Assembly: GCF_004342485.1 (NCBI RefSeq)
Contig: NZ_SMBU01000001.1
Span: forward strand, 186,001 to 250,000
Direction: 5' to 3'
From: Roseateles saccharophilus
Lineage (GTDB): Bacteria; Pseudomonadota; Gammaproteobacteria; Burkholderiales; Burkholderiaceae_C
DNA: 64,000 bases
The notes under the pieces are model-generated. The model made no database searches, was not told the DNA's origin, and worked only from the letters and a program-made list of their open reading frames with translations. Shown here in pieces: positions 1-64,000 of this stretch. A program made the translations under genes and the position numbers. The number at the start of each line of letters is the position of its first letter. The first letter of the stretch is position 1.

Positions 1-84
1 CGTGCGGCGCCGTCGAACAAGAGTGGCGCGAGGAAGCCCGGCGAGCGGGCATTGGGGCGTGATGCCGTGGGGAGCCCCCAATGA
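1..84 (+). CDS. 3' end of a gene entering from the left (possibly tniB)
   Basis: Only the last 27 codons are visible, in frame 1, with stop TGA at 82-84. The tail is basic and of low complexity. It overlaps the start of the next gene by four bases (ATGA, 81-84), a usual sign of translational coupling. In Tn5053/Tn402-like elements the gene before tniQ is normally the AAA+ ATPase TniB, so a TniB/TnsC-type protein is a reasonable guess from context. Nothing in the visible residues identifies it. Confidence 0.45.
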   Translation, partial: RAAPSNKSGARKPGERALGRDAVGSPQ

Positions 85-1487
85 TGGTGGATGTGGAAAT
101 CACCTCGCATCACCCTGCGGAGAGGTCCGAATCAGCGGTGCTGATGCGTCTCGCGCCTGCGGGTGTCGGTACACCGATGGTCGAGTCGCTGAGCGGCTAC
201 GTCCGCAGGCTGGCCGGATTGCACAGGGTCACGTCGATGCAGGTCGAGCGCCTGGTCAACGACGCCGGGGAGCGGATTTTTCGGGACGTGTCTACCCAAC
301 CGTTCCGACTCGATTTGCCCACGGCAGGGGCGTACCAGTTCTCGCGGCGCCTGGCGGAGATGGTCAGGGAACCGTCTGTGCACCGGCTGGGCTCACCTTG
401 GCATGAGCACTGGGCGCCACCCCAGTCGTTCAAGCTGACCAGAAGTTGGTGCCCGGATTGCCTTGACGAAATGTCCACGCCCTACTCACCGCTGGTCTGG
501 TCGTTGAAGGCCTACACGGTGTGCCATATGCACCAAGTTGCTCTCGTCGACGCTTGCCCGTGCTGCGGCGCGACGCAGTCCGAGCATCGGGTTGGGTCTG
601 CGGCCTTGACGTCTTGCAATCACTGCGGCGGGTCCCTCAAGCGAGACGCGACGGTGGAGCGACGCCCTAAGGCTTCTCCTCCTGTTAGGTGCGACCAGTC
701 CACCCTTGCAGCAGAGCTGATCGGCGATCTGCAGAATCATGGCGATGACGTCCGAACGCCGCCCGACGTCAATCGCATGGTCCAGCAGGCTATCGACCTG
801 AAACACATCCGCAGTGCTTCAGAGCTGGCTAGCTTGGCGAAGATCAGCAAGGGTACGCTCCATCGGCATTGCACATCCGAGTCAAATCTGACCGCTGACG
901 TGCTGCTGCGCTTGTGCGTAGCCGCTCGGATCGCTCCTGGGTCGCTATTCGGACTTCGAGCTCCAAACGATCCGAGCTCCTTCGCTGGTCGGGCATCGGC
1001 CTATTTCCTTCCTGAATCACGCGTGCGTCTGGCGCGGGACTGGGAAGCCATCCGCCGCGCACTGGCAGCCGCGATGGAGGAGGAGAACATTCCTTCGGTG
1101 GCTGAGTTCGCGGCACGTCATGAAGTTGGCGCCCGGGAGCTCAAGTCGCAGTGGGGAGCCATGGCACGATCGCTGACCGCGCTGCGCCTGAAGCAGATCG
1201 AGGAGCGGCGCCGGGCTGCTGTTGCAGCCTTGGCCGATCAGATTGAGGACAGTACACGCGCGCTGTGGTCCAACGGCGTGCGGCTAAGTGGTCGACGCAT
1301 CGCCCGCACGGTCGCCGTTCGCCGTGAATCGCCTATCTTCATCGCAGCGATGGGACAGCTTTGCACAGGCGTGCAGCCCAGCACGACCGACGAGGAAGAC
1401 GCCGTGCCCGATGTCGACAGCGCGATGCCGCTTGCCCACGTCGCCCGCCGGTCCGACCCGCTTGCTGGCGAGGGGTCAAGGAGTTGA
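81..1487 (+). CDS. tniQ: TniQ family transposition/targeting protein
   Basis: TniQ/TnsD proteins choose or stabilise the target site during transposition of Tn7- and Tn5053-like elements. The 468-aa product has the typical N-terminal signature ESLSGYVRRLAGLH (about 35-48). Zinc-binding pairs follow: CPDC (124-127), CHMH (148-151), CPCC (159-162) and CNHC (179-182), the usual TniQ zinc-finger layout. The C-terminal half (about 230-430) is longer than in a minimal TniQ and contains a helix-turn-helix-like stretch near KISKGTLHRHC. The first of two adjacent ATGs overlaps the upstream stop, so the start is well supported. Domain identity is clear; whether it serves a complete transposon cannot be judged because the partner genes lie outside the window. 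Confidence 0.82.
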   Translation: MMVDVEITSHHPAERSESAVLMRLAPAGVGTPMVESLSGYVRRLAGLHRVTSMQVERLVNDAGERIFRDVSTQPFRLDLPTAGAYQFSRRLAEMVREPSVHRLGSPWHEHWAPPQSFKLTRSWCPDCLDEMSTPYSPLVWSLKAYTVCHMHQVALVDACPCCGATQSEHRVGSAALTSCNHCGGSLKRDATVERRPKASPPVRCDQSTLAAELIGDLQNHGDDVRTPPDVNRMVQQAIDLKHIRSASELASLAKISKGTLHRHCTSESNLTADVLLRLCVAARIAPGSLFGLRAPNDPSSFAGRASAYFLPESRVRLARDWEAIRRALAAAMEEENIPSVAEFAARHEVGARELKSQWGAMARSLTALRLKQIEERRRAAVAALADQIEDSTRALWSNGVRLSGRRIARTVAVRRESPIFIAAMGQLCTGVQPSTTDEEDAVPDVDSAMPLAHVARRSDPLAGEGSRS

Positions 1488-1690
1488 TGGCCACTTGGCG
1501 GTGCGCACACGCTCGCTCTAGCCACCCACCTGCGAGCGCGCCTACGTCAGTCGGTCACGGCGGGCGTCGTCGCTGCCGTATCGGCTGCGCTTTCCCGCTC
1601 CCGGGTACAGCAGGTGGCGCCTCCTGGCGGCACGCTGAACCATCTTGTTCATAGAGCTGACCTGCGGCGTCGCCCTGGACGGGAACAAAG
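1488..1690. other. Intergenic stretch downstream of tniQ
   Basis: No convincing gene, RNA or repeat was seen here. Short open frames exist on both strands but lack ribosome-binding sites and recognisable motifs. The stretch ends at the minus-strand terminator described next. Confidence 0.4.
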
Positions 1691-1723
1691 AAAAGGTCCG
1701 CCTGGCTTGCGCATCAGGCGGAC
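1691..1723 (-). terminator. Rho-independent terminator, minus strand
   Basis: Read on the minus strand there is a perfect 9-bp stem (GTCCGCCTG at 1723-1715 with CAGGCGGAC at 1704-1696) and a 10-nt loop. It is followed by CCTTTTCTTTG. The left arm overlaps the stop codon of the 48-aa minus-strand frame at 1714-1860, which supports both calls. Confidence 0.65.
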
Positions 1724-1860
1724 CGATAACCACCGCTGTCGATGGCCTCGCTCAGGGAGGAAAAGCGAGGGAACTTGCGTTCGGCGATGACTATATCGGT
1801 CGCGCGCTCGGGCGACCCGCCATCGGGCAGTCGGAAACTGACCAAGAGACGACGATTCAT
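1714..1860 (-). CDS. Small hypothetical protein (48 aa)
   Basis: This short minus-strand frame runs from ATG at 1860 to TGA at 1714-1716. The product begins MNRRLLVSFRLPDGG and ends AIDSGGYRSA; its composition looks protein-like (alternating hydrophobic and charged residues) and it has no signal peptide or membrane segment. The main support is position: its stop lies inside the stem of a strong terminator on the same strand. No clear Shine-Dalgarno sequence precedes the ATG, so the start may be wrong. Family not recognised. It could be a phage- or island-type small regulator, but that is only a guess. Confidence 0.38.
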   Translation of the reverse strand: MNRRLLVSFRLPDGGSPERATDIVIAERKFPRFSSLSEAIDSGGYRSA

Positions 1861-2024
1861 GACTGAAGGTCATGGCCACCGAGCATGGAAGGATTAAGGT
1901 TGGTCCTCGGGATTAGAGGAAAACCCCTAGGAAAACGGACGAGATTTCGGAGGCGCGCTGCCTATACGAGAAACAGGCCGCATCGGCGCTGTTCATCTCT
2001 AACCCTCTATCTCAAGGAGCTCGA

Positions 2025-2198
2025 ATGAAGAAGTACATGAAATCTCTCGTCCATCTCGTCCAAGCCGCTTCTGTCTTCGCGAAGGCTATCCGCGGCCGCG
2101 ACATCGACGTCGGCGCGTATCTTGTGGCGCTGGCCGCCGTTGAAGCCACGGCGCGCATCGCGGTCCGCTTCCTGGAACTGAAGTCCGGCGGCGTCTAA
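2025..2198 (+). CDS. Small hypothetical protein (57 aa)
   Basis: A 57-codon frame with a good ribosome-binding site (AAGGAG ending 6 bases before the ATG) and a strong terminator 20 bases after its stop, so it looks like a complete monocistronic small gene. The product begins MKKYMKSLVHLVQAASVFAK and reads as one or two amphipathic helices ending in LELKSGGV. No cysteines, metal motif or obvious membrane segment. Not recognised. Its place just before the dprA-like gene, with its own terminator between them, argues against membership in that operon. Confidence 0.55.
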   Translation: MKKYMKSLVHLVQAASVFAKAIRGRDIDVGAYLVALAAVEATARIAVRFLELKSGGV

Positions 2199-2217
2199 GC
2201 GACCCAGCCGCCGTAAG

Positions 2218-2250
2218 GGGCGCCGAGCGCAAGCTCGTGCGCCCTTTTTT
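2218..2250 (+). terminator. Rho-independent terminator, plus strand
   Basis: Outer stem GGGCGC (2218-2223) pairs with GCGCCC (2239-2244). An inner stem GAGC/GCTC closes a GCAA tetraloop, and six T residues follow at 2245-2250. It ends the 57-aa gene's transcript. Confidence 0.85.
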
Positions 2251-2381
2251 GTCTCCGCACCTGGCTTCGACGATCAAGCTCGAAGCAGTTCACCGACCAC
2301 GCTGGGAGTCCGTCCGGACATGGGGCGGCGCTAAAATCGCCCACCCAGCTCCTGCCCGAACAAGCCGCCCAACAGACCGCC

Positions 2382-3296
2382 ATGAACCTCGATGCGTCCC
2401 TGAACGCCTTGGACTCAAGCGCTGTCTCGCCGATGCTTGAGCTGGGAGCTTATGAGTGGCTGTGGGCCCGCAGCGACGGACGCGTGAAGCCCTCGTTCAG
2501 GGCCATTGCCCAGCTCTTCCGCGACAACCCCGGCTTGTTGCCGTCTGAACTGGTTCCTCCCGACCAGGCCATGGCTTGCGCTCGAGAAGTGCTCACCCGC
2601 TTTCGCAAGCGCGACGTCGGCCCCTTCGGCTTCCGAATCCGTGGACTCGAGGATTACCCGTCGCCGCTTGAAGACGCCGAGAACCCACTTGAGTTTTTGT
2701 ACTACCAGGGCAACTGGGACCTCGCCTACTCGCCGAAGCGGGTGGCGATTGTGGGCACGAGGGAACCGAGCGACGAGGGTCTCCGGCGCACGCGAAAGCT
2801 AGCGTCCCTGTTGGTCAAGGACGGCTACACCGTGGTCTCGGGTCTCGCACGCGGTGTGGACACTGCGGCGCATGAAACGGCCATCGAAGTGGGTGGCGAG
2901 ACCATCGCCGTCATCGGCACGCCGCTCGACCAGGCCTACCCCAAGGAAAACGCAGAGCTTCAACGGCGCATCGCCAGGGACTACCTCCTGGTGAGTCAGG
3001 TGCCGGTGCTGTGCCACGCGCAACGGCCGCCAACGGTCAACCGCTTCTTCTTCCCCGAGCGGAACATCACGATGTCTGCACTGACTCAGGCGACGGTGAT
3101 CGTCGAGGCAGGCGAGACGTCTGGCACGCTCATTCAGGCGCGTGCGGCCCTGGCGCAAGGTCGCAAGCTGTTCATCTTGGACAGCAACTTCCGCAACCCC
3201 AAGCTGACCTGGCCAGCCCGCTTCGCAGAGATCGGCGCCATCCGGGTCAAGGACTTCGAGGACATCAAGTCCGCGCTCGATGACCCGACTGCTTAA
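2382..3296 (+). CDS. dprA: DprA/Smf (SLOG-fold) family protein
   Basis: DprA proteins bind single-stranded DNA or nucleotides through a Rossmann-like SLOG fold; the housekeeping member loads RecA during transformation. The 304-aa product has the core motifs VAIVGTREPSDEG (about 121-133), VVSGLARGVDTAAH (about 149-162) and FFFPERNITMSALT, then SGTLIQARAALAQGR. It is shorter than typical DprA (about 360-390 aa) and lacks a visible C-terminal winged-helix region. It overlaps the downstream phosphoribosyltransferase gene by 17 bases, so the two are probably co-translated. In a defence-rich island this looks like a specialised DprA paralogue working with that enzyme rather than the cell's competence DprA. 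The fold call is firm; the role is inferred. Confidence 0.85.
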   Translation: MNLDASLNALDSSAVSPMLELGAYEWLWARSDGRVKPSFRAIAQLFRDNPGLLPSELVPPDQAMACAREVLTRFRKRDVGPFGFRIRGLEDYPSPLEDAENPLEFLYYQGNWDLAYSPKRVAIVGTREPSDEGLRRTRKLASLLVKDGYTVVSGLARGVDTAAHETAIEVGGETIAVIGTPLDQAYPKENAELQRRIARDYLLVSQVPVLCHAQRPPTVNRFFFPERNITMSALTQATVIVEAGETSGTLIQARAALAQGRKLFILDSNFRNPKLTWPARFAEIGAIRVKDFEDIKSALDDPTA

Positions 3297-3927
3297 GGTC
3301 GACGACAGCAATCGCTCTGACCATTGGTTCCTGACCGCGGGGGACCGGTGCTACTACTTCTACGAATACACGGCGCACAAGGGCTTTGGCTTCAGCAAGG
3401 TCAACAGCTTCATCTCGAACCTGAAGAAGCCTCCGTCCCAGCGTTATGAAGGGCACTACCGATACAAGGGCAGCGCGATCCAGGAAGCGGCGAGCCTCAT
3501 CCGCGGCGTCCTTGAGAAGTCGCCTGGCCTTGTGACCTCTGCCACCCTGGTGCCGATCCCGCCGTCCAAGCCCCCCGAACACGTCGACTACGACGATCGC
3601 ATGGAGCAGGTCGTTAACAGGGCCTGTGCCGGCCTGCAGGCTGATGGACGGTGCCTGATCGCCCAGAAACAGGCATACGAGGCGTCGCACCTGCAGGGGG
3701 AAGGCGGCTCTCGGATCAAGCCGGTTGACCTGCAGGCGCTATACAGTCTCGTGGCACCCAAGCCTCGCGGTACCGTCATCCTGATCGACGACGTGTTGAC
3801 CACTGGCGCGCACTTCGTCGCTGCCAAGGGCGCGATCTTGGCTGAGTACCCCGAAGTGCAGGTCGCGGGCATCTTCTTGGCACGGCGAGCGATCCCCGCG
3901 CCGGCGGATGACGATCTGGAAATTTAG
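3280..3927 (+). CDS. Phosphoribosyltransferase-domain protein
   Basis: A 215-aa protein of the type I phosphoribosyltransferase fold. The PRPP-binding loop VILIDDVLTTGAHF (about 166-179) shows the two acidic residues followed by the TTG turn typical of the family; VPIPPSKP (about 91-98) fits the ComF-like layout. The N-terminal 80 residues are not recognised. Its ATG lies inside the end of the dprA-like gene, implying coupling. ComF and DprA are both linked to competence, but here the pair sits in a defence island beside Druantia-like genes. The substrate cannot be read from the sequence. Confidence 0.75.
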   Translation: MTRLLKVDDSNRSDHWFLTAGDRCYYFYEYTAHKGFGFSKVNSFISNLKKPPSQRYEGHYRYKGSAIQEAASLIRGVLEKSPGLVTSATLVPIPPSKPPEHVDYDDRMEQVVNRACAGLQADGRCLIAQKQAYEASHLQGEGGSRIKPVDLQALYSLVAPKPRGTVILIDDVLTTGAHFVAAKGAILAEYPEVQVAGIFLARRAIPAPADDDLEI

Positions 3928-4034
3928 ACAGTAGCCCCCTGGTGAGCCCCTTGGCACGAATGGGGCTCGAAGACGGTTTTCGCGGTGAATTTCCCCTTGC
4001 GGTGTTGGCCAACCAGTGGCCAAATAGAGGTGTG

Positions 4035-5240
4035 ATGAACGCCCCCTCGAAGACCCCGATCAGGACAGCAAGGACTGCGTCTGCCGCCGCTGGCAAGGCG
4101 CTCGTCGTCCCCCATCCAGCGCACATTCAAGCCGCCGCCGAGTCCCTGCGTGAGCAAGTGCTGGCCGCCTGCGGCGCCATGGACTTGGCGGTCGCATCGG
4201 GCGACAAGGACTTTCTGCGCGCGATGCACATCGGGGCCAAGCAAATCACCCAACAGAGGGAGAAGGCCAACGCGCTGTTCAGGCGGCACCAGCGTCATTT
4301 CAAGGTGGGATCGCAGATCGATCCGGCCCGGATCGATCCGGTGCTCCAGCCTGCCGAGACGACGGGTCTGTGGTCGGAACTGTTCTTCGTCACACGCTGC
4401 ATGTGGTCCATGCCCTACAACAAGGGTTATGGCCGCCGGCTGCGCTACGTTGTCTACGACCAGTACCACGAGTCCGTGATCGGCATCATCGGGCTGCAGT
4501 CGCCACCGGCGGATCTGGCAGTTCGCGACGCGCTGTTCAAGAGCCCTGCAGAGACCAAGCTCTCGCTGGTCAACGCCACGCTCGACGCCTACGCCGTCGG
4601 CGCGGTGCCGCCGTATTCCTTCCTGCTCGGTGGGAAGTTGTGCGCGGGCATGATCTCGACGGACACCATCCGGCGCGGCTATTGGCGGCAGTACGTCGGC
4701 AAGCAAACCGAGATGAGCAATGCGCAGATCTCACAGCCCTTGGTCGGTGTCACTACGACGAGCGCCTTCGGACGCAGCTCGCAGTACAACCGGCTCAAGT
4801 ACAAGGACCGCCTGCTTGCGGAGCCTATCGGCTACACGCAGGGCTATGGAATGCTCCATCTCGAGCACCTCTACGAAGAGGCTTGCTCATTCCTCAAGCT
4901 GATCGGCAAGTACACCGACCCCGGCTACGGCAACGGGCCCAAGGTGCGTTGGCAGAACATGACGAAGACGCTGCTGGGCGTGGGCCTGCCCAGCAGCATG
5001 CTTCGCCATGGCGTCCTTCGTGAGGTGTTCCTCTACCGATTCGTCGAGGATTTCGACAAGGGCATGGCCGGTGGAGAGTTCGGTGCGCCCATCAACTTGA
5101 GCGAGCAGGACTTCGGCAGTTACTGGCGCGAGCGATGGGCGATGCCGCGGGCCGCGCGCTTCCCTGACTGGAGCCAGGGCGACGAGCACGCGACCATCCA
5201 GCGAGCGCTCAACGCCGAGTTCGCTACTCCCGCCCCGTGA
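4035..5240 (+). CDS. druA: DruA-like protein (DUF4338), Druantia-type defence
   Basis: DUF4338 (DruA) is a component of type I Druantia anti-phage systems and also occurs alone. The 401-aa product has the conserved blocks GYGRRLRYVVYDQYH (about 131-145), GAVPPYSFLLGGKLCAGM (about 189-206), TSAFGRSSQYNRLK and EPIGYTQGYG. The start at 4035 is chosen because GAGGTG precedes the ATG and about 400 aa is the expected length; an upstream in-frame ATG at 3942 would add 31 unlike residues. The gene ends 17 bases inside the 3' end of the opposite-strand druE-like gene, so the two are convergent. In canonical type I Druantia, druA and druE share a strand. The biochemical activity is unknown to me. Confidence 0.8.
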   Translation: MNAPSKTPIRTARTASAAAGKALVVPHPAHIQAAAESLREQVLAACGAMDLAVASGDKDFLRAMHIGAKQITQQREKANALFRRHQRHFKVGSQIDPARIDPVLQPAETTGLWSELFFVTRCMWSMPYNKGYGRRLRYVVYDQYHESVIGIIGLQSPPADLAVRDALFKSPAETKLSLVNATLDAYAVGAVPPYSFLLGGKLCAGMISTDTIRRGYWRQYVGKQTEMSNAQISQPLVGVTTTSAFGRSSQYNRLKYKDRLLAEPIGYTQGYGMLHLEHLYEEACSFLKLIGKYTDPGYGNGPKVRWQNMTKTLLGVGLPSSMLRHGVLREVFLYRFVEDFDKGMAGGEFGAPINLSEQDFGSYWRERWAMPRAARFPDWSQGDEHATIQRALNAEFATPAP

Positions 5241-8200
5241 TTGCCCGAAGAGCCGCCTGAGTGGCCTTTGGAAGGCTCTTGCGGATCTCCAGTTCGCTCA
5301 CCGAAGTCACCGAGGACCAAGGGCCAGGAAGAGCTGAGGCGGTGTCGTACTGCAGGTTCACGACGGGGTTGCGAACGATGAGGAGGTGCCTGGCACCCGA
5401 GCTGTCGTTCACCTCGACGCCTTCATGCGTGTCACCGTCGTCCAGAAATTTTCCGGTGGTGACGGTGACGCCCCAACCCTCACTGACCTGACGACGCAGA
5501 TCCTGTGCGAGAAGGTCAGCTGCGACTTGCAGCCGCGCCCGATCGAAGCTGACGGTCGGGCGGTCGAGGACCGCTCTGAGAAGCGCAGCCCCTGCGTGAC
5601 GGTCCAGCGCGCTGTGGTCCATTCGGTTGCGGAATGTCCGCAAGCAGCGATAGCAGGAAGAGTCGCAGCCGGAGTTGGGGCACTCCTCCATCAGCCGCAG
5701 CGCTTCAACGAAGAGCGACGTGCCGCGCTCGGCTGCCGCCTTCGCGAAGCCGGCACCACCTGGCAGCGTGTCGTACAGAAAGATTTCCGTCTCGAGACCG
5801 GCCACACCGTCTTGAGACAAGGCGCCCCTGAACTCGGCTTGGATTTCACCTGGATCGATCTGCAGCTCGTTGCACGCCGCCCTGGCGAGGGCCTCACTGA
5901 CCGTGCGCAGCGCGATCTGCGTGATCGTCTCGCCCGCCTTCAGGCGATAGGGATCGTCGAGCCGGAACGAGAAGAGCGCAACGTCGGTCACGAAGTCCGT
6001 TCCCAGCACGATCCCGTCCGGCACGAAGCCGTGGGTGCACTTCGGCTGCTTGTCGTCGGGATAGGGCTTGAGGTGCGCCCTGAGCAGCTTGCCCGTGGCC
6101 TCGGCCGTCGCCTCGATCCGCCCGCAGGTATCGCAGTAGGTGTACCCCTTTCGCTTAGGCCCGGTGTTGGACACCAAGAGGTGGGGCCTGGCGGCAAAGA
6201 AGCGAATACGGTCGCTCACAGTCGTCCATTCGGTTTCGTCTGGGCTCTTGAGGGTCAAGCGCGCACGTGTCGCGTAGCTGGTCAGCGGCATGTCGTCTGG
6301 CGACGTGACGGGCGGCTCGTCGATTGGATGCGCGAAACCGGTGGGCCGCATCCAAAACGCGGCCGGACCCAGTGTCAGGCTTCCCTCACAAGCCGGACAG
6401 TTCAGCCGCGAGCCCTTCTTCACCTCGCCCTCCGCGTCGGTCGTGTACGCGTAGCCGCACTGGCCGCACTCCAGGTAGAGCTTCCGATTCACCCACTGCT
6501 GCTTGCGGTCCCGCTCGAAGGGCGAGTAGATGGCGCCAGACGTGTAGCACTTGCCTGAGATCCAGACCTGCTTGCCTGGGGCGTACTGACTCAGGGCGAC
6601 GTTGAGCCCCTGGGACGGCACGAAATCGAACTTGGGCCTGAACTTGTTGGAGTCAGGCGCGAAAACATGGAAGGTCGCCACGTCGGTCGGGAAGGCGTAG
6701 CGAGGCAGCACACCCTTGTACAGGAGCGTGTCCAGCAGCGCCGGTGACGCGCTGGACAAGGGCGGCTTTTCTTCGTCGGCTTCGGCCTGCGCTTCCAGTT
6801 CGTCAAGCGGATCGTCATGCTGCTGCCTGGGCGCTTTAGGCCGCGGTTCATCGATCCGAGCGATGACCGCCTTCTCGATCTCGCGCGAGGTCTGACTCAC
6901 CATCTCGGCGAGGAGCCAGTCCCTGTCACCGGGCGACAACTCGACGGGCATCCACGTCTGGACGCGAGCGCGCAGAGCTTCCTCGTTGGCTTGGAGCCAC
7001 TGCTTGAAGTCGTCGAGGTTCAACGGCGATCCCGGCATGAGGAAATCAGCGACGTTGCCGAGGACCGAGAACAGGCTGCCGTCTTTGCTGCTGTCGACCG
7101 AGGGCAGCCTTTCACGGTGATAGGCCTGCAGCAGGAACGCGCGCACGTGGCGCATCGCAATGTCCCTGTTGTCCAACGTCAGCGTCGGATCGACCACCGG
7201 CCCAGAGATCATGTCCTTGGGCTTGGAGAAGAAGTGCTCGTCGTGTGTGTCGGAGCCACCGAAGGCAACAACGGTGGCGATCGAGTTGCCACGGCGGCCG
7301 GCACGGCCTGCGCGCTGTTGGTAGTTCGCACGTCCAGGCGGCATGTTGCGCAGCGCGACGGCCGACAGCTGGCCGATGTCGATACCAACCTCCATCGTGG
7401 TGGTGCTGGAGAGCACGTCGATGGCCACGCGCGGGCGGCGCTCGTCGTCGGGCGGCAGCTGCACATCCTGGAACAGCAGCTCGTTCACTTCCGACTTCGA
7501 GAACACCCCTTCATTGCCGGCCGCATTGAGCTGAGCGGTGTGCTCGGCGGCGATCAGCGCCATGGGCACTTCGGGATTGGGGCCCAGGGCAGCCTGGATT
7601 GATCGGCGGTAATAGCCCTTGCGCTTGGCAAAGACGATGTCGGTTTCGGGGTCCATCGGCTCGACGGCTTCGTGACCGCAGTCGAGGCAGAACTTGATGT
7701 TGCCGACCGGACGATGTACCGACTTGCAGTCCGCGCACCGCACCCACTTGCCGCCCAGCGCCAGGCTGACGTTGTTGCCGACCAGTCGGTACTCGGTCTG
7801 GGACATCGGCTCGCAGAAGGCCTTGAGCAAGGCCGGCAGCCACTGCTGCTTGAACTGCTTCTTTGCTTCGGTGGTCCGGAGCCAGCGCTCCAGCTTGCGG
7901 AACGTGCCGCTGCGCGATTCAACGCGCACCTTGCGGTCGGGATGGTGCTTGTACCAGCGGCCCTTCATGCCGTGCATCCAGCACCCAGCCGTCGTCCACT
8001 GTCGCAGCCATGCCCGCGCGAGCTGCACTTTCGTTTCCGGGTCCGTGGCGATCCCTGGAATGTCCGGCAACTTCTCAATCGTCGACCGCCTGTCCGCACG
8101 TTCGACCACCGACGCGATAGCGAGGGCCTCCAGCCCAAGCAGGCGGTCACGCATCGTCGACACGATGTCCGCAAGGAAGGCTTCCGGGGCGCCGTCCCCA

Positions 8201-10674
8201 GACCGAATTTCCATGCACAGCTCGATGAGGTCGGCATCGTTGTCGAGAACGCCCTGCTGGACCTTCTCGATCACCGTCGCGTACTCGGAGAAGCTCTCAT
8301 GCTCCGAGAGCTCAGGGCGAAGTCGCACGCCCAGCTCAGCCGCAGCCAGCAACACCGCTGCGTAGATGTCATTCAACCGGAGCGTGTACCCCTTCAACTG
8401 CTCGAGGCGCTGCCAGCCGCGAACCATGAGCGGGCGCAGCGCATCCCGTGCCGCGTACATCTGCAAGTTCGGCGCCAGTCGAGCCGCGACCTGTCGGGAG
8501 TCCGAGAACGCCAGGACCTTGCGTCCACGCAGCGGCGCGAACGCCGTGGCGGGCTTGTTACCGGGTGGCTGCACCTGGAGCTGCTTCCCAAGGAGCACTT
8601 GGAAGGGCTGGTCGCCCTTGGTCTCATGATCCTGGACAGGAGAGTCCTGGTGGGTACTGCCCATCTCGCAGATCCCGCAGCGCCTGAACTTGCCGGCGAT
8701 CTGTGGCTGATCCTCGCCGTCATCGTCCTCGTCCTTGGTGCCCGCTGGCAGTCGGGAGGGGGGCAGGTACACCGTCCGAGTGCGCCCTCCCGGTGTGTCG
8801 GAGTTCATCTGCAGCGTCCGCAGATCCAGGTTCCAGGGCTCGGCAAGCTCAGGGTTGCCCGGCTTCACCAACAGCATGTCGAGCGGGTTCAGCGGATCGA
8901 TCTCACCGCCGGAGGTGCGCAGCGGCGTCCCGGGCTCGTTCCAGACGCTGTCCGGAGACTCGGGGTTTTCGCAGTAGCCCCGTGCGTAGGGTGAGCCACA
9001 GACGCGGCAGGTGTAGAACTCGAGCACCCGCGAGCCGCACCCGCAGATCTCCCTGGGCTGCGCGTAAAGCTTCCCTGTGGCGCTGCGCTCATCGGGCGAC
9101 AGCTCGCTGCAATCGGGATCCAGGCAGGCCCACAAGCCGCGCAGCCCGCGGAAGAACGAATGCACCCGGCAGGGGAGCAGACTGGGATCGTCAGCCTTCT
9201 TTCGTGCGTTGGTCGCCAGCGCCGCGAGGTTCGTCACGGCCAGGTCAGCCAGCCGCTGCTCGACCCGAGGGAAGATGAAGGCGCCGAGCTCGCTGACCGG
9301 GCGCGCCTGCCCCATCGTGTGGTTGACCAGCAGTGACAACGGCGCGTAGGCCTCCAGTGCGGCGTGCAGGAGCACGCCGAGGTCTCCGGGCGGCTTCAAG
9401 CCCCGCGAGCGGAGGAACGGCGCGGCTGCGGCAGCTTTGATCGACTCGTCGGCGCTGTAGAAGCCCGCTTCCGTCATGTCGATGTCAGCAAGAAGTTGAG
9501 CTTCCGCTTCGCTTCCGGTGCCGGCGCCATCGCGATAGAGCCTGTCGCCGACGATGGTGTCGAACAGCTCGACCGGCACGCCAGCGAGCTTCGATGCGAA
9601 GGACGGTGCGTTCTCCTCGCTCTCGAAGCTGGCCGTCGCGCAGATGACCTGGAAACGATCAGGGGTGATGTCGAGGCGATCACGGAGTCGACGCAGCAGC
9701 AGGCCAACTTCGGTCCCTGACGCGCCGCGATAGAGGTGGGCCTCATCCAGGACGATGAGGAACTTCTCTTTGGGGTTGGCCTTCAGCCAGTCCCGCGTCT
9801 GGTCAAAGATGGGCCGCTCGACGGGTCGCATCAACATGTACTCGAGCATCGAGTAGTTCGTGACCAGGAGGTCAGGCGCGGCTTGCTGGACTTCATGGCG
9901 GGTGACCAGTTCGGTGTCGTCCGGCAGCGTCACGGCACGCACGAAGTTCTTGTCGGCGTCCTGCCAGTGCGCTGCCTTGCCTTTGCCCTTCCCGTAGTAC
10001 CAGCGCTCCATGTCGGGTTTGCCTGGCCACTTGCCCCGGCTCTTGAGACTCTCGATGAGCGAGCTGGAATTCGCGCTCTTCTCGGGGTCATCGCCCCGTG
10101 CCTGTTCCAGGTGATTGACGTAGAAGGTAGAGAAAGCCTTCAGCTTGCGGCCGTCCTTGTCTTTGGTTCGAACACCTGCGTAAGGCGTGCGGCTTGTGTA
10201 GCGTGCGAACCGTGGCGGCCGTCCGCCCCACTTCTTGAATAGCGCGACGACGCGGGCATCGCCGAACATGGCCCTGAGACGCCCCAGCTGATCGTTCACC
10301 AGGGCGTTCATCGGATACAGGATCAGCGCCCGCATGGCACTTTGCGCGAAGACGGCCGGACGGTGCTTCGCCTCGGTGGCAAGCTTGGCCATGATCGGCA
10401 TCACGAAGGACTCGGTCTTGCCGGAACCGGTGCCGGTCATGATGACCGCATTGCGCCCGTCGACGGCCACCGACTTCAGCGACTGAGCCTGGTGCGTATA
10501 CGGCGGGTCGAACAGCAACTGCTTGCCGGTCGGGTCCGGTTTGCTCATCACTTGCAGCAGCTCCGCCGCGGCGGCATCAAGGCCGTCAATCTTGCCGAAT
10601 GCCTTGCCGGGCTTGTACCTGGGCGTTGATTCCAGGTACGGCGCCTGGTGGATGACGCCTTCTTCCTCCAGCAA
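5224..10674 (-). CDS. druE: DruE-like giant helicase with DUF1998 domain; 5' end cut off by an IS
   Basis: The open frame encodes 1816 aa from a TTG at 10674; reconstruction across the IS gives 1853 aa from ATG at 12470. An SF2 helicase core has Walker A TGTGSGKT (about 80-87) and a DEAH box in IVLDEAHLYRGASGTE (about 305), with helicase C-terminal motifs ending QQRAGRAGR. Zinc-type cysteine clusters follow (CRVCGSPYARGYC, CDTCGR). The C-terminal DUF1998/MZB module ends in CYRCLRTFRNRMDHSALDR. This layout and size match DruE of Druantia. In the IS-proximal part the frame stays open to 10800 but has no ATG, GTG or TTG before 10674, and the TTG has no ribosome-binding site, so the gene is probably inactive or weakly expressed now. 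Downstream it converges with druA. Confidence 0.85.
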   Translation of the reverse strand: MLEEEGVIHQAPYLESTPRYKPGKAFGKIDGLDAAAAELLQVMSKPDPTGKQLLFDPPYTHQAQSLKSVAVDGRNAVIMTGTGSGKTESFVMPIMAKLATEAKHRPAVFAQSAMRALILYPMNALVNDQLGRLRAMFGDARVVALFKKWGGRPPRFARYTSRTPYAGVRTKDKDGRKLKAFSTFYVNHLEQARGDDPEKSANSSSLIESLKSRGKWPGKPDMERWYYGKGKGKAAHWQDADKNFVRAVTLPDDTELVTRHEVQQAAPDLLVTNYSMLEYMLMRPVERPIFDQTRDWLKANPKEKFLIVLDEAHLYRGASGTEVGLLLRRLRDRLDITPDRFQVICATASFESEENAPSFASKLAGVPVELFDTIVGDRLYRDGAGTGSEAEAQLLADIDMTEAGFYSADESIKAAAAAPFLRSRGLKPPGDLGVLLHAALEAYAPLSLLVNHTMGQARPVSELGAFIFPRVEQRLADLAVTNLAALATNARKKADDPSLLPCRVHSFFRGLRGLWACLDPDCSELSPDERSATGKLYAQPREICGCGSRVLEFYTCRVCGSPYARGYCENPESPDSVWNEPGTPLRTSGGEIDPLNPLDMLLVKPGNPELAEPWNLDLRTLQMNSDTPGGRTRTVYLPPSRLPAGTKDEDDDGEDQPQIAGKFRRCGICEMGSTHQDSPVQDHETKGDQPFQVLLGKQLQVQPPGNKPATAFAPLRGRKVLAFSDSRQVAARLAPNLQMYAARDALRPLMVRGWQRLEQLKGYTLRLNDIYAAVLLAAAELGVRLRPELSEHESFSEYATVIEKVQQGVLDNDADLIELCMEIRSGDGAPEAFLADIVSTMRDRLLGLEALAIASVVERADRRSTIEKLPDIPGIATDPETKVQLARAWLRQWTTAGCWMHGMKGRWYKHHPDRKVRVESRSGTFRKLERWLRTTEAKKQFKQQWLPALLKAFCEPMSQTEYRLVGNNVSLALGGKWVRCADCKSVHRPVGNIKFCLDCGHEAVEPMDPETDIVFAKRKGYYRRSIQAALGPNPEVPMALIAAEHTAQLNAAGNEGVFSKSEVNELLFQDVQLPPDDERRPRVAIDVLSSTTTMEVGIDIGQLSAVALRNMPPGRANYQQRAGRAGRRGNSIATVVAFGGSDTHDEHFFSKPKDMISGPVVDPTLTLDNRDIAMRHVRAFLLQAYHRERLPSVDSSKDGSLFSVLGNVADFLMPGSPLNLDDFKQWLQANEEALRARVQTWMPVELSPGDRDWLLAEMVSQTSREIEKAVIARIDEPRPKAPRQQHDDPLDELEAQAEADEEKPPLSSASPALLDTLLYKGVLPRYAFPTDVATFHVFAPDSNKFRPKFDFVPSQGLNVALSQYAPGKQVWISGKCYTSGAIYSPFERDRKQQWVNRKLYLECGQCGYAYTTDAEGEVKKGSRLNCPACEGSLTLGPAAFWMRPTGFAHPIDEPPVTSPDDMPLTSYATRARLTLKSPDETEWTTVSDRIRFFAARPHLLVSNTGPKRKGYTYCDTCGRIEATAEATGKLLRAHLKPYPDDKQPKCTHGFVPDGIVLGTDFVTDVALFSFRLDDPYRLKAGETITQIALRTVSEALARAACNELQIDPGEIQAEFRGALSQDGVAGLETEIFLYDTLPGGAGFAKAAAERGTSLFVEALRLMEECPNSGCDSSCYRCLRTFRNRMDHSALDRHAGAALLRAVLDRPTVSFDRARLQVAADLLAQDLRRQVSEGWGVTVTTGKFLDDGDTHEGVEVNDSSGARHLLIVRNPVVNLQYDTASALPGPWSSVTSVSELEIRKSLPKATQAALRAITGRE

Positions 10675-10751
10675 GGTGCGCCGCTGCAGCAGGAGCGGCG
10701 TGTCGGCGATGTGATACGTCGCCTCGATGTACTCGATCAGCGACTGCTTCA

Positions 10752-10755
10752 GGTC
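10752..10755. repeat. Target-site duplication, left copy (GGTC)
   Basis: GGTC directly abuts the left inverted repeat and is matched by GGTC at 12437-12440. Keeping one copy restores the druE reading frame. Confidence 0.85.
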
Positions 10756-10770
10756 GAGACTGTGTGAAAA
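10756..10770 (+). repeat. IS left terminal inverted repeat
   Basis: 15 bp; pairs with 12422-12436 with one mismatch. Confidence 0.85.
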
Positions 10771-10832
10771 CCCTCCTTGGATAGCCCGCGCCGCAGCCTA
10801 GATTGTGGGAACGCCACAGCACGGGTCTGCCC

Positions 10833-12278
10833 ATGAAGCGATTCATCGAGGGAGAGGATCGACACCAGGTCACGCTGCTACCCGAGTCCCTCGACGACTT
10901 CGTCGGCGCAGACAACCCGGTCAGGGTGATTGATGCGTTCGTCGAGGAACTGGATCTGCCAGGACTTGGCTTTGATGGCGCAAACCCTGCCGCGACTGGT
11001 CGACCGTCCTATCACCCGGCCGTGCTGCTGAAGATCTACATCTACGGCTATCTCAACCGCATCCAGTCCAGCCGGCGCCTGGAACGCGAATGCCAGCGCA
11101 ACCTTGAGCTGATGTGGCTGACCGGCCGCCTGGCGCCGGACTTCAAGACCATCGCCGACTTCCGGCACGACAACGGCAAGGGCATCCGCAACGTCTGTCG
11201 ACGCTTCGTCATGCTGTGCCGCGACCTGGACCTCTTCTCGCAGGCCATCGTGGCCATCGACGGCAGCAAGTTCAAGGCGGTCAACAACCGCGACCGGAAC
11301 TTCACTGCTGTGAAGATCGAACGATTCCAGGAGCACATCACCGAGAGCATCCAACGCTATCTGGACGGTCTTGAGACAGCGGACCGGACACAGACGGCTG
11401 GACTGCAGGCCAAGACAGAACGCGTGCAGGAGAAGATCAAGAAGCTTCGTCAGCGCATGCAGCAGCTCGACGCGCTCAAGGCGCAACTGGCGTCTGAGCG
11501 CGATGGGCAACTGTCAACGACTGATCCCGATGCACGCGCCATGGCGACCAGCCGACCGGGCTCGGCGGTCATTGGCTACAACGTCCAGACGGCCGTGGAT
11601 GCAAAGAACCACTTGATCGTCGCGCACGAGGTGACCAACGACAGCAGTGATAGAGCGCAGCTGAGCAAGATGGCGGTGGTCTCGCGCGAGGCCATGGGCG
11701 TCACCGAGCTGCAAGCCATTGCAGACCGCGGTTACTACAACGGTGTGGAGCTCAAGGCCTGCGAAGACGAGGGGATCGCGGCGTACGTGCCCAAACCGCT
11801 GACTTCCAACGCCAAGGCCGAAGGACGCTTCGACAAGGCCGACTTCATCTACATCGCCCGCGACGACCAGTACCAATGCCCGGCGGGTCAGCGCGCCGTT
11901 CACCGCTTCACCACGGACGAGAGGGGTCAACAGATACGCCTGTACTGGTCGAGTGCATGTCCGCGTTGCCCGATGAAAGAGCAATGCACCACCAGTGCGT
12001 ACCGCCGCATCAGGCGCTGGGAGCACGAGGCCGTCCTGGAATCTGTTCAGCAGCGATTGGATCAAGCGCCCGATGCCATGAGGGTCCGACGGCGCACCGT
12101 GGAACACGTCTTCGGAACGCTCAAGCATTGGATGGGCTCAACGCACTTCCTGACGCGACGGCTCGCGCATGTCGGCACGGAGATGAGCCTGCACGTCTTG
12201 GCCTACAACTTGAAGCGGGTGATGCACATCTTGGGCATCGGTCCGCTGATCCAAGCGATGAGGGTGATGGGCGCGTGA
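10833..12278 (+). CDS. IS1182-family transposase
   Basis: The 481-aa DDE transposase moves the IS by cut-and-paste or a related route. The N-terminus has the DUF772/InsH-type domain (GRPSYHPAVLLKIYIYGYLN, then LAPDFKTIADFR). Likely catalytic acids are D in VAIDGSKFKAVNNRDRNF, D in AIADRGYYNGVEL and E in RRTVEHVFGTLKHWMG. A coiled-coil stretch (about 185-225) and a four-cysteine patch (CPAGQRAV, CPRCPMKEQC) are usual for the family. The start at 10833 (MKRFIEGEDRHQ) matches relatives; an upstream in-frame ATG at 10803 adds ten unlike residues. No frameshift or stop is seen, so the enzyme looks intact. Confidence 0.9.
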   Translation: MKRFIEGEDRHQVTLLPESLDDFVGADNPVRVIDAFVEELDLPGLGFDGANPAATGRPSYHPAVLLKIYIYGYLNRIQSSRRLERECQRNLELMWLTGRLAPDFKTIADFRHDNGKGIRNVCRRFVMLCRDLDLFSQAIVAIDGSKFKAVNNRDRNFTAVKIERFQEHITESIQRYLDGLETADRTQTAGLQAKTERVQEKIKKLRQRMQQLDALKAQLASERDGQLSTTDPDARAMATSRPGSAVIGYNVQTAVDAKNHLIVAHEVTNDSSDRAQLSKMAVVSREAMGVTELQAIADRGYYNGVELKACEDEGIAAYVPKPLTSNAKAEGRFDKADFIYIARDDQYQCPAGQRAVHRFTTDERGQQIRLYWSSACPRCPMKEQCTTSAYRRIRRWEHEAVLESVQQRLDQAPDAMRVRRRTVEHVFGTLKHWMGSTHFLTRRLAHVGTEMSLHVLAYNLKRVMHILGIGPLIQAMRVMGA

Positions 12279-12421
12279 GCGCCCTCAGCGCGCCAAACCA
12301 GCTCTGCGAGCCCTACAAGGCGCCCAAACGCAAATGCTCGCCGTTCGGGACAATGCGATCACCTGCGGTTGCAGCGGGTTCAACCAGCGAGGCACACGCT
12401 CGTCAGCGTCTCGTTGACGCG

Positions 12422-12436
12422 TTCTCACACAGTCTC
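12422..12436 (-). repeat. IS right terminal inverted repeat
   Basis: 15 bp, the inverted partner of 10756-10770, followed at once by the right copy of the GGTC duplication (12437-12440). Confidence 0.85.
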
Positions 12437-12470
12437 GGTCGTTGGCGGTTTCGTCGACGGTCTTGGACAT
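12437..12470 (-). pseudogene. druE: Severed 5' end of druE (first 11 codons)
   Basis: From ATG at 12470 this reads MSKTVDETAND and then enters the IS. GAGGA lies about 8 bases before the ATG, and the start is 21 bases after the stop of the 357-aa gene, so this was the original druE start in a three-gene operon. Joining it to 10752 through the single GGTC gives ...TANDLKQSLIEYIEATYH in frame, which is typical of the N-terminus of this helicase family. After the insertion, translation from here runs into IS sequence. Confidence 0.85.
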
Positions 12471-12491
12471 CTTGCTATTCCTCGATCCTTG

Positions 12492-13565
12492 TCAGGCTAC
12501 GAGCTCTCGCAGCCAGAGGCGTTCTTCCAGATAGCGCCGCTCGGACGCTTCCTCGTTGGCCGGCACCACGAACGCATTGGGGTTGTCTTCGCGAGCCATC
12601 GACCCGCCCAGAAAAAGAAGGCGGCGTCGGGCGAAAAGGGGCAGCGGAAAGTCCAGGCGCAGGATCGCCTCGGCACCCCGGCGTTCCACCGAATAGCCCG
12701 CGGGGCAGCCCTGGCTTGCATCAATGGCCAGCTGCGCACGCCAGGCCTGGTCACAGCCGCGGTCGGTGTCGAGGTGGAAGGGCAGAAGCAGCGATCGCTT
12801 GCAGCGTCCCGACACAAGCTCGGCGAAGTACCAGAGCGGCGCGCCATGGGGCTGTTCCACGCGCACGATGTGCAGGCCGGTGGCGGTGCTGTCCTCGGAC
12901 CAGCGGCGTTGGTAGGGCGTACGCGCAGAGGTCTGGTGAGCGAGGGTCCGCATGCCGGGCAGATGCCCATTCGTTCCGTGCCGCTGTAGCCGGTCACGGA
13001 GAACGTCAAGGTGCTGGGCCGCTGTTTCCGTGCGTTCAAGACCCAGCCATTCGCGCTCATCCAGTTGTCGAAGGCCGAGAGCCTGCAGCGAGGCCGGCGA
13101 GAGGGCGCCAGGCTCGTCCAGGGCTAGGAAGCGAGCGGCCCCGTTGAGCTGAAGATGCTGCCGGTATTCGCCAGGCAAGCATGGCGCGTTGTCCGGGGCG
13201 ATACCGAACAGGTAGGCACGGTGACCCCGCAGCACGAATCCGGGCGGCGCCGGGAACAACCACTGGGACCGGTCTTCATCCTGTGCCACCGTGACGCGTG
13301 CGAGCTCGACGACGTCGCCGCAGGTCTGCAAGTCTTCCAGCACGTCGCTGGCGGCCTTGCCGAGGGCATCGGCGTCCCAGCCCAGCCCGCTGAGCGCTCG
13401 GCGAGTGGCCGCCAACAGGGCGTGCGGCGGACAGGGATACATGCGGGCAAGCTGGCTGCGCATGACACTCGCCAGCAGCTCTGCCGACATCTCGCGGCCG
13501 GTCAGACCATGCTCGGCGACTAAGCCTTCCAGTGCCTGCTGGGGCGAAAGCGCTACGACCTGCAT
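12492..13565 (-). CDS. Uncharacterised protein of the DruE-like operon (357 aa)
   Basis: I do not recognise this family. The 357-aa product is soluble-looking, with no signal peptide or membrane segment; the N-terminal 80 residues are helical and the rest is mixed, with motifs such as WLFPAPPGFVLRGHRAYLFGI and a C-terminal basic run LFARRRLLFLGG. It overlaps the end of the upstream 956-aa gene by 13 bases and stops 21 bases before the original druE start, so it belongs to one operon with both. Its place between a large unknown and DruE suggests a dedicated subunit of a Druantia-like defence complex; it could correspond to one of the small Dru proteins, but I cannot match it. Confidence 0.7.
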   Translation of the reverse strand: MQVVALSPQQALEGLVAEHGLTGREMSAELLASVMRSQLARMYPCPPHALLAATRRALSGLGWDADALGKAASDVLEDLQTCGDVVELARVTVAQDEDRSQWLFPAPPGFVLRGHRAYLFGIAPDNAPCLPGEYRQHLQLNGAARFLALDEPGALSPASLQALGLRQLDEREWLGLERTETAAQHLDVLRDRLQRHGTNGHLPGMRTLAHQTSARTPYQRRWSEDSTATGLHIVRVEQPHGAPLWYFAELVSGRCKRSLLLPFHLDTDRGCDQAWRAQLAIDASQGCPAGYSVERRGAEAILRLDFPLPLFARRRLLFLGGSMAREDNPNAFVVPANEEASERRYLEERLWLRELVA

Positions 13566-16423
13566 GCTTCCTCCACTTCGGCCGTCACGCGCCCGCGGTC
13601 GGCGTACAGCCGCAGCAGCCGCGCGCCGCGCATGGGTCGTCCGAGGGCGCCGTAGAACTTCTCGCAGGCGTTGGTGACATCTTCAGGGCGAAGGTCGTGG
13701 AAGCCGCCCGACAGCCGCCATGCGCACCTGGCCACGGCCGGGTCGTCGGCCATGCGCAACCGCATGGTGACGTTGACGAACCGCTCCTCGAGTGCTTCGC
13801 CCGACTTGTCGGAATTGGCCCAGACCCTGGAAAGCATGATTCCGTAGCTTGTCTGCCACTGGCAGGACGCCTCGAGGCGCTCCCAATCCTCTTCCGTCGG
13901 GTGCTCGCTGAGTGTCTGCTCCAGCTCGCGCCAGCGACGGCCTGCCACCATGCCGATGCCGTGATCCTGCAGGGCCTGCAGCACGTGCCGCTGGCGGTAG
14001 CGCGAGATCAGCCCGCACACCCGGGCGCTTGCCCACAGGCGGTAGGTCTCCAGCGTCTCCAGGAGCGTCCCCGGCAGGTCGGTGGGGTTGATCGCGACAC
14101 GGAACAGGTCGAAGCCCTTGCCAACGCGCGGCGGGCTGACGACGACGCATGCCTCCACCGTCGCGTTGGTGGCCACGTACAGGCCATCGCCGGCCGCCAC
14201 GTCGATGCCGTTTGTCGCTTGGCTGGTTGAGATGACCCGCCACTGCGCGGGCCGCTCAAATGAAGCGGTGCGGACCCGCACCACCGAGTTCTCGAGGTCA
14301 TCGAGCAGCTGCAGCGTCGCTTTGGTCTTCTCCTGCAGGTACGTCCACCGCAAGGGCTGAACCACCTGCTGCAGGATGATTCGGCGCAGCCCGAGGTCTC
14401 CGCCGTCCACCACGATCTGGGCCGCCTCGAAGTTCAGGAGATCGAACTCCTCGCTGCCATGGTGCAGCGTCCTGCCAACCGCTTCTCGCAGGTCCTTACC
14501 GCCGATCGGCAGGTGCTGCTTGCAGATGGGGATCGCGCTGAGGACTTCGCCGGCGGCGTCTAGCAGATCCAGCCGCACGACCACTTCCCGGGTGGCATCG
14601 CCGTCCACCCTCAGCGACACGCGCCCCGAGATGAACTCGGAGAACGTCGGAGCCGCCGGCGCACAGGTCACGAGCATGGCCTGCAGCGGCTGCCGGCCCG
14701 GCGCGAAGCTGGAGGGCTGCCGCACCACGATGGCCAGCTTGGCGCTACCGATGCGCTTGGAACCCGCGCCGGCCCCTGGTGCGCCGGCGTGGGTGGAGAT
14801 CACGACGTCATGCCGGCCCTCTCGCAGCCCCACGAGAGACACGATCTGCTCGGCCGCGGAACTGCAGGCAATCACGGTCGAGGGCTGCCCTTCGATGCCG
14901 ACGCTGTAGTGAGTGAACTCGTGGTCACGATGCAGCCTGAAGGATGGCGTTTGCGTGGACAACCACTCGCCCAAGCTCTGGGGCGACCAGCCCACCGGCA
15001 CGACACCGACCGGAGAGATCGAGACGCCGTAGACGGCAGACAGCCCGGCTTGCTGGAGTCGAGCCTGAAAGGCGGTGCCGACGGGATGCGGAATCTCGAC
15101 GTAAGCCGCGCTGACGCCTTCGCACGCGATCCGGTGGGGATGCCACAGAGCGGGGAGCTTGCTGGCGTCACGCACGATCACCACATAGCGCTCGCCCGGG
15201 CGGACCGAAGTGCCGATCACATGAGCCGCGCGCCCATCGCTGCCGACACGGAATAGCCAGAGGCTCGCCGGCCGCAGCTGGCAGCTCATCTTCACGATTT
15301 CGTCGACGACCGGCAGTGCGCGATCGAACCTCACGACGCATGTCCGGTCTGCGGGCCAGCTGGTGATGGTCCGCTCGAGCCCGGCGGGGGAAAGCAACGC
15401 GGTGGCTGGGCCCATCTTGGACCCGTGGCAGGGCACGCCGACCCGGTTCGTTTCGAGGTGGTCGAGCAGCTCGTCGTTCCCCGTCGCCAGGTGCACGAAG
15501 GTCGGGATGGTGATGACCGGCGTCCATTCGTCGGCGGCCGTGCGGATCAAGGACAGCCGCGGCTCGAGTTCCGGCTCGCGCCGCGTCGCAGTTGCCGCCT
15601 CATCGCGGAGGCGGCCGAAGTCGGGCAGCCACGGGCTGGCCGGCATGCCAAGGTGTCCGCCCTGCGGCCTGACCGAGTGCTGCTGGTATACGCCGCGCGA
15701 CTCCGTGAGCCAGGCCCGTGCGTGGCCCTCGCTCTTTAGATCCTTGACGATCCTGGCCAGGGCTGTGGGCTCCAGGCCGCTGGCCACGTCTTCGCCTCTG
15801 AGTAGCGTACGGACGATCCAGCCGGCCAGGCGCTTGTCCCGCAGGAACAAGACGAAGCGGTGCGTCGGGTAGTAGGCGAAATGCGCAACAAGCTGCCCCA
15901 GATACTCGTCCGGCTGTCGCAGCGCAATGTAGAGGTGGTGCCGCGCCCGGTAGACGGCCTGCATCAACTGCACTTGCAGGTCGCGCGGCAACAGCGCGTG
16001 CGCGATGGGCCAGCAGATGTACTTGTAGTGGTGGGCCCACCCGCCCGAAGGGCGGACGCCGCGATACCGCTTCGAGAACGCCTCGAAGTAGTCTCTGAGG
16101 GTTTCGCGATTCCCGTACGGCAGCCAGCCCGGTGTCGCCTGGGCGAAGGTGTTCCAGTACTCGAGGCCGGCGAAGTTATAGCCACGCTCTGCCGCGTGTA
16201 CCACCCACGTCAGCTGGTGCTTGGGCGACATATAGCCCAGGTCGCGTAGGCTGGAGCCCAGACGATCGCCCAGCGAGGCGACCGTTTCGCCATCAAGCCC
16301 GTGTTCGATGGCGAACAGCGGAGAGGCGTCCGCGCCGCGGCCCTTGCTGTCGCTGAGGCGCTGGAAGTGGTCCTGTAGCGCTGCTTCGATGCTGGCGAGG
16401 CGTGTCGAGGACGATGGCGTCAT
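13553..16423 (-). CDS. Uncharacterised large protein of the DruE-like operon (956 aa)
   Basis: First gene of the minus-strand operon with the 357-aa and DruE-like genes. The start at 16423 is chosen because GGAG sits 6 bases before the ATG and the product begins MTPSSSTRLASIEAALQ; the frame could extend 37 codons upstream but those residues look like non-coding sequence. No P-loop, signal peptide or membrane segment is seen. The N-terminal third is helical and aromatic-rich (LEYWNTFAQATPGWLPYGNR, HHYKYICWPIAHALLPRD); the middle and C-terminal parts look like beta-rich and helical domains. Large uncharacterised partners upstream of DruE are typical of Druantia (for example DruH in type III), so a functional analogue is plausible. 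Homology is not established by eye. Confidence 0.72.
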   Translation of the reverse strand: MTPSSSTRLASIEAALQDHFQRLSDSKGRGADASPLFAIEHGLDGETVASLGDRLGSSLRDLGYMSPKHQLTWVVHAAERGYNFAGLEYWNTFAQATPGWLPYGNRETLRDYFEAFSKRYRGVRPSGGWAHHYKYICWPIAHALLPRDLQVQLMQAVYRARHHLYIALRQPDEYLGQLVAHFAYYPTHRFVLFLRDKRLAGWIVRTLLRGEDVASGLEPTALARIVKDLKSEGHARAWLTESRGVYQQHSVRPQGGHLGMPASPWLPDFGRLRDEAATATRREPELEPRLSLIRTAADEWTPVITIPTFVHLATGNDELLDHLETNRVGVPCHGSKMGPATALLSPAGLERTITSWPADRTCVVRFDRALPVVDEIVKMSCQLRPASLWLFRVGSDGRAAHVIGTSVRPGERYVVIVRDASKLPALWHPHRIACEGVSAAYVEIPHPVGTAFQARLQQAGLSAVYGVSISPVGVVPVGWSPQSLGEWLSTQTPSFRLHRDHEFTHYSVGIEGQPSTVIACSSAAEQIVSLVGLREGRHDVVISTHAGAPGAGAGSKRIGSAKLAIVVRQPSSFAPGRQPLQAMLVTCAPAAPTFSEFISGRVSLRVDGDATREVVVRLDLLDAAGEVLSAIPICKQHLPIGGKDLREAVGRTLHHGSEEFDLLNFEAAQIVVDGGDLGLRRIILQQVVQPLRWTYLQEKTKATLQLLDDLENSVVRVRTASFERPAQWRVISTSQATNGIDVAAGDGLYVATNATVEACVVVSPPRVGKGFDLFRVAINPTDLPGTLLETLETYRLWASARVCGLISRYRQRHVLQALQDHGIGMVAGRRWRELEQTLSEHPTEEDWERLEASCQWQTSYGIMLSRVWANSDKSGEALEERFVNVTMRLRMADDPAVARCAWRLSGGFHDLRPEDVTNACEKFYGALGRPMRGARLLRLYADRGRVTAEVEEACRS

Positions 16424-16934
16424 TTGCACTCCGACCACGGTGTCAGCACGTAGGCGTGTCCTACGCAGCCAGTTTGGCTGTCCGAGCCGCTTGAATGCAG
16501 CATGGCACCTCGACGACCACCGGCGCCGGGTCACCTATACCGACTGCGCGCCGATAGGCCGGATCTTGCAGACCTACTTTGCGTGACTGCCAGCCGGCGA
16601 ACGCCTCGGGCTCCGCGACGGCCGCTGCCGAGATGGGCGCAGCATCCAATGACATCTCCCTCTACCTTTATTGTCATCCCTCTAAGGGGCTTTGCCTCAT
16701 GATGGCCCGCCTCCTGCTTGCCAGGTAGGGGAGCTTCCCTATGCGAACTGCGTTATTCGTCTGGGGAGATGCGCTCTACGCACCGCCCGCTCGGACTGCA
16801 GAACCGACTGTGAACAGAGTCGACCTCGAAGAGTGCGTACGGCTCATGCACGAACGAATGGGCCTGCTTGCGGTGAGTTGGTTCTCTTGGTCATGAGTTA
16901 TCCGATCGCGCAGACAAGGACGGCGCTGGCAACT
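16424..16934. other. Intergenic region between two minus-strand groups
   Basis: About 510 bases that must hold the promoter of the DruE-like operon and the 3' end of the GTPase operon. Apart from a weak 64-codon frame on the minus strand (16461-16655), I see no gene, strong terminator or repeat. Confidence 0.45.
16461..16655 (-). CDS. Possible small protein (64 aa)
   Basis: A weak candidate. The minus-strand frame starts at ATG 16655, preceded closely by AGGTAGAGGGAG, and ends just upstream of the 956-aa gene. The product starts MSLDAAPISAAAVAEPEAF and has a reasonable amino-acid mix, but no recognisable domain. If real it could be a leader gene of the DruE-like operon. High-GC DNA often leaves frames of this length open by chance. 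Confidence 0.25.
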   Translation of the reverse strand: MSLDAAPISAAAVAEPEAFAGWQSRKVGLQDPAYRRAVGIGDPAPVVVEVPCCIQAARTAKLAA

Positions 16935-18608
16935 TTATGCAGGGCTCGCGGCCTCGAGCTGAATGCGCACTTCCTCCACAAGCCCAGACAACCGCTGCGC
17001 AAGCGCTGTCCTGTGGTCGCCGCCGGCCACGATTTCACGGGCTAGGACCGAAGCATCTTTGAGAGGGTTGTCGTAGAGCTGGGCAAGCAGCACGTCACCC
17101 TGCTCGTGTAGCACGGCATCAAACTGGCGGGCGATGTCATTGAAGCTGGCGCGCATGTCGGCGCGCAGCGTGCGAAGCTGCCTTTCGGCCTTTTCCTTCG
17201 CCTCCTCCTCGCGGTAGTTGAAGTAGGCCTCGGCGATTGCCACCAGGGGGCCGGCGACTTTGCTGCCAGCACCTACCCAGCGATCAAGCTTGACCTTGCC
17301 CCACGGCTTGAACTTGCCACCGAAGAACTTGAAGATGCGGGCAAGCACCTCCGTCACCTGCTTGGAGTTTTCGTTGACTGCCTTGGCAGCCTTTCGCACG
17401 CCCTCGGCCACGGCCTTGCGCGTCTTGGGCGAAAGGCCTGCCCCTCCGCTGCCTACGTCCGGCCGCTTGAGGTCGACCTCGAACTCCGCGCGCACCTGCT
17501 GCGCCAGCGCCGAGCCATCGATGTCGTCGAGCCGAGCCATCAGATCGCTGGCCAGCCGCCCGTGAAGAACGTTCAGCTTGTCGCTGACCTCTTGCACGAT
17601 GCGCTGCAAGGCTTGCTCTGCATCGGCTGCCGCGACGTCCATTTCTTCCATGCTGGCACGGTCGTCGAGCAGCTTCAGCAGCTTCTCTGCCGGCTGCACA
17701 AGACGCGCGCGCGCCTCGCTGCGCAGATGGCCCAGTTCTGCACGAGCCCGCCCGCGCTCCTCGTTCAGCGCGAATATTTGCCGCCGCACCAGGTCAGTCG
17801 CACGCGAGCGCGACCCGTCGTCGACGAGCGCTCGGCTGACAGCGTCGTTGAGGATTTCCAATAGCTGCTGAAGGGGACGCCGCTGCTGCGCGATGACACC
17901 GTGCCGATCGCAAAACGCATCGATGGCAGCAATCAACCCCTCGAAGCGCGATGAGGACAACTTGCGGGCGGCCTTCTGCGGATCCTCTGCCTTGCGAGAC
18001 GCCAGGTACTCCCGCGTCGAGACAACCACCGGACCGAAGTCGTCGATCGACAACGGCTGGATCTCCTCAGCCAGCACACCCGAGATGAACTGCGCCGCCT
18101 CTTCCGGCGTGCGGCCCGCCAGATTGAAGCGGTCAAACTTGTTGACCACCAGGAGCATCTGCTGACGCTTGCCCAGGTCGACCGCGGCGCGCATGAAGTA
18201 GGGCAGGCTTTCAGGGTTGAACAGCTCGTTGGAGACCACAAACAGCAGCAGGTCCGCGTCGGTGATTGCCTGCCTGGCGATCTGGTCGTGGTCGGCATGC
18301 CCGGACAAGGTGCCTGGCATGTCGACCAGGAGCAAGTCGCCATAGGGGTACTCGTGCACCTCTGTCGTGGTGACGCCACCGCCAGCAGGCACCTCCAGTC
18401 CAGTCAGCGCTTCGACCAGGCTGCTCTTGCCAACCTCATACACGCCAGCCAGCGCCAGCTTGAGCCGTCCAGGGTCGATGGTCACGCGTGTATCGACGGC
18501 GTCCCTGAGGTCCACGAACTCGGTGCCGGCGGCGTCCAGGGTTGCGAGGGCCTGGGCCTTGAGCGAGCGAGCGGCCTGTTTGGTCTGTTGGTAGCGGGTC
18601 TGGGTCAT
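16935..18608 (-). CDS. Dynamin-like GTPase, partner protein (557 aa)
   Basis: A GTPase domain lies near the N-terminus: G1 loop GVYEVGKS (55-62), conserved threonines at about 80-82, G3 DMPG (96-99) and G4 NKFD (156-159). The following 350 residues are mostly long helices with coiled-coil character, and a short hydrophobic patch (about 440-470, VGAGSKVAGPLVAIAEAYF) could touch membrane. This is the layout of bacterial dynamin-like proteins or LeoA-type GTPases. Its ATG overlaps the stop of the larger GTPase gene (ATGA, 18605-18608), so the two are almost certainly made together and probably form a hetero-oligomer, as paired bacterial dynamins do. A role in membrane remodelling or defence is inferred from family and island context. 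Confidence 0.78.
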   Translation of the reverse strand: MTQTRYQQTKQAARSLKAQALATLDAAGTEFVDLRDAVDTRVTIDPGRLKLALAGVYEVGKSSLVEALTGLEVPAGGGVTTTEVHEYPYGDLLLVDMPGTLSGHADHDQIARQAITDADLLLFVVSNELFNPESLPYFMRAAVDLGKRQQMLLVVNKFDRFNLAGRTPEEAAQFISGVLAEEIQPLSIDDFGPVVVSTREYLASRKAEDPQKAARKLSSSRFEGLIAAIDAFCDRHGVIAQQRRPLQQLLEILNDAVSRALVDDGSRSRATDLVRRQIFALNEERGRARAELGHLRSEARARLVQPAEKLLKLLDDRASMEEMDVAAADAEQALQRIVQEVSDKLNVLHGRLASDLMARLDDIDGSALAQQVRAEFEVDLKRPDVGSGGAGLSPKTRKAVAEGVRKAAKAVNENSKQVTEVLARIFKFFGGKFKPWGKVKLDRWVGAGSKVAGPLVAIAEAYFNYREEEAKEKAERQLRTLRADMRASFNDIARQFDAVLHEQGDVLLAQLYDNPLKDASVLAREIVAGGDHRTALAQRLSGLVEEVRIQLEAASPA

Positions 18609-20956
18609 CTGGATCCTCGGTCAAGTGCGTCCCCGGCTCGCAAAACGATGGGCGTGCCGAGGACTTCTTCTGCAAGCATCAGGTTGCGCCGCTGGCGGCC
18701 GTAGACAGCGCCGGCTTCGCGATGGGGAAGCGTGACCTGCACGCCTTTGCTGGAGGCAACCTCGACGCCGCTGGGTGGAACCCGGCCAGGAGCCAGTGCC
18801 TCGCACACCATTCGCGGCGACAGCCCACTGCCATCGTCCTCGATGACGTCTACCGGATGACCCGTGTGTTCCCGCAGTGTGCGGATGAATTCGCCGCCGC
18901 GCCCGAGCACGAGGCCCATAACGGGGCGTCGCCCATCGCCTCGCACCAAGATCTTGGCGCGGTACTGCATCCATTGCGACGCATCGACCAGCGTGGCCCG
19001 ACCTTCCTGGAAGGCCGGATGCATGGAGCGCAGCAGGGCGTCAAACGACTGCCGGGCGAGCGCGTGACGGGCGCGGTGCAATTCGCCCACAAGCGCGCGG
19101 CCTTGCTGTGAAACGGCCTGCAGCGCTTGCGAGTACGCGTCCAGCAGCTGCTCCACGCCGTCTCGGGTGGGCCTGACGAGCTCGAGCACCCAGGTGGACA
19201 ACTCTTCATGAAGTGCCCGGTGGCGCTCCCACAGGACGTCACGCATCTGCTCACGCAGGCCACGCTGGGCGCCCTTTCGATCCTTCAAGCCGCTGGATGT
19301 CACAAGGTCACCGGCCTTGCTCGCCACGCGGTTCGCGACGTACCCGCCGATCAGCCCGCCAAAAAGACCGAGCAGACCACCGATGGCGGCCCCAACCGGG
19401 CCGCCGATGGCAACACCCGCGGCCGCACCGAGTTCAGCGCCTGCCCAGGCGCCCCCAAGGCTGGCCGCAGCCGTGCCGACCGTACGGATTCCCTTGCCCA
19501 AGCGCAACTTCCATGCGCCGGTGTTTAAGTCGGTGTCGCCAAGGCGGAAGTCGCCCTGATCCTCCGCCGCCGCAAGCGACACCGCCGCAGTCAGGTCTTG
19601 CCCCAGGGAATCCCGGAAGTACTCCAGGTTGCGGCGGGTGCGGTCGATCACATCCTGCTGAATCTCTTTGCGGCGCCTCTCCACCTCGTCCCAGCGACAG
19701 GCCTGTTTGAACGCTTCATTGACCGAGCCGGTACGGTCTTCGCGGGCGAACGCCCAAGCCAGCTCATGAAGCTCATCGTGGACCCTGCGGAAGTGATCCT
19801 TGAATCCCTCCAAGTCCCGCTGCGAATCCAGGACTACGCGGGCGAACAGCCGCCCGGCCTCCTGGCGCTTGCGCGACAACTCCGCAAGCTGCCGCTCGAT
19901 TGCTGGCAATTCAGCCTCAAGGTCCGCAGCAATGCTTTGCGCGTAGTGCTGCAGCGAGTCGAAAGCCGCGGTCGCCCGGATCGATACGCCGCGCTGGTCG
20001 ATGGTGCCGGCGATGTAGCCGATGACATCGTCGATGCGGCTTTCGCGCCAGAGGTACTCGCGCGCTATCGGATCCACGGCGCGCTGCGCCTCGAACGCCG
20101 CATTGGCGCAATACGGGATGACTGTCGCCGGGTCGCCGGGGAATACCTCGCGCAGGCGGTCGCGGATGAAGGAAATCCGCTGCTCCATCTCTTGTGGATC
20201 GAAGGCGTCCTCTGCCTCGCCCAACAGAATGGGATTATTCGCCGCCTTCACGTTCAGCAGCACCACCAGGTGCTTGTTCTGTCCTCGCACCTCGCGCATG
20301 CGCAGGAACAACTCAGGCTCGATAGAGTCGTCGGTGACCACCATGCAGATCAGGTCGGCTCGATCAACGTAGGCCTGTGCGACCCCGTGAAGTTCCTCCC
20401 TGAACCCGAGCAGCCCTGGCGTGTCGATCAGCGTGATGCCGTCCCAGCGCTCGCCGCGCACATTGCGGGTGAAGTCAGGATCCCCGGCGCCAATGGTGCT
20501 GCCGTCTCCGGCCGTGAGTGCCTCGATCGTCGTCGACTTGCCGGCCATGGTCTTGCCAAAGAACATGACCGTGAACTCGTCCAACTCTCGGCGCCGCTGA
20601 CCGTGCGCCAGGCGTAGATCTCCGAAGCGGATGCGGATTCGATCGCGCTTCTCGGTCACCAGAGGCGCGATGGCCTCCTTCACTGCCGCGTCCCGCGTGT
20701 CGCTCATGGCCGCGTGCTGCTTCGCGGCCACGGCCAGTGCCTTGTCAAAGCGCTTCAGGGCCGCCTGGATTTGCTCAAAGACGGGCTCGGCCTCATCGAA
20801 CTTCGAACGCGCCGCCTGGCTGCACCGCGCCAGCGTCTGGGCGAGGTTCACGCGACCCAGGCGCGGCGGCTTGCGCGCCGGCCCACCCTTGCGGACCGGG
20901 GCTTTGCGGCTCTCGATCGACGGCTCTTGGCCTCTGCTTGCCGGCCGATTGGGCAT
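18605..20956 (-). CDS. Large dynamin-like GTPase with glycine-zipper segment and C-terminal NusA-type tandem KH domain (783 aa)
   Basis: Domain order as read: basic N-terminus; helical region (40-125); GTPase with G1 GKTMAGKS (134-141) and G3 DTPG (178-181), while the usual NKxD is replaced by LNVKAAN (234-240); coiled-coil helices (335-450); a glycine-rich hydrophobic segment (about 497-541, with GGPVGAAIGGLLGLFGG) resembling membrane-inserting glycine zippers; another helical part; then two KH-like modules. The first (about 666-722) has GxxG as GRGG (685-688) and ends VCEALAPGRV, close to NusA KH1. The second (about 738-773) reads VTLPHREAGAVYGRQRRNLM, like NusA KH2 with a degraded GxxG. 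It overlaps the downstream GTPase by four bases. GTPase and zipper calls are firm; the KH call is motif reading. Confidence 0.75.
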   Translation of the reverse strand: MPNRPASRGQEPSIESRKAPVRKGGPARKPPRLGRVNLAQTLARCSQAARSKFDEAEPVFEQIQAALKRFDKALAVAAKQHAAMSDTRDAAVKEAIAPLVTEKRDRIRIRFGDLRLAHGQRRRELDEFTVMFFGKTMAGKSTTIEALTAGDGSTIGAGDPDFTRNVRGERWDGITLIDTPGLLGFREELHGVAQAYVDRADLICMVVTDDSIEPELFLRMREVRGQNKHLVVLLNVKAANNPILLGEAEDAFDPQEMEQRISFIRDRLREVFPGDPATVIPYCANAAFEAQRAVDPIAREYLWRESRIDDVIGYIAGTIDQRGVSIRATAAFDSLQHYAQSIAADLEAELPAIERQLAELSRKRQEAGRLFARVVLDSQRDLEGFKDHFRRVHDELHELAWAFAREDRTGSVNEAFKQACRWDEVERRRKEIQQDVIDRTRRNLEYFRDSLGQDLTAAVSLAAAEDQGDFRLGDTDLNTGAWKLRLGKGIRTVGTAAASLGGAWAGAELGAAAGVAIGGPVGAAIGGLLGLFGGLIGGYVANRVASKAGDLVTSSGLKDRKGAQRGLREQMRDVLWERHRALHEELSTWVLELVRPTRDGVEQLLDAYSQALQAVSQQGRALVGELHRARHALARQSFDALLRSMHPAFQEGRATLVDASQWMQYRAKILVRGDGRRPVMGLVLGRGGEFIRTLREHTGHPVDVIEDDGSGLSPRMVCEALAPGRVPPSGVEVASSKGVQVTLPHREAGAVYGRQRRNLMLAEEVLGTPIVLRAGDALDRGSR

Positions 20957-21104
20957 CGTCTTCGCACTCCCTCATGCGTTTATGGCCTAGTGTCGGCCGC
21001 CGCGAGCCGCGACCTCTGCGACTGGCGGGCAACCTGTCGAGCGTCACGTGCGCAGTCGCTAACGCCGTGAACTATTTGACATTCAATCTGCGCCGTGGCT
21101 GGGG

Positions 21105-22289
21105 CTATTCGATGTGGCGGCGCGTGAGGCTGACGAGGAGCGCGCTGGACAGCACGATCCCAAGCAGCCCTTCGAGCACCGCAAGGAATCGCGCGAAACC
21201 CATCGGCGTGATGTCTCCGTATCCGATCGTCGTAAACGTCAGGCCGGAAAAGTAGAGGGCCTCACGGAAGGTCTCAACGTGCTTTTGCTCGAATCTCAAG
21301 TCGCCGTAAAGGTACGCGATAGAAAAAATGAAGATCGTTGCCGCGGCCAAACCCACGATACGCATGGGCTTGACCAATGCTCCAGTCAGGAAGATCAAGG
21401 CAGTCCTGAAGTTGCCGGGACTTTCAGCGAGCGCCCGCTGATACTTCAGCTCCGCCGCCTGTTTTCGGCTGTAGCGGTCCTCGGAATGTTCCTGCAGGAA
21501 GTCCAAGGTCTCGCCGACGCGCCGCGCAGCCTCGCCGCGACTGATCTCATCGGCCGCTTCGTCAAACAACTGGCGCGGTGGGATGCTGAAAGGCTTGAAC
21601 GCAGCGGGGCTACGGCGCAGCCATGTCCATGACTTGGGATGTTGCTGAAGGGAACGCATGTCCACCTGCCCGGGCGGGAACCGAACTGACTTGAATTTGC
21701 CATCGGTAACTTCCAGCGTGCCTAGCTGGTTGTAGGCCACTGACAGCGCATCACAGGTGAGTCGCATCAGCTGCGTGGAGGCGAAGGCACACCCATTCAC
21801 TTGCAAATCGTCGCTCTGAAAATTGTCCAGTCGAAGCAAGGGCGAGCGCACGTCCGTCAGGCTCGCGGGAGACACCGGGAACTCATTGCCGGAGACGATC
21901 AGTCTCTCGCCGACGACGACCGTATCCAGGCTCAGCTTGATGGGACGTTCGATCTTGTTCCCAATGATCAAGGAGCCTAGGAACGCGCAGTCCAGGATGA
22001 TGATGTTGGAGCTGTTCTGGAGGAGCACCTCGTCGCAATCGACGATCACTTCTCGAATCTTGAAGTCTGGGTGGTGCCAGCGGTTCTCATCGTCCAGTCC
22101 AAGATCCTTGGCGGTGACAACTTGGAACTCGGCCTCGCCGTGCTTGATGACCGAGCGCCCGGCGATCCAGTCGCGCAGGCTCTGCTGGTCATGAATTCCG
22201 TTGTCGCGCAGCAGCTCCAGCAAATGGCCCATCTGCTTGACGCGACCTGGACGAGTGCCGTCACCGTTTTCGAAGTACTGCAGTTTCAT
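21105..22289 (-). CDS. Two-TM potassium-channel-like protein with N-terminal beta-helix-like domain (394 aa)
   Basis: The C-terminal part is a KcsA-type pore: TM1 (about 307-330, IVGLAAATIFIFSIAYLYG), pore helix and selectivity filter TTIGYGD (353-359), TM2 (about 365-388). The N-terminal 220 residues are rich in alternating hydrophobics with a repeating feel (IIILDCAFLGSLIIGNKI, LRLDNFQSDDLQVNGCAF) that suggests a right-handed beta-helix or pentapeptide-like sensor domain. Start at 22289 follows GGGAGGGAG with good spacing. It lies 148 bases upstream of the large GTPase gene on the same strand, so the three genes may be one transcription unit. In a defence island a gated channel would suit membrane depolarisation as an effector; that is inference. 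Confidence 0.8.
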   Translation of the reverse strand: MKLQYFENGDGTRPGRVKQMGHLLELLRDNGIHDQQSLRDWIAGRSVIKHGEAEFQVVTAKDLGLDDENRWHHPDFKIREVIVDCDEVLLQNSSNIIILDCAFLGSLIIGNKIERPIKLSLDTVVVGERLIVSGNEFPVSPASLTDVRSPLLRLDNFQSDDLQVNGCAFASTQLMRLTCDALSVAYNQLGTLEVTDGKFKSVRFPPGQVDMRSLQQHPKSWTWLRRSPAAFKPFSIPPRQLFDEAADEISRGEAARRVGETLDFLQEHSEDRYSRKQAAELKYQRALAESPGNFRTALIFLTGALVKPMRIVGLAAATIFIFSIAYLYGDLRFEQKHVETFREALYFSGLTFTTIGYGDITPMGFARFLAVLEGLLGIVLSSALLVSLTRRHIE

Positions 22290-22763
22290 GGAATCTCCCT
22301 CCCACTGGCTGGCGCCGACACATGCTTGACGGTCCGCCGTACGTCGGCACCAGTATCTCCAACGGCGGCCCGTTCCTTGGGTGATTGGCAGGCTCTCAGC
22401 CCGTGACGAAGTGCAGGTCTCAGCGCTTTAAATCGCTCGGCAGGACAGCCTCGCTGCGACAAGCATTCAGCCTCGTGAAAGGCGAAGTCGGTACATTGGT
22501 ATGTGAGACGCCGCTTTCGCGCGCCTCCCTGCTTTTCCTCCCTGAGCAGGAGCCAGATCTGCAAGACAGCGATTCGGCTTTCCGCCCCGGCCTTGCGCCG
22601 GGGTTTTCTTTTTCCGGCACGGGAGCGGCACCCGGTGGACGAAGCTTGCGTTGGCGAAATGGACCTTCGCGCCCGCCACCCTGGTGGCACGGCCACTGTG
22701 GCGCCCGTCGAAACGAGCGCGACCGCCCAGAGCATGAAGGTGCTCCCGCTCAGCTTGACCATC
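22290..22763. other. Intergenic region between the channel gene and flgB
   Basis: No supported gene. A minus-strand frame starts at 22762, overlapping the flgB end, and begins MVKLSGSTFMLWAVALVSTG, which looks like a membrane or signal segment, but the rest is arginine-rich and not protein-like. It may be a decayed gene that once followed flgB. A clear plus-strand terminator lies at 22585-22613. Confidence 0.45.
22585..22613 (+). terminator. Rho-independent terminator, plus strand
   Basis: Perfect 7-bp stem CCCCGGC (22585-22591) with GCCGGGG (22597-22603), loop of five, then TTTTCTTTTT. No plus-strand gene is recognised upstream, so it may be the relic of a lost gene or end an unnoticed small RNA. 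Confidence 0.75.
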
Positions 22764-23171
22764 TCAGCGCGTACCTTTGATGATCTCCAGCATCATCTTT
22801 GCGTGACCACTGATGAACTGCAGAGTTGACTGGTACTTGATTGTGTTCTCGGCAAACGCGGCGCGCTCCCGATCCATATCTACAGTGTTGCGGTCGAGAT
22901 TGGTTTGGCTCGGCATCGCGTACACAAGGTGGCGCTCGACGCGTGCTGCCGTGGCCTGAGCGCTGAGGTCGCCCGCCTTAGCTTGCGCCGCCCCGGCGGA
23001 CGCAATGCCACTTGTAGCGTCGCGCAATGCTTCCGCGAAATCCAGGTCCCGCGCCACATAGCCAGGTGTGTCCGCGTTTGCGATGTTGCTCGCAATCAGG
23101 CGCTGGCGCTCAGCCCTCAAGACCAGAGCCTGAGCATCGAAGTTCATTCCATCGGTCAGTCGATTGATCAT
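22764..23171 (-). CDS. flgB: Flagellar basal-body rod protein FlgB
   Basis: FlgB forms the proximal rod of the flagellar basal body. The 135-aa product has the rod-protein N-terminal signature RLIASNIANADTPGYVARDLDF (about 26-47) and the FlgB-type C-terminus with NTVDMDRERAAFAENTIKY, both needed for rod helix packing. Length is normal. Start at 23171 follows AAGGAAG with good spacing. The usual partner flgC is missing; only fliE lies upstream on the same strand. An orphan rod gene in an accessory region is odd: a remnant of a second flagellar cluster or a recruited module. Confidence 0.88.
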   Translation of the reverse strand: MINRLTDGMNFDAQALVLRAERQRLIASNIANADTPGYVARDLDFAEALRDATSGIASAGAAQAKAGDLSAQATAARVERHLVYAMPSQTNLDRNTVDMDRERAAFAENTIKYQSTLQFISGHAKMMLEIIKGTR

Positions 23172-23321
23172 GGTGCACTTCCTTAGCGATCCGACGAACC
23201 TCGCCCTGCAGGGTCATCAGCTAGAGGTAGAGGATCTTTTCAAGACGGGCGCGCCGCGCGGCCTTCTGGCGATACGCAGATACGGCGGCCAGCCGCACTT
23301 AGCAGGTTGGCGAAGACGCCC

Positions 23322-23630
23322 CTACACCTGCATATTCATGATGTCGCTGTAGGCCTGAACGAGCTTGTTGCGGACCTGCAGCGTGGCCTGCATCGCGATG
23401 CCGGCCTTTTGGCCGGCAACCATCGTTTCCTCAAGACTGACCGTTGGGTTGTCTAAGGTGAACTCGTCCTGAAGCCTTCCCGCCTCCTTCCCTAGCGCGC
23501 TGGTTGTCTTCAGAGCGTCTGCCAGGGCATCCTGGAATCCCGTCTCGTGAACAGGCGTGCTCTTCCGAAGTAGCTGGCTCGCGCGAGTAGCTGACTCGAT
23601 CGAATCCAGCGGTTTCATACTGAGCTCCAT
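23322..23630 (-). CDS. fliE: Flagellar hook-basal body complex protein FliE
   Basis: FliE joins the MS ring to the rod, contacting FlgB. The 102-aa product has the family C-terminus: NPTVSLEETMVAGQKAGIA, then LQVRNKLVQAYSDIMNMQV at the end. Length is normal. The start has an almost perfect ribosome-binding site, AGGAGG, 4 bases before the ATG. It sits 150 bases upstream of flgB on the same strand; FliE and FlgB contact each other in the basal body, so their joint survival without other flagellar genes may be meaningful. Confidence 0.9.
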   Translation of the reverse strand: MELSMKPLDSIESATRASQLLRKSTPVHETGFQDALADALKTTSALGKEAGRLQDEFTLDNPTVSLEETMVAGQKAGIAMQATLQVRNKLVQAYSDIMNMQV

Positions 23631-23717
23631 AGAACCTCCTAGGGTGAATCACTCCAGCTGTTGCGGCAGAGTGGGGTGGGATGGGGTTGCGTGCGACATT
23701 GCCGCCGGCGTTTGCGC

Positions 23718-25343
23718 CTAGTTGGCTGACGCAGCACCGTCCCCCAACTGGAAAGTCGCCACCAGGCCTTGCAGCGTTGCCGCCTGGTCCCTGAGCAGCT
23801 GGGCCGCAGCGCTGGCCTCCTCGACCAGGGCAGCGTTGCTTTGCGTGTCCCGGTCCAGGCCGGTCAGGGCCCCGTGGATGGCATTGACCTCGGACGCCTG
23901 CGACCGGCTGGCCGTGCTGATGCCTTGCATGTCCAGGGCAAGGCCGCGCGCGTACTCGAGGATCCGACCCATCTGGTCGTGCATCCGAGCAGCGCCCTTC
24001 TCGCCTTCCGCGATGGCTTGGACCGACTGCGCGACGACCTGGCGGATTTGCTCGGCCAGGGCCTGGCTGCTTCTGGCAAGCGACCGGACCTCACCGGCGA
24101 CGACCGCAAATCCCCTGCCGGCTTCTCCAGCGCGGGCTGCCTCGACCGCTGCGTTGAGGCTGAGCAGATGACTTTGCGCTGCCAGCCCCTCGATGCTCTC
24201 CACCAGTTCCCGGATGCTCGTCGCTTGCCGGGCCAGTTCCTGCATCGTCACGCGTGCGGCGTTGGCTGTGTCGAAACCGATGCGCCCTGCTTCCGCTGTC
24301 TCGGCGGCCAGCCTCTCCACGGTGATGGCGCTCTGGGCATTGCCGTCCACGGCGTGGCGGATCCGCTCCACACTCGCGCTGGTGGTCTGCAGCGAGGCCG
24401 CCGCGGTCTCCGTTCGATGCGACAGCTCGGTGTTGCCAGCCGCAATCTGCGCGGCCGCCTGCGCCACACCTTCGCTGGCCAGCTGGATCTCCCCGACGAG
24501 CCGAGTCAGGCCGCCGCCGGCGCTGCTCAGAGACGCCAGAAGACGGTCACCGTCGTCACGGCTGCTGGCCAGCAGCGGGTCGGCCTGTGGAAGGCGCAGG
24601 TCGCCCTGGGCGATTCGCCCAGCCCACTCACTGGCCCGTTTCAACCGGCGGCGGATACCGATGGCCTGCAGGCTCGCTGTGGTCGCGGCGAGCAGGAGGC
24701 CCACCAGCCCGACGACCACCAGATGGGTCTTTGCGCCGTCGACGGCATCTCGGCTCGACTGCGCCGCCGCCTGCGCCCGTTGCCGCTCGGCTTGCCGCAG
24801 CTGGGTCACCTGTTCCTGCAGTCCTTGGAACTGCTGGTCGGCGGCCGTCATCAGGCGCTCGGCTGCAGGAAGATCTTTGCCGCCCGTATCGACGGCCTCC
24901 TGGGCCGCCTTGGCGAACGCGTCAAAGGACTGTGTGATGGCCTCGAATCGCCGGTGCTCCCCTTCGTCCCAAAAGCCGCTGTCGGTCTGGGCGTGAAGCA
25001 GGCCTTCGGTCTCCGACTTCAAGGCATGGACACGCCGCGCGCTTTCCGCGACCACATCGGCAGAGAGGCCGGCCGAGGCCTGCGTGAACACCTGATAGCT
25101 CGCTTCCCGAAAGGTCGCGATGCGGACGTCCAGCTCGCCCACGAACTCCGTCGCTGGAAGCCTTTCGTCGTTGAACTCGTCGGCGGCAGCCTGTGCGTTG
25201 GTCAGGCCATGCCAGCCTGCAACGCCCACGAAGGCCAGTGCGGCCGAGGCCAGCAGTGGCGTGATGGCGAGCTTGATCGCGAGAGGGGTGGCACGCCAAC
25301 GGTGTGCGAGTGACGGCCTGCGGTAGGGGAGTTTGGGTGACAT
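23718..25343 (-). CDS. Methyl-accepting chemotaxis protein
   Basis: A 541-aa inner-membrane receptor. TM1 at about 22-45 (IKLAITPLLASAALAFVGVAGW), a periplasmic four-helix-bundle-like domain (about 46-205), TM2 at about 206-226, a HAMP region, then the long cytoplasmic coiled coil. The signalling tip is EAARAGEAGRGFAVVAGEVR followed by SLARSSQAL, the CheA/CheW-binding hairpin. There is no obvious C-terminal pentapeptide for CheR tethering. It lies next to fliE-flgB and a c-di-GMP protein on the same strand, giving a small motility/signalling cluster. The ligand cannot be deduced. Confidence 0.9.
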   Translation of the reverse strand: MSPKLPYRRPSLAHRWRATPLAIKLAITPLLASAALAFVGVAGWHGLTNAQAAADEFNDERLPATEFVGELDVRIATFREASYQVFTQASAGLSADVVAESARRVHALKSETEGLLHAQTDSGFWDEGEHRRFEAITQSFDAFAKAAQEAVDTGGKDLPAAERLMTAADQQFQGLQEQVTQLRQAERQRAQAAAQSSRDAVDGAKTHLVVVGLVGLLLAATTASLQAIGIRRRLKRASEWAGRIAQGDLRLPQADPLLASSRDDGDRLLASLSSAGGGLTRLVGEIQLASEGVAQAAAQIAAGNTELSHRTETAAASLQTTSASVERIRHAVDGNAQSAITVERLAAETAEAGRIGFDTANAARVTMQELARQATSIRELVESIEGLAAQSHLLSLNAAVEAARAGEAGRGFAVVAGEVRSLARSSQALAEQIRQVVAQSVQAIAEGEKGAARMHDQMGRILEYARGLALDMQGISTASRSQASEVNAIHGALTGLDRDTQSNAALVEEASAAAQLLRDQAATLQGLVATFQLGDGAASAN

Positions 25344-25367
25344 GGCAACGCTTTAGCGGCGGGTGAA

Positions 25368-27467
25368 TCAAGCCAGTACGGACTGGCCGGCAAAGTCGTC
25401 CTCATTGATCGGCTCTGAGATCAGGTAGCCCTGAATCAGATCCACTCCGCAGCGCCTGAGGACTTGGAGCTCGCCAACCGTCTCCACACCTTCAGCAGTG
25501 ACGGTGAGACCCAAGCTGTGACCCAGGTCGACGATGGCGTTGAGCAGGTTCTGCCTGCGGGTGTCGTGATCGACGTTGCTGACGAAGCTCCGGTCGATCT
25601 TGAGTTCCTGAACCGGCAGGCGCTGCAGGTAGGCCAGCGATGACTGGCCTGTCCCGAAGTCATCCAGCGCCAGGGTGACGCCGACCGCACGGAGCGCCGT
25701 GAGCACCTTCACCGGACCATTGCCAGAGGCCAGGAGTCCGCTCTCCGTCACCTCCAGCTGCAGTCGCGACGGATCGACGCCGCCCGCCTCAAGCTGGGTG
25801 GCAAGCCACGCCGGCAGATCGGTGTCCAGGAGATCAAGCGTCGATATGTTCACGGCGAGGTAGCAGCCTGGCGCCTGAAGGGCAGGCAGATGGGCCAGGT
25901 TGCGGATCGCACGGCGCAGCATCCAGCGGGTGAGGTCCCGAATGCGCCCCGTCTGCTCAGCGAACGGGATGAACTCGCCCGGGCTGATGAACCCGCGGGT
26001 CGGGTGCTGCCAACGAACCAGTGCTTCGGCACCAACGAGCGCCCCACTGACGGCGTCCACCTTGGGCTGAAGGAACTGGCGCAGGTGATCCTGTTCAACC
26101 GCCACGCGCAAGGCAGAGAGCAAGCTGAGGTGACTTTCCCGTGCCCGCTCCCAGCGCGGGTCAAAACGCATGCAACGGACCTTCGCTCGCTTGGCCTCGT
26201 ACATCGCTGCCTCGGCGCGCTGCAGCAACAGGTCGATGCCAGATCCTTGCGCGGCGGGGTCGGCACAGTCGGCTGGGAACATCGCAGCCCCGAGGGTCAC
26301 GGCGACATCCAAGGTATGCCCCCGCCAGTCCAGGCTGTGTTCCAGATCGGCCTGGAGCCGCGAGATTCGGGGACTCACATCGTGGTCAGCCTCGATGGGC
26401 AGCAGCGCGACGAGCGCGCCACCACTCAGTCGGCCCAGCACGGACTGCTGGTCGCACGCATCCCGAAGGCGCGACGCAAGCACCTTGAGCAGCGCATCTC
26501 CCGCCTCGAATCCCAGTACGGCGTTGATGCTCTTGAGCCGGTCAACGTCCAGACAGATCAGCAGCGCCATGGAGCCCTGCTGATCGCGTTGATGCAGCAG
26601 CGCCTGGCCCTCGCGCAGGAAGCGCGTTCGGCCCGGTAGCCGGGTGAGTGCCTCGGTCTCTGCAGCGTCGACTCGTGCCGCCTCGCGATCGGCCACCGCT
26701 TGCGCGAGCTGGTTCAAGGATCGGCTCAAGGCACCGACCTCGTCGCGCGCCCTGTCGTCCAGCCGATGCTCGTAGTGCCCGGCAGCGATTCGCTGGGCGC
26801 TGGTCTTCGTCAGCGCCAACGGCCTCACGATGCCGCGGGCGACAAGGGCGGACAGGGTCAAGCCGAGCACGAGCGCGGCGGTGCACAGGGCGAGCACGAT
26901 CTGGCGGTCCCGCGCCACAAGCTCCTGCAACGCCACCGCGTTGTGGTCCAACTCGGCCTGCTCCGCTTCGTTGTACCTGCCCAAGGCCTCGACGAGCGCG
27001 GTGAGCGAAGCCTCGGTGCGACCACCGATGGCCCGCCGGGCGGCAAGCAGATCGTCCGCCTCGATCAGATCCACGGTGTTCGCGTAGTCCGCCCTGAACG
27101 CTCGCAACCGCTCTTCGACGACGGGAAAGACCGTGTGCACGCGCTCGGCGACGTTCGCGAGGCGGAGCATCGCCACGGCCTCATCCAGCCTGCGGTTTGC
27201 TTCGTCGATGGCCTTGTAGGCGGCTACACGACCCTCGCGGGGCGCACCGATCAGGACAAGAAGTTTGCGGGCTGCGATCTCCGCGTTCATGTTGACGCTT
27301 TGAGACCGGGCCAGCGTCTGCTGCCGATGTTCGACAGCCTCGCGCATGCTCCGCGACAGATCGTCTAGCCGCTTGATGCTGACGCCCGCCAGAGACAGGG
27401 TCAGCAGCAGCAGTGCCGCATTGCTCAGCTGAAGCCGAACACCGATTCGCAGATCGCCGAACCTCAC
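25368..27467 (-). CDS. Membrane GGDEF-EAL protein with degenerate GGDEF; probable c-di-GMP phosphodiesterase
   Basis: A 699-aa protein with TM1 near 15-30, a periplasmic four-helix-type sensor, TM2 near 193-212, HAMP, GGDEF and EAL domains. The diguanylate cyclase motif is replaced by SGGAL (in RLSGGALVALL), so cyclase activity is unlikely. The EAL domain keeps its key residues: EALVRW, the N of AVNIS, the E of LEVTES, DDFGTG, the K of LKIDRSF and TAEGVE. It is therefore probably a phosphodiesterase controlled by its sensor or by GTP binding to the dead GGDEF. GTG start at 27467 with GAGG upstream. It ends 24 bases before the receptor gene and is probably co-transcribed with it. Confidence 0.9.
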   Translation of the reverse strand: MRFGDLRIGVRLQLSNAALLLLTLSLAGVSIKRLDDLSRSMREAVEHRQQTLARSQSVNMNAEIAARKLLVLIGAPREGRVAAYKAIDEANRRLDEAVAMLRLANVAERVHTVFPVVEERLRAFRADYANTVDLIEADDLLAARRAIGGRTEASLTALVEALGRYNEAEQAELDHNAVALQELVARDRQIVLALCTAALVLGLTLSALVARGIVRPLALTKTSAQRIAAGHYEHRLDDRARDEVGALSRSLNQLAQAVADREAARVDAAETEALTRLPGRTRFLREGQALLHQRDQQGSMALLICLDVDRLKSINAVLGFEAGDALLKVLASRLRDACDQQSVLGRLSGGALVALLPIEADHDVSPRISRLQADLEHSLDWRGHTLDVAVTLGAAMFPADCADPAAQGSGIDLLLQRAEAAMYEAKRAKVRCMRFDPRWERARESHLSLLSALRVAVEQDHLRQFLQPKVDAVSGALVGAEALVRWQHPTRGFISPGEFIPFAEQTGRIRDLTRWMLRRAIRNLAHLPALQAPGCYLAVNISTLDLLDTDLPAWLATQLEAGGVDPSRLQLEVTESGLLASGNGPVKVLTALRAVGVTLALDDFGTGQSSLAYLQRLPVQELKIDRSFVSNVDHDTRRQNLLNAIVDLGHSLGLTVTAEGVETVGELQVLRRCGVDLIQGYLISEPINEDDFAGQSVLA

Positions 27468-27748
27468 GCTCTGCCTCGCCCCATCAGGCGGATGCCTGAC
27501 ATGCAGGCCTTGGGTTTCCCGCGCACCATTGGTACGTCTCCTCCCCGTAGTACAGATATGGCATTCGCGCCGCTGCTGCGACGTCTTAGCCGAGGCCCAG
27601 ACAGTCGCCTAGAAAGAGGTCTTCCTTACAGCGCACATCCGGATTTCCAGCCCACCCCAACCGAGGCGAAAGCCGCCTCGATCGAGGGGGCGCATTGGCA
27701 CGACGGGCACCGTCAACTTGGACATGCTGACGGCGCCGTCGCGCGGAC

Positions 27749-28078
27749 TTACATCCCTGCGTCGCGGCATGCCTGCTGCGCGGCTTCGTACTCGGCCTGG
27801 CGCTTGGCCGTGATGTAGGGCGACGTCGTCGCGCGAGGGCCATGGTCGAGCTGCTTGGATGGCGCCGGAGGCGGGCAGGTCATGTGGTCATGCGCGGGCT
27901 GAGCGGTCGCCGGCGCGGACGCAGCCGCCGATGCGGGCGCCTCCGCCTGCTGCTGGACATAGGCCGTTTGCTTGGCCTTGCGAGCCAGCTCGATGGTTGC
28001 CCAATCGGGGCCGGCAAAGGCGGAGATGGCCGAGCCGAGCATCAGGCCGGCGACGAGCAGTTGGGTGAACTTCTTCAT
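27749..28078 (-). CDS. Exported hypothetical protein of the copper locus (109 aa)
   Basis: The N-terminus MKKFTQLLVAGLMLGSAISAFA is a standard Sec signal peptide, so the mature 87-aa protein is periplasmic. It has an Ala/Pro-rich linker and one small His/Cys/Met patch (AHDHMTCPPP) that could bind a metal. The C-terminal half is charged and helical (ITAKRQAEYEAAQQACRDAG). It is last in a minus-strand operon of CzcE-like and CopL-like genes, which suggests a role in copper or other metal handling. Family not recognised. Confidence 0.7.
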   Translation of the reverse strand: MKKFTQLLVAGLMLGSAISAFAGPDWATIELARKAKQTAYVQQQAEAPASAAASAPATAQPAHDHMTCPPPAPSKQLDHGPRATTSPYITAKRQAEYEAAQQACRDAGM

Positions 28079-28135
28079 GATGAGCTTTGAATCAGGGTTG
28101 AACGGTGGGTCGATGAGGCGTTGGGCTGACCGGGA

Positions 28136-28567
28136 TCAGTTGCCTTCGATGGCTGCATTGCGGGAGACGTACACGGTGACGCCCTGCGAGCCCGGCGTGC
28201 CGGCCGGTGCGATGCGATCCAACGTGAAGGGGCGCTGGGGCACACCGTCGAAGCGCCAGGCGAAGGCCTTGGCGTCGCCGCCGTCACCGACGACGAACCG
28301 AACGCTTTCCATCCGCGTGACATTGACCCAGTGCGTGTGGTCGTCGATGTGGATCGTGCGATCGGCTTGATCCAGCGACACCGGCACACCGAGAGGGTTC
28401 TTGATGCCGGAGGTGGCAGGTGCGGCAGCGGAGCCGGCATCACCAGCGCTGGTGCCGGTGCCAACTTGCGGATGGGTGTACTGGCGGGGGTTGATGTGGG
28501 CCTGGGCGCTAGAGAGCGCAAGGCCGAAAGCGACTGCGGAAACGAGGGTGCGAATAGCGGTGTTCAT
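28136..28567 (-). CDS. CzcE-like periplasmic metal-binding protein (copy 1)
   Basis: CzcE proteins are small periplasmic copper-binding proteins with a beta fold. The 143-aa product has a signal peptide (MNTAIRTLVSAVAFGLALSS...AQA) and the family core: DRTIHIDDHTHWVNVTRMES, FAWRFDG, IAPAG and GVTVYVSRN. The linker after the signal is Gly/Ala-rich. Start at 28567 is chosen because AAGGAAG precedes that ATG; a longer frame to 28621 lacks support. It lies 40 bases after the second copy on the same strand, so the two are tandem paralogues in one operon; a third copy is at 32720. Confidence 0.82.
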   Translation of the reverse strand: MNTAIRTLVSAVAFGLALSSAQAHINPRQYTHPQVGTGTSAGDAGSAAAPATSGIKNPLGVPVSLDQADRTIHIDDHTHWVNVTRMESVRFVVGDGGDAKAFAWRFDGVPQRPFTLDRIAPAGTPGSQGVTVYVSRNAAIEGN

Positions 28568-28607
28568 GAGTACTTCCTTGGTTCGTGTTGTGGGGTGGGA
28601 CAGCGGC

Positions 28608-28964
28608 TTAGCGCCCGCCATCGACCTGTTCGTTGCGCGCCACGTAGACGATCACCTCATGGCTGCCGACCGCGTCGGCCGGTGCGATCTGGTCCAGCTT
28701 CACCCAGCGTTGGGGCAGGCCGTCGAAGCGCCAGGTGAAGGTCTTGGCGTCCGGGCCGCTACCGACTTCGAAGCGGACGGTCTCCATCCGCTTGACGTTG
28801 ACCCAGCGTGTCTTGGCGTCGATGTGGACGGTGCGATCAGCCTGCTCTTGCGAAGCGGGGGAGCCGAGCAGGTCGTTCATGCGGGGCATGGCTTGCACGG
28901 GGCCGCTCGAGTAGGCAAGCGCGCTGATGGCGGCGGTGACGAAGGTGGCGACGATGGTCTTCAT
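28608..28964 (-). CDS. CzcE-like periplasmic metal-binding protein (copy 2)
   Basis: 118 aa with signal peptide MKTIVATFVTAAISALAY...VQA. The core repeats the CzcE pattern: DRTVHIDAKTRWVNVKRMET, FTWRFDG, LDQIAPAD and EVIVYVARN. AGGAAA lies before the ATG. It sits between the FCRWLH-tailed gene and CzcE-like copy 1. Three such paralogues in one copper island probably differ in metal affinity or partner, but that cannot be judged from sequence. Confidence 0.82.
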   Translation of the reverse strand: MKTIVATFVTAAISALAYSSGPVQAMPRMNDLLGSPASQEQADRTVHIDAKTRWVNVKRMETVRFEVGSGPDAKTFTWRFDGLPQRWVKLDQIAPADAVGSHEVIVYVARNEQVDGGR

Positions 28965-29036
28965 GATTGATTTCCTGTAGGTAAGAAGTAGCGAAAAGGT
29001 CTGGATGTCGGGAGTGCGGGGAACTGCTTGCAGGAG

Positions 29037-29510
29037 TCAATGAAGCCAACGACAGAAAGCGATGCGAACAGGCAGCGGCAAGGGCGGAGCGCTGGCGATA
29101 GCGCCCGAACAGCTGGTGTGGGGGATCGTGTGCAGGACCGCCAGGTCACAGGCGGCGATCGGCGGAACGAAGGTGCCGGCGCTCCCGGGCTCTGCGGTTT
29201 CGACGCAAGGACAGTCCGCGCACGGCGTGTCCTCGTTCACAAAGGCGGTAGCAGAGGGCCCCGGTGAAGTTGCTGCAAGGCCTTGGGTGTCGGTGCGCTT
29301 TGCATCGAGAGCGCTGGCCTGGACACCAGCACCGGACATCAGCAGCGCAGCCACTGAGGCTGCAGACAGCCGCTGCACGTACGAGACACAAGTCGCCGCC
29401 AGCGCGCGTGATCCGGCTGGAAAACGCAGCAACTGCGTGCGAGCTTTGCGCACGCCGGGCGACAGCGCGCTTGCCTGGCTATCGCCGGGCGCGATGGATT
29501 GGGGGTTCAT
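29037..29510 (-). CDS. Hypothetical protein with C-terminal FCRWLH motif (copy 1)
   Basis: A 157-aa product with a hydrophobic stretch (SAASVAALLMSGAGVQASA, about 49-67) that may be an internal signal or anchor, then a region with CADCPC and scattered cysteines. It ends PVRIAFCRWLH. The same C-terminal string, with conservative changes, ends the otherwise unlike protein at 33130-33492 in the second copper operon. Position in both operons is similar (next to CzcE-like genes). The Cys/His tail could pass a metal ion or be a sorting tag. Not recognised as a named family. The start is uncertain: the basic N-terminal 48 residues may not be translated. Confidence 0.6.
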   Translation of the reverse strand: MNPQSIAPGDSQASALSPGVRKARTQLLRFPAGSRALAATCVSYVQRLSAASVAALLMSGAGVQASALDAKRTDTQGLAATSPGPSATAFVNEDTPCADCPCVETAEPGSAGTFVPPIAACDLAVLHTIPHTSCSGAIASAPPLPLPVRIAFCRWLH

Positions 29511-29631
29511 GACTGCTCCTGCAGGGACCCGAGGGCCGGCGTCCTGCCCGCGGGGACGCGGGGCGATGGACGCGCTCGAAGAACGCGACGCGCACGGTGA
29601 TCACGTGCCGCGCGTGGACGAGCTCAGGAGG

Positions 29632-30036
29632 TCAAGTGCGCAGTACGCAGTGCAGGATGGCGTGCGGCGGTGGCGGCACATCCAGGAGGGGATCCGTGGC
29701 AGCGACGGCTTGTGCGCCAGCAGTGTCGGCTTCAACACCGGTCAAGACGTAGAACAGGCCAGGCGTGGGCTGCGCGATCACCGGGGCGGGCGAGGCGTCG
29801 TTGGCCTGCTGCCCAGTCTTGCAATGCTCCGCGCACAGGTTCGGCGCCTTGTGATCCAGGTCACCAGCGCCATGAGAGGCCGCGTCGACAACTTGCTCCA
29901 GGGCGTGCACCGGGGCATGTGCGCTCCCGTATTCACCCGTCGGGCAGGCGTAGCTGGCCACCGCGAACTGCGCAAACAAGACCAAGCCGATCAGCACACG
30001 GCAGATCAGTTGGTTCAGGGCGCGGGTGAATCTCAT
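29632..30036 (-). CDS. CopL-like small exported copper-locus protein (copy 1)
   Basis: A 134-aa product that starts with a basic and then hydrophobic segment (ICRVLIGLVLFAQFAVASYA, about 10-29) ending in CP, so it is exported or membrane-anchored. Cysteine/histidine motifs follow: NLCAEHCKTGQQ in the middle and PPPPHAILHCVLRT at the very end. The protein at 40197-40589 shares all three blocks, so these are paralogues, each first in a copper operon behind a CueR-type promoter. Small Cys/His proteins of this kind (CopL-like) are common leaders of copper operons in Burkholderiales and Xanthomonas; the exact family name is not certain. Confidence 0.72.
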   Translation of the reverse strand: MRFTRALNQLICRVLIGLVLFAQFAVASYACPTGEYGSAHAPVHALEQVVDAASHGAGDLDHKAPNLCAEHCKTGQQANDASPAPVIAQPTPGLFYVLTGVEADTAGAQAVAATDPLLDVPPPPHAILHCVLRT

Positions 30037-30110
30037 ATCAGAGCAAGGTTGTCGGCGACTGGCGAGGGATAAGCGGTGCCGAAGGGCGGGGCTTGGCTGC
30101 GATGTACGTA

Positions 30111-30141
30111 AGTCTTGGCCTTTCAACGGTGGCAAGGTCAA
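30111..30141 (-). promoter_or_regulatory. CueR/MerR-type promoter of the first copper operon
   Basis: Minus strand: -35 TTGACC (30141-30136), 19-bp spacer, -10 AAGACT (30116-30111). The spacer region has the dyad CCTT-N11-AAGG, the same geometry as known CueR sites. The over-long spacer is the hallmark of MerR-family activation. The predicted transcript starts about 70 bases before the CopL-like gene. Confidence 0.75.
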
Positions 30142-30230
30142 GTGCTTTTTGGAGTCGGCAGCAATTTCCTGAGAAATTTCACGGACGACGCCCGTCGCCG
30201 AGCTGGCCAAAATCAGCCAAGCGACGCCGC

Positions 30231-31397
30231 CTACCTGTCGAGCGACGGGCCGCCCTCGCGTTCAATCTGCGGCGGCAGGTCTTTGCTGAGCTGCTGACGG
30301 TGCTCGACCAGGCGCTGCTCCCACAGTGCTTTGGCCTGCGCCACCAAACTCTTCACCGGTACCACCTCTCTGCCAGCTGAGATTCCCAGCACAGTCAAGG
30401 GCACGATCGACTGCTGCGCCGCGAGATCGTCCACGAACTTCAGCACCGCCGCGCTCGTGCTGAATTCCCCATGCGCAGAGTCACCGGCCAGGCGCAACAG
30501 CGTCTCTTGAAACCGCGTCCCCCCATCACCGAGATCGATCTTGCAAGTCGAGGCGACTTTCGGCATGACCTGGGCCAACTTGTCCACGGTAGTGGATGCA
30601 AAGAACCAGAATGAGGCCGACCCCATTGCGTAGAGGCCGAAGGACCCAGATCCAGGGACGTGCACGGCCCTGAGTGCTTCGAGCTGCGTGCCCCCGGCAG
30701 CATTCGGCTCGCGGTAGACGTCCATCACCATGGAAGACGGATCGTCGGCCTGCTTCATCTGCACCCAAAACAGTCGGACGCCGCCACGTGGCACCAGGCC
30801 AGTTCCTGACACAAGGATCAGCAGGTCCGCACCGACGGAAACCTCCTTGAGCGCCGGCTTGCGGTTCTGGAAAATGTGCCCGACGGCAACGTTGACGACC
30901 GAGCCTATGTGCTTTTGGGCGTTCGCGAGTTCGGACTCCAGCGCATGGACGAAGTCAGCGGTCATGCCGTCCTCGTTCTTCGCTTGGTCGATCGCTTTCG
31001 ATCCGCTGAGCGAGGCTTGGGTCAGCGCCCAGTACAGACCGGCGGGATGGATCCCGCCCCTGAAAAGTGCAGGATCGCCGAGACGGCCTCGCCGGCCTGT
31101 CATCGCCTGCCAGAGCTGCCAGGTGTTCAGCACGAACTGCCGTGGAAAGTAGACAGGTGACAGCTCAACGAGGTAGTGGTCAGTCCACTCTGCAAGGTCC
31201 AATTGAGCATTGGCATCGACAAGATCTTCCTTGGCAACGGTCAGCTTGTTCTGCAACTGCTCAGCGTTCTTGCGCGATTCCTCTAACTCGCTCGAAACCC
31301 CGGTGGCGGTGGTCTCACTGGCTTCGAGCTGACTGGCTGGAACTGCCCCCACCAGAGACAGCAGCCACACAAATATCCTCTTCAGTACGTCGACCAT
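30231..31397 (-). CDS. Uncharacterised coiled-coil protein (388 aa)
   Basis: Not recognised. The N-terminus has a hydrophobic segment (LKRIFVWLLSLVGAVPASQL, about 4-23) that could be an uncleaved anchor or signal. A coiled coil follows (about 36-70, SSELEESRKNAEQLQNKLTV). The rest is a mixed globular domain (SVGADLLILVSGTGLVPRGG; GLYAMGSASFWFF). ATG at 31397 starts this form; the frame continues up to 31487. It lies between the two copper operons but has no metal motif and a different amino-acid character, so it may be an unrelated cargo gene. The C-terminus is highly charged. Confidence 0.65.
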   Translation of the reverse strand: MVDVLKRIFVWLLSLVGAVPASQLEASETTATGVSSELEESRKNAEQLQNKLTVAKEDLVDANAQLDLAEWTDHYLVELSPVYFPRQFVLNTWQLWQAMTGRRGRLGDPALFRGGIHPAGLYWALTQASLSGSKAIDQAKNEDGMTADFVHALESELANAQKHIGSVVNVAVGHIFQNRKPALKEVSVGADLLILVSGTGLVPRGGVRLFWVQMKQADDPSSMVMDVYREPNAAGGTQLEALRAVHVPGSGSFGLYAMGSASFWFFASTTVDKLAQVMPKVASTCKIDLGDGGTRFQETLLRLAGDSAHGEFSTSAAVLKFVDDLAAQQSIVPLTVLGISAGREVVPVKSLVAQAKALWEQRLVEHRQQLSKDLPPQIEREGGPSLDR

Positions 31398-31510
31398 GAC
31401 AGATGCCGGCATCAAGGGCCGGGCGAGTTGTTGTTGTGTCAGACGGAGGGTTTCCTCGGCACCTCCGCCACCAAACCTACCAATCAAGCGTACCCGGTGC
31501 CGAGCCGGAC

Positions 31511-31975
31511 CTACTTCTTCCCCTCGCGCAGAAGCCCTTTGCGACCCGCGGGCGGACCTGCAGCGGGTTCTTCGTCGGGCTCACCTTCGCTTGAAGCAAG
31601 CTTCTTGAGGATGGGGCAATCCGGCCGCTCGTCCCCTTGGCAGCAGTCGAGCATCTCGCGCACCACGGCTTGCATGGCGTGGATCTCATCCAGCTTGGCC
31701 TGCAGCTCTGCAAGGTGCTTCTGGGCGACGGCCCGGACCTGTCGGCTTGAACGCTCACGGTTTTGCCAAAGGCTCAGCAGGTCGCGAATCTGCTCGATGG
31801 AAAACCCGGTGTCCCTGGCGCGCCGGATGAAGCGCAGCGTGTGCACATCCTGGCTCGAATACTGTCGGTATCCCGACGCCGCACGCGCGGCGGCAGGAAG
31901 CAGGTTGACGCTTTCGTAGTGGCGAATCATCTTGGCGGAAACGCCGGATGCGTTAGCGGCTTCACCGATGTTCAT
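31511..31975 (-). CDS. cueR: CueR-type copper-responsive MerR regulator
   Basis: CueR senses Cu(I), Ag(I) or Au(I) and untwists promoters with 19-bp spacers. The 154-aa product has the winged-helix N-terminus MNIGEAANASGVSAKMIRHY and the metal loop CCQGDERPDC. The metal-binding cysteines fall at 112 and 120, the same numbers as in E. coli CueR, with no mercury-type third cysteine. The tail is charged and longer than in E. coli. Start at 31975 follows GAGGAG. It is the last gene of the cus operon, so it is probably made with its targets; three matching promoters occur in the window. Confidence 0.9.
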   Translation of the reverse strand: MNIGEAANASGVSAKMIRHYESVNLLPAAARAASGYRQYSSQDVHTLRFIRRARDTGFSIEQIRDLLSLWQNRERSSRQVRAVAQKHLAELQAKLDEIHAMQAVVREMLDCCQGDERPDCPILKKLASSEGEPDEEPAAGPPAGRKGLLREGKK

Positions 31976-32057
31976 GTGGGGCTCCTCGATGGGGAGTTCG
32001 CAAGTTGAAGTTGACGGCTGTCGGCTGGGGCCATACGGACCTGACAGATGTCCAGGC

Positions 32058-32279
32058 TCACGGCCGTGCCCTCCGGCGGCGCTGCGTCTCTTTGCGTCTT
32101 CGGTCGCGGCGCTGGCGGAGTCGTTTTTCACGGCGGGCGATGAACCAGACCATCAAGACGAGGGCGGCCACCCCGATCAGCCAGAAGACCAGCAGACTCG
32201 TGACGAGCTGTCTGGGAACGCAGCGACCCGCCACCAGGATCAGGTCCGACGTCCCCGCGCAATCGGGGTGGATGGGCAT
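32058..32279 (-). CDS. Small single-TM protein (73 aa)
   Basis: A short protein with an N-terminal stretch carrying two cysteines (HPDCAGTSD and GRCVP), one membrane helix (LVTSLLVFWLIGVAALVLMVWFI, about 25-47) and a very basic tail rich in Arg. The ATG overlaps the cusF stop (TGATG), so it is translationally coupled to cusF. The N-terminus would face the periplasm by the positive-inside rule, placing the cysteines where copper is handled. Family not recognised. Confidence 0.6.
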   Translation of the reverse strand: MPIHPDCAGTSDLILVAGRCVPRQLVTSLLVFWLIGVAALVLMVWFIARREKRLRQRRDRRRKETQRRRRARP

Positions 32280-32626
32280 CACTTCACGGCAGTGACCACG
32301 TAGCCAGCGCTGCCTTGCTGAAAGTCGAACTCGATGGCCTTATCGACCGCCGCCTTGTCCAGCAGCATCTTGTCCTTGACCAGGAAGCCCATCGTCATGG
32401 CCGGCCAGCCCAAGCTCTTGACCGGCCCGTGGGCGATGGTGAGCACGCCGGCCTTGGCGTCGATCTTCTTCACAACGCCGGTCGCGTGATGGGACTGCGA
32501 CTTGGTCTGGCCCGCGGCAGGCATGCCGTCCATCGGCATGTCCTTCATCGGGTCCGATGCCCATGCGGCGGCGGCGGCAGAAGAGAGCGCGGCAATCAGG
32601 GTCAGTGTGGCGAGGTTGATCTTCAT
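32279..32626 (-). CDS. cusF: CusF-like periplasmic copper chaperone
   Basis: CusF carries Cu(I)/Ag(I) to the CusCBA pump. The 115-aa product has a signal peptide (to about WAS, 24), a Met-rich linker (DPMKDMPMDGMP), then the small beta-barrel: HHATGVVKKIDAKAG and LGWPAMTMGF, which holds the Trp and two Met metal ligands with the His in the first block. Order in the operon (after a CzcE-like gene, before the small TM gene) fits. The CusB protein of this locus carries a second CusF-like domain at its C-terminus. Confidence 0.9.
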   Translation of the reverse strand: MKINLATLTLIAALSSAAAAAWASDPMKDMPMDGMPAAGQTKSQSHHATGVVKKIDAKAGVLTIAHGPVKSLGWPAMTMGFLVKDKMLLDKAAVDKAIEFDFQQGSAGYVVTAVK

Positions 32627-32719
32627 TGAGTTGTTTCCTTTGGAGGTTTGGGGCGCCGCGGCAGCACTTGTGACCGCGGCTGGACTACCGGCGTGGAGCT
32701 CGGTCTGGTGGGTGGAAGT

Positions 32720-33070
32720 TCAGTAGGCGTCGATCAAGTCGCTTCGGTCCATGTAGACCGTGATGTCCTGTGCGCCGATGAGGGCCGCAGCGGGCGGGAT
32801 CCGGCTCAGCTTGAACGGCAGCTGCGGCGCTCCATCGAAGCGCCAGCCAAAGGACCTAGCGTCGTTGCCCTGGCCGACGACAAAGCGGATGGCTTCCATC
32901 TGCTTCACGTTGACCCAGCGCGTATGGGAGTCGATGTGGATCGCGCGCTGGGTCTGCTCGACGGGGACCTGGACGCCCGACGGATCGGTCGCAGGACTTT
33001 GGGCAGCAGCGCTGGACCAGGCAGCCGCGCATACGGCGATTGCGACGATGGATTGAGGGAGGGACTTCAT
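32720..33070 (-). CDS. CzcE-like periplasmic metal-binding protein (copy 3)
   Basis: 116 aa. Signal peptide MKSLPQSIVAIAVCAAAWSS...AQ, then the CzcE core: QRAIHIDSHTRWVNVKQMEA, FGWRFDG, LSRIPPA and DITVYMDRSD. The start at 33070 is where the signal peptide begins; the frame runs on upstream without support. It is the only CzcE-like gene in the second copper operon, following the second FCRWLH-tailed gene as copy 2 follows the first. Confidence 0.82.
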   Translation of the reverse strand: MKSLPQSIVAIAVCAAAWSSAAAQSPATDPSGVQVPVEQTQRAIHIDSHTRWVNVKQMEAIRFVVGQGNDARSFGWRFDGAPQLPFKLSRIPPAAALIGAQDITVYMDRSDLIDAY

Positions 33071-33129
33071 GTGTTCACCTGTCAGTTGAATGGCGAGATA
33101 GCGGATGGGTTCTCTGGGCTGGCCCCGCC

Positions 33130-33492
33130 CTAGTGGAGCCACCGGCAGAACGTGACGCGCAACGGCTGACACGGGCGGTCGCCCGCCGCAGGCGCGTCTG
33201 CGTGCTCTTCCTGTCGCGCAAGGGCGTACCGAACGCCGGGAGGCGTGGACAACGACGGCGTGCTTTGAGCCGGCCCATCGGCGAGGCGCGGCGGCTGGCA
33301 GGCTGCGCACTGCCGACGGTCCTCGGCAGGAGCAAGCCCGGACGCCTTCGCCGCGGAGGATGTCGCTGCAACCGAAGGTCCCTGCGCGGTCGGACCATTG
33401 ATGTCCTGGGCATCAGCCCGCGACCAGAGCAGCACCGTCAGCGCCATTGCGCACAGACCTCGCATGGCCGGAAGGCGCGTTGCTTCACGCAT
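33130..33492 (-). CDS. Hypothetical protein with C-terminal FCRWLH motif (copy 2)
   Basis: 120 aa with a signal peptide-like N-terminus ([19 protein letters not shown] from the second Met), a Pro/Ala-rich body with a CAAC motif ([10 protein letters not shown]), and the C-terminus [11 protein letters not shown]. Only the last 11 residues resemble the protein at 29037-29510 (PVRIAFCRWLH). Its ATG overlaps the cusA stop by 8 bases, so it is made with the pump. A free Cys-Arg-Trp-Leu-His tail on an exported protein of a copper operon suggests metal binding or docking to a shared partner. Confidence 0.65.
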
Positions 33493-36400
33493 GGCGCTTC
33501 CACCAGCGTCGCGGTGACGGGGTGGCTACCGTTTCGACCTTCTTCCGCGGCCGGCGCATGAGGAGGTAGGCAGCCGGGACGACGAACATCGACAGCAACG
33601 GGGCCGTGATCATCCCGCCGACCATGGGACCGGCGATCCGCTGCATGACCTCTGAGCCCGTGCCCGTGCCCCACATGATGGGGAACAGGCCTGCGAGGAT
33701 CACCGCAACGGTCATCGCTTTGGGCCGCACGCGCAGGACGGCGCCATCACGGATCGCGTCCAGCAGGTCGTCCAGGGAGTCCTTGCCTTCCTCCAGCCGC
33801 TCCTGCCACGCCTTCTTCAGGTACAGCAGCATGATCACGCCGAACTCGGCGGCCACGCCGGCCAGCGCGATGAATCCCACGGCACCGGCGATCGACAGGT
33901 TGTAGCCCAGCAGCCAGAGCAGCCAGATGCCGCCGACCAGCGCGAAGGGCAGTGTCGCCATGATGAGCAGCGCTTCACCCAGGCTGCCGAAGGTCAGGTA
34001 CAGCAGCACGAAGATGATCAGCAGCGTGAAGGGCACGACGACCTTGAGCTTGGCCGTGGCGCGCTCGAGGAATTCAAACTGGCCGGACCAGGAGATCGAG
34101 TACCCGGGCGGCAGCTTGACCTGTTTGGCGACGGTCTGCTGCATGTCCTGTACTGCGCTGCGCAGGTCGCGGTCGCGCAAGTCGACGTAGACCCAGCCGG
34201 ACAGGCGGGCGTTCTCGCTGCGCAGCATCGGCGGACCATCGGTGATGCGGATGTCCGCCACGTCCTGCAGGACCAGGCGCTGGCCGCTCTCGGTCACGAT
34301 GGGCAGGCTGCGCAGCTTCTCGACCGAGTCACGAATCTCGCGCGGGTAGCGCACGCTGATCGGGAACCTCTGCAGGCCCTCGACGGTCTCGCCGACGTTC
34401 TCGCCACCGACGGCCGACGAGATCAGCGACTGCACGTCGGTGATGTTCATCCCGTAGCGAGCGGCGTCGGCGCGGCGGATGTTCACATCGACGTAGCGGC
34501 CTCCGGTCAGACGCTCAGCCAGCGCGCTGGTCACGCCAGGCACACCCTTGAGGACCTTCTCGATCTCGCCCGTGAGCCGGTCGATGGTTGCCAGATCGCT
34601 GCCGGCCACCTTCACGCCCACCGGGCTCTTGATGCCCGTGGCCAGCATGTCGATGCGGTTGCGAATGGGCGGTACCCAGATGTTGGCCAGGCCGGGCACC
34701 TTGACGATCCGGTCCAGCTCCTCGATCAGCTTGTCGGTCGTCATGCCTGGACGCCACTGGTCGCGAGGCTTGAACTGGATGGTCGTCTCGAACATCTCCA
34801 GCGGCGCCGGATCGGTGGCCGACTCGGCGCGACCGGCTTTGCCATAGACGCTAACCACTTCCGGCACCGTCTTGATCAGGCGGTCCGTCTGCTGCAGCAG
34901 CTCCGAGGCCTTGCCGGCGGACAGGCCCGGCAGGGCCGAAGGCATGTAGAGCAGGTCGCCTTCGTCCAGGCGCGGCATGAACTCGCCGCCGATGTGCTGC
35001 AGAGGCCAGAGGCTGGCCACCAGCATCACTGCCGCCACGGCGATCGTCACCTTGGGCGCCTTGAGCACGCCGTTGAGCAGCGGGCGATACAGGGCGATCA
35101 GCAGGCGGTTCAGCGGGTTGGTCTTCTCGTCAGGGATGCGACCACGGATCAGGTAGCCCATCAGCACCGGGATCAACGTCACCGACAGGCCCGCGGCCGC
35201 GGCCATCGAGTAGGTCTTGGTGAAGGCCAGCGGCGAGAACAGCCTGCCTTCCTGCGCTTCCAGCGTGAAGACCGGGATGAAGCTCAGCGTGATGATGAGC
35301 AGAGAGAAGAACAGCGCAGGGCCGACCTCGGCAGCCGACTCGGCAATGACCTTCCACCGTTCTGCCCCCTGCAGCGTTCCACCCGGGTTGTCGTGGGCCC
35401 AATGTTCCAGGTGCTTGTGCGCGTTCTCGATCATCACGACCGCCGCGTCCACCATCGCGCCGATGGCGATGGCGATGCCCCCCAGGGACATGATGTTGGC
35501 GTTCACGCCCTGGTAGTGCATGACGATGAACGCCGACAGGATGCCCAGGGGCAGCGAGACGATGGCGACGAAGGCCGAGCGCAGGTGGAACAGGAAGATG
35601 AAGCAGACCACCGCAACGACGGCGAACTCCTCCAGCAGCTTGTGGGTCAGGTTGTCCACGGCGCGCTCGATGAGGCTGGACCGGTCGTAGGTCGGCACGA
35701 TCTCGACGCCGCGCGGCAGGCTGGCCTGCAGCACCTTGAGCTTGTCTTTGACCGCCGCGATGGTCTCCAGCGCGTTCTTGCCGGAGCGCATCACGATGAC
35801 GCCGCCCACGGCTTCGCCCACGCCGTCCATTTCCCCGATGCCGCGACGCATCTCGGGACCCAGCTGGATGCGGGCCACGTCACCCAGCTTCACCGACACG
35901 CCGGCCGGCGTCGTCATCAGCGGGATCGACCGGAAATCGTCCAGCGACTGCAGATAGCCCGAGGCCCGCACGACGTACTCGGCTTCGCCCAGCTCCAGCA
36001 CGGAGCCGCCGGCCTCTTGGTTGGACTTCTGGATGGCCTCGATGACCTTGGTGTGCGGGATCTTGTACGCGGCGAGCTTGTCGGGGTCGAGCTGTACCTG
36101 GTACTGGCGCACCATGCCGCCGATGGTGGCGACCTCGGCCACGTTCGGCACCGTCTTGAGCTCGTACTTCAGGAACCAATCCTGAAGAGCACGCAGCTGG
36201 GACGAGTCCTGGGTGCCGTTGTGGTCCACCAGGGCGTACTGGTAGATCCAGCCCACGCCCGTCGCGTCAGGCCCCAGCGAGGCCTTGGCCGAGGGCGGCA
36301 GCTTGGACTGCACCTGATTTAGGTACTCCAGCACCCGCGAGCGGGCCCAGTAGAGGTCGGTGCCGTCCTCGAACAGCACGTAGACGAAAGAGTCGCCAAA

Positions 36401-36661
36401 GAAGGAATAGCCGCGGACCGTCTTCGCGCCTGGCACCGACAACATGGTCGTCGTCAGCGGGTAGGTGATCTGGTTCTCGACGATGCGCGGCGCCTGGCCG
36501 GGATAGGTCGTGCGGATGATGACCTGCACGTCGCTGAGGTCCGGCAGCGCGTCCAGCGGCGTGCGGTTGACGGCGTACACGCCCCACGCGCCGAACATCA
36601 AGGTGGCCAGCAGCACCAGGAAGCGGTTCGTGATCGACCAGCGGATCAGGTGCGCGATCAT
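33485..36661 (-). CDS. cusA: CusA-type heavy-metal RND efflux pump
   Basis: The inner-membrane proton-driven pump of the tripartite Cus system; it expels Cu(I)/Ag(I). 1058 aa, normal length. Features: TM1 at about 10-30; first periplasmic domain with [21 protein letters not shown] bundle with [16 protein letters not shown] (the acidic proton-relay helix); second periplasmic domain with [14 protein letters not shown]; second TM bundle with [20 protein letters not shown]. This is the HME1/HME4-type (copper/silver) signature rather than a drug pump. It overlaps cusB by four bases (36658-36661) and the FCRWLH gene by eight. Confidence 0.93.
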
Positions 36662-38307
36662 TTGCCGCTCCCAGAGGCCGATGCCGTCGAGGCCGCGGCT
36701 GCGGGCGCAGGTTTAGACGCCAGCAGCGTGACCCACACCAGTGCCGGTGGGCCATCTTTGCTCTCGACGAAGGTGAAGGAGATCCGATCACCTTCTGTCA
36801 TGCCGCGCGGCAGACCCTTGGGCGGGAGCTTGAAGTCCATCGTCATGGCCTTCCACTTCAGCGACGGGATGGCGTCGTGAGCGATGGTCATCGTGTCGCG
36901 ACCGATCGCGACCACCTTGCCTTCGCCGTCGTTGCGAGGCCCCTCGATCTCAGCCTTCTTCGCCGGGACGTCGTTGAGCCGGGCCTCAAGGCCTCGCAGG
37001 CTCGCCTCGGAGTCGATGAGGAACTGTGACGACGAGACCACCCGTTGCCCGGCCTGCAGACCTTGCTTGATCTCCGTCTGGCCGCCCGTCTCGATGCCGG
37101 CGCGAACCTCGACCGGGCGGAAGTGCCCGTTGTCCTCGGCCAGCATGACCACCGTGCGCTTGCCGGTCTGGATGACGGCTTCGGACGGCACGAGCAGTGC
37201 CTTCTCGGGCCGCGTGTCCATGAAGTTCATGGACACGAACATGCCCGGGGCCAGGCGACCGCCCGGATTGCTCAGCTCCATGCGCGCCTTCAGGGTGCGC
37301 GTAGCCTGGTTGACCTCGGGCAGGATGGCCTGGACGCGCCCGCTGAAGGTCGTGCCCGGGACGGCAGGCGACTGCGCTTGAACTTTGGCGCCAGCGCGCA
37401 GCAGGGCAGCCTGGCTCTCAGGCACCTCGGCATTGGCCCACACGGTGCCCAAGCCATTGATGCGGAACAGCGTCGCGCCGGACGACACGGTCATGCCTTC
37501 CCGGGCCATCAGCTCGACGACCACGCCGCCGATGGGCGCCGTGAGCGTGAAGCGGGGCTGGGTCTTGCCGGTCTCCTCGACCTGCCGGATCAGAGCGTCG
37601 CTCATGCCCACCTGGCGCATGCGCTGGCGGGCGCCATCGACGAGCACGCCGAGGTCGGTGCCTTGCATGCGCCGCACGGACAGGAACTCTTCCTGGGCGG
37701 CGATCCAGTCCGGCACATAGAGCTCGGCCAGCGGCTGGCCAGCGCGCACCGGATCCAGGGTGGCACGCACATGCAAGCGTTCCACATAGCCGATGGCCCG
37801 CGCCTGGACCACGACCTGGTCGCGCTCATTGAAGGCGATGCTGCCCACGCTGGACACCTGCGGGGACAAGGTGCCCTCGACCACCTCGGCCGTGCGCACG
37901 CCCAGGTTCTGCTGCACGCGCGGGCTGACCGTCACCTTGCCTTCGTCGGCCTCGCCACCGGCGTAGACCGGCACCAGCATCATGTCCATGAAGGGCGACT
38001 TGGCCGGTGCGTCGAACTTGTTCCCCGGCACCATGGGGTCGTGGTAGTAGAGGATCTTCTGGCCCGTGACCGGGTCCATGTCGCCGGCCTTGAGGCCGGA
38101 CTTGACGTGGCGTCGGGTGGCTTCCTCGCCTTCAGCGACGCTCTGAGGGAGTCCCCCGGTGGGTGCCCCGCCTGCGGGAGCGGCGCTGCTCGACTCAGGC
38201 ATCGGCATGCCTGCCATGCCCTGCGACTTGCCGAACTGGTAAATGCCGAAGCCGCCAAGCGCCAAGGTCAGGACGCCGATGGCGATCAAGAGGGGTTTCT
38301 TTTTCAT
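36658..38307 (-). CDS. cusB: CusB-type membrane fusion protein with HMBD and C-terminal CusF-like domain
   Basis: Periplasmic adaptor linking CusA to the outer-membrane channel. 549 aa. Order: N-terminal signal/anchor ([20 protein letters not shown]); heavy-metal-binding motif [20 protein letters not shown] then MDMMLVPVY (about 85-115); barrel-sandwich hybrid and helical hairpin ([17 protein letters not shown]...); beta-barrel; and a C-terminal extra domain (about 460-530) with [19 protein letters not shown] and [10 protein letters not shown], the CusF fold with its W and M ligands. Start at 38307 is where the signal begins. It overlaps cusC by four bases. The domain fusion is known in some Cus adaptors. 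Confidence 0.92.
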
Positions 38308-39575
38308 TTCGCGGACTCCATCGCGGCTTCGTGGCCGACAGGGATCAGGTAGTTCAGTTGGGCCCACAGGCGGGCGACGCTCATCTCGAGACGCAGTCGT
38401 TCCATGCGGGTGTCGATCTCGCCGCGCCGCGCGTCCAGGACGACGCTGAGCAGCGCAGTGCCGCCTCGATAGGCTGCAAGGGCCGCGCGGGTGCGCTCGG
38501 CGGCCAGAGGAAGCAGTTCCTTGTCGTAGCGGACCATGCGGTCGCGGTCGCTTTGCCACTGCTGCAGCAGCGTTCGCGCCTCGGCAACGTGCATGCGGGT
38601 CTGTTCCTCGCGCTGCGCACGCAGTTGCTCGACCACGGCGAGCTTGGCGCCGAGTTCGCGGTCCTGGCGGTTCTTCTGGTCCCATTGCAATGGGATGGAA
38701 ACCCCGAACGAGACCATGTTGGAGTAGGCCGGCCCCCGCTGGCTGTACGACAGCTCCACGCTGACGTCAGGCCGCTTGTTGGCACGTGCGACGTCGACGT
38801 CCGCCTGTGCGGCAGCCTCCTGCTTGAGCAGCACGGACACCTCGGGGTGGTGGGCAATGTCCTGATCCAGGGATTCGTCGCTCAACCGCACGACATCGAG
38901 CGGCGGCGGTGCATCGAGGGCTTCCTCGGTGGCCACGCCGGTCCAGCGCGTCAGCATGGTCTTCGCGCTCAACACGTCTCGGGCGGTCGCCGCGATCCGG
39001 TCGTCAATCTGGGCCACCGCAGCGCGGGCTGCAAAGACGTCGGCCTGGGTGCCGCGGCCGCCGCGGTAGGCTGCATCGGCCGCCTGAACAGGCAATGCCG
39101 CCTCGTCCTTCTGCTGCACCAGCAGAGCGCGCATGCGCTGCTGGTAGTAAAGGTCCAGCCAGGCCACGGCCGTGTCACGCTGCAGGTTCGCAAGCGCGAG
39201 CTGGCGGCCGGCTTCGGCGGCCTCCGCCTCGCGCTCGAAGCGGGCGGACCTCAGGCGCAGCTTGTCGGACCGAGTCCATTCCTGGGACACGCCCACGGTG
39301 CGCATCGTCATGAAGTCGCGCGTCGTGCTGAAGCGGTCAGCGCCGTTGATGGGAAGGTTGTCGACACCTGCCTTCAGAACTGGGTCGGGGCGCTGGCCGG
39401 CAGAGACGGCCATCTGGCGTGCGGCATCGGCCGCGGCATCTTGTGCCGGCAGTTGGCGCGAGCGCTGCTCCGACAGGCGCAAGGCGTCTTGAAGCGAGAG
39501 TGGCTCCGCGTGCGTGGACCAGGCGAATGCCGCCAGCCCGAGCGCGAGCGCAGCACGTACAAAGGGGGAAAACAT
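38304..39575 (-). CDS. cusC: CusC/TolC-type outer-membrane efflux channel
   Basis: Outer-membrane factor of the Cus pump. 423 aa with signal peptide (MFSPFVRAALALGLAAFAWS...THA), two repeated long-helix blocks and beta strands of the TolC fold; typical motif LSLQDALRLSEQRSRQ at the start and ARLWAQLNYL near the end. AGGAG lies 6 bases before the ATG. The first 148 codons and 57 bases of leader are tandemly duplicated upstream; this downstream copy is the complete gene. Being third in its transcript behind a broken copy, it still has its own ribosome-binding site. Confidence 0.92.
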   Translation of the reverse strand: MFSPFVRAALALGLAAFAWSTHAEPLSLQDALRLSEQRSRQLPAQDAAADAARQMAVSAGQRPDPVLKAGVDNLPINGADRFSTTRDFMTMRTVGVSQEWTRSDKLRLRSARFEREAEAAEAGRQLALANLQRDTAVAWLDLYYQQRMRALLVQQKDEAALPVQAADAAYRGGRGTQADVFAARAAVAQIDDRIAATARDVLSAKTMLTRWTGVATEEALDAPPPLDVVRLSDESLDQDIAHHPEVSVLLKQEAAAQADVDVARANKRPDVSVELSYSQRGPAYSNMVSFGVSIPLQWDQKNRQDRELGAKLAVVEQLRAQREEQTRMHVAEARTLLQQWQSDRDRMVRYDKELLPLAAERTRAALAAYRGGTALLSVVLDARRGEIDTRMERLRLEMSVARLWAQLNYLIPVGHEAAMESAK

Positions 39576-39632
39576 GAAGGCTCCTGATGGACCCAATGGA
39601 CCAGCGCCGGGTCGCTTGGCAGCGACGGACAG
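39131..39632. repeat. 502-bp perfect tandem duplication, unit 1
   Basis: Identical to 39633-40134 as far as I can read. Begins GCATGCGCTGCTGG and ends AGCGACGGACAG. Contains the first 148 codons of cusC and its ribosome-binding site (minus strand). Confidence 0.93.
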
Positions 39633-40077
39633 GCATGCGCTGCTGGTAGTAAAGGTCCAGCCAGGCCACGGCCGTGTCACGCTGCAGGTTCGCAAGCGCG
39701 AGCTGGCGGCCGGCTTCGGCGGCCTCCGCCTCGCGCTCGAAGCGGGCGGACCTCAGGCGCAGCTTGTCGGACCGAGTCCATTCCTGGGACACGCCCACGG
39801 TGCGCATCGTCATGAAGTCGCGCGTCGTGCTGAAGCGGTCAGCGCCGTTGATGGGAAGGTTGTCGACACCTGCCTTCAGAACTGGGTCGGGGCGCTGGCC
39901 GGCAGAGACGGCCATCTGGCGTGCGGCATCGGCCGCGGCATCTTGTGCCGGCAGTTGGCGCGAGCGCTGCTCCGACAGGCGCAAGGCGTCTTGAAGCGAG
40001 AGTGGCTCCGCGTGCGTGGACCAGGCGAATGCCGCCAGCCCGAGCGCGAGCGCAGCACGTACAAAGGGGGAAAACAT
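39633..40077 (-). pseudogene. cusC: Truncated duplicate of cusC (5' 148 codons)
   Basis: From ATG at 40077 this reads exactly as CusC for 148 codons to ...LYYQQRM. At the duplication junction it leaves the CusC frame and continues with about 100 unrelated residues to a stop at 39337. It lies between the CopL-like gene and complete cusC on the same transcript. It would make an exported, incomplete channel fragment, so it is probably non-functional. The absence of any substitution means the event is very recent or an assembly artefact. Confidence 0.85.
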
Positions 40078-40134
40078 GAAGGCTCCTGATGGACCCAATG
40101 GACCAGCGCCGGGTCGCTTGGCAGCGACGGACAG
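39633..40134. repeat. 502-bp perfect tandem duplication, unit 2
   Basis: Second unit in direct orientation. Only the dinucleotide GC is shared across the outer junction, so the duplication probably arose by slippage or non-homologous joining rather than between long repeats. Confidence 0.93.
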
Positions 40135-40196
40135 GCGCGCTCAACGGGCGCAGCGGCACGCCGGGGCGTGCGACGAGCGCCTAAGAGCTCAGGAGA

Positions 40197-40589
40197 TCAA
40201 GTGCGGAAGACGCAGTGAAGGATTGCGTGCGGTGGTGGCGGCACGGCCAGCAGGGGATCCGGGACATCGGTCGGCTGATTGGCCGTCACCAGATCCTCGG
40301 ACTGCAGCACGTACAGCAGATCCAACACCGGCCCGCCGATGACTGGCGCCGGCGCCGTGTCACTGGACTGCTGCCCCACCTTGCAGTGTTCTGCACACAG
40401 ATTCGGCGACTGCTGATCCAGATCACCCGCCCCACCTGTGGCCACCGCTTCCGCGGCCTGCTGCATGGCACCCGCATCCATCGCCATGCCGCTGGGGCAG
40501 GCGTAGCTCGCCACCGCGAACTGCGCGAACAGAACGACGCCGATCAGCACGCGGCAGATCAGCTTGTTCAGGGCTCGGGTCAGGCTCAT
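40197..40589 (-). CDS. CopL-like small exported copper-locus protein (copy 2)
   Basis: 130 aa; paralogue of the protein at 29632-30036. Shared blocks: N-terminal RALNKLICRVLIGVVLFAQF leading to ASYACP, the middle motif NLCAEHCKVGQQ, and the tail PPPPHAILHCVFRT. The region after the signal has Met residues (SGMAMDAGAMQQ), a common copper feature. The start at 40589 aligns with copy 1. It is the first gene of the cus operon, behind the CueR-type promoter at 40659-40689. Confidence 0.75.
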   Translation of the reverse strand: MSLTRALNKLICRVLIGVVLFAQFAVASYACPSGMAMDAGAMQQAAEAVATGGAGDLDQQSPNLCAEHCKVGQQSSDTAPAPVIGGPVLDLLYVLQSEDLVTANQPTDVPDPLLAVPPPPHAILHCVFRT

Positions 40590-40658
40590 GGTGGAGGAAG
40601 GTGCTCTCGAGGGGCAGTTGCGCAAGAGCCGCCGGATAGGCCCGGCAGCTTGTTTGAC

Positions 40659-40689
40659 ATTCTTCGGCTTACAACGGTGGGAATGTCAA
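40659..40689 (-). promoter_or_regulatory. CueR/MerR-type promoter of the cus operon
   Basis: Minus strand: -35 TTGACA (40689-40684), 19-bp spacer, -10 AAGAAT (40664-40659). The dyad is weaker than in the other two sites (CATT-N11-AAGC), but the central CCCACCGTTG matches the first operon's site. Confidence 0.68.
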
Positions 40690-40700
40690 GCAAATTCTGC

Positions 40701-40790
40701 GGCCAGGTGGTCGACATGCGAGCTGACGAGCAAAACCGTCACGCTTAGGCCTTGGTCGACCGCCGAGGGCTGCAGCCACAGAAGGCGACC
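40701..40790 (+). repeat. Imperfect direct repeat, left copy (about 90 bp)
   Basis: Starts GGCCAGGTGGTCGACATGCG and ends GAAGGCGACC. Matches 44613-44701 with roughly a dozen or more differences and a 1-bp gap. Both copies can encode a tail GQVVDxRADEQxRHA followed by a stop, so this may be the 3' end of a lost gene. The pair flanks the copA module. Confidence 0.75.
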
Positions 40791-40890
40791 GGCGAAGTCT
40801 GCGGCATGCCACGGCACTGCCCACCGCCAGCTGGAAGCCCACGCCGTCAACGGCGCTGGCCCCTCTCCCTAACGCGCACCAGCGTGCCCC

Positions 40891-40921
40891 TTGACCTTCT
40901 CACGGTGGCAAGGCCCAGACT
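40891..40921 (+). promoter_or_regulatory. CueR/MerR-type promoter of copA
   Basis: -35 TTGACC (40891-40896), 19-bp spacer, -10 CAGACT (40916-40921), dyad CCTT-N11-AAGG. The spacing puts the transcript start near 40928, after the first in-frame ATG of copA. Confidence 0.75.
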
Positions 40922-40924
40922 GCA

Positions 40925-43207
40925 ATGCAAGAAATGGGACTCGCCATGCCGTCGTCCGACCACGCTCCCCACGACCATCCTCATGTAGCCCCTAGGGGCA
41001 GACCGGCGACGTCCGTGCCCGACGGCAGCCACAGCCAGGCCGAGTACACCTGCCCAATGCACCCGCAGGTGCGTCAGATTGGGCCAGGCAACTGCCCGAT
41101 CTGCGGCATGGCCTTGGAGCCCGTGCTGGTGACTGCCGAACAGGGAGAGAGTCCCGAGCTGCGCGACATGACGCGACGGTTCTGGGTTGGCACCGCGCTG
41201 ACGGCGCCCGTGTTCGCCCTGGAGATGGGAAGCCATTTCTTCAACTTGCACCAACTCATCACACCGCAGTCGTCGAACTGGGTCCAGTTGCTGCTGGGCA
41301 CGCCGGTAGTGCTCTGGGCCGGCTGGCCGTTCTTCACTCGGGCGCTGGCGTCGCTGAGAACCCGAAACCTGAACATGTTCACGCTCATCGCGCTGGGCAC
41401 GGGCGCCGCCTGGCTCTACAGCATGGCGGCGACGCTGACGCCGAGCCTCTTCCCGGCCACCTTGAAGGGAAGTGACGGCGCCGTCCCCGTGTATTTCGAA
41501 GCCGCAGCCGTCATCACCGTGCTGGTGCTACTGGGTCAAGTGCTGGAGCTGAGGGCGCGAGAGAAGACTTCCGGGGCCATCAAAGCGCTGCTGGAGCTGG
41601 CGCCGAAGACGGCCCTGCGCGTCAGGGCCGATGGCGCCGACGAAACCGTGCAGGTGGACGCCATCCAGACCGGCGACTTGGTGCGGGTGCGGCCCGGCGA
41701 GAAGGTGCCGGTCGATGGCGAGCTCACCGAGGGCAAGGGCAACGTAGACGAATCGATGGTGACCGGCGAGCCTATGCCGGTAGCGAAAGCCGTAGGGGCC
41801 AAGGTCACGGCTGGCACGATGAACCAAACAGGTGGCTTCGTGATGCGCGCTGAGAAGGTCGGCGCCGACACGTTGCTTTCGCAGATCGTCAGCATGGTCG
41901 CGGCGGCGCAGCGGAGCCGAGCGCCAATTCAGCGCATGGCTGACCAGGTCGCCGGATGGTTCGTACCAGCAGTCATCCTTGTGGCGGCTTTGACCTTCAC
42001 CGCTTGGCTCGCCTGGGGCCCATCGCCAGCCTTCAGCTACGCGCTCGTCGCCTCGGTATCAGTGCTCATCATCGCCTGCCCCTGTGCCTTGGGCCTGGCC
42101 ACGCCGATGTCCATCATGGTCGGTGTGGGCAAGGGCGCACAGCTGGGCGTACTGATACGCGACGCTGAAGCCTTGGAGAAGATGGAGAAGGTCGACACGT
42201 TGGTCGTGGACAAGACCGGCACCTTGACCATGGGCCATCCCAAGGTGGTCCACATCGAGACGGTCGGAGGGTTCACGGCAGCGGACGTGCTGAAGAAGCT
42301 CGCCAGCGTCGAACGTGCCAGCGAGCATCCGCTGGCCACGGCCATCGTCGCGGAGGCGCGGGAGCAAAAGCTGGAGCTGTCAGAGGTCGCCGACTTCGAT
42401 TCGCCGGCTGGTAAGGGTGTAGTCGGCACCGTCGATGGGATGGCCATCGTGTCGGGTGCGGCCAAATTCATGACCGAGCAGGGCATCGACACGACGAGCC
42501 TCGCTGCCCCGGCGGACGAGCAGCGGAAGAATTCGGCCACGGTCGTCTTCGTTGGGGTGGGAGGCAAGCTGGCCGGGTTCGTGGCCATTGCGGACCCGAT
42601 CAAGCCGACATCGCGTCAAGCCTTGCAGGCGCTACGGGCTGCCGGCGTACGGGTGGTCATGCTGACTGGCGACAACAAGACCACGGCTGATGCAGTGGGG
42701 CGTGATCTTGGCATCGACGAAGTGGTCGCCGAGGTTCTTCCTCAGGACAAGGCAGCGGCGGTGAGGCGGTTGCAGGAGCAAGGCCGGGTTGTGGCGATGG
42801 CAGGGGATGGAGTCAACGACGCGCCGGCACTTGCACAGGCGACAGTTGGCATTGCGATGGGCACCGGCACCGACGTGGCGATGGAGAGCGCCGGCGTGAC
42901 GCTGCTGAAGGGTGACCTGCAAGGCATCGTCACAGCGCAGGTGCTGTCACGGGCCACCATGCGCAACATCCGCCAGAACCTATTCCTGAGCTTCGCCTAC
43001 AACGTGGCGGGTGTGCCGCTTGCGGCAGGCGTTCTGTACCCATTCCTAGGCGTCCTGCTGTCGCCGGTGGTGGCCGCCGCGGCGATGGCGCTTTCCTCGG
43101 CGAGCGTCATCGGCAACGCGCTGCGCTTGCGGACAGCGAAGGTGACGTACCTCGTCGCATCCACCGGCGGCAAACTTTCCAGCCGGCAAAGCGAGTCAAA
43201 GCGATGA
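40925..43207 (+). CDS. copA: Copper-exporting P1B-type ATPase
   Basis: Exports Cu(I) (or Ag(I)) from the cytoplasm using ATP. 760 aa in the longest form. A His-rich N-terminus is followed by a heavy-metal-binding domain [20 protein letters not shown] (41-60) in place of the usual GMTCxxC domains; then the TM region, actuator TGEP (280-283), the membrane metal site CPC (385-387), phosphorylation motif DKTGT (429-433), HP motif SEHPLA and hinge [10 protein letters not shown]. All catalytic residues are present. If the predicted promoter is right, the transcript starts near 40928 and the real start is ATG 40934 or 40946. The end overlaps the next gene by four bases. Confidence 0.94.
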
Positions 43208-43875
43208 ACGTCATCATCCTTGGTGCGAGCGGGATGGTAGGACAGGGTGTCCTGCACGAATGTCTAGCCGATCCGGCCGTGCAAAAAGTCGTATCGCTCA
43301 GCCGCAACTCCCTTGCAGACCAGCACCCCAAGCTAGTCCAGCTTGTGCAACCGAATCTGTTCGACCTGACCCATCTCGAAGGCCAGCTCGGATCGCTGGA
43401 CGCTTGCTTCTATTGCTTGGGGGTGAGTTCCGCCGGGATGAGCGAGGCGCAGTACCGACACCTCACGTACGACTTGACCGTGTCCGTGGCCTCCACGCTT
43501 CTGCGGCTGAACCCAAAGATGAGCCTCATTTACGTGTCAGGTTCCGGTACTGACAGTACTGAACAGGGCAAGGCCATGTGGGCGCGCATCAAAGGCGCGA
43601 CCGAGAACGCACTGCTCCGCATGCCATTTGAGGCAGCCTTTATGTTCAGGCCCGGCGTCATCATCCCGCTGAACGGCATCGAGTCCAAGACACGTAGCTA
43701 TCGCCTCTTCTATGCCCTTCTAGGGCCCATCCTGCGCCTCATCCATCGCGTGCGGCCCGGCTCAATGACGACGACCAAGGCGGTTGGGCGCGCCATGCTG
43801 AACCTCGCACATCACGGTGGGCCAAAAGCCGTCCTCGACGGCATGGCCATCAATGCCGCCGCCTTGCAGCACTAG
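43204..43875 (+). CDS. NAD(P)-binding Rossmann protein (atypical SDR)
   Basis: 223 aa with the N-terminal dinucleotide-binding motif [17 protein letters not shown] (about 5-21) and a downstream [21 protein letters not shown] stretch that fits the atypical short-chain dehydrogenase or NmrA-like group; the usual YxxxK is not clear. Its ATG overlaps the copA stop (43204-43207), so it is in the copA operon. The substrate is unknown. Such proteins sit near metal-resistance genes in several soil bacteria, perhaps linked to redox stress, but the association here could be chance. Confidence 0.75.
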
Positions 43876-43907
43876 TAGATCTGTTCTCAACGCCCGAAGA
43901 AAGCACC

Positions 43908-44372
43908 ATGGAACCTCACACGCCCTCCGATCTTGGCGAATTGGCCGACCGCCTCGCCATTCGCGAACTTGTCGACGCGTATGCCACGTGCGCCGATACG
44001 CGCGATGCCGAGGGTCAGATGGCACTCTTCACCGAGGACACGGTGTTCATTGTCTATATGGACAGTCGTGCCGCCCACCCTTCGTACACGCTCAACGGTC
44101 GCGCCTCGCTTGCGCCCGTGTTCGCCAATCTCCGCACCTATCAGGCGACGATGCACTTCAACGGGCAAAGCACTGTGCAGCTTTCCGGCGACCGCGCCAC
44201 TGGTCTGAGCTACTGCATCGCTCACCATGTGTCCGTTGACGGCGACAAAAAGACTCTGATGGTCGCCCATATTCGCTACCTGGATTCCCTCGTTAAGCAG
44301 AACGGCAAATGGCTGTTCGCCGAGCGCAAGCTGATGGTCGACTGGACAGAGACACGTCCCATCGAAGCTTGA
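43908..44372 (+). CDS. SnoaL/NTF2-like protein
   Basis: 154-aa cone-shaped alpha+beta barrel protein. The N-terminal pattern LAIRELVDAYATCADTRDAE followed by MALFTEDTVF is typical of the SnoaL_4 group, and the later VAHIRYLDSLVKQNGKWLFA strand-helix-strand fits. These act as small isomerases, hydratases or ligand carriers. 32 bases after the SDR-like gene on the same strand, so probably in the copA operon. No metal motif. Function unassigned. Confidence 0.75.
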   Translation: MEPHTPSDLGELADRLAIRELVDAYATCADTRDAEGQMALFTEDTVFIVYMDSRAAHPSYTLNGRASLAPVFANLRTYQATMHFNGQSTVQLSGDRATGLSYCIAHHVSVDGDKKTLMVAHIRYLDSLVKQNGKWLFAERKLMVDWTETRPIEA

Positions 44373-44876
44373 AGGACCAGCAAGCGCAGAACGCGCGATA
44401 TCTGATTCATGAGGCACGTGGCCACCTGCCCTAAAGCAATGGACGTATCCCTCGGCGCCGCGGTTGGAGTTCGCCGGCTGGCGCACCATGGAGAAGATCG
44501 ATGACCCGATCTTGTTCCTCGGCAGCGAACTGCCGTCGGAGGACGCAAGTGCCTGCTCAAGGCGGAGTCGTTTCTGCCGGAGCTCTTGGATGACGGTTTC
44601 GCGTTGCTGTCAGGCCAGGTGGTCGACACGCGAGCTGACGAGCAAACCCGTCACGCTTAGACCTTGGTCGATGACCGATGCGGCAACCACTGAAGGCGAC
44701 CGCCGGACAAGCGGTGTCCGCGCGAAACAGCCGATGGCGCCCCCGGCGGTGTTCGCGCAACTGTTTAGTTTGTTGTCAGCTAGAAAGCACTTGTAAATGT
44801 AACAAGCGTCCCCATGTAGGCGCGCGGACCGCGGCAAACACGCCGGCGGCGCAAAACAACTTGCCTAGGAGACCGC
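44373..44876. other. Remnant region between the copA module and the CBASS-like operon
   Basis: No intact gene. A plus-strand stretch (about 44464-44660) reads as broken coding sequence: a first piece with EFAGWRTMEKIDDPILFLGS, then, after a frame change, LPELLDDGFALLSGQVVDTR and ADEQTRHA with a stop at 44658-44660. The last part is the right copy of the 90-bp repeat. The 150 bases before 44877 probably hold the CBASS-like promoter; CTTGTAAATGTAACAAG near 44799 is a small inverted repeat that could be an operator. Confidence 0.45.
44613..44701 (+). repeat. Imperfect direct repeat, right copy (about 90 bp)
   Basis: Same orientation as 40701-40790. Here it forms the 3' end of a longer broken frame, so this copy is probably closer to the original gene. 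Confidence 0.75.
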
Positions 44877-45806
44877 GTGAACAGCCAACAAAACGACATC
44901 CCGACGCGGCAGGCGTCAAGTGAAAACCGGGGCCTGCTGCGCGCCCGCCATAGCAATTACCGCGCCGCCAAGGTCACCCAGGGCCTGCTGGTCCTGGTGT
45001 CGATCCTCTTGCCTGTCGTCGGCGTCTGGATCGGTCCCCAGGTTCCTGATATCCGGCCCTACCTGGCCCTGGCCAGTTTGATCTTGCTGGTGATGGAGAC
45101 GGCGCTGTTCGACCGGATCCAGAAGGACCGGCTCAAGCGCGGCGCAAAGCTGCAGGAACAGTTCGATACGGACGTCTTCGGCCTGCCCTGGAACCGCTTC
45201 GTGACCGGCGCGCCGGTGGAGCACGAAGACGTGCGCAGGCTCTCCGCCAAGCCGCTGTCCAAGAAGCGCGAGTCGAACTTCCTTGCCTGGTACGAGGTGT
45301 GCATCGGTAGGCTGCCGCTGCACCTGGCCCGGCTGATCGGCCAGCGCACAAACATCAGCTACGACGCGCGGCTCAGGCGCCGGTATGGCGGCTGGCTGCT
45401 GACGCTAACCATCCTGTTCGGCGTCTCGCTGTTGTATGCCGGGCTGTACAAGGGCCTGCAGTTTCCCGATCTCATCATGACGTTGGTGGTGCCGTTCCTG
45501 CCCGTGCTTACGTGGGCACTGAGGGAGCGCATGCAGCAGGCCAACGCTGCGATTTCGCTGACGAACCTCAGCGGCGAGTGGGACAAGATCTGGACCAAGG
45601 CCCTTGGTGGCGCCGAGGCGGCGGTCATCACGGCCGAGTCGCGAGCCTTGCAGGACGCCATCTACCAGCATCGCGAGCGCAGCCCACTGGTCTTCGACTG
45701 GGTGTATTTCATCTTCAGGTCGGCGAACGAGGATGAGGCCCACCACGCGGCAGAGGATCTGGTGCGGAAGGCCGAGAAGGCGCTGGGCGCGGGGGGCGGG
45801 GCATGA
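44877..45806 (+). CDS. S-4TM-type putative pore-forming effector (CBASS-like)
   Basis: S-4TM proteins are membrane effectors found beside CD-NTase genes; they are thought to damage the membrane when they bind a cyclic nucleotide. 309 aa with four hydrophobic helices in two pairs: about 33-51 (VTQGLLVLVSILLPVVGVWI), 59-76, 172-191 (LLTLTILFGVSLLYAGLYKG) and 197-214 (LIMTLVVPFLPVLTWAL). The loop between pairs and the C-terminal helical part are soluble. GTG start at 44877 with AGGAG 6 bases upstream. It overlaps the CD-NTase gene by four bases (45803-45806). Confidence 0.85.
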   Translation: MNSQQNDIPTRQASSENRGLLRARHSNYRAAKVTQGLLVLVSILLPVVGVWIGPQVPDIRPYLALASLILLVMETALFDRIQKDRLKRGAKLQEQFDTDVFGLPWNRFVTGAPVEHEDVRRLSAKPLSKKRESNFLAWYEVCIGRLPLHLARLIGQRTNISYDARLRRRYGGWLLTLTILFGVSLLYAGLYKGLQFPDLIMTLVVPFLPVLTWALRERMQQANAAISLTNLSGEWDKIWTKALGGAEAAVITAESRALQDAIYQHRERSPLVFDWVYFIFRSANEDEAHHAAEDLVRKAEKALGAGGGA

Positions 45807-47236
45807 AGCTGGTCGATCAGTTCAAGACCTTCCTCAGCGGTGAGGTCAACCTCAACGACACGCGAGTGAGCCAGTTGGACGCCAGCGTCGAAGCGGTTCA
45901 GAAGGCGATCAAGGCCTCAAGCTGGGGGCCGAAGATCCTCGATTTCGACGGCCACGGTTCATGGGCCCACGGCACCATCATCAAGCCGCGCGCGGACGGC
46001 GAGTTCGACGCCGACCTGCTGGTGATCGTGGAACCCGTCGAAGGCTGGGAAGCCAAGGACTACGTGAACAAGCTGGGCGCCTTCTTTGACGGCCACAGCA
46101 CCTACAAGGACAAGGTGCATCGCTATTCGCACTGCGTGACCATCGAGTACGCGGGCGAGCGTCGCATTGATATCGCCCCGTGCATCAAGGGCCGGCTGTG
46201 GTCGAACACGTACGAGGTCTGCAACCGGACCACCAACGAGTTCGAAACGACCGCCGCACTGGACTACACCGACTGGGTGATCGGCAGGAACGGCGTGGCG
46301 GGCGGCAATGACCTCAAGAAGGTCACCCGGCTGCTGAAGTACCTGCGCGACATCAAGACCAACTTCACCTGCCCGTCCTTCCTGTTCACGACGCTGGTGG
46401 GCATGCACATCTACGACTCGGACAAGGACACGACAGCCTTCGCCGACACGCCGACCTGCTTGAAGACCGTGATCGGCCGGCTGGACGACTACTTGCAGGC
46501 GCGCCCCACTGTGCCCGTCATCCGCAACCCGGTGCTGTCGTCAGACATCCAGAGCCGCGTCTGGGATCAGACGCAGTACGGCAACTTTCGCGAGAAGATC
46601 AATCTGTATCGCACCTGGATCGACGACGCCTATAACGAGGGAGACCGCGACGAGTCCATCGGCAAATGGCAGCGCGTCTTCGGCGATAGCTTCGCCGCTG
46701 GCGAGGCCAAGGAATCTGCACGGCTCAGCGAGAGCGTGTCGAAGAGCGATGCGCTGGTGCTGGCGGGCCAGTTCAAGGACCTGGTCCAGCGGGTCATAGA
46801 ACGTGGCCGCGCCGCGCTTCCGGAGCGCATCACGCGGCTGCCCTATGTTCAGCGTCCCAAATGGCGCAGCGCGCCGCAGACTTATCGCATCAACGTGTCC
46901 GCAGAGCTCATGACCGAGCAGAAGGGCGCGAGGCTGGGTGCGGTGACGTCGCTCCAACCTCTGCCGAAGGGACGCTCGATCCGCTTCACTGCGTCCAACG
47001 CCGTCGGCTTGCCGTTCGACTCTTCGTTCAAGGTGCAATGGCGCGTGACGAACACCGATCAAGCCGCCTATGACGCCAACTCGCTGCGCGGCGACTTCTA
47101 CGCCAGCGACTCAGGCTTCTCGCGCGAAGAGGACCTGGCCTACCGCGGCGTGCACTTCGTGGAAGCCTTCCTGATCGGGAGGAGTGACAACCGCCTTTAC
47201 GGGAAGTCGGAGCCGTTCTATGTCGTGATCGAGTGA
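45803..47236 (+). CDS. CD-NTase (SMODS) with C-terminal AGS-C-type sensor domain, CBASS-like
   Basis: CD-NTases make cyclic di- or trinucleotides on infection. The 477-aa product has the nucleotidyltransferase signature GS (52-53) followed by D69 and D71 (EFDADLLVIV) and the third acid D123 (RRIDIAPC). The next 180 residues are the helical second half of the fold. The C-terminal 130 residues (from about TYRINVSAELMT to EPFYVVIE) are beta-rich and match the AGS-C sensor described with SMODS enzymes. With only effector and synthase, this is a minimal type I CBASS layout; no Cap2/Cap3 ancillary genes are seen. The nucleotide product cannot be read from sequence. Confidence 0.87.
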   Translation: MKLVDQFKTFLSGEVNLNDTRVSQLDASVEAVQKAIKASSWGPKILDFDGHGSWAHGTIIKPRADGEFDADLLVIVEPVEGWEAKDYVNKLGAFFDGHSTYKDKVHRYSHCVTIEYAGERRIDIAPCIKGRLWSNTYEVCNRTTNEFETTAALDYTDWVIGRNGVAGGNDLKKVTRLLKYLRDIKTNFTCPSFLFTTLVGMHIYDSDKDTTAFADTPTCLKTVIGRLDDYLQARPTVPVIRNPVLSSDIQSRVWDQTQYGNFREKINLYRTWIDDAYNEGDRDESIGKWQRVFGDSFAAGEAKESARLSESVSKSDALVLAGQFKDLVQRVIERGRAALPERITRLPYVQRPKWRSAPQTYRINVSAELMTEQKGARLGAVTSLQPLPKGRSIRFTASNAVGLPFDSSFKVQWRVTNTDQAAYDANSLRGDFYASDSGFSREEDLAYRGVHFVEAFLIGRSDNRLYGKSEPFYVVIE

Positions 47237-47400
47237 TGAGCACGGGTGAGCCGGCCGTGGGGTCCTCCGAGTTCCTGCTGGGGAAGGACCTGCAGCGGCA
47301 TCTCGTCGAGAACCTGGAGTGCGTCGGGCCCGGCCTCAGGCTCTACGAGGAGGACATCAGCGAGATCCATAACCTTGCCGGCGCTGCTACCGATGCATAA
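47236..47400 (+). pseudogene. Truncated NucS/DUF91-like nuclease fragment
   Basis: The ATG overlaps the CD-NTase stop (TGATG), so it was the third gene of the operon. The 54-codon frame has SSEFLLGKDLQRHLVENLEC followed by GPGLRLYEED, which resembles the start of NucS/DUF91-type RecB-like nuclease domains (usually LEKDLExxLVxN...GLxLYEEE). It then goes out of register (NLAGAATDA) and stops at a hairpin. All catalytic residues would lie downstream and are absent. Most likely a nuclease gene cut off where the island was joined to other DNA. Confidence 0.6.
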
Positions 47401-47421
47401 AGCTGCCGAGGCGGCAGCTTT
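47399..47421. terminator. Perfect palindromic hairpin at the end of the CBASS-like operon
   Basis: AAAGCTGCCG (47399-47408), loop of three, CGGCAGCTTT (47412-47421). It looks like a bidirectional terminator with short T tracts inside the stem, and lies at the junction of two truncated genes. Confidence 0.55.
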
Positions 47422-47423
47422 AT

Positions 47424-47615
47424 GGCCTCACCGGCGCGGTCGACTTCCTCGTGAAGCCGGTGCTGCCCATGGTGCTTGAAAGGGTGGCGGCGTTTGTCGC
47501 CCTCAACCTGCAGCGCAAGTCACTGAGCGACCAGAAGGATGACTGCGAGCGACTGCTGGCTGACTACAACATGGCTTTCACGAGCGATGTAGAGCAAATT
47601 TCGGCCAATCTTTAG
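47424..47615 (+). pseudogene. Response-regulator receiver domain remnant
   Basis: A plus-strand frame with no start reads GAVDFLVKPVLPMVLERVAA, then a coiled-coil-like stretch and a stop at 47613-47615. The DFLxKP motif is the beta5/alpha5 end of a CheY-like receiver domain with its conserved Lys. The first two thirds (including the phospho-acceptor Asp) are missing. It shows that a two-component gene was broken here, at or near the edge of the accessory region. Confidence 0.6.
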
Positions 47616-47745
47616 CTCAGACCTTGATAGGCCGCCGCAAAGCGCACGTCCAAAACTTGGCCGAAAGTTCCTGCAGTCGCTCCGCAAATTCGGGCCAAGT
47701 AGCCATCGAAAGCACAGTAGTCGAAAAACGCAAAAGGCCCCGATT

Positions 47746-47821
47746 TGGCGCGCCCGGTTGGGATCGAACCAACAACCCCTGCCTTCGGAGGGCAGTACTC
47801 TATCCATTGAGCTACGGGCGC
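47746..47821 (-). tRNA. tRNA-Arg (anticodon CCG)
   Basis: Minus strand, 5' end at 47821. Acceptor stem GCGCCCG pairs with CGGGCGC, then discriminator G and an encoded CCA (47748-47746). D arm TAGCTCAATGGATAGAGTA; anticodon stem CTGCC/GGCAG with loop CTCCGAA (anticodon CCG); T arm GTTGG-TTCGATC-CCAAC. Complete and canonical. tRNA-Arg genes are common integration sites for islands; accessory DNA lies at its 3' side here. Confidence 0.96.
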
Positions 47822-47831
47822 GAAGCCTTGC

Positions 47832-47837
47832 ATTCTA
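47832..47837 (-). promoter_or_regulatory. -10 box of tRNA-Arg
   Basis: TAGAAT on the minus strand (47837-47832), 10 bases upstream of the tRNA 5' end. No good -35 match at 17 bp. Confidence 0.55.
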
Positions 47838-47879
47838 ACAGCGGGGTTCCCCGAGCCATGGGGGCGGGTGGGGCGCACC

Positions 47880-47885
47880 TATAAT
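47880..47885 (+). promoter_or_regulatory. -10 box upstream of the cytochrome c gene
   Basis: A perfect TATAAT, about 70 bases upstream of the cytochrome start, in very GC-rich surroundings. No clear -35 box; divergent from the tRNA promoter. Confidence 0.55.
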
Positions 47886-47955
47886 TCTCCGGTTTTTCGT
47901 GCCGCGCGCTGCGCTGCACGCCAAGAAGACCGACGAGGATCGATAAGAGGAATCC

Positions 47956-48495
47956 ATGAGCGACAGCCACGATCACGACCACGACGAAGCCCATACCGGC
48001 CCGATCAAGACCCCCAAGCAACTCGCCTGGGCCGTGCTGTTCGCCTTCGTGGTGCCGGTGATCGTCATCATCATGCTGGCCAACTACGTCAGCACCGACA
48101 GCAAGCCGGCCGCGGGCACGGGTGCGCTGGATGCCCAGGCCGTGGCCGAGCGCATCGCGCCGGTGGCCCGCGTCGAGGTCAAGGATGCCAACGACTCCGG
48201 CGCGATGAAGACCGGCGAGCAGGTCTTCCAGGCCCAGTGCTCGGCCTGTCATGCGACCGGCGCCGCCGGCTCGCCCAAGTTCGGCGACGCCGCTGCCTGG
48301 GGCCCGCGCATCAAAAGCGGTGTCGAGGCGCTGCTGAATTCGGCGCTCAAGGGCAAGGGCAATATGGGCCCGCAGGGCGGCGGCGATTTCTCGGACTTCG
48401 AGGTCCAGCGCGCCGTGGTCTACATGGCCAACAACGGCGGCGCCAAGTTCGACGAGCCCAAGATGCCGGCCCCGGCCGCCTCGGCCGCGAACTGA
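47956..48495 (+). CDS. Membrane-anchored class I cytochrome c (c5 type)
   Basis: 179 aa. His/Asp-rich cytoplasmic N-terminus (SHDHDHDEAH), one membrane anchor (about 25-47, LAWAVLFAFVVPVIVIIMLA), a linker, then a cytochrome domain with the haem site CSACH (about 95-99) and probable Met axial ligand in the GNMGPQGGG segment. Periplasm-facing electron carrier, probably to a terminal oxidase. Start has AGAGGA before the ATG. First backbone gene to the right of the tRNA. Confidence 0.9.
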   Translation: MSDSHDHDHDEAHTGPIKTPKQLAWAVLFAFVVPVIVIIMLANYVSTDSKPAAGTGALDAQAVAERIAPVARVEVKDANDSGAMKTGEQVFQAQCSACHATGAAGSPKFGDAAAWGPRIKSGVEALLNSALKGKGNMGPQGGGDFSDFEVQRAVVYMANNGGAKFDEPKMPAPAASAAN

Positions 48496-48511
48496 GTACC
48501 CCACTCCCTTT

Positions 48512-48546
48512 GACAAGGCCCGCCGTGAGCGGGCCTTGTCATTTCT
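48512..48546 (+). terminator. Terminator after the cytochrome c gene
   Basis: Perfect 12-bp stem GACAAGGCCCGC (48512-48523) with GCGGGCCTTGTC (48529-48540), loop of five, then ATTTCT. It separates the plus-strand cytochrome gene from the minus-strand genes and may stop both transcripts. Confidence 0.8.
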
Positions 48547-49066
48547 AGTGCGCCAGCGCGGGGCGCAGCCGGTAGCCGAACAGGGCCGGCAGCTTGGCGG
48601 CGATGCAGTCCTGCGGCGTCCAGCGGCCGGCCTCGACGGCTTCGGCGGCAAGGGCCATGTCGGCCGTGTGCACGAGGCCCAGGCCCAGGTCGGCCTGCAG
48701 GTAGAGGTGGCCGGCCTCGTCCAGCCAGGCGGATTCGACCTTGGCCTCGCGCCCCGTGTGGCTGCGCACGCCGCCGCCCGGCTGCAGGCGCCAGACCCAG
48801 GGCGTGCTTTCCAGCTCGACGTAGACGCGCTGCGGGCCGTTCTGGAAGAACCAGGCGCCGCGCTCGTCCGAGGCGTAGTTGCGGCCGATGAAGGCGAGCA
48901 GCTTGTCGTGCTCGACGCGGCTGCCCTTCACGCGCGGGAAGGGGCCGGAGCGCTGGATGCGCTCGTCGCGCATATACCAGTCGCCGCGCGCGTCGAGCGC
49001 CAGCCAGCCGTAGCAGTGGGGCACGTTGGGCCACTTCTTCAGCGCGGCTTCGACGATGGCGTCCAT
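48545..49066 (-). CDS. Conserved hypothetical protein (173 aa)
   Basis: A soluble 173-aa protein rich in Trp and Tyr (KKWPNVPHCYGWLALDARGD; FFQNGPQRVYVELES), with no signal peptide. I recall similar proteins in Burkholderiales as DUF2946-unrelated conserved hypotheticals, but cannot name the family. The stop lies just beyond the cytochrome terminator; the start is 22 bases before the C-terminal end of the YheT-type gene's transcript neighbour on the same strand, so it is probably the last gene of that operon. Confidence 0.75.
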   Translation of the reverse strand: MDAIVEAALKKWPNVPHCYGWLALDARGDWYMRDERIQRSGPFPRVKGSRVEHDKLLAFIGRNYASDERGAWFFQNGPQRVYVELESTPWVWRLQPGGGVRSHTGREAKVESAWLDEAGHLYLQADLGLGLVHTADMALAAEAVEAGRWTPQDCIAAKLPALFGYRLRPALAH

Positions 49067-49078
49067 GGCGGCGATCCT

Positions 49079-50044
49079 TCAGCGTTGCTTCCAGAGCCAG
49101 TCACAGACCTGCTCGGGCATGGTCAGCAGATGGCCGGGCAGCGGACCGGCCGGAAAGCCGACATGGCCGCCGTGGCCGGGCTGCCAGAGTGTCACATAGG
49201 CGCCCACTTCAGCGGTATGCGGCAGGCTGTGCCCCGGCACGAAGGGGTCGTTGCGCGCGTTCAGCACCAGGGCCGGGATGCGGATGCGGTGCAGGTGGGG
49301 CTTGGCCGCGGCGCGAGCCCAATAGTCCTCGGTGTTGCGGAAGCCGTGCAGCGGCGCGGTGAAGAGGTCGTCGAACTCGTAGAGGGTCGTCGCCCGCTTC
49401 AGGCGCTCGCCGTCGAACAGGCCCGGGTGCTGCTGCAGCTTGCGCAGCGCCTTGGGGATCATCGTGCGCAGGAAGCGGCGCGCGTAGACCTGCCGGTTGA
49501 AGCCGCGGTCGATGGCCGCGCCGGCGGCAGCGAGGTCGATGGGCGAGCAGATGGAGCAGACGGCATGGGCCGTCTGCGCAGCCGCCGTGCCGGCCTCTTC
49601 TGCCCAGCGCATCAGCGCATTGCCGCCCAGCGACACGCCGGCGACGATCAGCGGCGCGCCGTGGCGCTCGCGCAGGCGCTGCAGTATCCAGCCGACCTCC
49701 TCGTAGTCGCCCGAGTGGTAGGCGCGCGGGCCGCGGTTCAGTTCGCCCGAGCAGCCGCGGAAATTCGGCAGCGCCATCGCCCAGCCGCGCGCGCGGGCCA
49801 CGCTGGCGAAGGCGACACTGCTGTGGCTGGTGCGGTCGCCCTCCAGGCCGTGGAACAGCACGAACAGGGGCGCGCCGGGCGGCGAGCCTGCCAGGAAGTC
49901 GACATCGATGAAGTCGCCGTCCGGCGTGTCCCAGCGCTCGCGCGTCCAGTCTGGCGGCGGGCCGTCGTGCTGGCGGCTGAAGAGGGCAGGCCAGATGGTC
50001 TGGGCATGGCCACCGGGTAGCCAGCGGGGCGCGCGGTACTGCAT
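49079..50044 (-). CDS. YheT-type alpha/beta hydrolase
   Basis: 321 aa. Begins MQYRAPRWLPGGHAQTIWPA, the family N-terminus. The oxyanion region FVLFHGLEGDRTSHSS and the nucleophile elbow AGVSLGGNALMRW (catalytic Ser in GVSLGG) are clear, and the acid and His lie in NARNDPFVPG and QPGHGGHVGF. UPF0017/YheT esterases act on short acyl esters; the natural substrate is unknown. Start at 50044 rather than 50122, because the conserved N-terminus begins there; the longer frame runs into the upstream gene. Confidence 0.88.
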   Translation of the reverse strand: MQYRAPRWLPGGHAQTIWPALFSRQHDGPPPDWTRERWDTPDGDFIDVDFLAGSPPGAPLFVLFHGLEGDRTSHSSVAFASVARARGWAMALPNFRGCSGELNRGPRAYHSGDYEEVGWILQRLRERHGAPLIVAGVSLGGNALMRWAEEAGTAAAQTAHAVCSICSPIDLAAAGAAIDRGFNRQVYARRFLRTMIPKALRKLQQHPGLFDGERLKRATTLYEFDDLFTAPLHGFRNTEDYWARAAAKPHLHRIRIPALVLNARNDPFVPGHSLPHTAEVGAYVTLWQPGHGGHVGFPAGPLPGHLLTMPEQVCDWLWKQR

Positions 50045-50057
50045 GGCGCCTGGGTTC

Positions 50058-50516
50058 CTAATGAAGCGTGCCGGCGTCCGCCACCAGTTCCTGGACGTCG
50101 CCCGCGTTGCCGGGGCTGGCATGGTGCAGCACCAGGCGCCAGCCCAGTGCCGTCTTCAGGTAGACATTGGTCGCGATGACCCAGGCGGTCGGCGCTGCCT
50201 GGCCCGTCTCGCCGTGCAGTTGCACGCGTTCCAGGACATGGTGGATGGCGCAGTCGCCGCTGTGCAGGCGGCGCACCCGCTCGGGGTGGACGTTGACGGC
50301 GCCGCGCTCGAACACCGCCGCGAAGGCAGCGCGTATGGCGGGCAGGCCGACGATGCGCGGGCCGCCCGGGTGCACGCAGGCGACCTCCTCGTCATCGGCC
50401 CACAGGGCCATCAGGTGGTCGAGGTCGGCGTGCTGCAACGCCTCGTAGAACTGGGCCTCGCTGTCGTCGGGCGAGGCCAGCAGGACGGCGGACGGGGCGG
50501 CGGTTTTGCGCATCAT
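50058..50516 (-). CDS. SnoaL/NTF2-like protein (DUF4440 type)
   Basis: 152 aa. The core has EAQFYEALQHADLDHLMALW then ADDEEVACVHPGGPRIVGLP, the SnoaL_3 or DUF4440 pattern, and a final strand LGWRLVLHHASP. 14 bases upstream of the YheT-type gene on the same strand, so probably co-transcribed. Family enzymes are diverse and no catalytic role is clear. Start is one of two adjacent Met codons. Confidence 0.8.
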   Translation of the reverse strand: MMRKTAAPSAVLLASPDDSEAQFYEALQHADLDHLMALWADDEEVACVHPGGPRIVGLPAIRAAFAAVFERGAVNVHPERVRRLHSGDCAIHHVLERVQLHGETGQAAPTAWVIATNVYLKTALGWRLVLHHASPGNAGDVQELVADAGTLH

Positions 50517-50626
50517 TCCATTGTAGGGAGACGCCCATGGGCGATGCGCGCAAGACGGCGGGCCGGACGTAGCATCGTCTTCCCTTGTCGCGGGCGCGGC
50601 ATCGGCGGATCAGCACAGGAGGACTT

Positions 50627-51229
50627 ATGGGTTACCACCTCGAAGGTCGGCTGCTGGAGGTCTGCAATTGCAAGGTGCTCTGTCCTTGCTGGATCGGCGA
50701 GGACCCGGACAACGGGACCTGCGACACCATCGTCGCCTGGCGCGTCGACAAGGGCACCGTCGAGGGCACCGATGTCTCGGGCCTGACCATCGCCGCCGTG
50801 GCCCATGTGCCCGGCAACATCCTGCAGGGCAACTGGACGGCCGCGATCTTCGTCGACCAGAAGGCCAGCGCGGCGCAGGAGCAGGCGCTGCTGAAGGTCT
50901 ATACCGGCCAGGCCGGCGGGCCGGTGGCGGACCTGGCCAAGCTGATCGGCACCGTCGTGTCGGTCGAGCGCGCCGCCATCCGCTTCGACGTGCAGGGCGG
51001 CAAGGGCACGCTGGAGATCGGCAGCGACTACTACGCCGAGCTGGAGCCTTATCTCGGCGCCACCGGCGGCCAGACGACGCTGTCGGACACGGTGTTCTCG
51101 ACGGTGCCGGGCGCGCCGGTCTTCGTCGGCAAGTCGCCGCGCTACCGCTCGAAGAACGCCAAGATCGGCATCGACCTTGACATCAAGGGCCACAACGCGC
51201 TGCAGAGCATCTTCGTCTTCGACGCCTGA
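50627..51229 (+). CDS. DUF1326 family protein
   Basis: 200 aa. The N-terminal Cys cluster LLEVCNCKVLCPCWIGEDPD is the family signature. Start at 50627 has AGGAGG at ideal spacing. No signal peptide or membrane helix. It precedes a DUF2182 gene with a TGATG overlap; DUF1326 and DUF2182 are regular neighbours and are thought to work together in binding or moving a metal, though the role is not proven. Confidence 0.87.
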   Translation: MGYHLEGRLLEVCNCKVLCPCWIGEDPDNGTCDTIVAWRVDKGTVEGTDVSGLTIAAVAHVPGNILQGNWTAAIFVDQKASAAQEQALLKVYTGQAGGPVADLAKLIGTVVSVERAAIRFDVQGGKGTLEIGSDYYAELEPYLGATGGQTTLSDTVFSTVPGAPVFVGKSPRYRSKNAKIGIDLDIKGHNALQSIFVFDA

Positions 51230-52050
51230 TGCCGATGCCCGATGCGTCGCTACTGGGCGGCAGCCACGGCGCCCGGTGGACGCGGCATCGCCGCGTCTTC
51301 CTGCCGGTATGGCTGGCGCTGGTGCTGCTGGCCTGGACCCTGCTGTGGGCCTGGAGCCTGAGCCCGCACGCCCGCTACCTGGATCACGGCGGCTGGACCG
51401 GGCCGCTGGCTGATCTGTGCCGCACGCTGCCCGGAGGCGGCTGGTGGCTGCCCACGGCCCTCGCGGCACTGGCCTGGCTGCTGATGTGCATCGCGATGAT
51501 GCTGCCGACGACGCTGCCGCTGTTCGACGTGTTCGAGCGCGTCACCGCCGGCCGCGCCGACCGGGGCCTGCTGCTGGGCCTGCTCGGCGCCGGCTATCTG
51601 GCCGTCTGGGGCGGGTTCGGCCTGCTGGCCCACGGCGCGCACGAGGCTTTGCTAGCCGGCGTGGCCCGCCTGCCCTGGCTGGCCGACCGGGCTGCCTGGA
51701 TCGGCGTGGCCACGCTGGCGGGCGCCGGCGCCTTCCAGTTCTCGGCACTGAAATACCGCTGCCTGGAGCAATGCCGCACGCCGCTGAGCTTCGTCATGGC
51801 GCATTGGCGGGGCGGCAGCCCGCGCTGGCAGGCTTGGGCGTTGGGCGCCCACCATGGCCTGTTCTGCATCGGCTGCTGCTGGGCGCTGATGCTGCTGATG
51901 TTCGTCGTCGGCATGGGCCACCTCGGCTGGATGCTGGTGCTGGCGGCGGTGATGGCGGCCGAGAAGAACCTGCCCGGCGGGCGCCGGCTCAGCGCGCCGC
52001 TGGGCTGGGCCCTGCTGGCCGCGGCCGTGCTGCTGGCGATGCGCGCATGA
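51229..52050 (+). CDS. DUF2182 predicted metal-binding membrane protein
   Basis: 273 aa with about six membrane helices. Family motifs: CIAMMLPTTLPLF on one helix, QFSALKYRCLEQCRTPLSF and HHGLFCIGCCWALMLLMF, which place Cys, His and Met inside the membrane as a likely metal site. Overlaps the DUF1326 stop by one base and the next gene by four, so the three form one operon. Function presumed to be metal transport or insertion. Confidence 0.87.
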   Translation: MPMPDASLLGGSHGARWTRHRRVFLPVWLALVLLAWTLLWAWSLSPHARYLDHGGWTGPLADLCRTLPGGGWWLPTALAALAWLLMCIAMMLPTTLPLFDVFERVTAGRADRGLLLGLLGAGYLAVWGGFGLLAHGAHEALLAGVARLPWLADRAAWIGVATLAGAGAFQFSALKYRCLEQCRTPLSFVMAHWRGGSPRWQAWALGAHHGLFCIGCCWALMLLMFVVGMGHLGWMLVLAAVMAAEKNLPGGRRLSAPLGWALLAAAVLLAMRA

Positions 52051-52886
52051 CGCGAGGCCGCCTGCTGCTGCTCAGTGCGCTGGCCATGCTGGCCTTCGCG
52101 GCCAACTCGCTGCTGTGCCGGCTGGCCCTGCAGCAGCGCAGCATAGACCCGGCCAGTTTCGCGACGCTGCGCGTGGCCGCCGGCGTCGTCGTGCTGCTGC
52201 TGCTGGCGCGCCGGCGGGCATTGGCGCAGCCGCCCGACTGGCCGGCCGCCGCGATGCTGTGGCTCTACATGGCTGGCTTCGCCTTTGCCTATGTCAGCCT
52301 GTCGGCCGGCAGCGGCGCCTTGATCCTGTTCGCCAGCGTGCAGCTGACGATGTTCTGCGCCGGCCTGCGCGCCGGTGAACGCTTTGCCGCCGCCGGCTGG
52401 GCCGGGCTGGCGCTGGCCTTGGGCGGCCTGGTCTATCTGGTCGCGCCGGGGCTGGAGGCGCCGCCGGCCCTGGGCGCGGCCCTGATGGCGCTGGCCGGCT
52501 TCGGCTGGGGCATCTATTCGCTGCGCGGTCGCGGCAAGACCGATGCGCTGGGTGCGACGGCCGGCAACTTCCTGCGTGCGCTGCCGCTGTGCCTGCTGCT
52601 GAGCCTGTTCATGTGGCGGGGCTGGCAGGTGCAGCCGCGCGGCGCGCTGCTGGCCCTGGCCTCGGGCGGCATCACCTCGGGCCTGGGCTATGTGATCTGG
52701 TACGCCGCCCTGCCGGGGCTGACCGCGATGCGCGCCGCGACGCTGCAACTGTCGGTGCCGCCGCTGGCCGCCCTGGGCGGCGTGCTGCTGCTCGCCGAGG
52801 CGCTGACGCCGCGGCTGCTGTGGGCCTCCTGCGCCATCCTCGGCGGCATCGCGCTGGTGCTGCTGAGCCGCAGCAAGGGGCGTTGA
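52047..52886 (+). CDS. EamA/DMT-family transporter
   Basis: 279 aa with ten predicted membrane helices in two five-helix repeats, the DMT layout. Start (MTRGRLLLLSALAMLAFAAN) overlaps the DUF2182 stop (ATGA). The first helix ends in NSLLCRLALQ, typical of these transporters, and the second repeat starts near LGAALMALAGFGWGIYSLRG. Substrate unknown. The position in the DUF1326-DUF2182 operon may be coincidental. Confidence 0.87.
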   Translation: MTRGRLLLLSALAMLAFAANSLLCRLALQQRSIDPASFATLRVAAGVVVLLLLARRRALAQPPDWPAAAMLWLYMAGFAFAYVSLSAGSGALILFASVQLTMFCAGLRAGERFAAAGWAGLALALGGLVYLVAPGLEAPPALGAALMALAGFGWGIYSLRGRGKTDALGATAGNFLRALPLCLLLSLFMWRGWQVQPRGALLALASGGITSGLGYVIWYAALPGLTAMRAATLQLSVPPLAALGGVLLLAEALTPRLLWASCAILGGIALVLLSRSKGR

Positions 52887-52905
52887 GGGCCGCGCTCAGG
52901 GCCGT

Positions 52906-53121
52906 TCAATGGCCGCTGTGCAGCACCTCGCCGGTCTTCAGCTTGTAGGCCGTGCCGCAGTAGGGGCACTGGCCCTGGCCGCCGTGGGTCAGGTCGATGA
53001 AGACCTTGGGATGGTTGCTCCACAGCGCCATCTTGGGGTTGGGGCAGAAGACGGTGCCGTTGTCGTTGCAGTCCTTGGCGGTCACTTCGACGGTGGCGGC
53101 GGGGGCTTGGGTCGTGCTCAT
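52906..53121 (-). CDS. Small zinc-finger protein (CHCC/NDUFS6-like)
   Basis: 71 aa. Binds one zinc through Cys and His residues in CPNPKMALWSNHPKVFID and CPYCGTAYKL. This family resembles the zinc domain of complex I subunit NDUFS6. Start at 53121 (MSTTQAP); the frame runs a little further upstream. It follows ilvE on the same strand with a 14-base gap, a conserved arrangement in Burkholderiales. Confidence 0.85.
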   Translation of the reverse strand: MSTTQAPAATVEVTAKDCNDNGTVFCPNPKMALWSNHPKVFIDLTHGGQGQCPYCGTAYKLKTGEVLHSGH

Positions 53122-53135
53122 GATGGTTCTTGTTC

Positions 53136-54068
53136 TCAGACGGCGGTCAGCCACTCGGCGTACTTGGCGTTGCGGCCGTTGACGATGTCGAAGAAGGCCG
53201 ACTGGATCTTCTCGGTGATGGGGCCGCGGCTGCCGCTGCCGATCTCGACGCGGTCCAGTTCGCGGATGGGCGTCACTTCGGCGGCGGTGCCGGTGAAGAA
53301 GGCCTCGTCGGCGATGTAGACCTCGTCGCGGGTGATGCGCTTCTCGACCAGCTTCAGGCCCAGGTCCTGGCAGATCGCGAAGATGGTGTTGCGGGTGATG
53401 CCGTTCAGCGCGCCGGCCGACAGGTCGGGCGTGTAGACGACGCCGCCCTTGACGACGAAGAGGTTCTCGCCCGCGCCCTCGGAGACGAAGCCCGAGGCGT
53501 CCAGCAGCAGGGCCTCGTCGTAGCCGTCGTCGGTCGCTTCCATGTTGGCCAGGATGGAGTTGGTGTAGTTGGACACCGTCTTGGCCTGCGTCATCGTGAT
53601 GTTGACGTGGTGGCGGGTGTAGGAGCTGGTCTTCACGCGGATGCCGCGCTTCATGCCCTCCTCACCCAGGTAGGCGCCCCAGCTCCACGCGGCCACCATC
53701 AGGTGCACCTGGTTGCCCTTGGGGCTGACGCCCAGCTTCTCGGAGCCGATCCAGATCAGCGGGCGGATGTAGGCGCTCTTCAGGCCGTTGGCCTTGACGA
53801 CGGCGCGCTGCGCCTCGTTGACCTGCTCCACCGAGAAGGGGATCTTCATGCGCAGGATCTTGCCGCTGTTGAACAGGCGCTGGGTGTGCTCCTGCAGGCG
53901 GAAGATGGCCGTGCCGTTGACGGTGTCGTAGGCGCGCACGCCTTCGAAGGCACCGCAGCCGTAGTGCAGGGTGTGGGTCAGCACATGGATCTTGGCGTCG
54001 CGCCAGTCGACGAGCTCGCCGTCCATCCAGATCTTGCCGTCGCGGTCGTGCAGGGGGGCGGGAACCAT
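53136..54068 (-). CDS. ilvE: Branched-chain amino acid aminotransferase
   Basis: 310-aa PLP enzyme that makes or degrades valine, leucine and isoleucine. Signatures: HYGCGAFEGVRAY (about 35-47), the PLP Lys in TMTQAKTVSNYTNS, and EGAGENLFVVKGG with GITRNTI. Length and motifs are those of class IV aminotransferases. No operon partner apart from the zinc-finger gene downstream. A housekeeping backbone gene. Confidence 0.95.
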   Translation of the reverse strand: MVPAPLHDRDGKIWMDGELVDWRDAKIHVLTHTLHYGCGAFEGVRAYDTVNGTAIFRLQEHTQRLFNSGKILRMKIPFSVEQVNEAQRAVVKANGLKSAYIRPLIWIGSEKLGVSPKGNQVHLMVAAWSWGAYLGEEGMKRGIRVKTSSYTRHHVNITMTQAKTVSNYTNSILANMEATDDGYDEALLLDASGFVSEGAGENLFVVKGGVVYTPDLSAGALNGITRNTIFAICQDLGLKLVEKRITRDEVYIADEAFFTGTAAEVTPIRELDRVEIGSGSRGPITEKIQSAFFDIVNGRNAKYAEWLTAV

Positions 54069-54105
54069 CGCGTACTCCAGGTGCTGAGGAAGAAAAGCGG
54101 CGATT

Positions 54106-54492
54106 TTACGGAGAGCCCGCGGCCTCGCCCGCCCGGAGCAGCCGCCACTCGGCGAGCCGGCCTTTCCTCAGCACCACCTCGACCGCATCGCCGCCGGCAT
54201 CGCGCCAGGCAAAGGTCTCGGGCGCCTGCTTGCTGCCGAGGCTGCCGGCCAGCGAGATCAGGTCCACCAGCTTCATGCCGGCGTGCAGCTGCGACGCCAG
54301 CGTCGCCGCGCTGGCGACCGAGCCCGGCGGCGCGGCGCCGGCCAGCTTCATGACCCGCATCAGCTGGCGCATCTGCAGCAGCAGCCAGACCACGACGCCG
54401 GCCATCGCGAAGATGACGCCCTGCCAGCCCAGCAGCACGCCGCCAAGGACCAGGGCCAGCAGCGCCAGCCCTGCGCTCACCCATGCATTCAC
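54106..54492 (-). CDS. Small membrane protein (128 aa)
   Basis: Two N-terminal helices (AWVSAGLALLALVLGGVLLG; VIFAMAGVVVWLLLQM) then a soluble domain of about 80 residues ending in a basic patch. Overlaps the upstream monooxygenase-like gene by four bases (54489-54492). Conserved hypothetical; no motif recognised. Cytoplasmic C-terminal domain suggested by charge. Confidence 0.75.
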   Translation of the reverse strand: MNAWVSAGLALLALVLGGVLLGWQGVIFAMAGVVVWLLLQMRQLMRVMKLAGAAPPGSVASAATLASQLHAGMKLVDLISLAGSLGSKQAPETFAWRDAGGDAVEVVLRKGRLAEWRLLRAGEAAGSP

Positions 54493-54839
54493 GGCTGTGG
54501 GTCCCGGCTGCCGTCCTCGCGCGCCCAGGCATAGGCGCGCTCGACCTTGGCGACGCGCAGCGAGTAGTGGGCATACCAGTCGCTGCGGCCGGTGTCGCGG
54601 GCGATCCGGTGCTCGGCATGGCGGCGCCAGGCCGCAATGTCCTCGGGGCTGCGCCAGTAGCTCACGGTGATGCCGAAGCCGTCCTCGCCGCGGGTGCTCT
54701 CGACGCCGAGATAGCCCGGCTGCCCGGCCGCCAGCGCCACCATGCGCTCGGCCATGTCGCCATAGCCGTGTTCGACCGCGGTGCGCTGGCTGGCGAAGAT
54801 GACGGCGTAATAGGGCGGGTCGGGCAGGCGGGTGCTCAC
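54489..54839 (-). CDS. Antibiotic-biosynthesis-monooxygenase-like (ABM) domain protein
   Basis: 116 aa with the ABM dimeric ferredoxin-like fold: YAVIFASQRTAVEHGYGDMA, GYLGVESTRGEDGFGITVSY and WRSPEDIAAWRRHAEH. Such small proteins include haem-degrading enzymes and quinol monooxygenases; here the function is unknown. GTG start at 54839 overlaps the stop of the PilZ-like gene (GTGA), so the three genes are one operon. Confidence 0.85.
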   Translation of the reverse strand: MSTRLPDPPYYAVIFASQRTAVEHGYGDMAERMVALAAGQPGYLGVESTRGEDGFGITVSYWRSPEDIAAWRRHAEHRIARDTGRSDWYAHYSLRVAKVERAYAWAREDGSRDPQP

Positions 54840-55267
54840 GAGGCCGCCTTCAGCAGCAGGCAGCGCACCCATTGGCCGGACTCCAGGCCCTCGCGGTGGG
54901 CGTTCAGGAACTGCTCGGCCGTCGAGTTGCGCGCGACGAAGCGCATGCCGTGCAGGATGCCCATGCGCGGCACCGGCCGCGACCAGGCGCGCTCGACGAC
55001 GCCGTTGAACCAAGACACCTGCTCGTCGTCGCTGTCCATGTCGGAGCGGCCCAGCAGCAGCACGACCTCGTAGCGCGACTCGGTCAGCGTCTCGGCGGCG
55101 CTGGTCAGCACCTGCAGGCCGCCGTCGCTCATGTTCAGCACCAGGCCGGCCGGGCCGCGGCTGAACTGGACCGGCTTGAAGACCCAGCCGGGCAGGGAAT
55201 CGGCGTCGTGCTGGGCGGCGAGGAAATCGGTACGGGCGTGCTGCCTGAGCTCGGCGGGGTCGGACAT
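54836..55267 (-). CDS. PilZ-like domain protein
   Basis: 143 aa. Contains NMSDGGLQVLTSAAETL, which matches the second half of the PilZ c-di-GMP motif (D/NxSxxG); the first half (RxxxR) is not obvious, so ligand binding is uncertain. Start at 55267 (MSDPAELRQHARTDF) follows GGAGG with good spacing; the frame continues upstream without support. First of three overlapping minus-strand genes. Confidence 0.65.
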   Translation of the reverse strand: MSDPAELRQHARTDFLAAQHDADSLPGWVFKPVQFSRGPAGLVLNMSDGGLQVLTSAAETLTESRYEVVLLLGRSDMDSDDEQVSWFNGVVERAWSRPVPRMGILHGMRFVARNSTAEQFLNAHREGLESGQWVRCLLLKAAS

Positions 55268-55349
55268 GGGAGGCTCCTCCGGTGCGTGAGCCCCGATCCT
55301 AAGCAGACTTTGGCAGGTACAAAACAAGGCAATCCCGCGCCCCGACGGT

Positions 55350-56711
55350 CTACAGCCCGCGCAACACCTCGATGGCCTGCTCCACGCGCTCGATGGCGTG
55401 GATGGTCAGCCCCTCGATGGGCTTCTTGGGCGCATTGGCCTTGGGCACGACGGCGACGCTGAAGCCCAGCTTGGCCGCCTCCTTCAGCCGCTCCTGGCCG
55501 CGCGGCGCGGGGCGCACCTCGCCGGCCAGGCCGATCTCGCCGAAGGCGATGAAGCCCTTGGGCAGCGGCCGGCCGCGCAGCGAACTCTGGATGGCCAGCA
55601 GCACGGCCAGGTCGGCCGCCGGCTCGCTGATGCGCACGCCGCCGACCGCGTTGACGAACACGTCCTGGTCGCCCGTGGCCACGCCCGCGTGGCGGTGCAG
55701 CACGGCCAGCAGCATCGCGAGCCGGTCGCGGTCCAGGCCGACCGACAGCCGCCGCGGGCTGACGCCGCCGCTGTCCACCAGGGCCTGCAGCTCGACCAGC
55801 ATGGGCCGCGTGCCCTCCAGCGTGACGAGCACGCAGCTGCCCGGCACCGGCTCGCTGTGCGTGGACAAAAAGATCGCGCTCGGGTTGGCCACGCCCTTGA
55901 GCCCCTTCTCCGTCATCGCGAACACGCCGATCTCGTTGACGGCGCCGAAGCGGTTCTTGATCGCGCGCACGAGGCGGAAGCTGCTGTGCGTGTCGCCCTC
56001 GAAGTACAGCACCGTGTCGACGATGTGCTCCAGCACGCGCGGGCCGGCGAGGGCCCCTTCCTTGGTGACGTGGCCGACCAGCACGATGGAACAGCCGCGC
56101 GCCTTGGCCGTGCGCGTCAGCTGGGCCGCGCATTCGCGCACCTGGGCAACCGAGCCGGGCGCGGACGAGAGTTGCTCGGAATACAGGGTCTGGATGGAGT
56201 CGATGACGCAGAAGTCGGGCTGCTCGGCCTCGAGGGTGGCGAGGATCTTCTCCAGCCCGATCTCGGCCAGCACGCGCACCTTGTCGCCGGCCAGGCCCAG
56301 GCGGCGCGAGCGCATCGCGACCTGGGCGCCGCTCTCTTCGCCGGTGACATAGAGCACCTTGACGGTCTGGCTCAGCGACTCGACGGCCTGCAGCAGCAGC
56401 GTGGACTTGCCGATGCCCGGGTCGCCGCCGATCAGCACGACGCCGCCAGCGACGATGCCGCCGCCCAGCACGCGGTCCAGCTCCTCCTGGCCGGTGGGCG
56501 TGCGCTCGAAGTCGCTGGCCTCGATCTCGCTGAGTGTGGCCACCGGCTGGCTCTTGGCCAGTGCCTGGTAGCGGTTCCTGGCGCCGCCCGTGGGCTCGGC
56601 CGCGGTCTCGGTCAAGGTGTTCCAGGCATTGCAGTGCGGGCATTTGCCCAGCCATTTGGCGCTGGTGCCGCCGCATTCGGTGCAGGTGTAGATGCTTTTC
56701 GTCGTCGCCAT
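55350..56711 (-). CDS. radA: DNA repair protein RadA
   Basis: RadA (Sms) is a RecA-like helicase that extends recombination intermediates. 453 aa: zinc finger CTECGG...GKCPHCNAW (about 10-29), Walker A GGDPGIGKST, the RadA-specific KNRFG motif, and a C-terminal Lon-protease-like domain ending EQAIEVLRGL. Start at 56711 overlaps the stop of the upstream MFS gene. Housekeeping backbone gene of normal length. Confidence 0.95.
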   Translation of the reverse strand: MATTKSIYTCTECGGTSAKWLGKCPHCNAWNTLTETAAEPTGGARNRYQALAKSQPVATLSEIEASDFERTPTGQEELDRVLGGGIVAGGVVLIGGDPGIGKSTLLLQAVESLSQTVKVLYVTGEESGAQVAMRSRRLGLAGDKVRVLAEIGLEKILATLEAEQPDFCVIDSIQTLYSEQLSSAPGSVAQVRECAAQLTRTAKARGCSIVLVGHVTKEGALAGPRVLEHIVDTVLYFEGDTHSSFRLVRAIKNRFGAVNEIGVFAMTEKGLKGVANPSAIFLSTHSEPVPGSCVLVTLEGTRPMLVELQALVDSGGVSPRRLSVGLDRDRLAMLLAVLHRHAGVATGDQDVFVNAVGGVRISEPAADLAVLLAIQSSLRGRPLPKGFIAFGEIGLAGEVRPAPRGQERLKEAAKLGFSVAVVPKANAPKKPIEGLTIHAIERVEQAIEVLRGL

Positions 56712-57886
56712 CAATGCATTCTCGTGCCCGGCCTCACCCAGGCCGTCAGCAGCAGCGCGGCCGCCAGCGCGCAGCCCGCCGAAAAGCCGAAGGCGATGGT
56801 GGACGACAGGCCCTCCCACAGCCAGCCGAACAGCAGTGAGGCCGGCAGCAGCATCGCGCCCATGACGAGGTTGAGCCAGCCGAAGGCCGTGCCGCGCTGC
56901 GCGGGCGGGGCGAGGTCGGCCATCAGTGCGCGCTCCACGCCTTCGGTCGCGGCCATGAAGATGCCGTAGAGGCCGAACAGCGCATAGAGCCGCCAGCCCG
57001 GCTCGGCCCAGACCGCCATGCCGACGTAGAAGACGGCATAGGCCAGATAGCCCGTCACGAGCAGGCGCACGCGGCCGAGGCGGTCTGACAGGCCGCTCAG
57101 CGGCACCGAGAACAGCGCCGCGACGGCCGAGACCGACGCCCACAGCAGCGGCACCTGGGCCTCGGCCATGCCGAGCTGCCTGGCGCGCAGGAACAGGAAC
57201 ATATTGCTGGAATTGCCCAGCGTGAACAGCGCGACGACGACGAGGTAGCGGCGCAGCGGCACGGGCAGGTCGGCCAGCACCCAGGAGAAGGCCGGCGGCG
57301 GTGCGGCCGGCGGCGGCGCGTCGCGCACGGCGGTGGTCAGCGCCAGGCAGGCCAGGCCGGGCAGCAGGGCCCACAGGAAGACCTTCTGCAGCGGCGCGCC
57401 GTGCGCGAGCAGGGCCCAGGCCAGCAGCGGGCCGATGACGGCGCCGCTGTTGTCCATGGCCCGGTGCAGGCCGAAGGCCAGGCCGCGCTGGCCGGGCGCG
57501 ATGTTGGCGGCCAGCAGCGCGTCGCGCGGCGCGGTGCGCACGGCCTTGCCGATGCGGTCAGCCACCCGCAGCACCAACAGCAGCGGCCAGCTGCCGACGA
57601 AGGCGATGGTCGGCCGGGCCAGACCGGCGATGCCATAGCCGCCGACGATCCAGGGCTTGCTGCGTCCGCTGCGGTCTACCATGACGCCGGCCCAGAGCTT
57701 GAGCAGGCTGGCCACGGCCTCGGCAATGCCCTCGATCAGGCCCAGCACCCGCGGCCCCGCCATCAGCACGCCGCTCAGATACAGCGGTATCAGCGGATAC
57801 ATCATCTCGCTGGCGCTGTCGTTGACGAGGCTGATCAGGCCGAGCAGCCAGACGCTGCGAGGCAGCGAGAAAAGGGCTTTCAACAT
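56711..57886 (-). CDS. MFS transporter
   Basis: 391 aa, twelve predicted membrane helices. The signature between helices 2 and 3 is GVMVDRSGRSKPWIVGGYGI, and a second LSGLSDRLGRVRLLV between helices 8 and 9. The N-terminus LPRSVWLLGLISLVNDSASE resembles a group of MFS proteins with conserved NDxxSE. Substrate unknown. One-base overlap with radA. Confidence 0.88.
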   Translation of the reverse strand: MLKALFSLPRSVWLLGLISLVNDSASEMMYPLIPLYLSGVLMAGPRVLGLIEGIAEAVASLLKLWAGVMVDRSGRSKPWIVGGYGIAGLARPTIAFVGSWPLLLVLRVADRIGKAVRTAPRDALLAANIAPGQRGLAFGLHRAMDNSGAVIGPLLAWALLAHGAPLQKVFLWALLPGLACLALTTAVRDAPPPAAPPPAFSWVLADLPVPLRRYLVVVALFTLGNSSNMFLFLRARQLGMAEAQVPLLWASVSAVAALFSVPLSGLSDRLGRVRLLVTGYLAYAVFYVGMAVWAEPGWRLYALFGLYGIFMAATEGVERALMADLAPPAQRGTAFGWLNLVMGAMLLPASLLFGWLWEGLSSTIAFGFSAGCALAAALLLTAWVRPGTRMH

Positions 57887-58001
57887 CGGGCGATCTTATG
57901 TTTTGCGTGCCAGACCGCCCGAGCGCAGCGAGTAGCTCTGGCACCAACTGACTGGTCGCGTGGGACACTCCGCCTCCTGCAGTCGGTTTGGTGGGATGGT
58001 C

Positions 58002-58631
58002 ATGGATTTCTCGGTGTGGTTGGCCTTTTTCGCGGCGTCCTGGGCCATCAGCCTGTCGCCCGGCGCGGGCGCGGTGGCGGCGATGAGCGCCGGCTTGAGC
58101 CATGGCTTCAGGCGCGGCTACTTCATGACTTTCGGCCTCATCCTCGGCATCCTGACCCAGGTGGTGCTGGTCAGCGCCGGTCTGGGTGCGCTGATCGCGG
58201 CCTCGTCGCTGGGCTTCGCGCTCGTGAAGTGGGCCGGCGTGGCCTACCTGATCTGGCTCGGCGTGCAGCAGTGGCGTGCGCCGGCCAAGCCGCTGGTCGC
58301 GGCCGACGAAACCGCCGTGCAGGTCACGCGCCGCCAGCTGGTGCTGCGCGGCTGGGGCATCAACGCGGTCAACCCCAAGGGCACGGTCTTCCTGCTCGCC
58401 GTGGTGCCGCAGTTCCTGGACCTGCATGCGCCGCTGGGGCGGCAATACCTCGTCATCGGCGGCACGCTGGCCTTCACCGACCTCGTCGTCATGGCCGGCT
58501 ACACGGTGCTCGCCGCGCGGGTGCTGGCGGCGCTGAAGAGCGACAGCCACGTCAAGGCGCTGAACCGCGTGTTCGGCACCCTCTTCGTCGCGGCCGGCAT
58601 GCTGCTGGCGAGTTTCAAGCGCGCCGCCTGA
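58002..58631 (+). CDS. LysE/RhtB-family amino acid exporter
   Basis: 209 aa with six hydrophobic helices. The N-terminal pattern SLSPGAGAVAAMSAGLSHGF (about 20-39) is the LysE family signature, and NAVNPKGTVFLLAVVPQF (about 118-135) is a second conserved block. Exports an amino acid or related compound. Start at 58002 chosen (MDFSVWLAFFA); ATG 57996 is also possible. Ends with a one-base overlap with the EamA gene. Confidence 0.88.
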   Translation: MDFSVWLAFFAASWAISLSPGAGAVAAMSAGLSHGFRRGYFMTFGLILGILTQVVLVSAGLGALIAASSLGFALVKWAGVAYLIWLGVQQWRAPAKPLVAADETAVQVTRRQLVLRGWGINAVNPKGTVFLLAVVPQFLDLHAPLGRQYLVIGGTLAFTDLVVMAGYTVLAARVLAALKSDSHVKALNRVFGTLFVAAGMLLASFKRAA

Positions 58632-59545
58632 TGGCGGGCGCAGACAGGGCGCGCGGCCTGCCAACCTGGTTCCTCTTCCTGGCCCCGGTGCTGATCTGGG
58701 CCAGCACCTGGCACGTCATCCTCTACCAGCTCGCCTCGCCCGTGCCGGCGCTGACCTCGGTGGGCTGGCGCTTCCTGCTCTCGGCGCTGATGCTGGCCGG
58801 GCTCGCGCGCTGGCGCGGCGTGCCGCTGGGGCTGCCGCGCTACGCCCACGGCTATGCGCTGGCCACCGGCGTCGTTCAGTACGCCGGCAACTACTGGGCG
58901 GTCTACGAGGCCGAGCGCTACGTGCCCAGCGGCCTGGTGGCGGTGCTGTTCTGCCTGATGGTGTTCATGAACGCCCTGGTCGCCTGGCTGCTGTGGCGCC
59001 AGCGGGTCGGCCGGCGCTTCCTCGTCGCCTCCAGCGGCGCGGTGCTGGGGGTGGCGCTGATCTTCTGGCCCGAGCTCGCGACCACCGGCGCGCGGCCCCA
59101 TGCGGCGCTCGGCCTGGGCCTGAGCTTCTTCGCGGTGGTCGCCGCCGTCATCGGCGGCTTCTGCACGTTGGTGCTGACGCGCCGCGGCCTGCCGCTGCTG
59201 CCGGTGCTGGCCTGGAGCATGGGCTATGGCGCGGCCTTCCTGTTGGCCTTGTCGGTGCTGACCGGCCGGGGCCTGCCCTTCGACGCGGCCTGGACCTATG
59301 TCGGCAGCCTGGCCTATCTGGCCGCCTTCGGCTCGGTCATCGCGTTCACGCTGTACTACAAGCTTGCCGAGCGCCGCGGCGCCGCGCAGGCGGCGCTGGT
59401 GGGCGTGCTGGTGCCCGTCATCGCGCTGGTGATCTCGGCGCTGTTCGAGGGCTGGCAGGCCACGCCGCTGGCCGTGGGCGGCATGGGGCTGTGCCTGGCC
59501 AGCCTCCTCGTTGCTACTCGATCGGCGAGCGGCGCGAAGCCTTGA
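58631..59545 (+). CDS. EamA/DMT-family transporter
   Basis: 304 aa, ten helices in two repeats. The first has WASTWHVILYQLASPVPALT and the second begins near FAVVAAVIGGFCTLVLTRRG; GSVIAFTLYYKLAERRGAAQ is a typical DMT block. TGATG coupling with the LysE-type gene suggests a pair of exporters. 3' end overlaps the opposite-strand arfB gene by 32 bases. Confidence 0.88.
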   Translation: MAGADRARGLPTWFLFLAPVLIWASTWHVILYQLASPVPALTSVGWRFLLSALMLAGLARWRGVPLGLPRYAHGYALATGVVQYAGNYWAVYEAERYVPSGLVAVLFCLMVFMNALVAWLLWRQRVGRRFLVASSGAVLGVALIFWPELATTGARPHAALGLGLSFFAVVAAVIGGFCTLVLTRRGLPLLPVLAWSMGYGAAFLLALSVLTGRGLPFDAAWTYVGSLAYLAAFGSVIAFTLYYKLAERRGAAQAALVGVLVPVIALVISALFEGWQATPLAVGGMGLCLASLLVATRSASGAKP

Positions 59546-59921
59546 TGCCGCCGCGCTTGGCCTTGCCCTCTAGCCGCCGCTGCTGCGAGCCATAGGTCGG
59601 CTTGGTCGCGCGCCTGGCCTTGGGCACATGGGCGGCGGCGCGCACGAGTTCGATCAGCCGCGCGACGGCGTCCGCCCGGTTGCGTTCCAGGCTGCGCGAG
59701 TCCTGGGCCTTGATGACGACGATGCCTTCCGCCGTGATGCGCTGGTCGGCCCAGGCCAGCAGCCGCGCCTTCACGGCCTCGGGCAGGCTGGACGCGCGGA
59801 TGTCGAAGCGCAGGTGGACGGCGTTGCTGACCTTGTTGACGTTCTGGCCGCCGGGGCCGCTGGCGCGGATGGCGTCGAAGACGAGTTCATCCGGCCGCGG
59901 TGACCAGCGGAATTCAGACAC
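59514..59921 (-). CDS. arfB: Alternative ribosome-rescue factor ArfB (YaeJ)
   Basis: 135 aa. Frees stalled ribosomes by peptidyl-tRNA hydrolysis. The catalytic motif is [20 protein letters not shown] (GGQ about 24-26), and the C-terminal tail is basic ([20 protein letters not shown]...), as needed to enter the mRNA channel. Overlaps the alr stop by eight bases, so the two genes are coupled. Convergent with the EamA gene. Confidence 0.93.
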
Positions 59922-61014
59922 TGTGCACCGGCACGCGCGGCGCGACGGCGCACATCAGCTCATAGCCGATGGTGCCGGCCGCATGTGCGACCTCGTCGAT
60001 GGGCAGGCGCGAACCGCGCGGGCCCTCGCCCCACAGCGTCACCTCGCTGCCGAAGCCGCTGGCCGGCAGCGCACTCAGGTCCACGGCCAGCATGTCCATC
60101 GACACACGGCCCAGCGTGCGCGTGCGCTGGCCGTCGACGAGGATGGGCGTGCCCGTGGGCGCATGGCGCGGATAGCCGTCCGCGTAGCCGCAGGCGACGA
60201 CACCGATGCGCATGGCCGCCTCGGCCGTGAAGGCGCTGCCGTAGCCGACGCTGTCGCCGGGCTGCAGCTGCTGCACGCCGATGAGGCGCGAGCGCAGCGT
60301 CATCGCCGGTCGCAGGTCCCAGTGGGCGGCGTCGTGCTCGGGGAAGTCGGGCACGCCGCCGTAGCACATGATGCCGGCGCGCACCCAGTCGTTGGCCGTG
60401 CGCGCCGGGTGGCGCAGCGTGGCGGCGCTGTTGGCCAGCGTGCGCTCGCCGGCCAGGCCCTCGGTCGCGGCCTCGTAGGCGGCGAGCTGCTGGGCGATGC
60501 CGTCGGCACCGAAGCGCAGCGCGTCGGCGTCTGAAAAATGGGTCATCAGGCCGATCTCGTCGACCTGGGGCAGGGCGTCCAGCCGCGCATAGGCGGCGCG
60601 GAAGGCGGCCGGCATGAAGCCCAGCCGGTTCATGCCCGAGTTCAGCTTCAGGAAGACGCGGTGCGGCTCGTGCGTCTTGTGCATGGCCAGCCAGTCGATC
60701 TGCTGCTCGCAGTGCACCGCATGCCAGAGCTTCAGGCGCGAGCACAGCTCCAGGTCGCGCGGCTCGAACACGCCTTCCAGCAGCAGGATGGGGCCGCGCC
60801 AGTCCAGCGCGCGCAGCCTCTGTGCCTCCGCCAGGTCCAGCAGCGCGAAGCCGTCGGCGGCGCGCAGGCCCGGGTAGGCGTTCTCGATGCCGTGTCCGTA
60901 GGCATTGGCCTTCACGACGGCCCAGACGCGGGCATTGGGCGCCTGGGCGCGGGCCCGGCCCAGGTTGTGGGCCAGGGCTTCGGCATGGACCAGGGCTTCG
61001 ATGGGACGGGGCAT
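59914..61014 (-). CDS. alr: Alanine racemase
   Basis: 366-aa PLP enzyme that makes D-alanine for peptidoglycan. The PLP-binding Lys is in [13 protein letters not shown] (about 30-42), the catalytic Tyr in DSVGYGSAF and the C-terminal conserved block is [15 protein letters not shown]. Start at 61014 ([10 protein letters not shown]); the frame runs 13 codons further without support. Upstream of arfB in a two-gene unit, divergent from lplT. Confidence 0.95.
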
Positions 61015-61133
61015 GGCGGGATTCTGCGCCCGGACTTGGGGCAGAGCCCGCAAACTAGGCGCGTGCTATAAACCCGCGCCGCCCCGGTTTACAGATTCCC
61101 AGCCGAAGACAGTTCAGGATTGCGCCCCGCCCG

Positions 61134-62423
61134 ATGAAACGCGGCTTCTACACCATCATGTCGGCGCAGTTCTTCAGCTCGCTGGCTGATAACGCGCTGT
61201 TCGTGGCCGCCATCGAATTGCTGCGCTCCTCCGGTGCCGCCGAGTGGCAGCGCGCCGCGCTGGTGCCGATGTTCGCGCTGTTCTACGTCGTGCTGGCCCC
61301 CTTCGTCGGCGCCTTCGCCGACGCGGTGCCCAAGGGCAAGGTCATGTTCTATTCCAACAGCATCAAGGTGGTGGGTTGCCTGATGATGCTGTTCGGCACC
61401 CATCCGCTGGCGGCCTATGCCATCGTCGGCCTGGGCGCGGCGGCCTACTCGCCGGCCAAGTACGGCATCCTGACCGAACTGCTGCCGCCCTCCCAGCTCG
61501 TCAAGGCCAATGGCTGGATCGAGGGCCTGACCATCGCCTCCATCATCCTCGGCGTGCTGCTCGGCGGCCAGCTGGTGGGCGAGCGCGTGTCGCATGTGCT
61601 GCTGTCCTTCGACCTGCCGCTGATCGACACCGGCATCGACACGCCGCCCGAGGCCGCCATTGCCAGCCTGCTGGGCCTGTACGTGGTGGCGGCGCTGTTC
61701 AACCTGCGCATCCCGCGCACCTCGGCGCCGCTGCAGCCCTTTGCGCACAGCGTCGTCGGCCTGGTGCGCGACTTCTCCTCCTGCAACAGCCAGCTCTGGC
61801 AGGACAAGCTCGGCCAGATCTCGCTGGCCGTGACGACGCTGTTCTGGGGCGCGACCAGCAATCTGCGCTATATCGTGCTGGCCTGGGCCGCCGCGGCCCT
61901 GGGCTATGGCATGACGCAGGCGTCGTCCCTGGTCGGCGTGGTGGCCATCGGCACCGCGGTGGGCGCGGTGGTGGCCTCGATGGTCAGCCGGCTGGACCGG
62001 GCCACGGGCGTCATCCCGCTGGGCATCGCGATGGGCCTGCTGGTCATCTTCATGAATTTCATCAGCAACGCCTGGGTGGCGGCGCCCTTCCTGATGATCC
62101 TGGGTGCCATCGGCGGCTACCTCGTCGTGCCGATGAACGCGCTGCTGCAGCACCGTGGCCACAACCTGATGGGTGCGGGCCGCAGCATCGCCGTGCAGAA
62201 CTTCAACGAGCAGGCCTGCATCCTCGGCATGGGCGCCTTCTACACGGCCATGACCAAGTTCGGCCTGTCGGTGTTCGGCGCCATCACCATCTTCGGCCTG
62301 GTCGTGGCCGCCGCGATGTGGTGGATCCGCGGCTGGCACCAGCGCAATCTCGTCGAGTACAAGGACGAGGTCGAGCATCTTCTCGATGTCGCCCGGACCG
62401 ACCACATCCCGCAGGACAGATAG
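61134..62423 (+). CDS. lplT: Lysophospholipid transporter LplT
   Basis: 429 aa, MFS-like with about twelve helices. Motifs LADNALFVAAIELLRSSGAA and AAYSPAKYGILTELLPPSQL match LplT, which flips lysophospholipids back across the inner membrane for reacylation. The acyltransferase partner Aas is not fused or adjacent. The promoter lies in the 119-bp gap to alr. Housekeeping type. Confidence 0.9.
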   Translation: MKRGFYTIMSAQFFSSLADNALFVAAIELLRSSGAAEWQRAALVPMFALFYVVLAPFVGAFADAVPKGKVMFYSNSIKVVGCLMMLFGTHPLAAYAIVGLGAAAYSPAKYGILTELLPPSQLVKANGWIEGLTIASIILGVLLGGQLVGERVSHVLLSFDLPLIDTGIDTPPEAAIASLLGLYVVAALFNLRIPRTSAPLQPFAHSVVGLVRDFSSCNSQLWQDKLGQISLAVTTLFWGATSNLRYIVLAWAAAALGYGMTQASSLVGVVAIGTAVGAVVASMVSRLDRATGVIPLGIAMGLLVIFMNFISNAWVAAPFLMILGAIGGYLVVPMNALLQHRGHNLMGAGRSIAVQNFNEQACILGMGAFYTAMTKFGLSVFGAITIFGLVVAAAMWWIRGWHQRNLVEYKDEVEHLLDVARTDHIPQDR

Positions 62424-62456
62424 CCCACTCCCCGCCGGCTGCGCCGGCCGACTCAT

Positions 62457-63425
62457 TCACGAGGTCGGAGTGCTTGCGCCACGGCCTTTTCGGCCCGAGG
62501 TCGGCTGGATCAGGTGCTTGCCCTCCAGCACCATCTCGATGGCCTCGCTCCAGGCGCGGGCGATCTTGAAGCAGCCGCTGTGGTTGAGGTGGATCTCGTT
62601 GTGCCAGTCGCCGCTGATGCCGGTCGAGCCCGGCGCGGCCAGGGCCAGCGGCACGGTGGTGGAGTCGAACACGAACAGGCCGGGGAAGGCCTCCTTGTCG
62701 GCGGCCATGCTCTTGAGCAGCTGGGCGAGATGGAAGACCATCAGCCGGCTCACCGCCGCCCAGTCGGCCGCCGGCACGCCATAGGTCTTCAGCGCCGGGT
62801 AGAGCCAGGGGCCGCTGGCGGCACCCAGGTCGTCGTTGCTCTCGGCGCCGGCCGGGCGCGGCATGGGCACGGCATAGCAGTGCATGAAGACGGGCTTGCC
62901 CGTGGACGGCCCCTGGTCGCGCAGGCTCAGCAGGTGCTTGACGTTGGCGCGCAGATAGCCGGCATAGGTGGCCCAGCCGGGCTCGGAGAAGTAGCGCGCG
63001 ACGCCGGCCGAGGGCGGGCCCCATTCGGTCTGGCGGCGCAGCAGGCGCAGCTCCAGCGGGATGGGCGTGCCGTCCCAGTTCTGCGCCGGTGTGCGGGCGG
63101 CGGCGATGAGGTCGTTGCCGCCGACGGAGAGCAGCACGCCGTCCCAGGCCGGGGCCTCGGTGCCGGCCAGCAGCCTGACGAAGTCGGGGCTGGATTGCAG
63201 GTCCACCATGTGCGACAGCGCATTGCCCGTGCCGGCGCAGTTCACGGCGGCGGTGGCGGACTTGAAGACCAGCTCCTGCAGCAGATTGGCGTGGGCGTTG
63301 AGCTTGGCCGTGGCGTTGGAAAACCAGGAGTCCCCCTGGGCCAGCAGCTTCCAGCGAAAACCGCCGAGATCGGGCGGGGTGTTGCCGGCCAGGTCGGCCG
63401 GGGTGAAGCAAGCCAGGTGATCCAT
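62457..63425 (-). CDS. SGNH/GDSL-type hydrolase-like protein
   Basis: 322 aa. The order of short motifs fits the SGNH fold: AQGDSWFSNAT (Gly-Asp-Ser, about 29-39), LLSVGGNDLIAAA (GxND) and DWHNEIHLNHSG (Asp and His near the C-terminus). No signal peptide, so it seems cytoplasmic. SGNH enzymes act on esters of lipids or carbohydrates. Start at 63425 (MDHLACFTPADL); the long upstream frame is not coding. The GDSW form is unusual but seen in some bacteria. Confidence 0.75.
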   Translation of the reverse strand: MDHLACFTPADLAGNTPPDLGGFRWKLLAQGDSWFSNATAKLNAHANLLQELVFKSATAAVNCAGTGNALSHMVDLQSSPDFVRLLAGTEAPAWDGVLLSVGGNDLIAAARTPAQNWDGTPIPLELRLLRRQTEWGPPSAGVARYFSEPGWATYAGYLRANVKHLLSLRDQGPSTGKPVFMHCYAVPMPRPAGAESNDDLGAASGPWLYPALKTYGVPAADWAAVSRLMVFHLAQLLKSMAADKEAFPGLFVFDSTTVPLALAAPGSTGISGDWHNEIHLNHSGCFKIARAWSEAIEMVLEGKHLIQPTSGRKGRGASTPTS

Positions 63426-63581
63426 GAACGTGATGTTGTCCGAAGTAGCTGACCGTGGGGCGCTCCACGGAGGCAGCGCTCGAATTTCGCGCGATTGGAA
63501 GGCCAGCCGCGCGCCGGGCGCCATGCTACAAACCCTGGGAGCGCCCGCGTTAGCATGGCTCAGCTTTTTTAGGGAGGCCCC

Positions 63582-64000
63582 ATGGCCGAGAACGTGTTCG
63601 ACTTCCAGGCCCTCTCCATCCGCGGCGAGCCTGCCGACCTGGCCGCCCAGCGCGGCAAGGTGCTGCTCATCGTGAACACGGCCAGCGAGTGCGGCTTCAC
63701 GCCGCAGTTCAAGGGCCTGGAGAAGCTCTGGGAAGACTATGGCCCCAAGGGCCTGGTGGTCATCGGTTTCCCGAGCAACGAGTTCGGCGGCCAGGACCCG
63801 GGCAGCAACGACCAGATCGCGAGCTTCTGCGAGATGAACTACGGCGTCAGCTTCCCGATGATGGGGAAGATCAAGGTCAACGGCAGCGAGGCCCACCCGC
63901 TGTGGAAGTTCCTGAAGAGCGAGAAGCCGGGTTTCCTGGGCACCGAGGCGATCAAGTGGAACTTCACGAAGTTCCTCGTCGGTCGCGACGGCCAGGTCAT
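63582..64000 (+). CDS. Glutathione peroxidase, 5' part
   Basis: Reduces hydroperoxides using thiols. 140 codons are visible before the right edge. AGGGAGG precedes the ATG. The peroxidatic Cys is C37 in NTASECGFTPQF; the second conserved block is IGFPSNEFGGQDPGSND (Gln) and a third is KWNFTKFLVGRDG (Trp-Asn), completing the catalytic triad-type set. No selenocysteine codon is seen. The final 20 or so codons lie outside the window. Confidence 0.92.
   Translation, partial: MAENVFDFQALSIRGEPADLAAQRGKVLLIVNTASECGFTPQFKGLEKLWEDYGPKGLVVIGFPSNEFGGQDPGSNDQIASFCEMNYGVSFPMMGKIKVNGSEAHPLWKFLKSEKPGFLGTEAIKWNFTKFLVGRDGQV

Follow-up and report, generated by a model that had tools for sequence, protein, structure and literature searches.

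The leoA–leoBC locus and its neighborhood

The window, which here means the whole 64,000-nucleotide stretch that was analyzed, carries two genes for dynamin-like GTPases in a run of defense genes. The start of leoA and the stop of leoBC overlap by 4 nt.

18605–20956, minus strand: leoBC-type gene, dynamin-like GTPase with C-terminal NusA-type KH1-KH2 (783-residue ORF, ATG start)
20252–20572, minus strand: GTPase domain, residues 129–235 (Pfam MMR_HSR1, E 1.8e-11)
19262–19486, minus strand: glycine-rich hydrophobic stretch, residues 491–565 (sequence)
18629–18967, minus strand: NusA-type tandem KH module, residues 664–776 (sequence, profile matches, predicted fold)
18893–18904, minus strand: KH1 loop GRGG, residues 685–688 (sequence)
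18689–18700, minus strand: KH2 loop position, GRQR without GxxG, residues 753–756 (sequence, alignment)
16935–18608, minus strand: leoA-type gene, 557-residue partner dynamin-like GTPase (PADLOC LeoA, 1.9e-68)

The leoBC ORF contained the motifs quoted in a preliminary description of this DNA (GRGG, VCEALAPGRV, and YGRQRRNLMLAEEVLG), and its GTPase part, described there as dynamin-like, matched both MMR_HSR1 and the PADLOC LeoBC profile (7.4e-66). MMR_HSR1 scored above its cut-off; Dynamin_N matched residues 171–210 at 2e-5 and 25.1 bits, under the 27-bit cut-off. The PADLOC match extended over residues 39–633 (profile positions 8–587 of 601) and stopped just ahead of the KH module. A long body between the GTPase domain and the KH module holds the glycine-rich hydrophobic stretch, which is presumably a membrane-insertion paddle, and it is from this stretch that we infer a membrane role. 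A PHROG phage tail family also matched the stretch (7e-9), a match that we read as one of composition and not of kinship with phage tail proteins. This anatomy of GTPase, long body, and C-terminal NusA-type KH1-KH2 is near certain. The partner protein, LeoA, matched Pfam Dynamin_N (6.6e-9) and DLP_helical (9.1e-6).

Judged by its sequence, the window protein belongs to the LeoA/LeoBC (Eleos-type) dynamin pairs as the LeoBC partner: the LeoBC profile covers its GTPase and body, and LeoA lies adjacent. It differs from the known pair in having a NusA-type KH tandem beyond the end of the profile match. We take the LeoA/LeoBC pair to be Eleos, which protects against phage. Eleos is listed among defense systems (PMC10482375), and LeoABC of ETEC is reported to be a dynamin pair in which LeoBC is split in two (PMC4159319). 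The earlier view that no described system has this layout fails for the GTPase, which is a known LeoBC beside a known LeoA, and seems to hold for the KH tail, which appears to be new. The terms "KH domain," "NusA," "RNA-binding," and "nucleic acid" were absent from the main text of the ETEC paper in a word search (PMC4159319), and open-licence literature, preprints excluded, gave no description of a KH tail on LeoBC among the matches listed. Campylobacter jejuni DLP1/DLP2 and Bacillus subtilis DynA are likewise paired or fused bacterial dynamins; compared by description only, they differ in that their abstracts mention no KH tails.

The surrounding genes were as follows.

81–1487, plus strand: TniQ-type transposition protein (6.8e-14), at the edge of the island
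2382–3927: ShosA and ShosT, defense genes
3942–5240: DruA, defense gene
5224–10674: DruE, defense gene
10803–12278, plus strand: DDE-type transposase gene, between DruD and DruE
12492–13565: DruD, defense gene
13553–16534, minus strand: 993-residue ORF, between DruD and LeoA
21105–22289, minus strand: ion-channel protein (Ion_trans_2, 4e-15), co-oriented with leoBC and ~150 nt upstream of it

The defense run thus reads ShosA, ShosT, DruA, DruE, DruD, the 993-residue ORF, leoA, and leoBC. The 993-residue ORF matched nothing in Pfam, PADLOC, NCBIfam, or PHROGs, DruB and DruC were unmatched among the window ORFs scanned, and this ORF may stand in for them. The transposase is flanked by a 17-nt, 94% inverted repeat (10755–10771 and 12421–12437), picked by position from among those found there. 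Because the DruE match begins at profile position 40 and a short ORF begins at 12470, the transposase appears to have inserted into druE close to the start of that gene. ORFs at 22764–23630 (minus strand), presumably encoding flagellar FlgB and FliE, flank the island. We set aside the idea that Leo and Druantia form one conserved system: a 400-nt gap separates leoA from the next window ORF, and the pair in the closest relative, L006, is followed by NsnA-like GmrSD and HEPN proteins, with only four L006 ORFs scanned and Druantia possible elsewhere in L006.

A NusA-type tandem KH module at the C terminus of LeoBC

Several comparisons support the earlier claim that the protein ends in two KH modules arranged as in NusA. 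First, Pfam KH_1 matched residues 680–712 at 24.7 bits (cut-off 21.5), and positions 227–333 of the NCBIfam NusA model matched residues 664–770 (E 0.0019), far under the full-length cut-off of that model, as expected for one domain. Second, phmmer against the PDB gave as its best match FUBP2, a eukaryotic KH protein, in two short stretches (9e-7), followed by Mycobacterium tuberculosis NusA (2asb, E 2.3e-5), which was the first to span both KH modules. Third, we used hhalign with a profile of 30 NusA KH1-KH2 stretches as reference and 200 column shuffles as null. The window tail alone gave P 92.9 (E 3.8e-7), the tail plus that of L006 gave P 96.9 (E 1.8e-10), and values with relatives were 96.9–97.1; none of the 200 shuffles reached the score of the window alone, and none that of the window plus L006. 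As controls, LeoA C-termini (P 0.1) and the LeoBC helical region (P 0.3) did not match NusA KH1-KH2, and the NusA S1 region gave P 0.1 and 0.3 with the window and window-plus-L006 queries. Finally, the best structural match of the predicted fold was NusA, with ribosomal proteins as additional relatives of one KH; the model of the window region had a pLDDT of 62.8, with model residues 18–48 under 50. One correction concerns the second KH, which has no GxxG: the corresponding position is GRQR.

LeoBC is not NusA itself. The full NusA model gave it 19.6 bits against a cut-off of 253.4, which rules out whole-NusA membership, and the same genome encodes a separate NusA that scored 397.3 bits. The tail shares domain order, fold, and sequence motifs with NusA KH1-KH2, but only the KH part of the model was matched in LeoBC, with no match to the polymerase-binding N-domain or to S1, and the tail is fused to a dynamin-like GTPase, has lost the KH2 loop, and is basic. 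Era is likewise a GTPase with a C-terminal KH, but it is a small soluble protein with a single KH, whereas in the window protein a long body precedes two KH domains arranged as in NusA; the Era model gave 20.7 bits against a cut-off of 237, which rules out Era as well. The shuffles and null controls exclude a chance motif. That short motifs produced a spurious KH call, as could be argued from the lack of GxxG in KH2, the 14.6 bits (E 0.16) that the window obtained in hmmsearch with the NusA profile, and the eukaryotic top match in the PDB, has a negligible probability and is regarded as already refuted by independent sequence, profile, and fold evidence.

LeoBC relatives, their KH loops, and their distribution

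The layout is not confined to the window: other LeoBC proteins also carry the KH tail. A KH was undetected in 3 of 15 LeoBC-type proteins, so a KH is not obligatory for the pair. When relatives were searched one by one with the NusA profile, only L006 was convincing (25.3 bits, E 7.6e-5); L024 reached 11.1 bits, and the remaining group B and C proteins, like L004, were at or near noise. By hhalign, group B tails gave P 48.4 against NusA, which fell to 20.7 once L070 was added; the KH score was 29.8, and the S1-region control scored 17.9 (P 2.2), near the shuffle maximum of 18.7. Group C tails reached only P 14.1, with none of 200 shuffles as high; against group A they gave no match (P 0.5, a score lower than 15.4, the shuffle 95% point). 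A KH is assigned to group C through its relationship to group B, to which it aligns at P 83.1 across 48 columns. L004 alone gave P 12.6, reached by 1 of 200 shuffles. The LeoBC of a Pseudanabaena plasmid (L005:5260–7788) has an N-terminal TerB domain (1.1e-9) and no detectable KH, and LeoBC may thus swap accessory domains. Because of long branches in the tree and a weakly supported separation of first from second GTPases (68/31), we drew no deep phylogeny from it.

GxxG is the nucleic-acid loop of KH domains. In KH1 it was intact in the window protein (GRGG), L006 (GKGG), and L004 (GPGG), and in KH2 in L004 (GPDG) and L022 (GNRG); neither loop was GxxG in the remaining KH-bearing proteins, and the KH2 position was GKDH or GKSH in L003, L008, L024, and L070. 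The KH fold was kept in the predicted structure of the one GxxG-altered tail that was modeled. The module was basic (pI 8.1–10.3) in 10 of 11 proteins measured, the exception being L004, which has GxxG in both KH domains yet an acidic module (pI 4.5). The corresponding stretch of the genome's own NusA has a pI of 5.0. On these features, it is reasonable to guess that the tails of the window protein and L006 bind nucleic acid, whereas for those of other relatives this is doubtful.

LeoBC-like proteins were sparse. They occurred in 1 of 60 related genomes (the window's own), in at least 3 of 399 from the family (the window's included), at least 2 of 300 from one order, and at least 3 of 398 from the phylum; in the class, at least 7 of 369 matched the PADLOC model and 3 were counted as LeoBC-type (G000, G115, and G392). 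These tallies are lower bounds, as two or three candidates were scored per genome in the class, phylum, 300-genome order, and family searches; the genome sets overlap, and counts include the window's or centre genome where it is in the set. The order of G392 gave only G392 itself (1 of 11 genomes) and no new member. The pair also occurred on Klebsiella, Rhodovastum, and Pseudanabaena plasmids and on contigs of a viral collection, whose first scan had given no lead, and L072 is a further LeoBC-type member. Searches of a phage collection and, at the DNA level, of E. coli genomes gave no lead. This sporadic distribution of the pair is suggestive of mobility.

Ten ORFs picked beside relatives were scanned with PADLOC at a threshold of 1e-5, and five matched: an NsnA-like GmrSD protein (L006), a type I methylase and a specificity gene (L027), a type II methyltransferase (L025), and a WYL protein (L031). 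The HEPN protein of L006 and three serine recombinases of L026 had no PADLOC match, and nothing matched ORF L029:4011–5504, beside L022. The L026 recombinases are large and consecutive and lie directly before leoBC on a viral-collection contig (L026:623–5520).

What the KH tail might do

Our preferred reading, tentative and held with somewhat less than even confidence, is that LeoBC and LeoA form a complex in which nucleic acid bound by the KH tail triggers membrane action that blocks infection or progeny release. The two GTPases would assemble with each other into a heterotypic complex on the inner membrane, as is reported for C. jejuni DLP1/2 at the membrane (PMC6104087). During infection, the tail would bind single-stranded nucleic acid, phage RNA being the likeliest, chiefly through KH1, whose GRGG loop is intact. 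Binding would relieve or nucleate assembly of LeoBC/LeoA, and the assembled GTPases would tether or remodel the membrane. The pair would protect against phage, as Eleos does and as B. subtilis DynA is reported to do (PMC8844932). The tail may plausibly sense foreign nucleic acid, but loss or alteration of GxxG in most relatives weakens this idea. The lack of GxxG in KH2 of the window protein, the acidic module of L004, the LeoBC-type proteins in which a KH was undetected, and the middling confidence of the model of the window's KH region also count against it. An RNA sensor would make little sense in the periplasm, where ETEC LeoA, linked to vesicles, is reported to reside (PMC4159319).

The main rival, to which we give a substantial minority of our confidence, is that the tail serves as an assembly or docking module contacting protein (LeoA, another LeoBC, or the transcription or translation machinery), with nucleic acid not the trigger. 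Docking would explain a KH fold that outlives its GxxG loops, and the altered loops of most relatives, with the fold kept in the one modeled, fit such a role; the canonical GRGG and GKGG kept in KH1 of the window protein and L006 and the basic character of 10 of 11 modules argue against it. Improbable, in our judgment, is a tail that brings an effector GTPase to ribosomes, RNA polymerase, or nascent RNA close to the membrane, acting on co-transcriptional or co-translational complexes and not in phage sensing. The NusA and ribosomal-protein structural relatives and the precedent of Era for a GTPase with an RNA-binding KH fit this idea, but the parts of NusA that were unmatched include its polymerase-binding domain. 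We give slightly less credence still to a housekeeping or vesicle-release system outside defense: in the ETEC study, vesicle release reportedly fell by about half on deletion of leoA, of leoB, or of leoAB (PMC4159319), but the sporadic occurrence of the pair (1 of 60 related genomes and 3 of 399 family genomes, its own included) and its defense and mobile-element neighbors speak against this view.

In a broader form of the sensing proposal, which we consider on balance unlikely, the proteins would be a sporadic, taxonomically broad branch of dynamin pairs that uses a NusA-derived KH tandem as a nucleic-acid sensor of infection, and the varied decay of GxxG would record changes of trigger in an arms race.

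To our knowledge, there is no settled account of how phage is detected by bacterial dynamins. The KH tail of LeoBC raises the prospect of a membrane defense turned on by nucleic acid and, being separable and mutable, allows a direct test of nucleic-acid control of protection. If true, nucleic acid would directly control a protein of the dynamin superfamily in a prokaryote.
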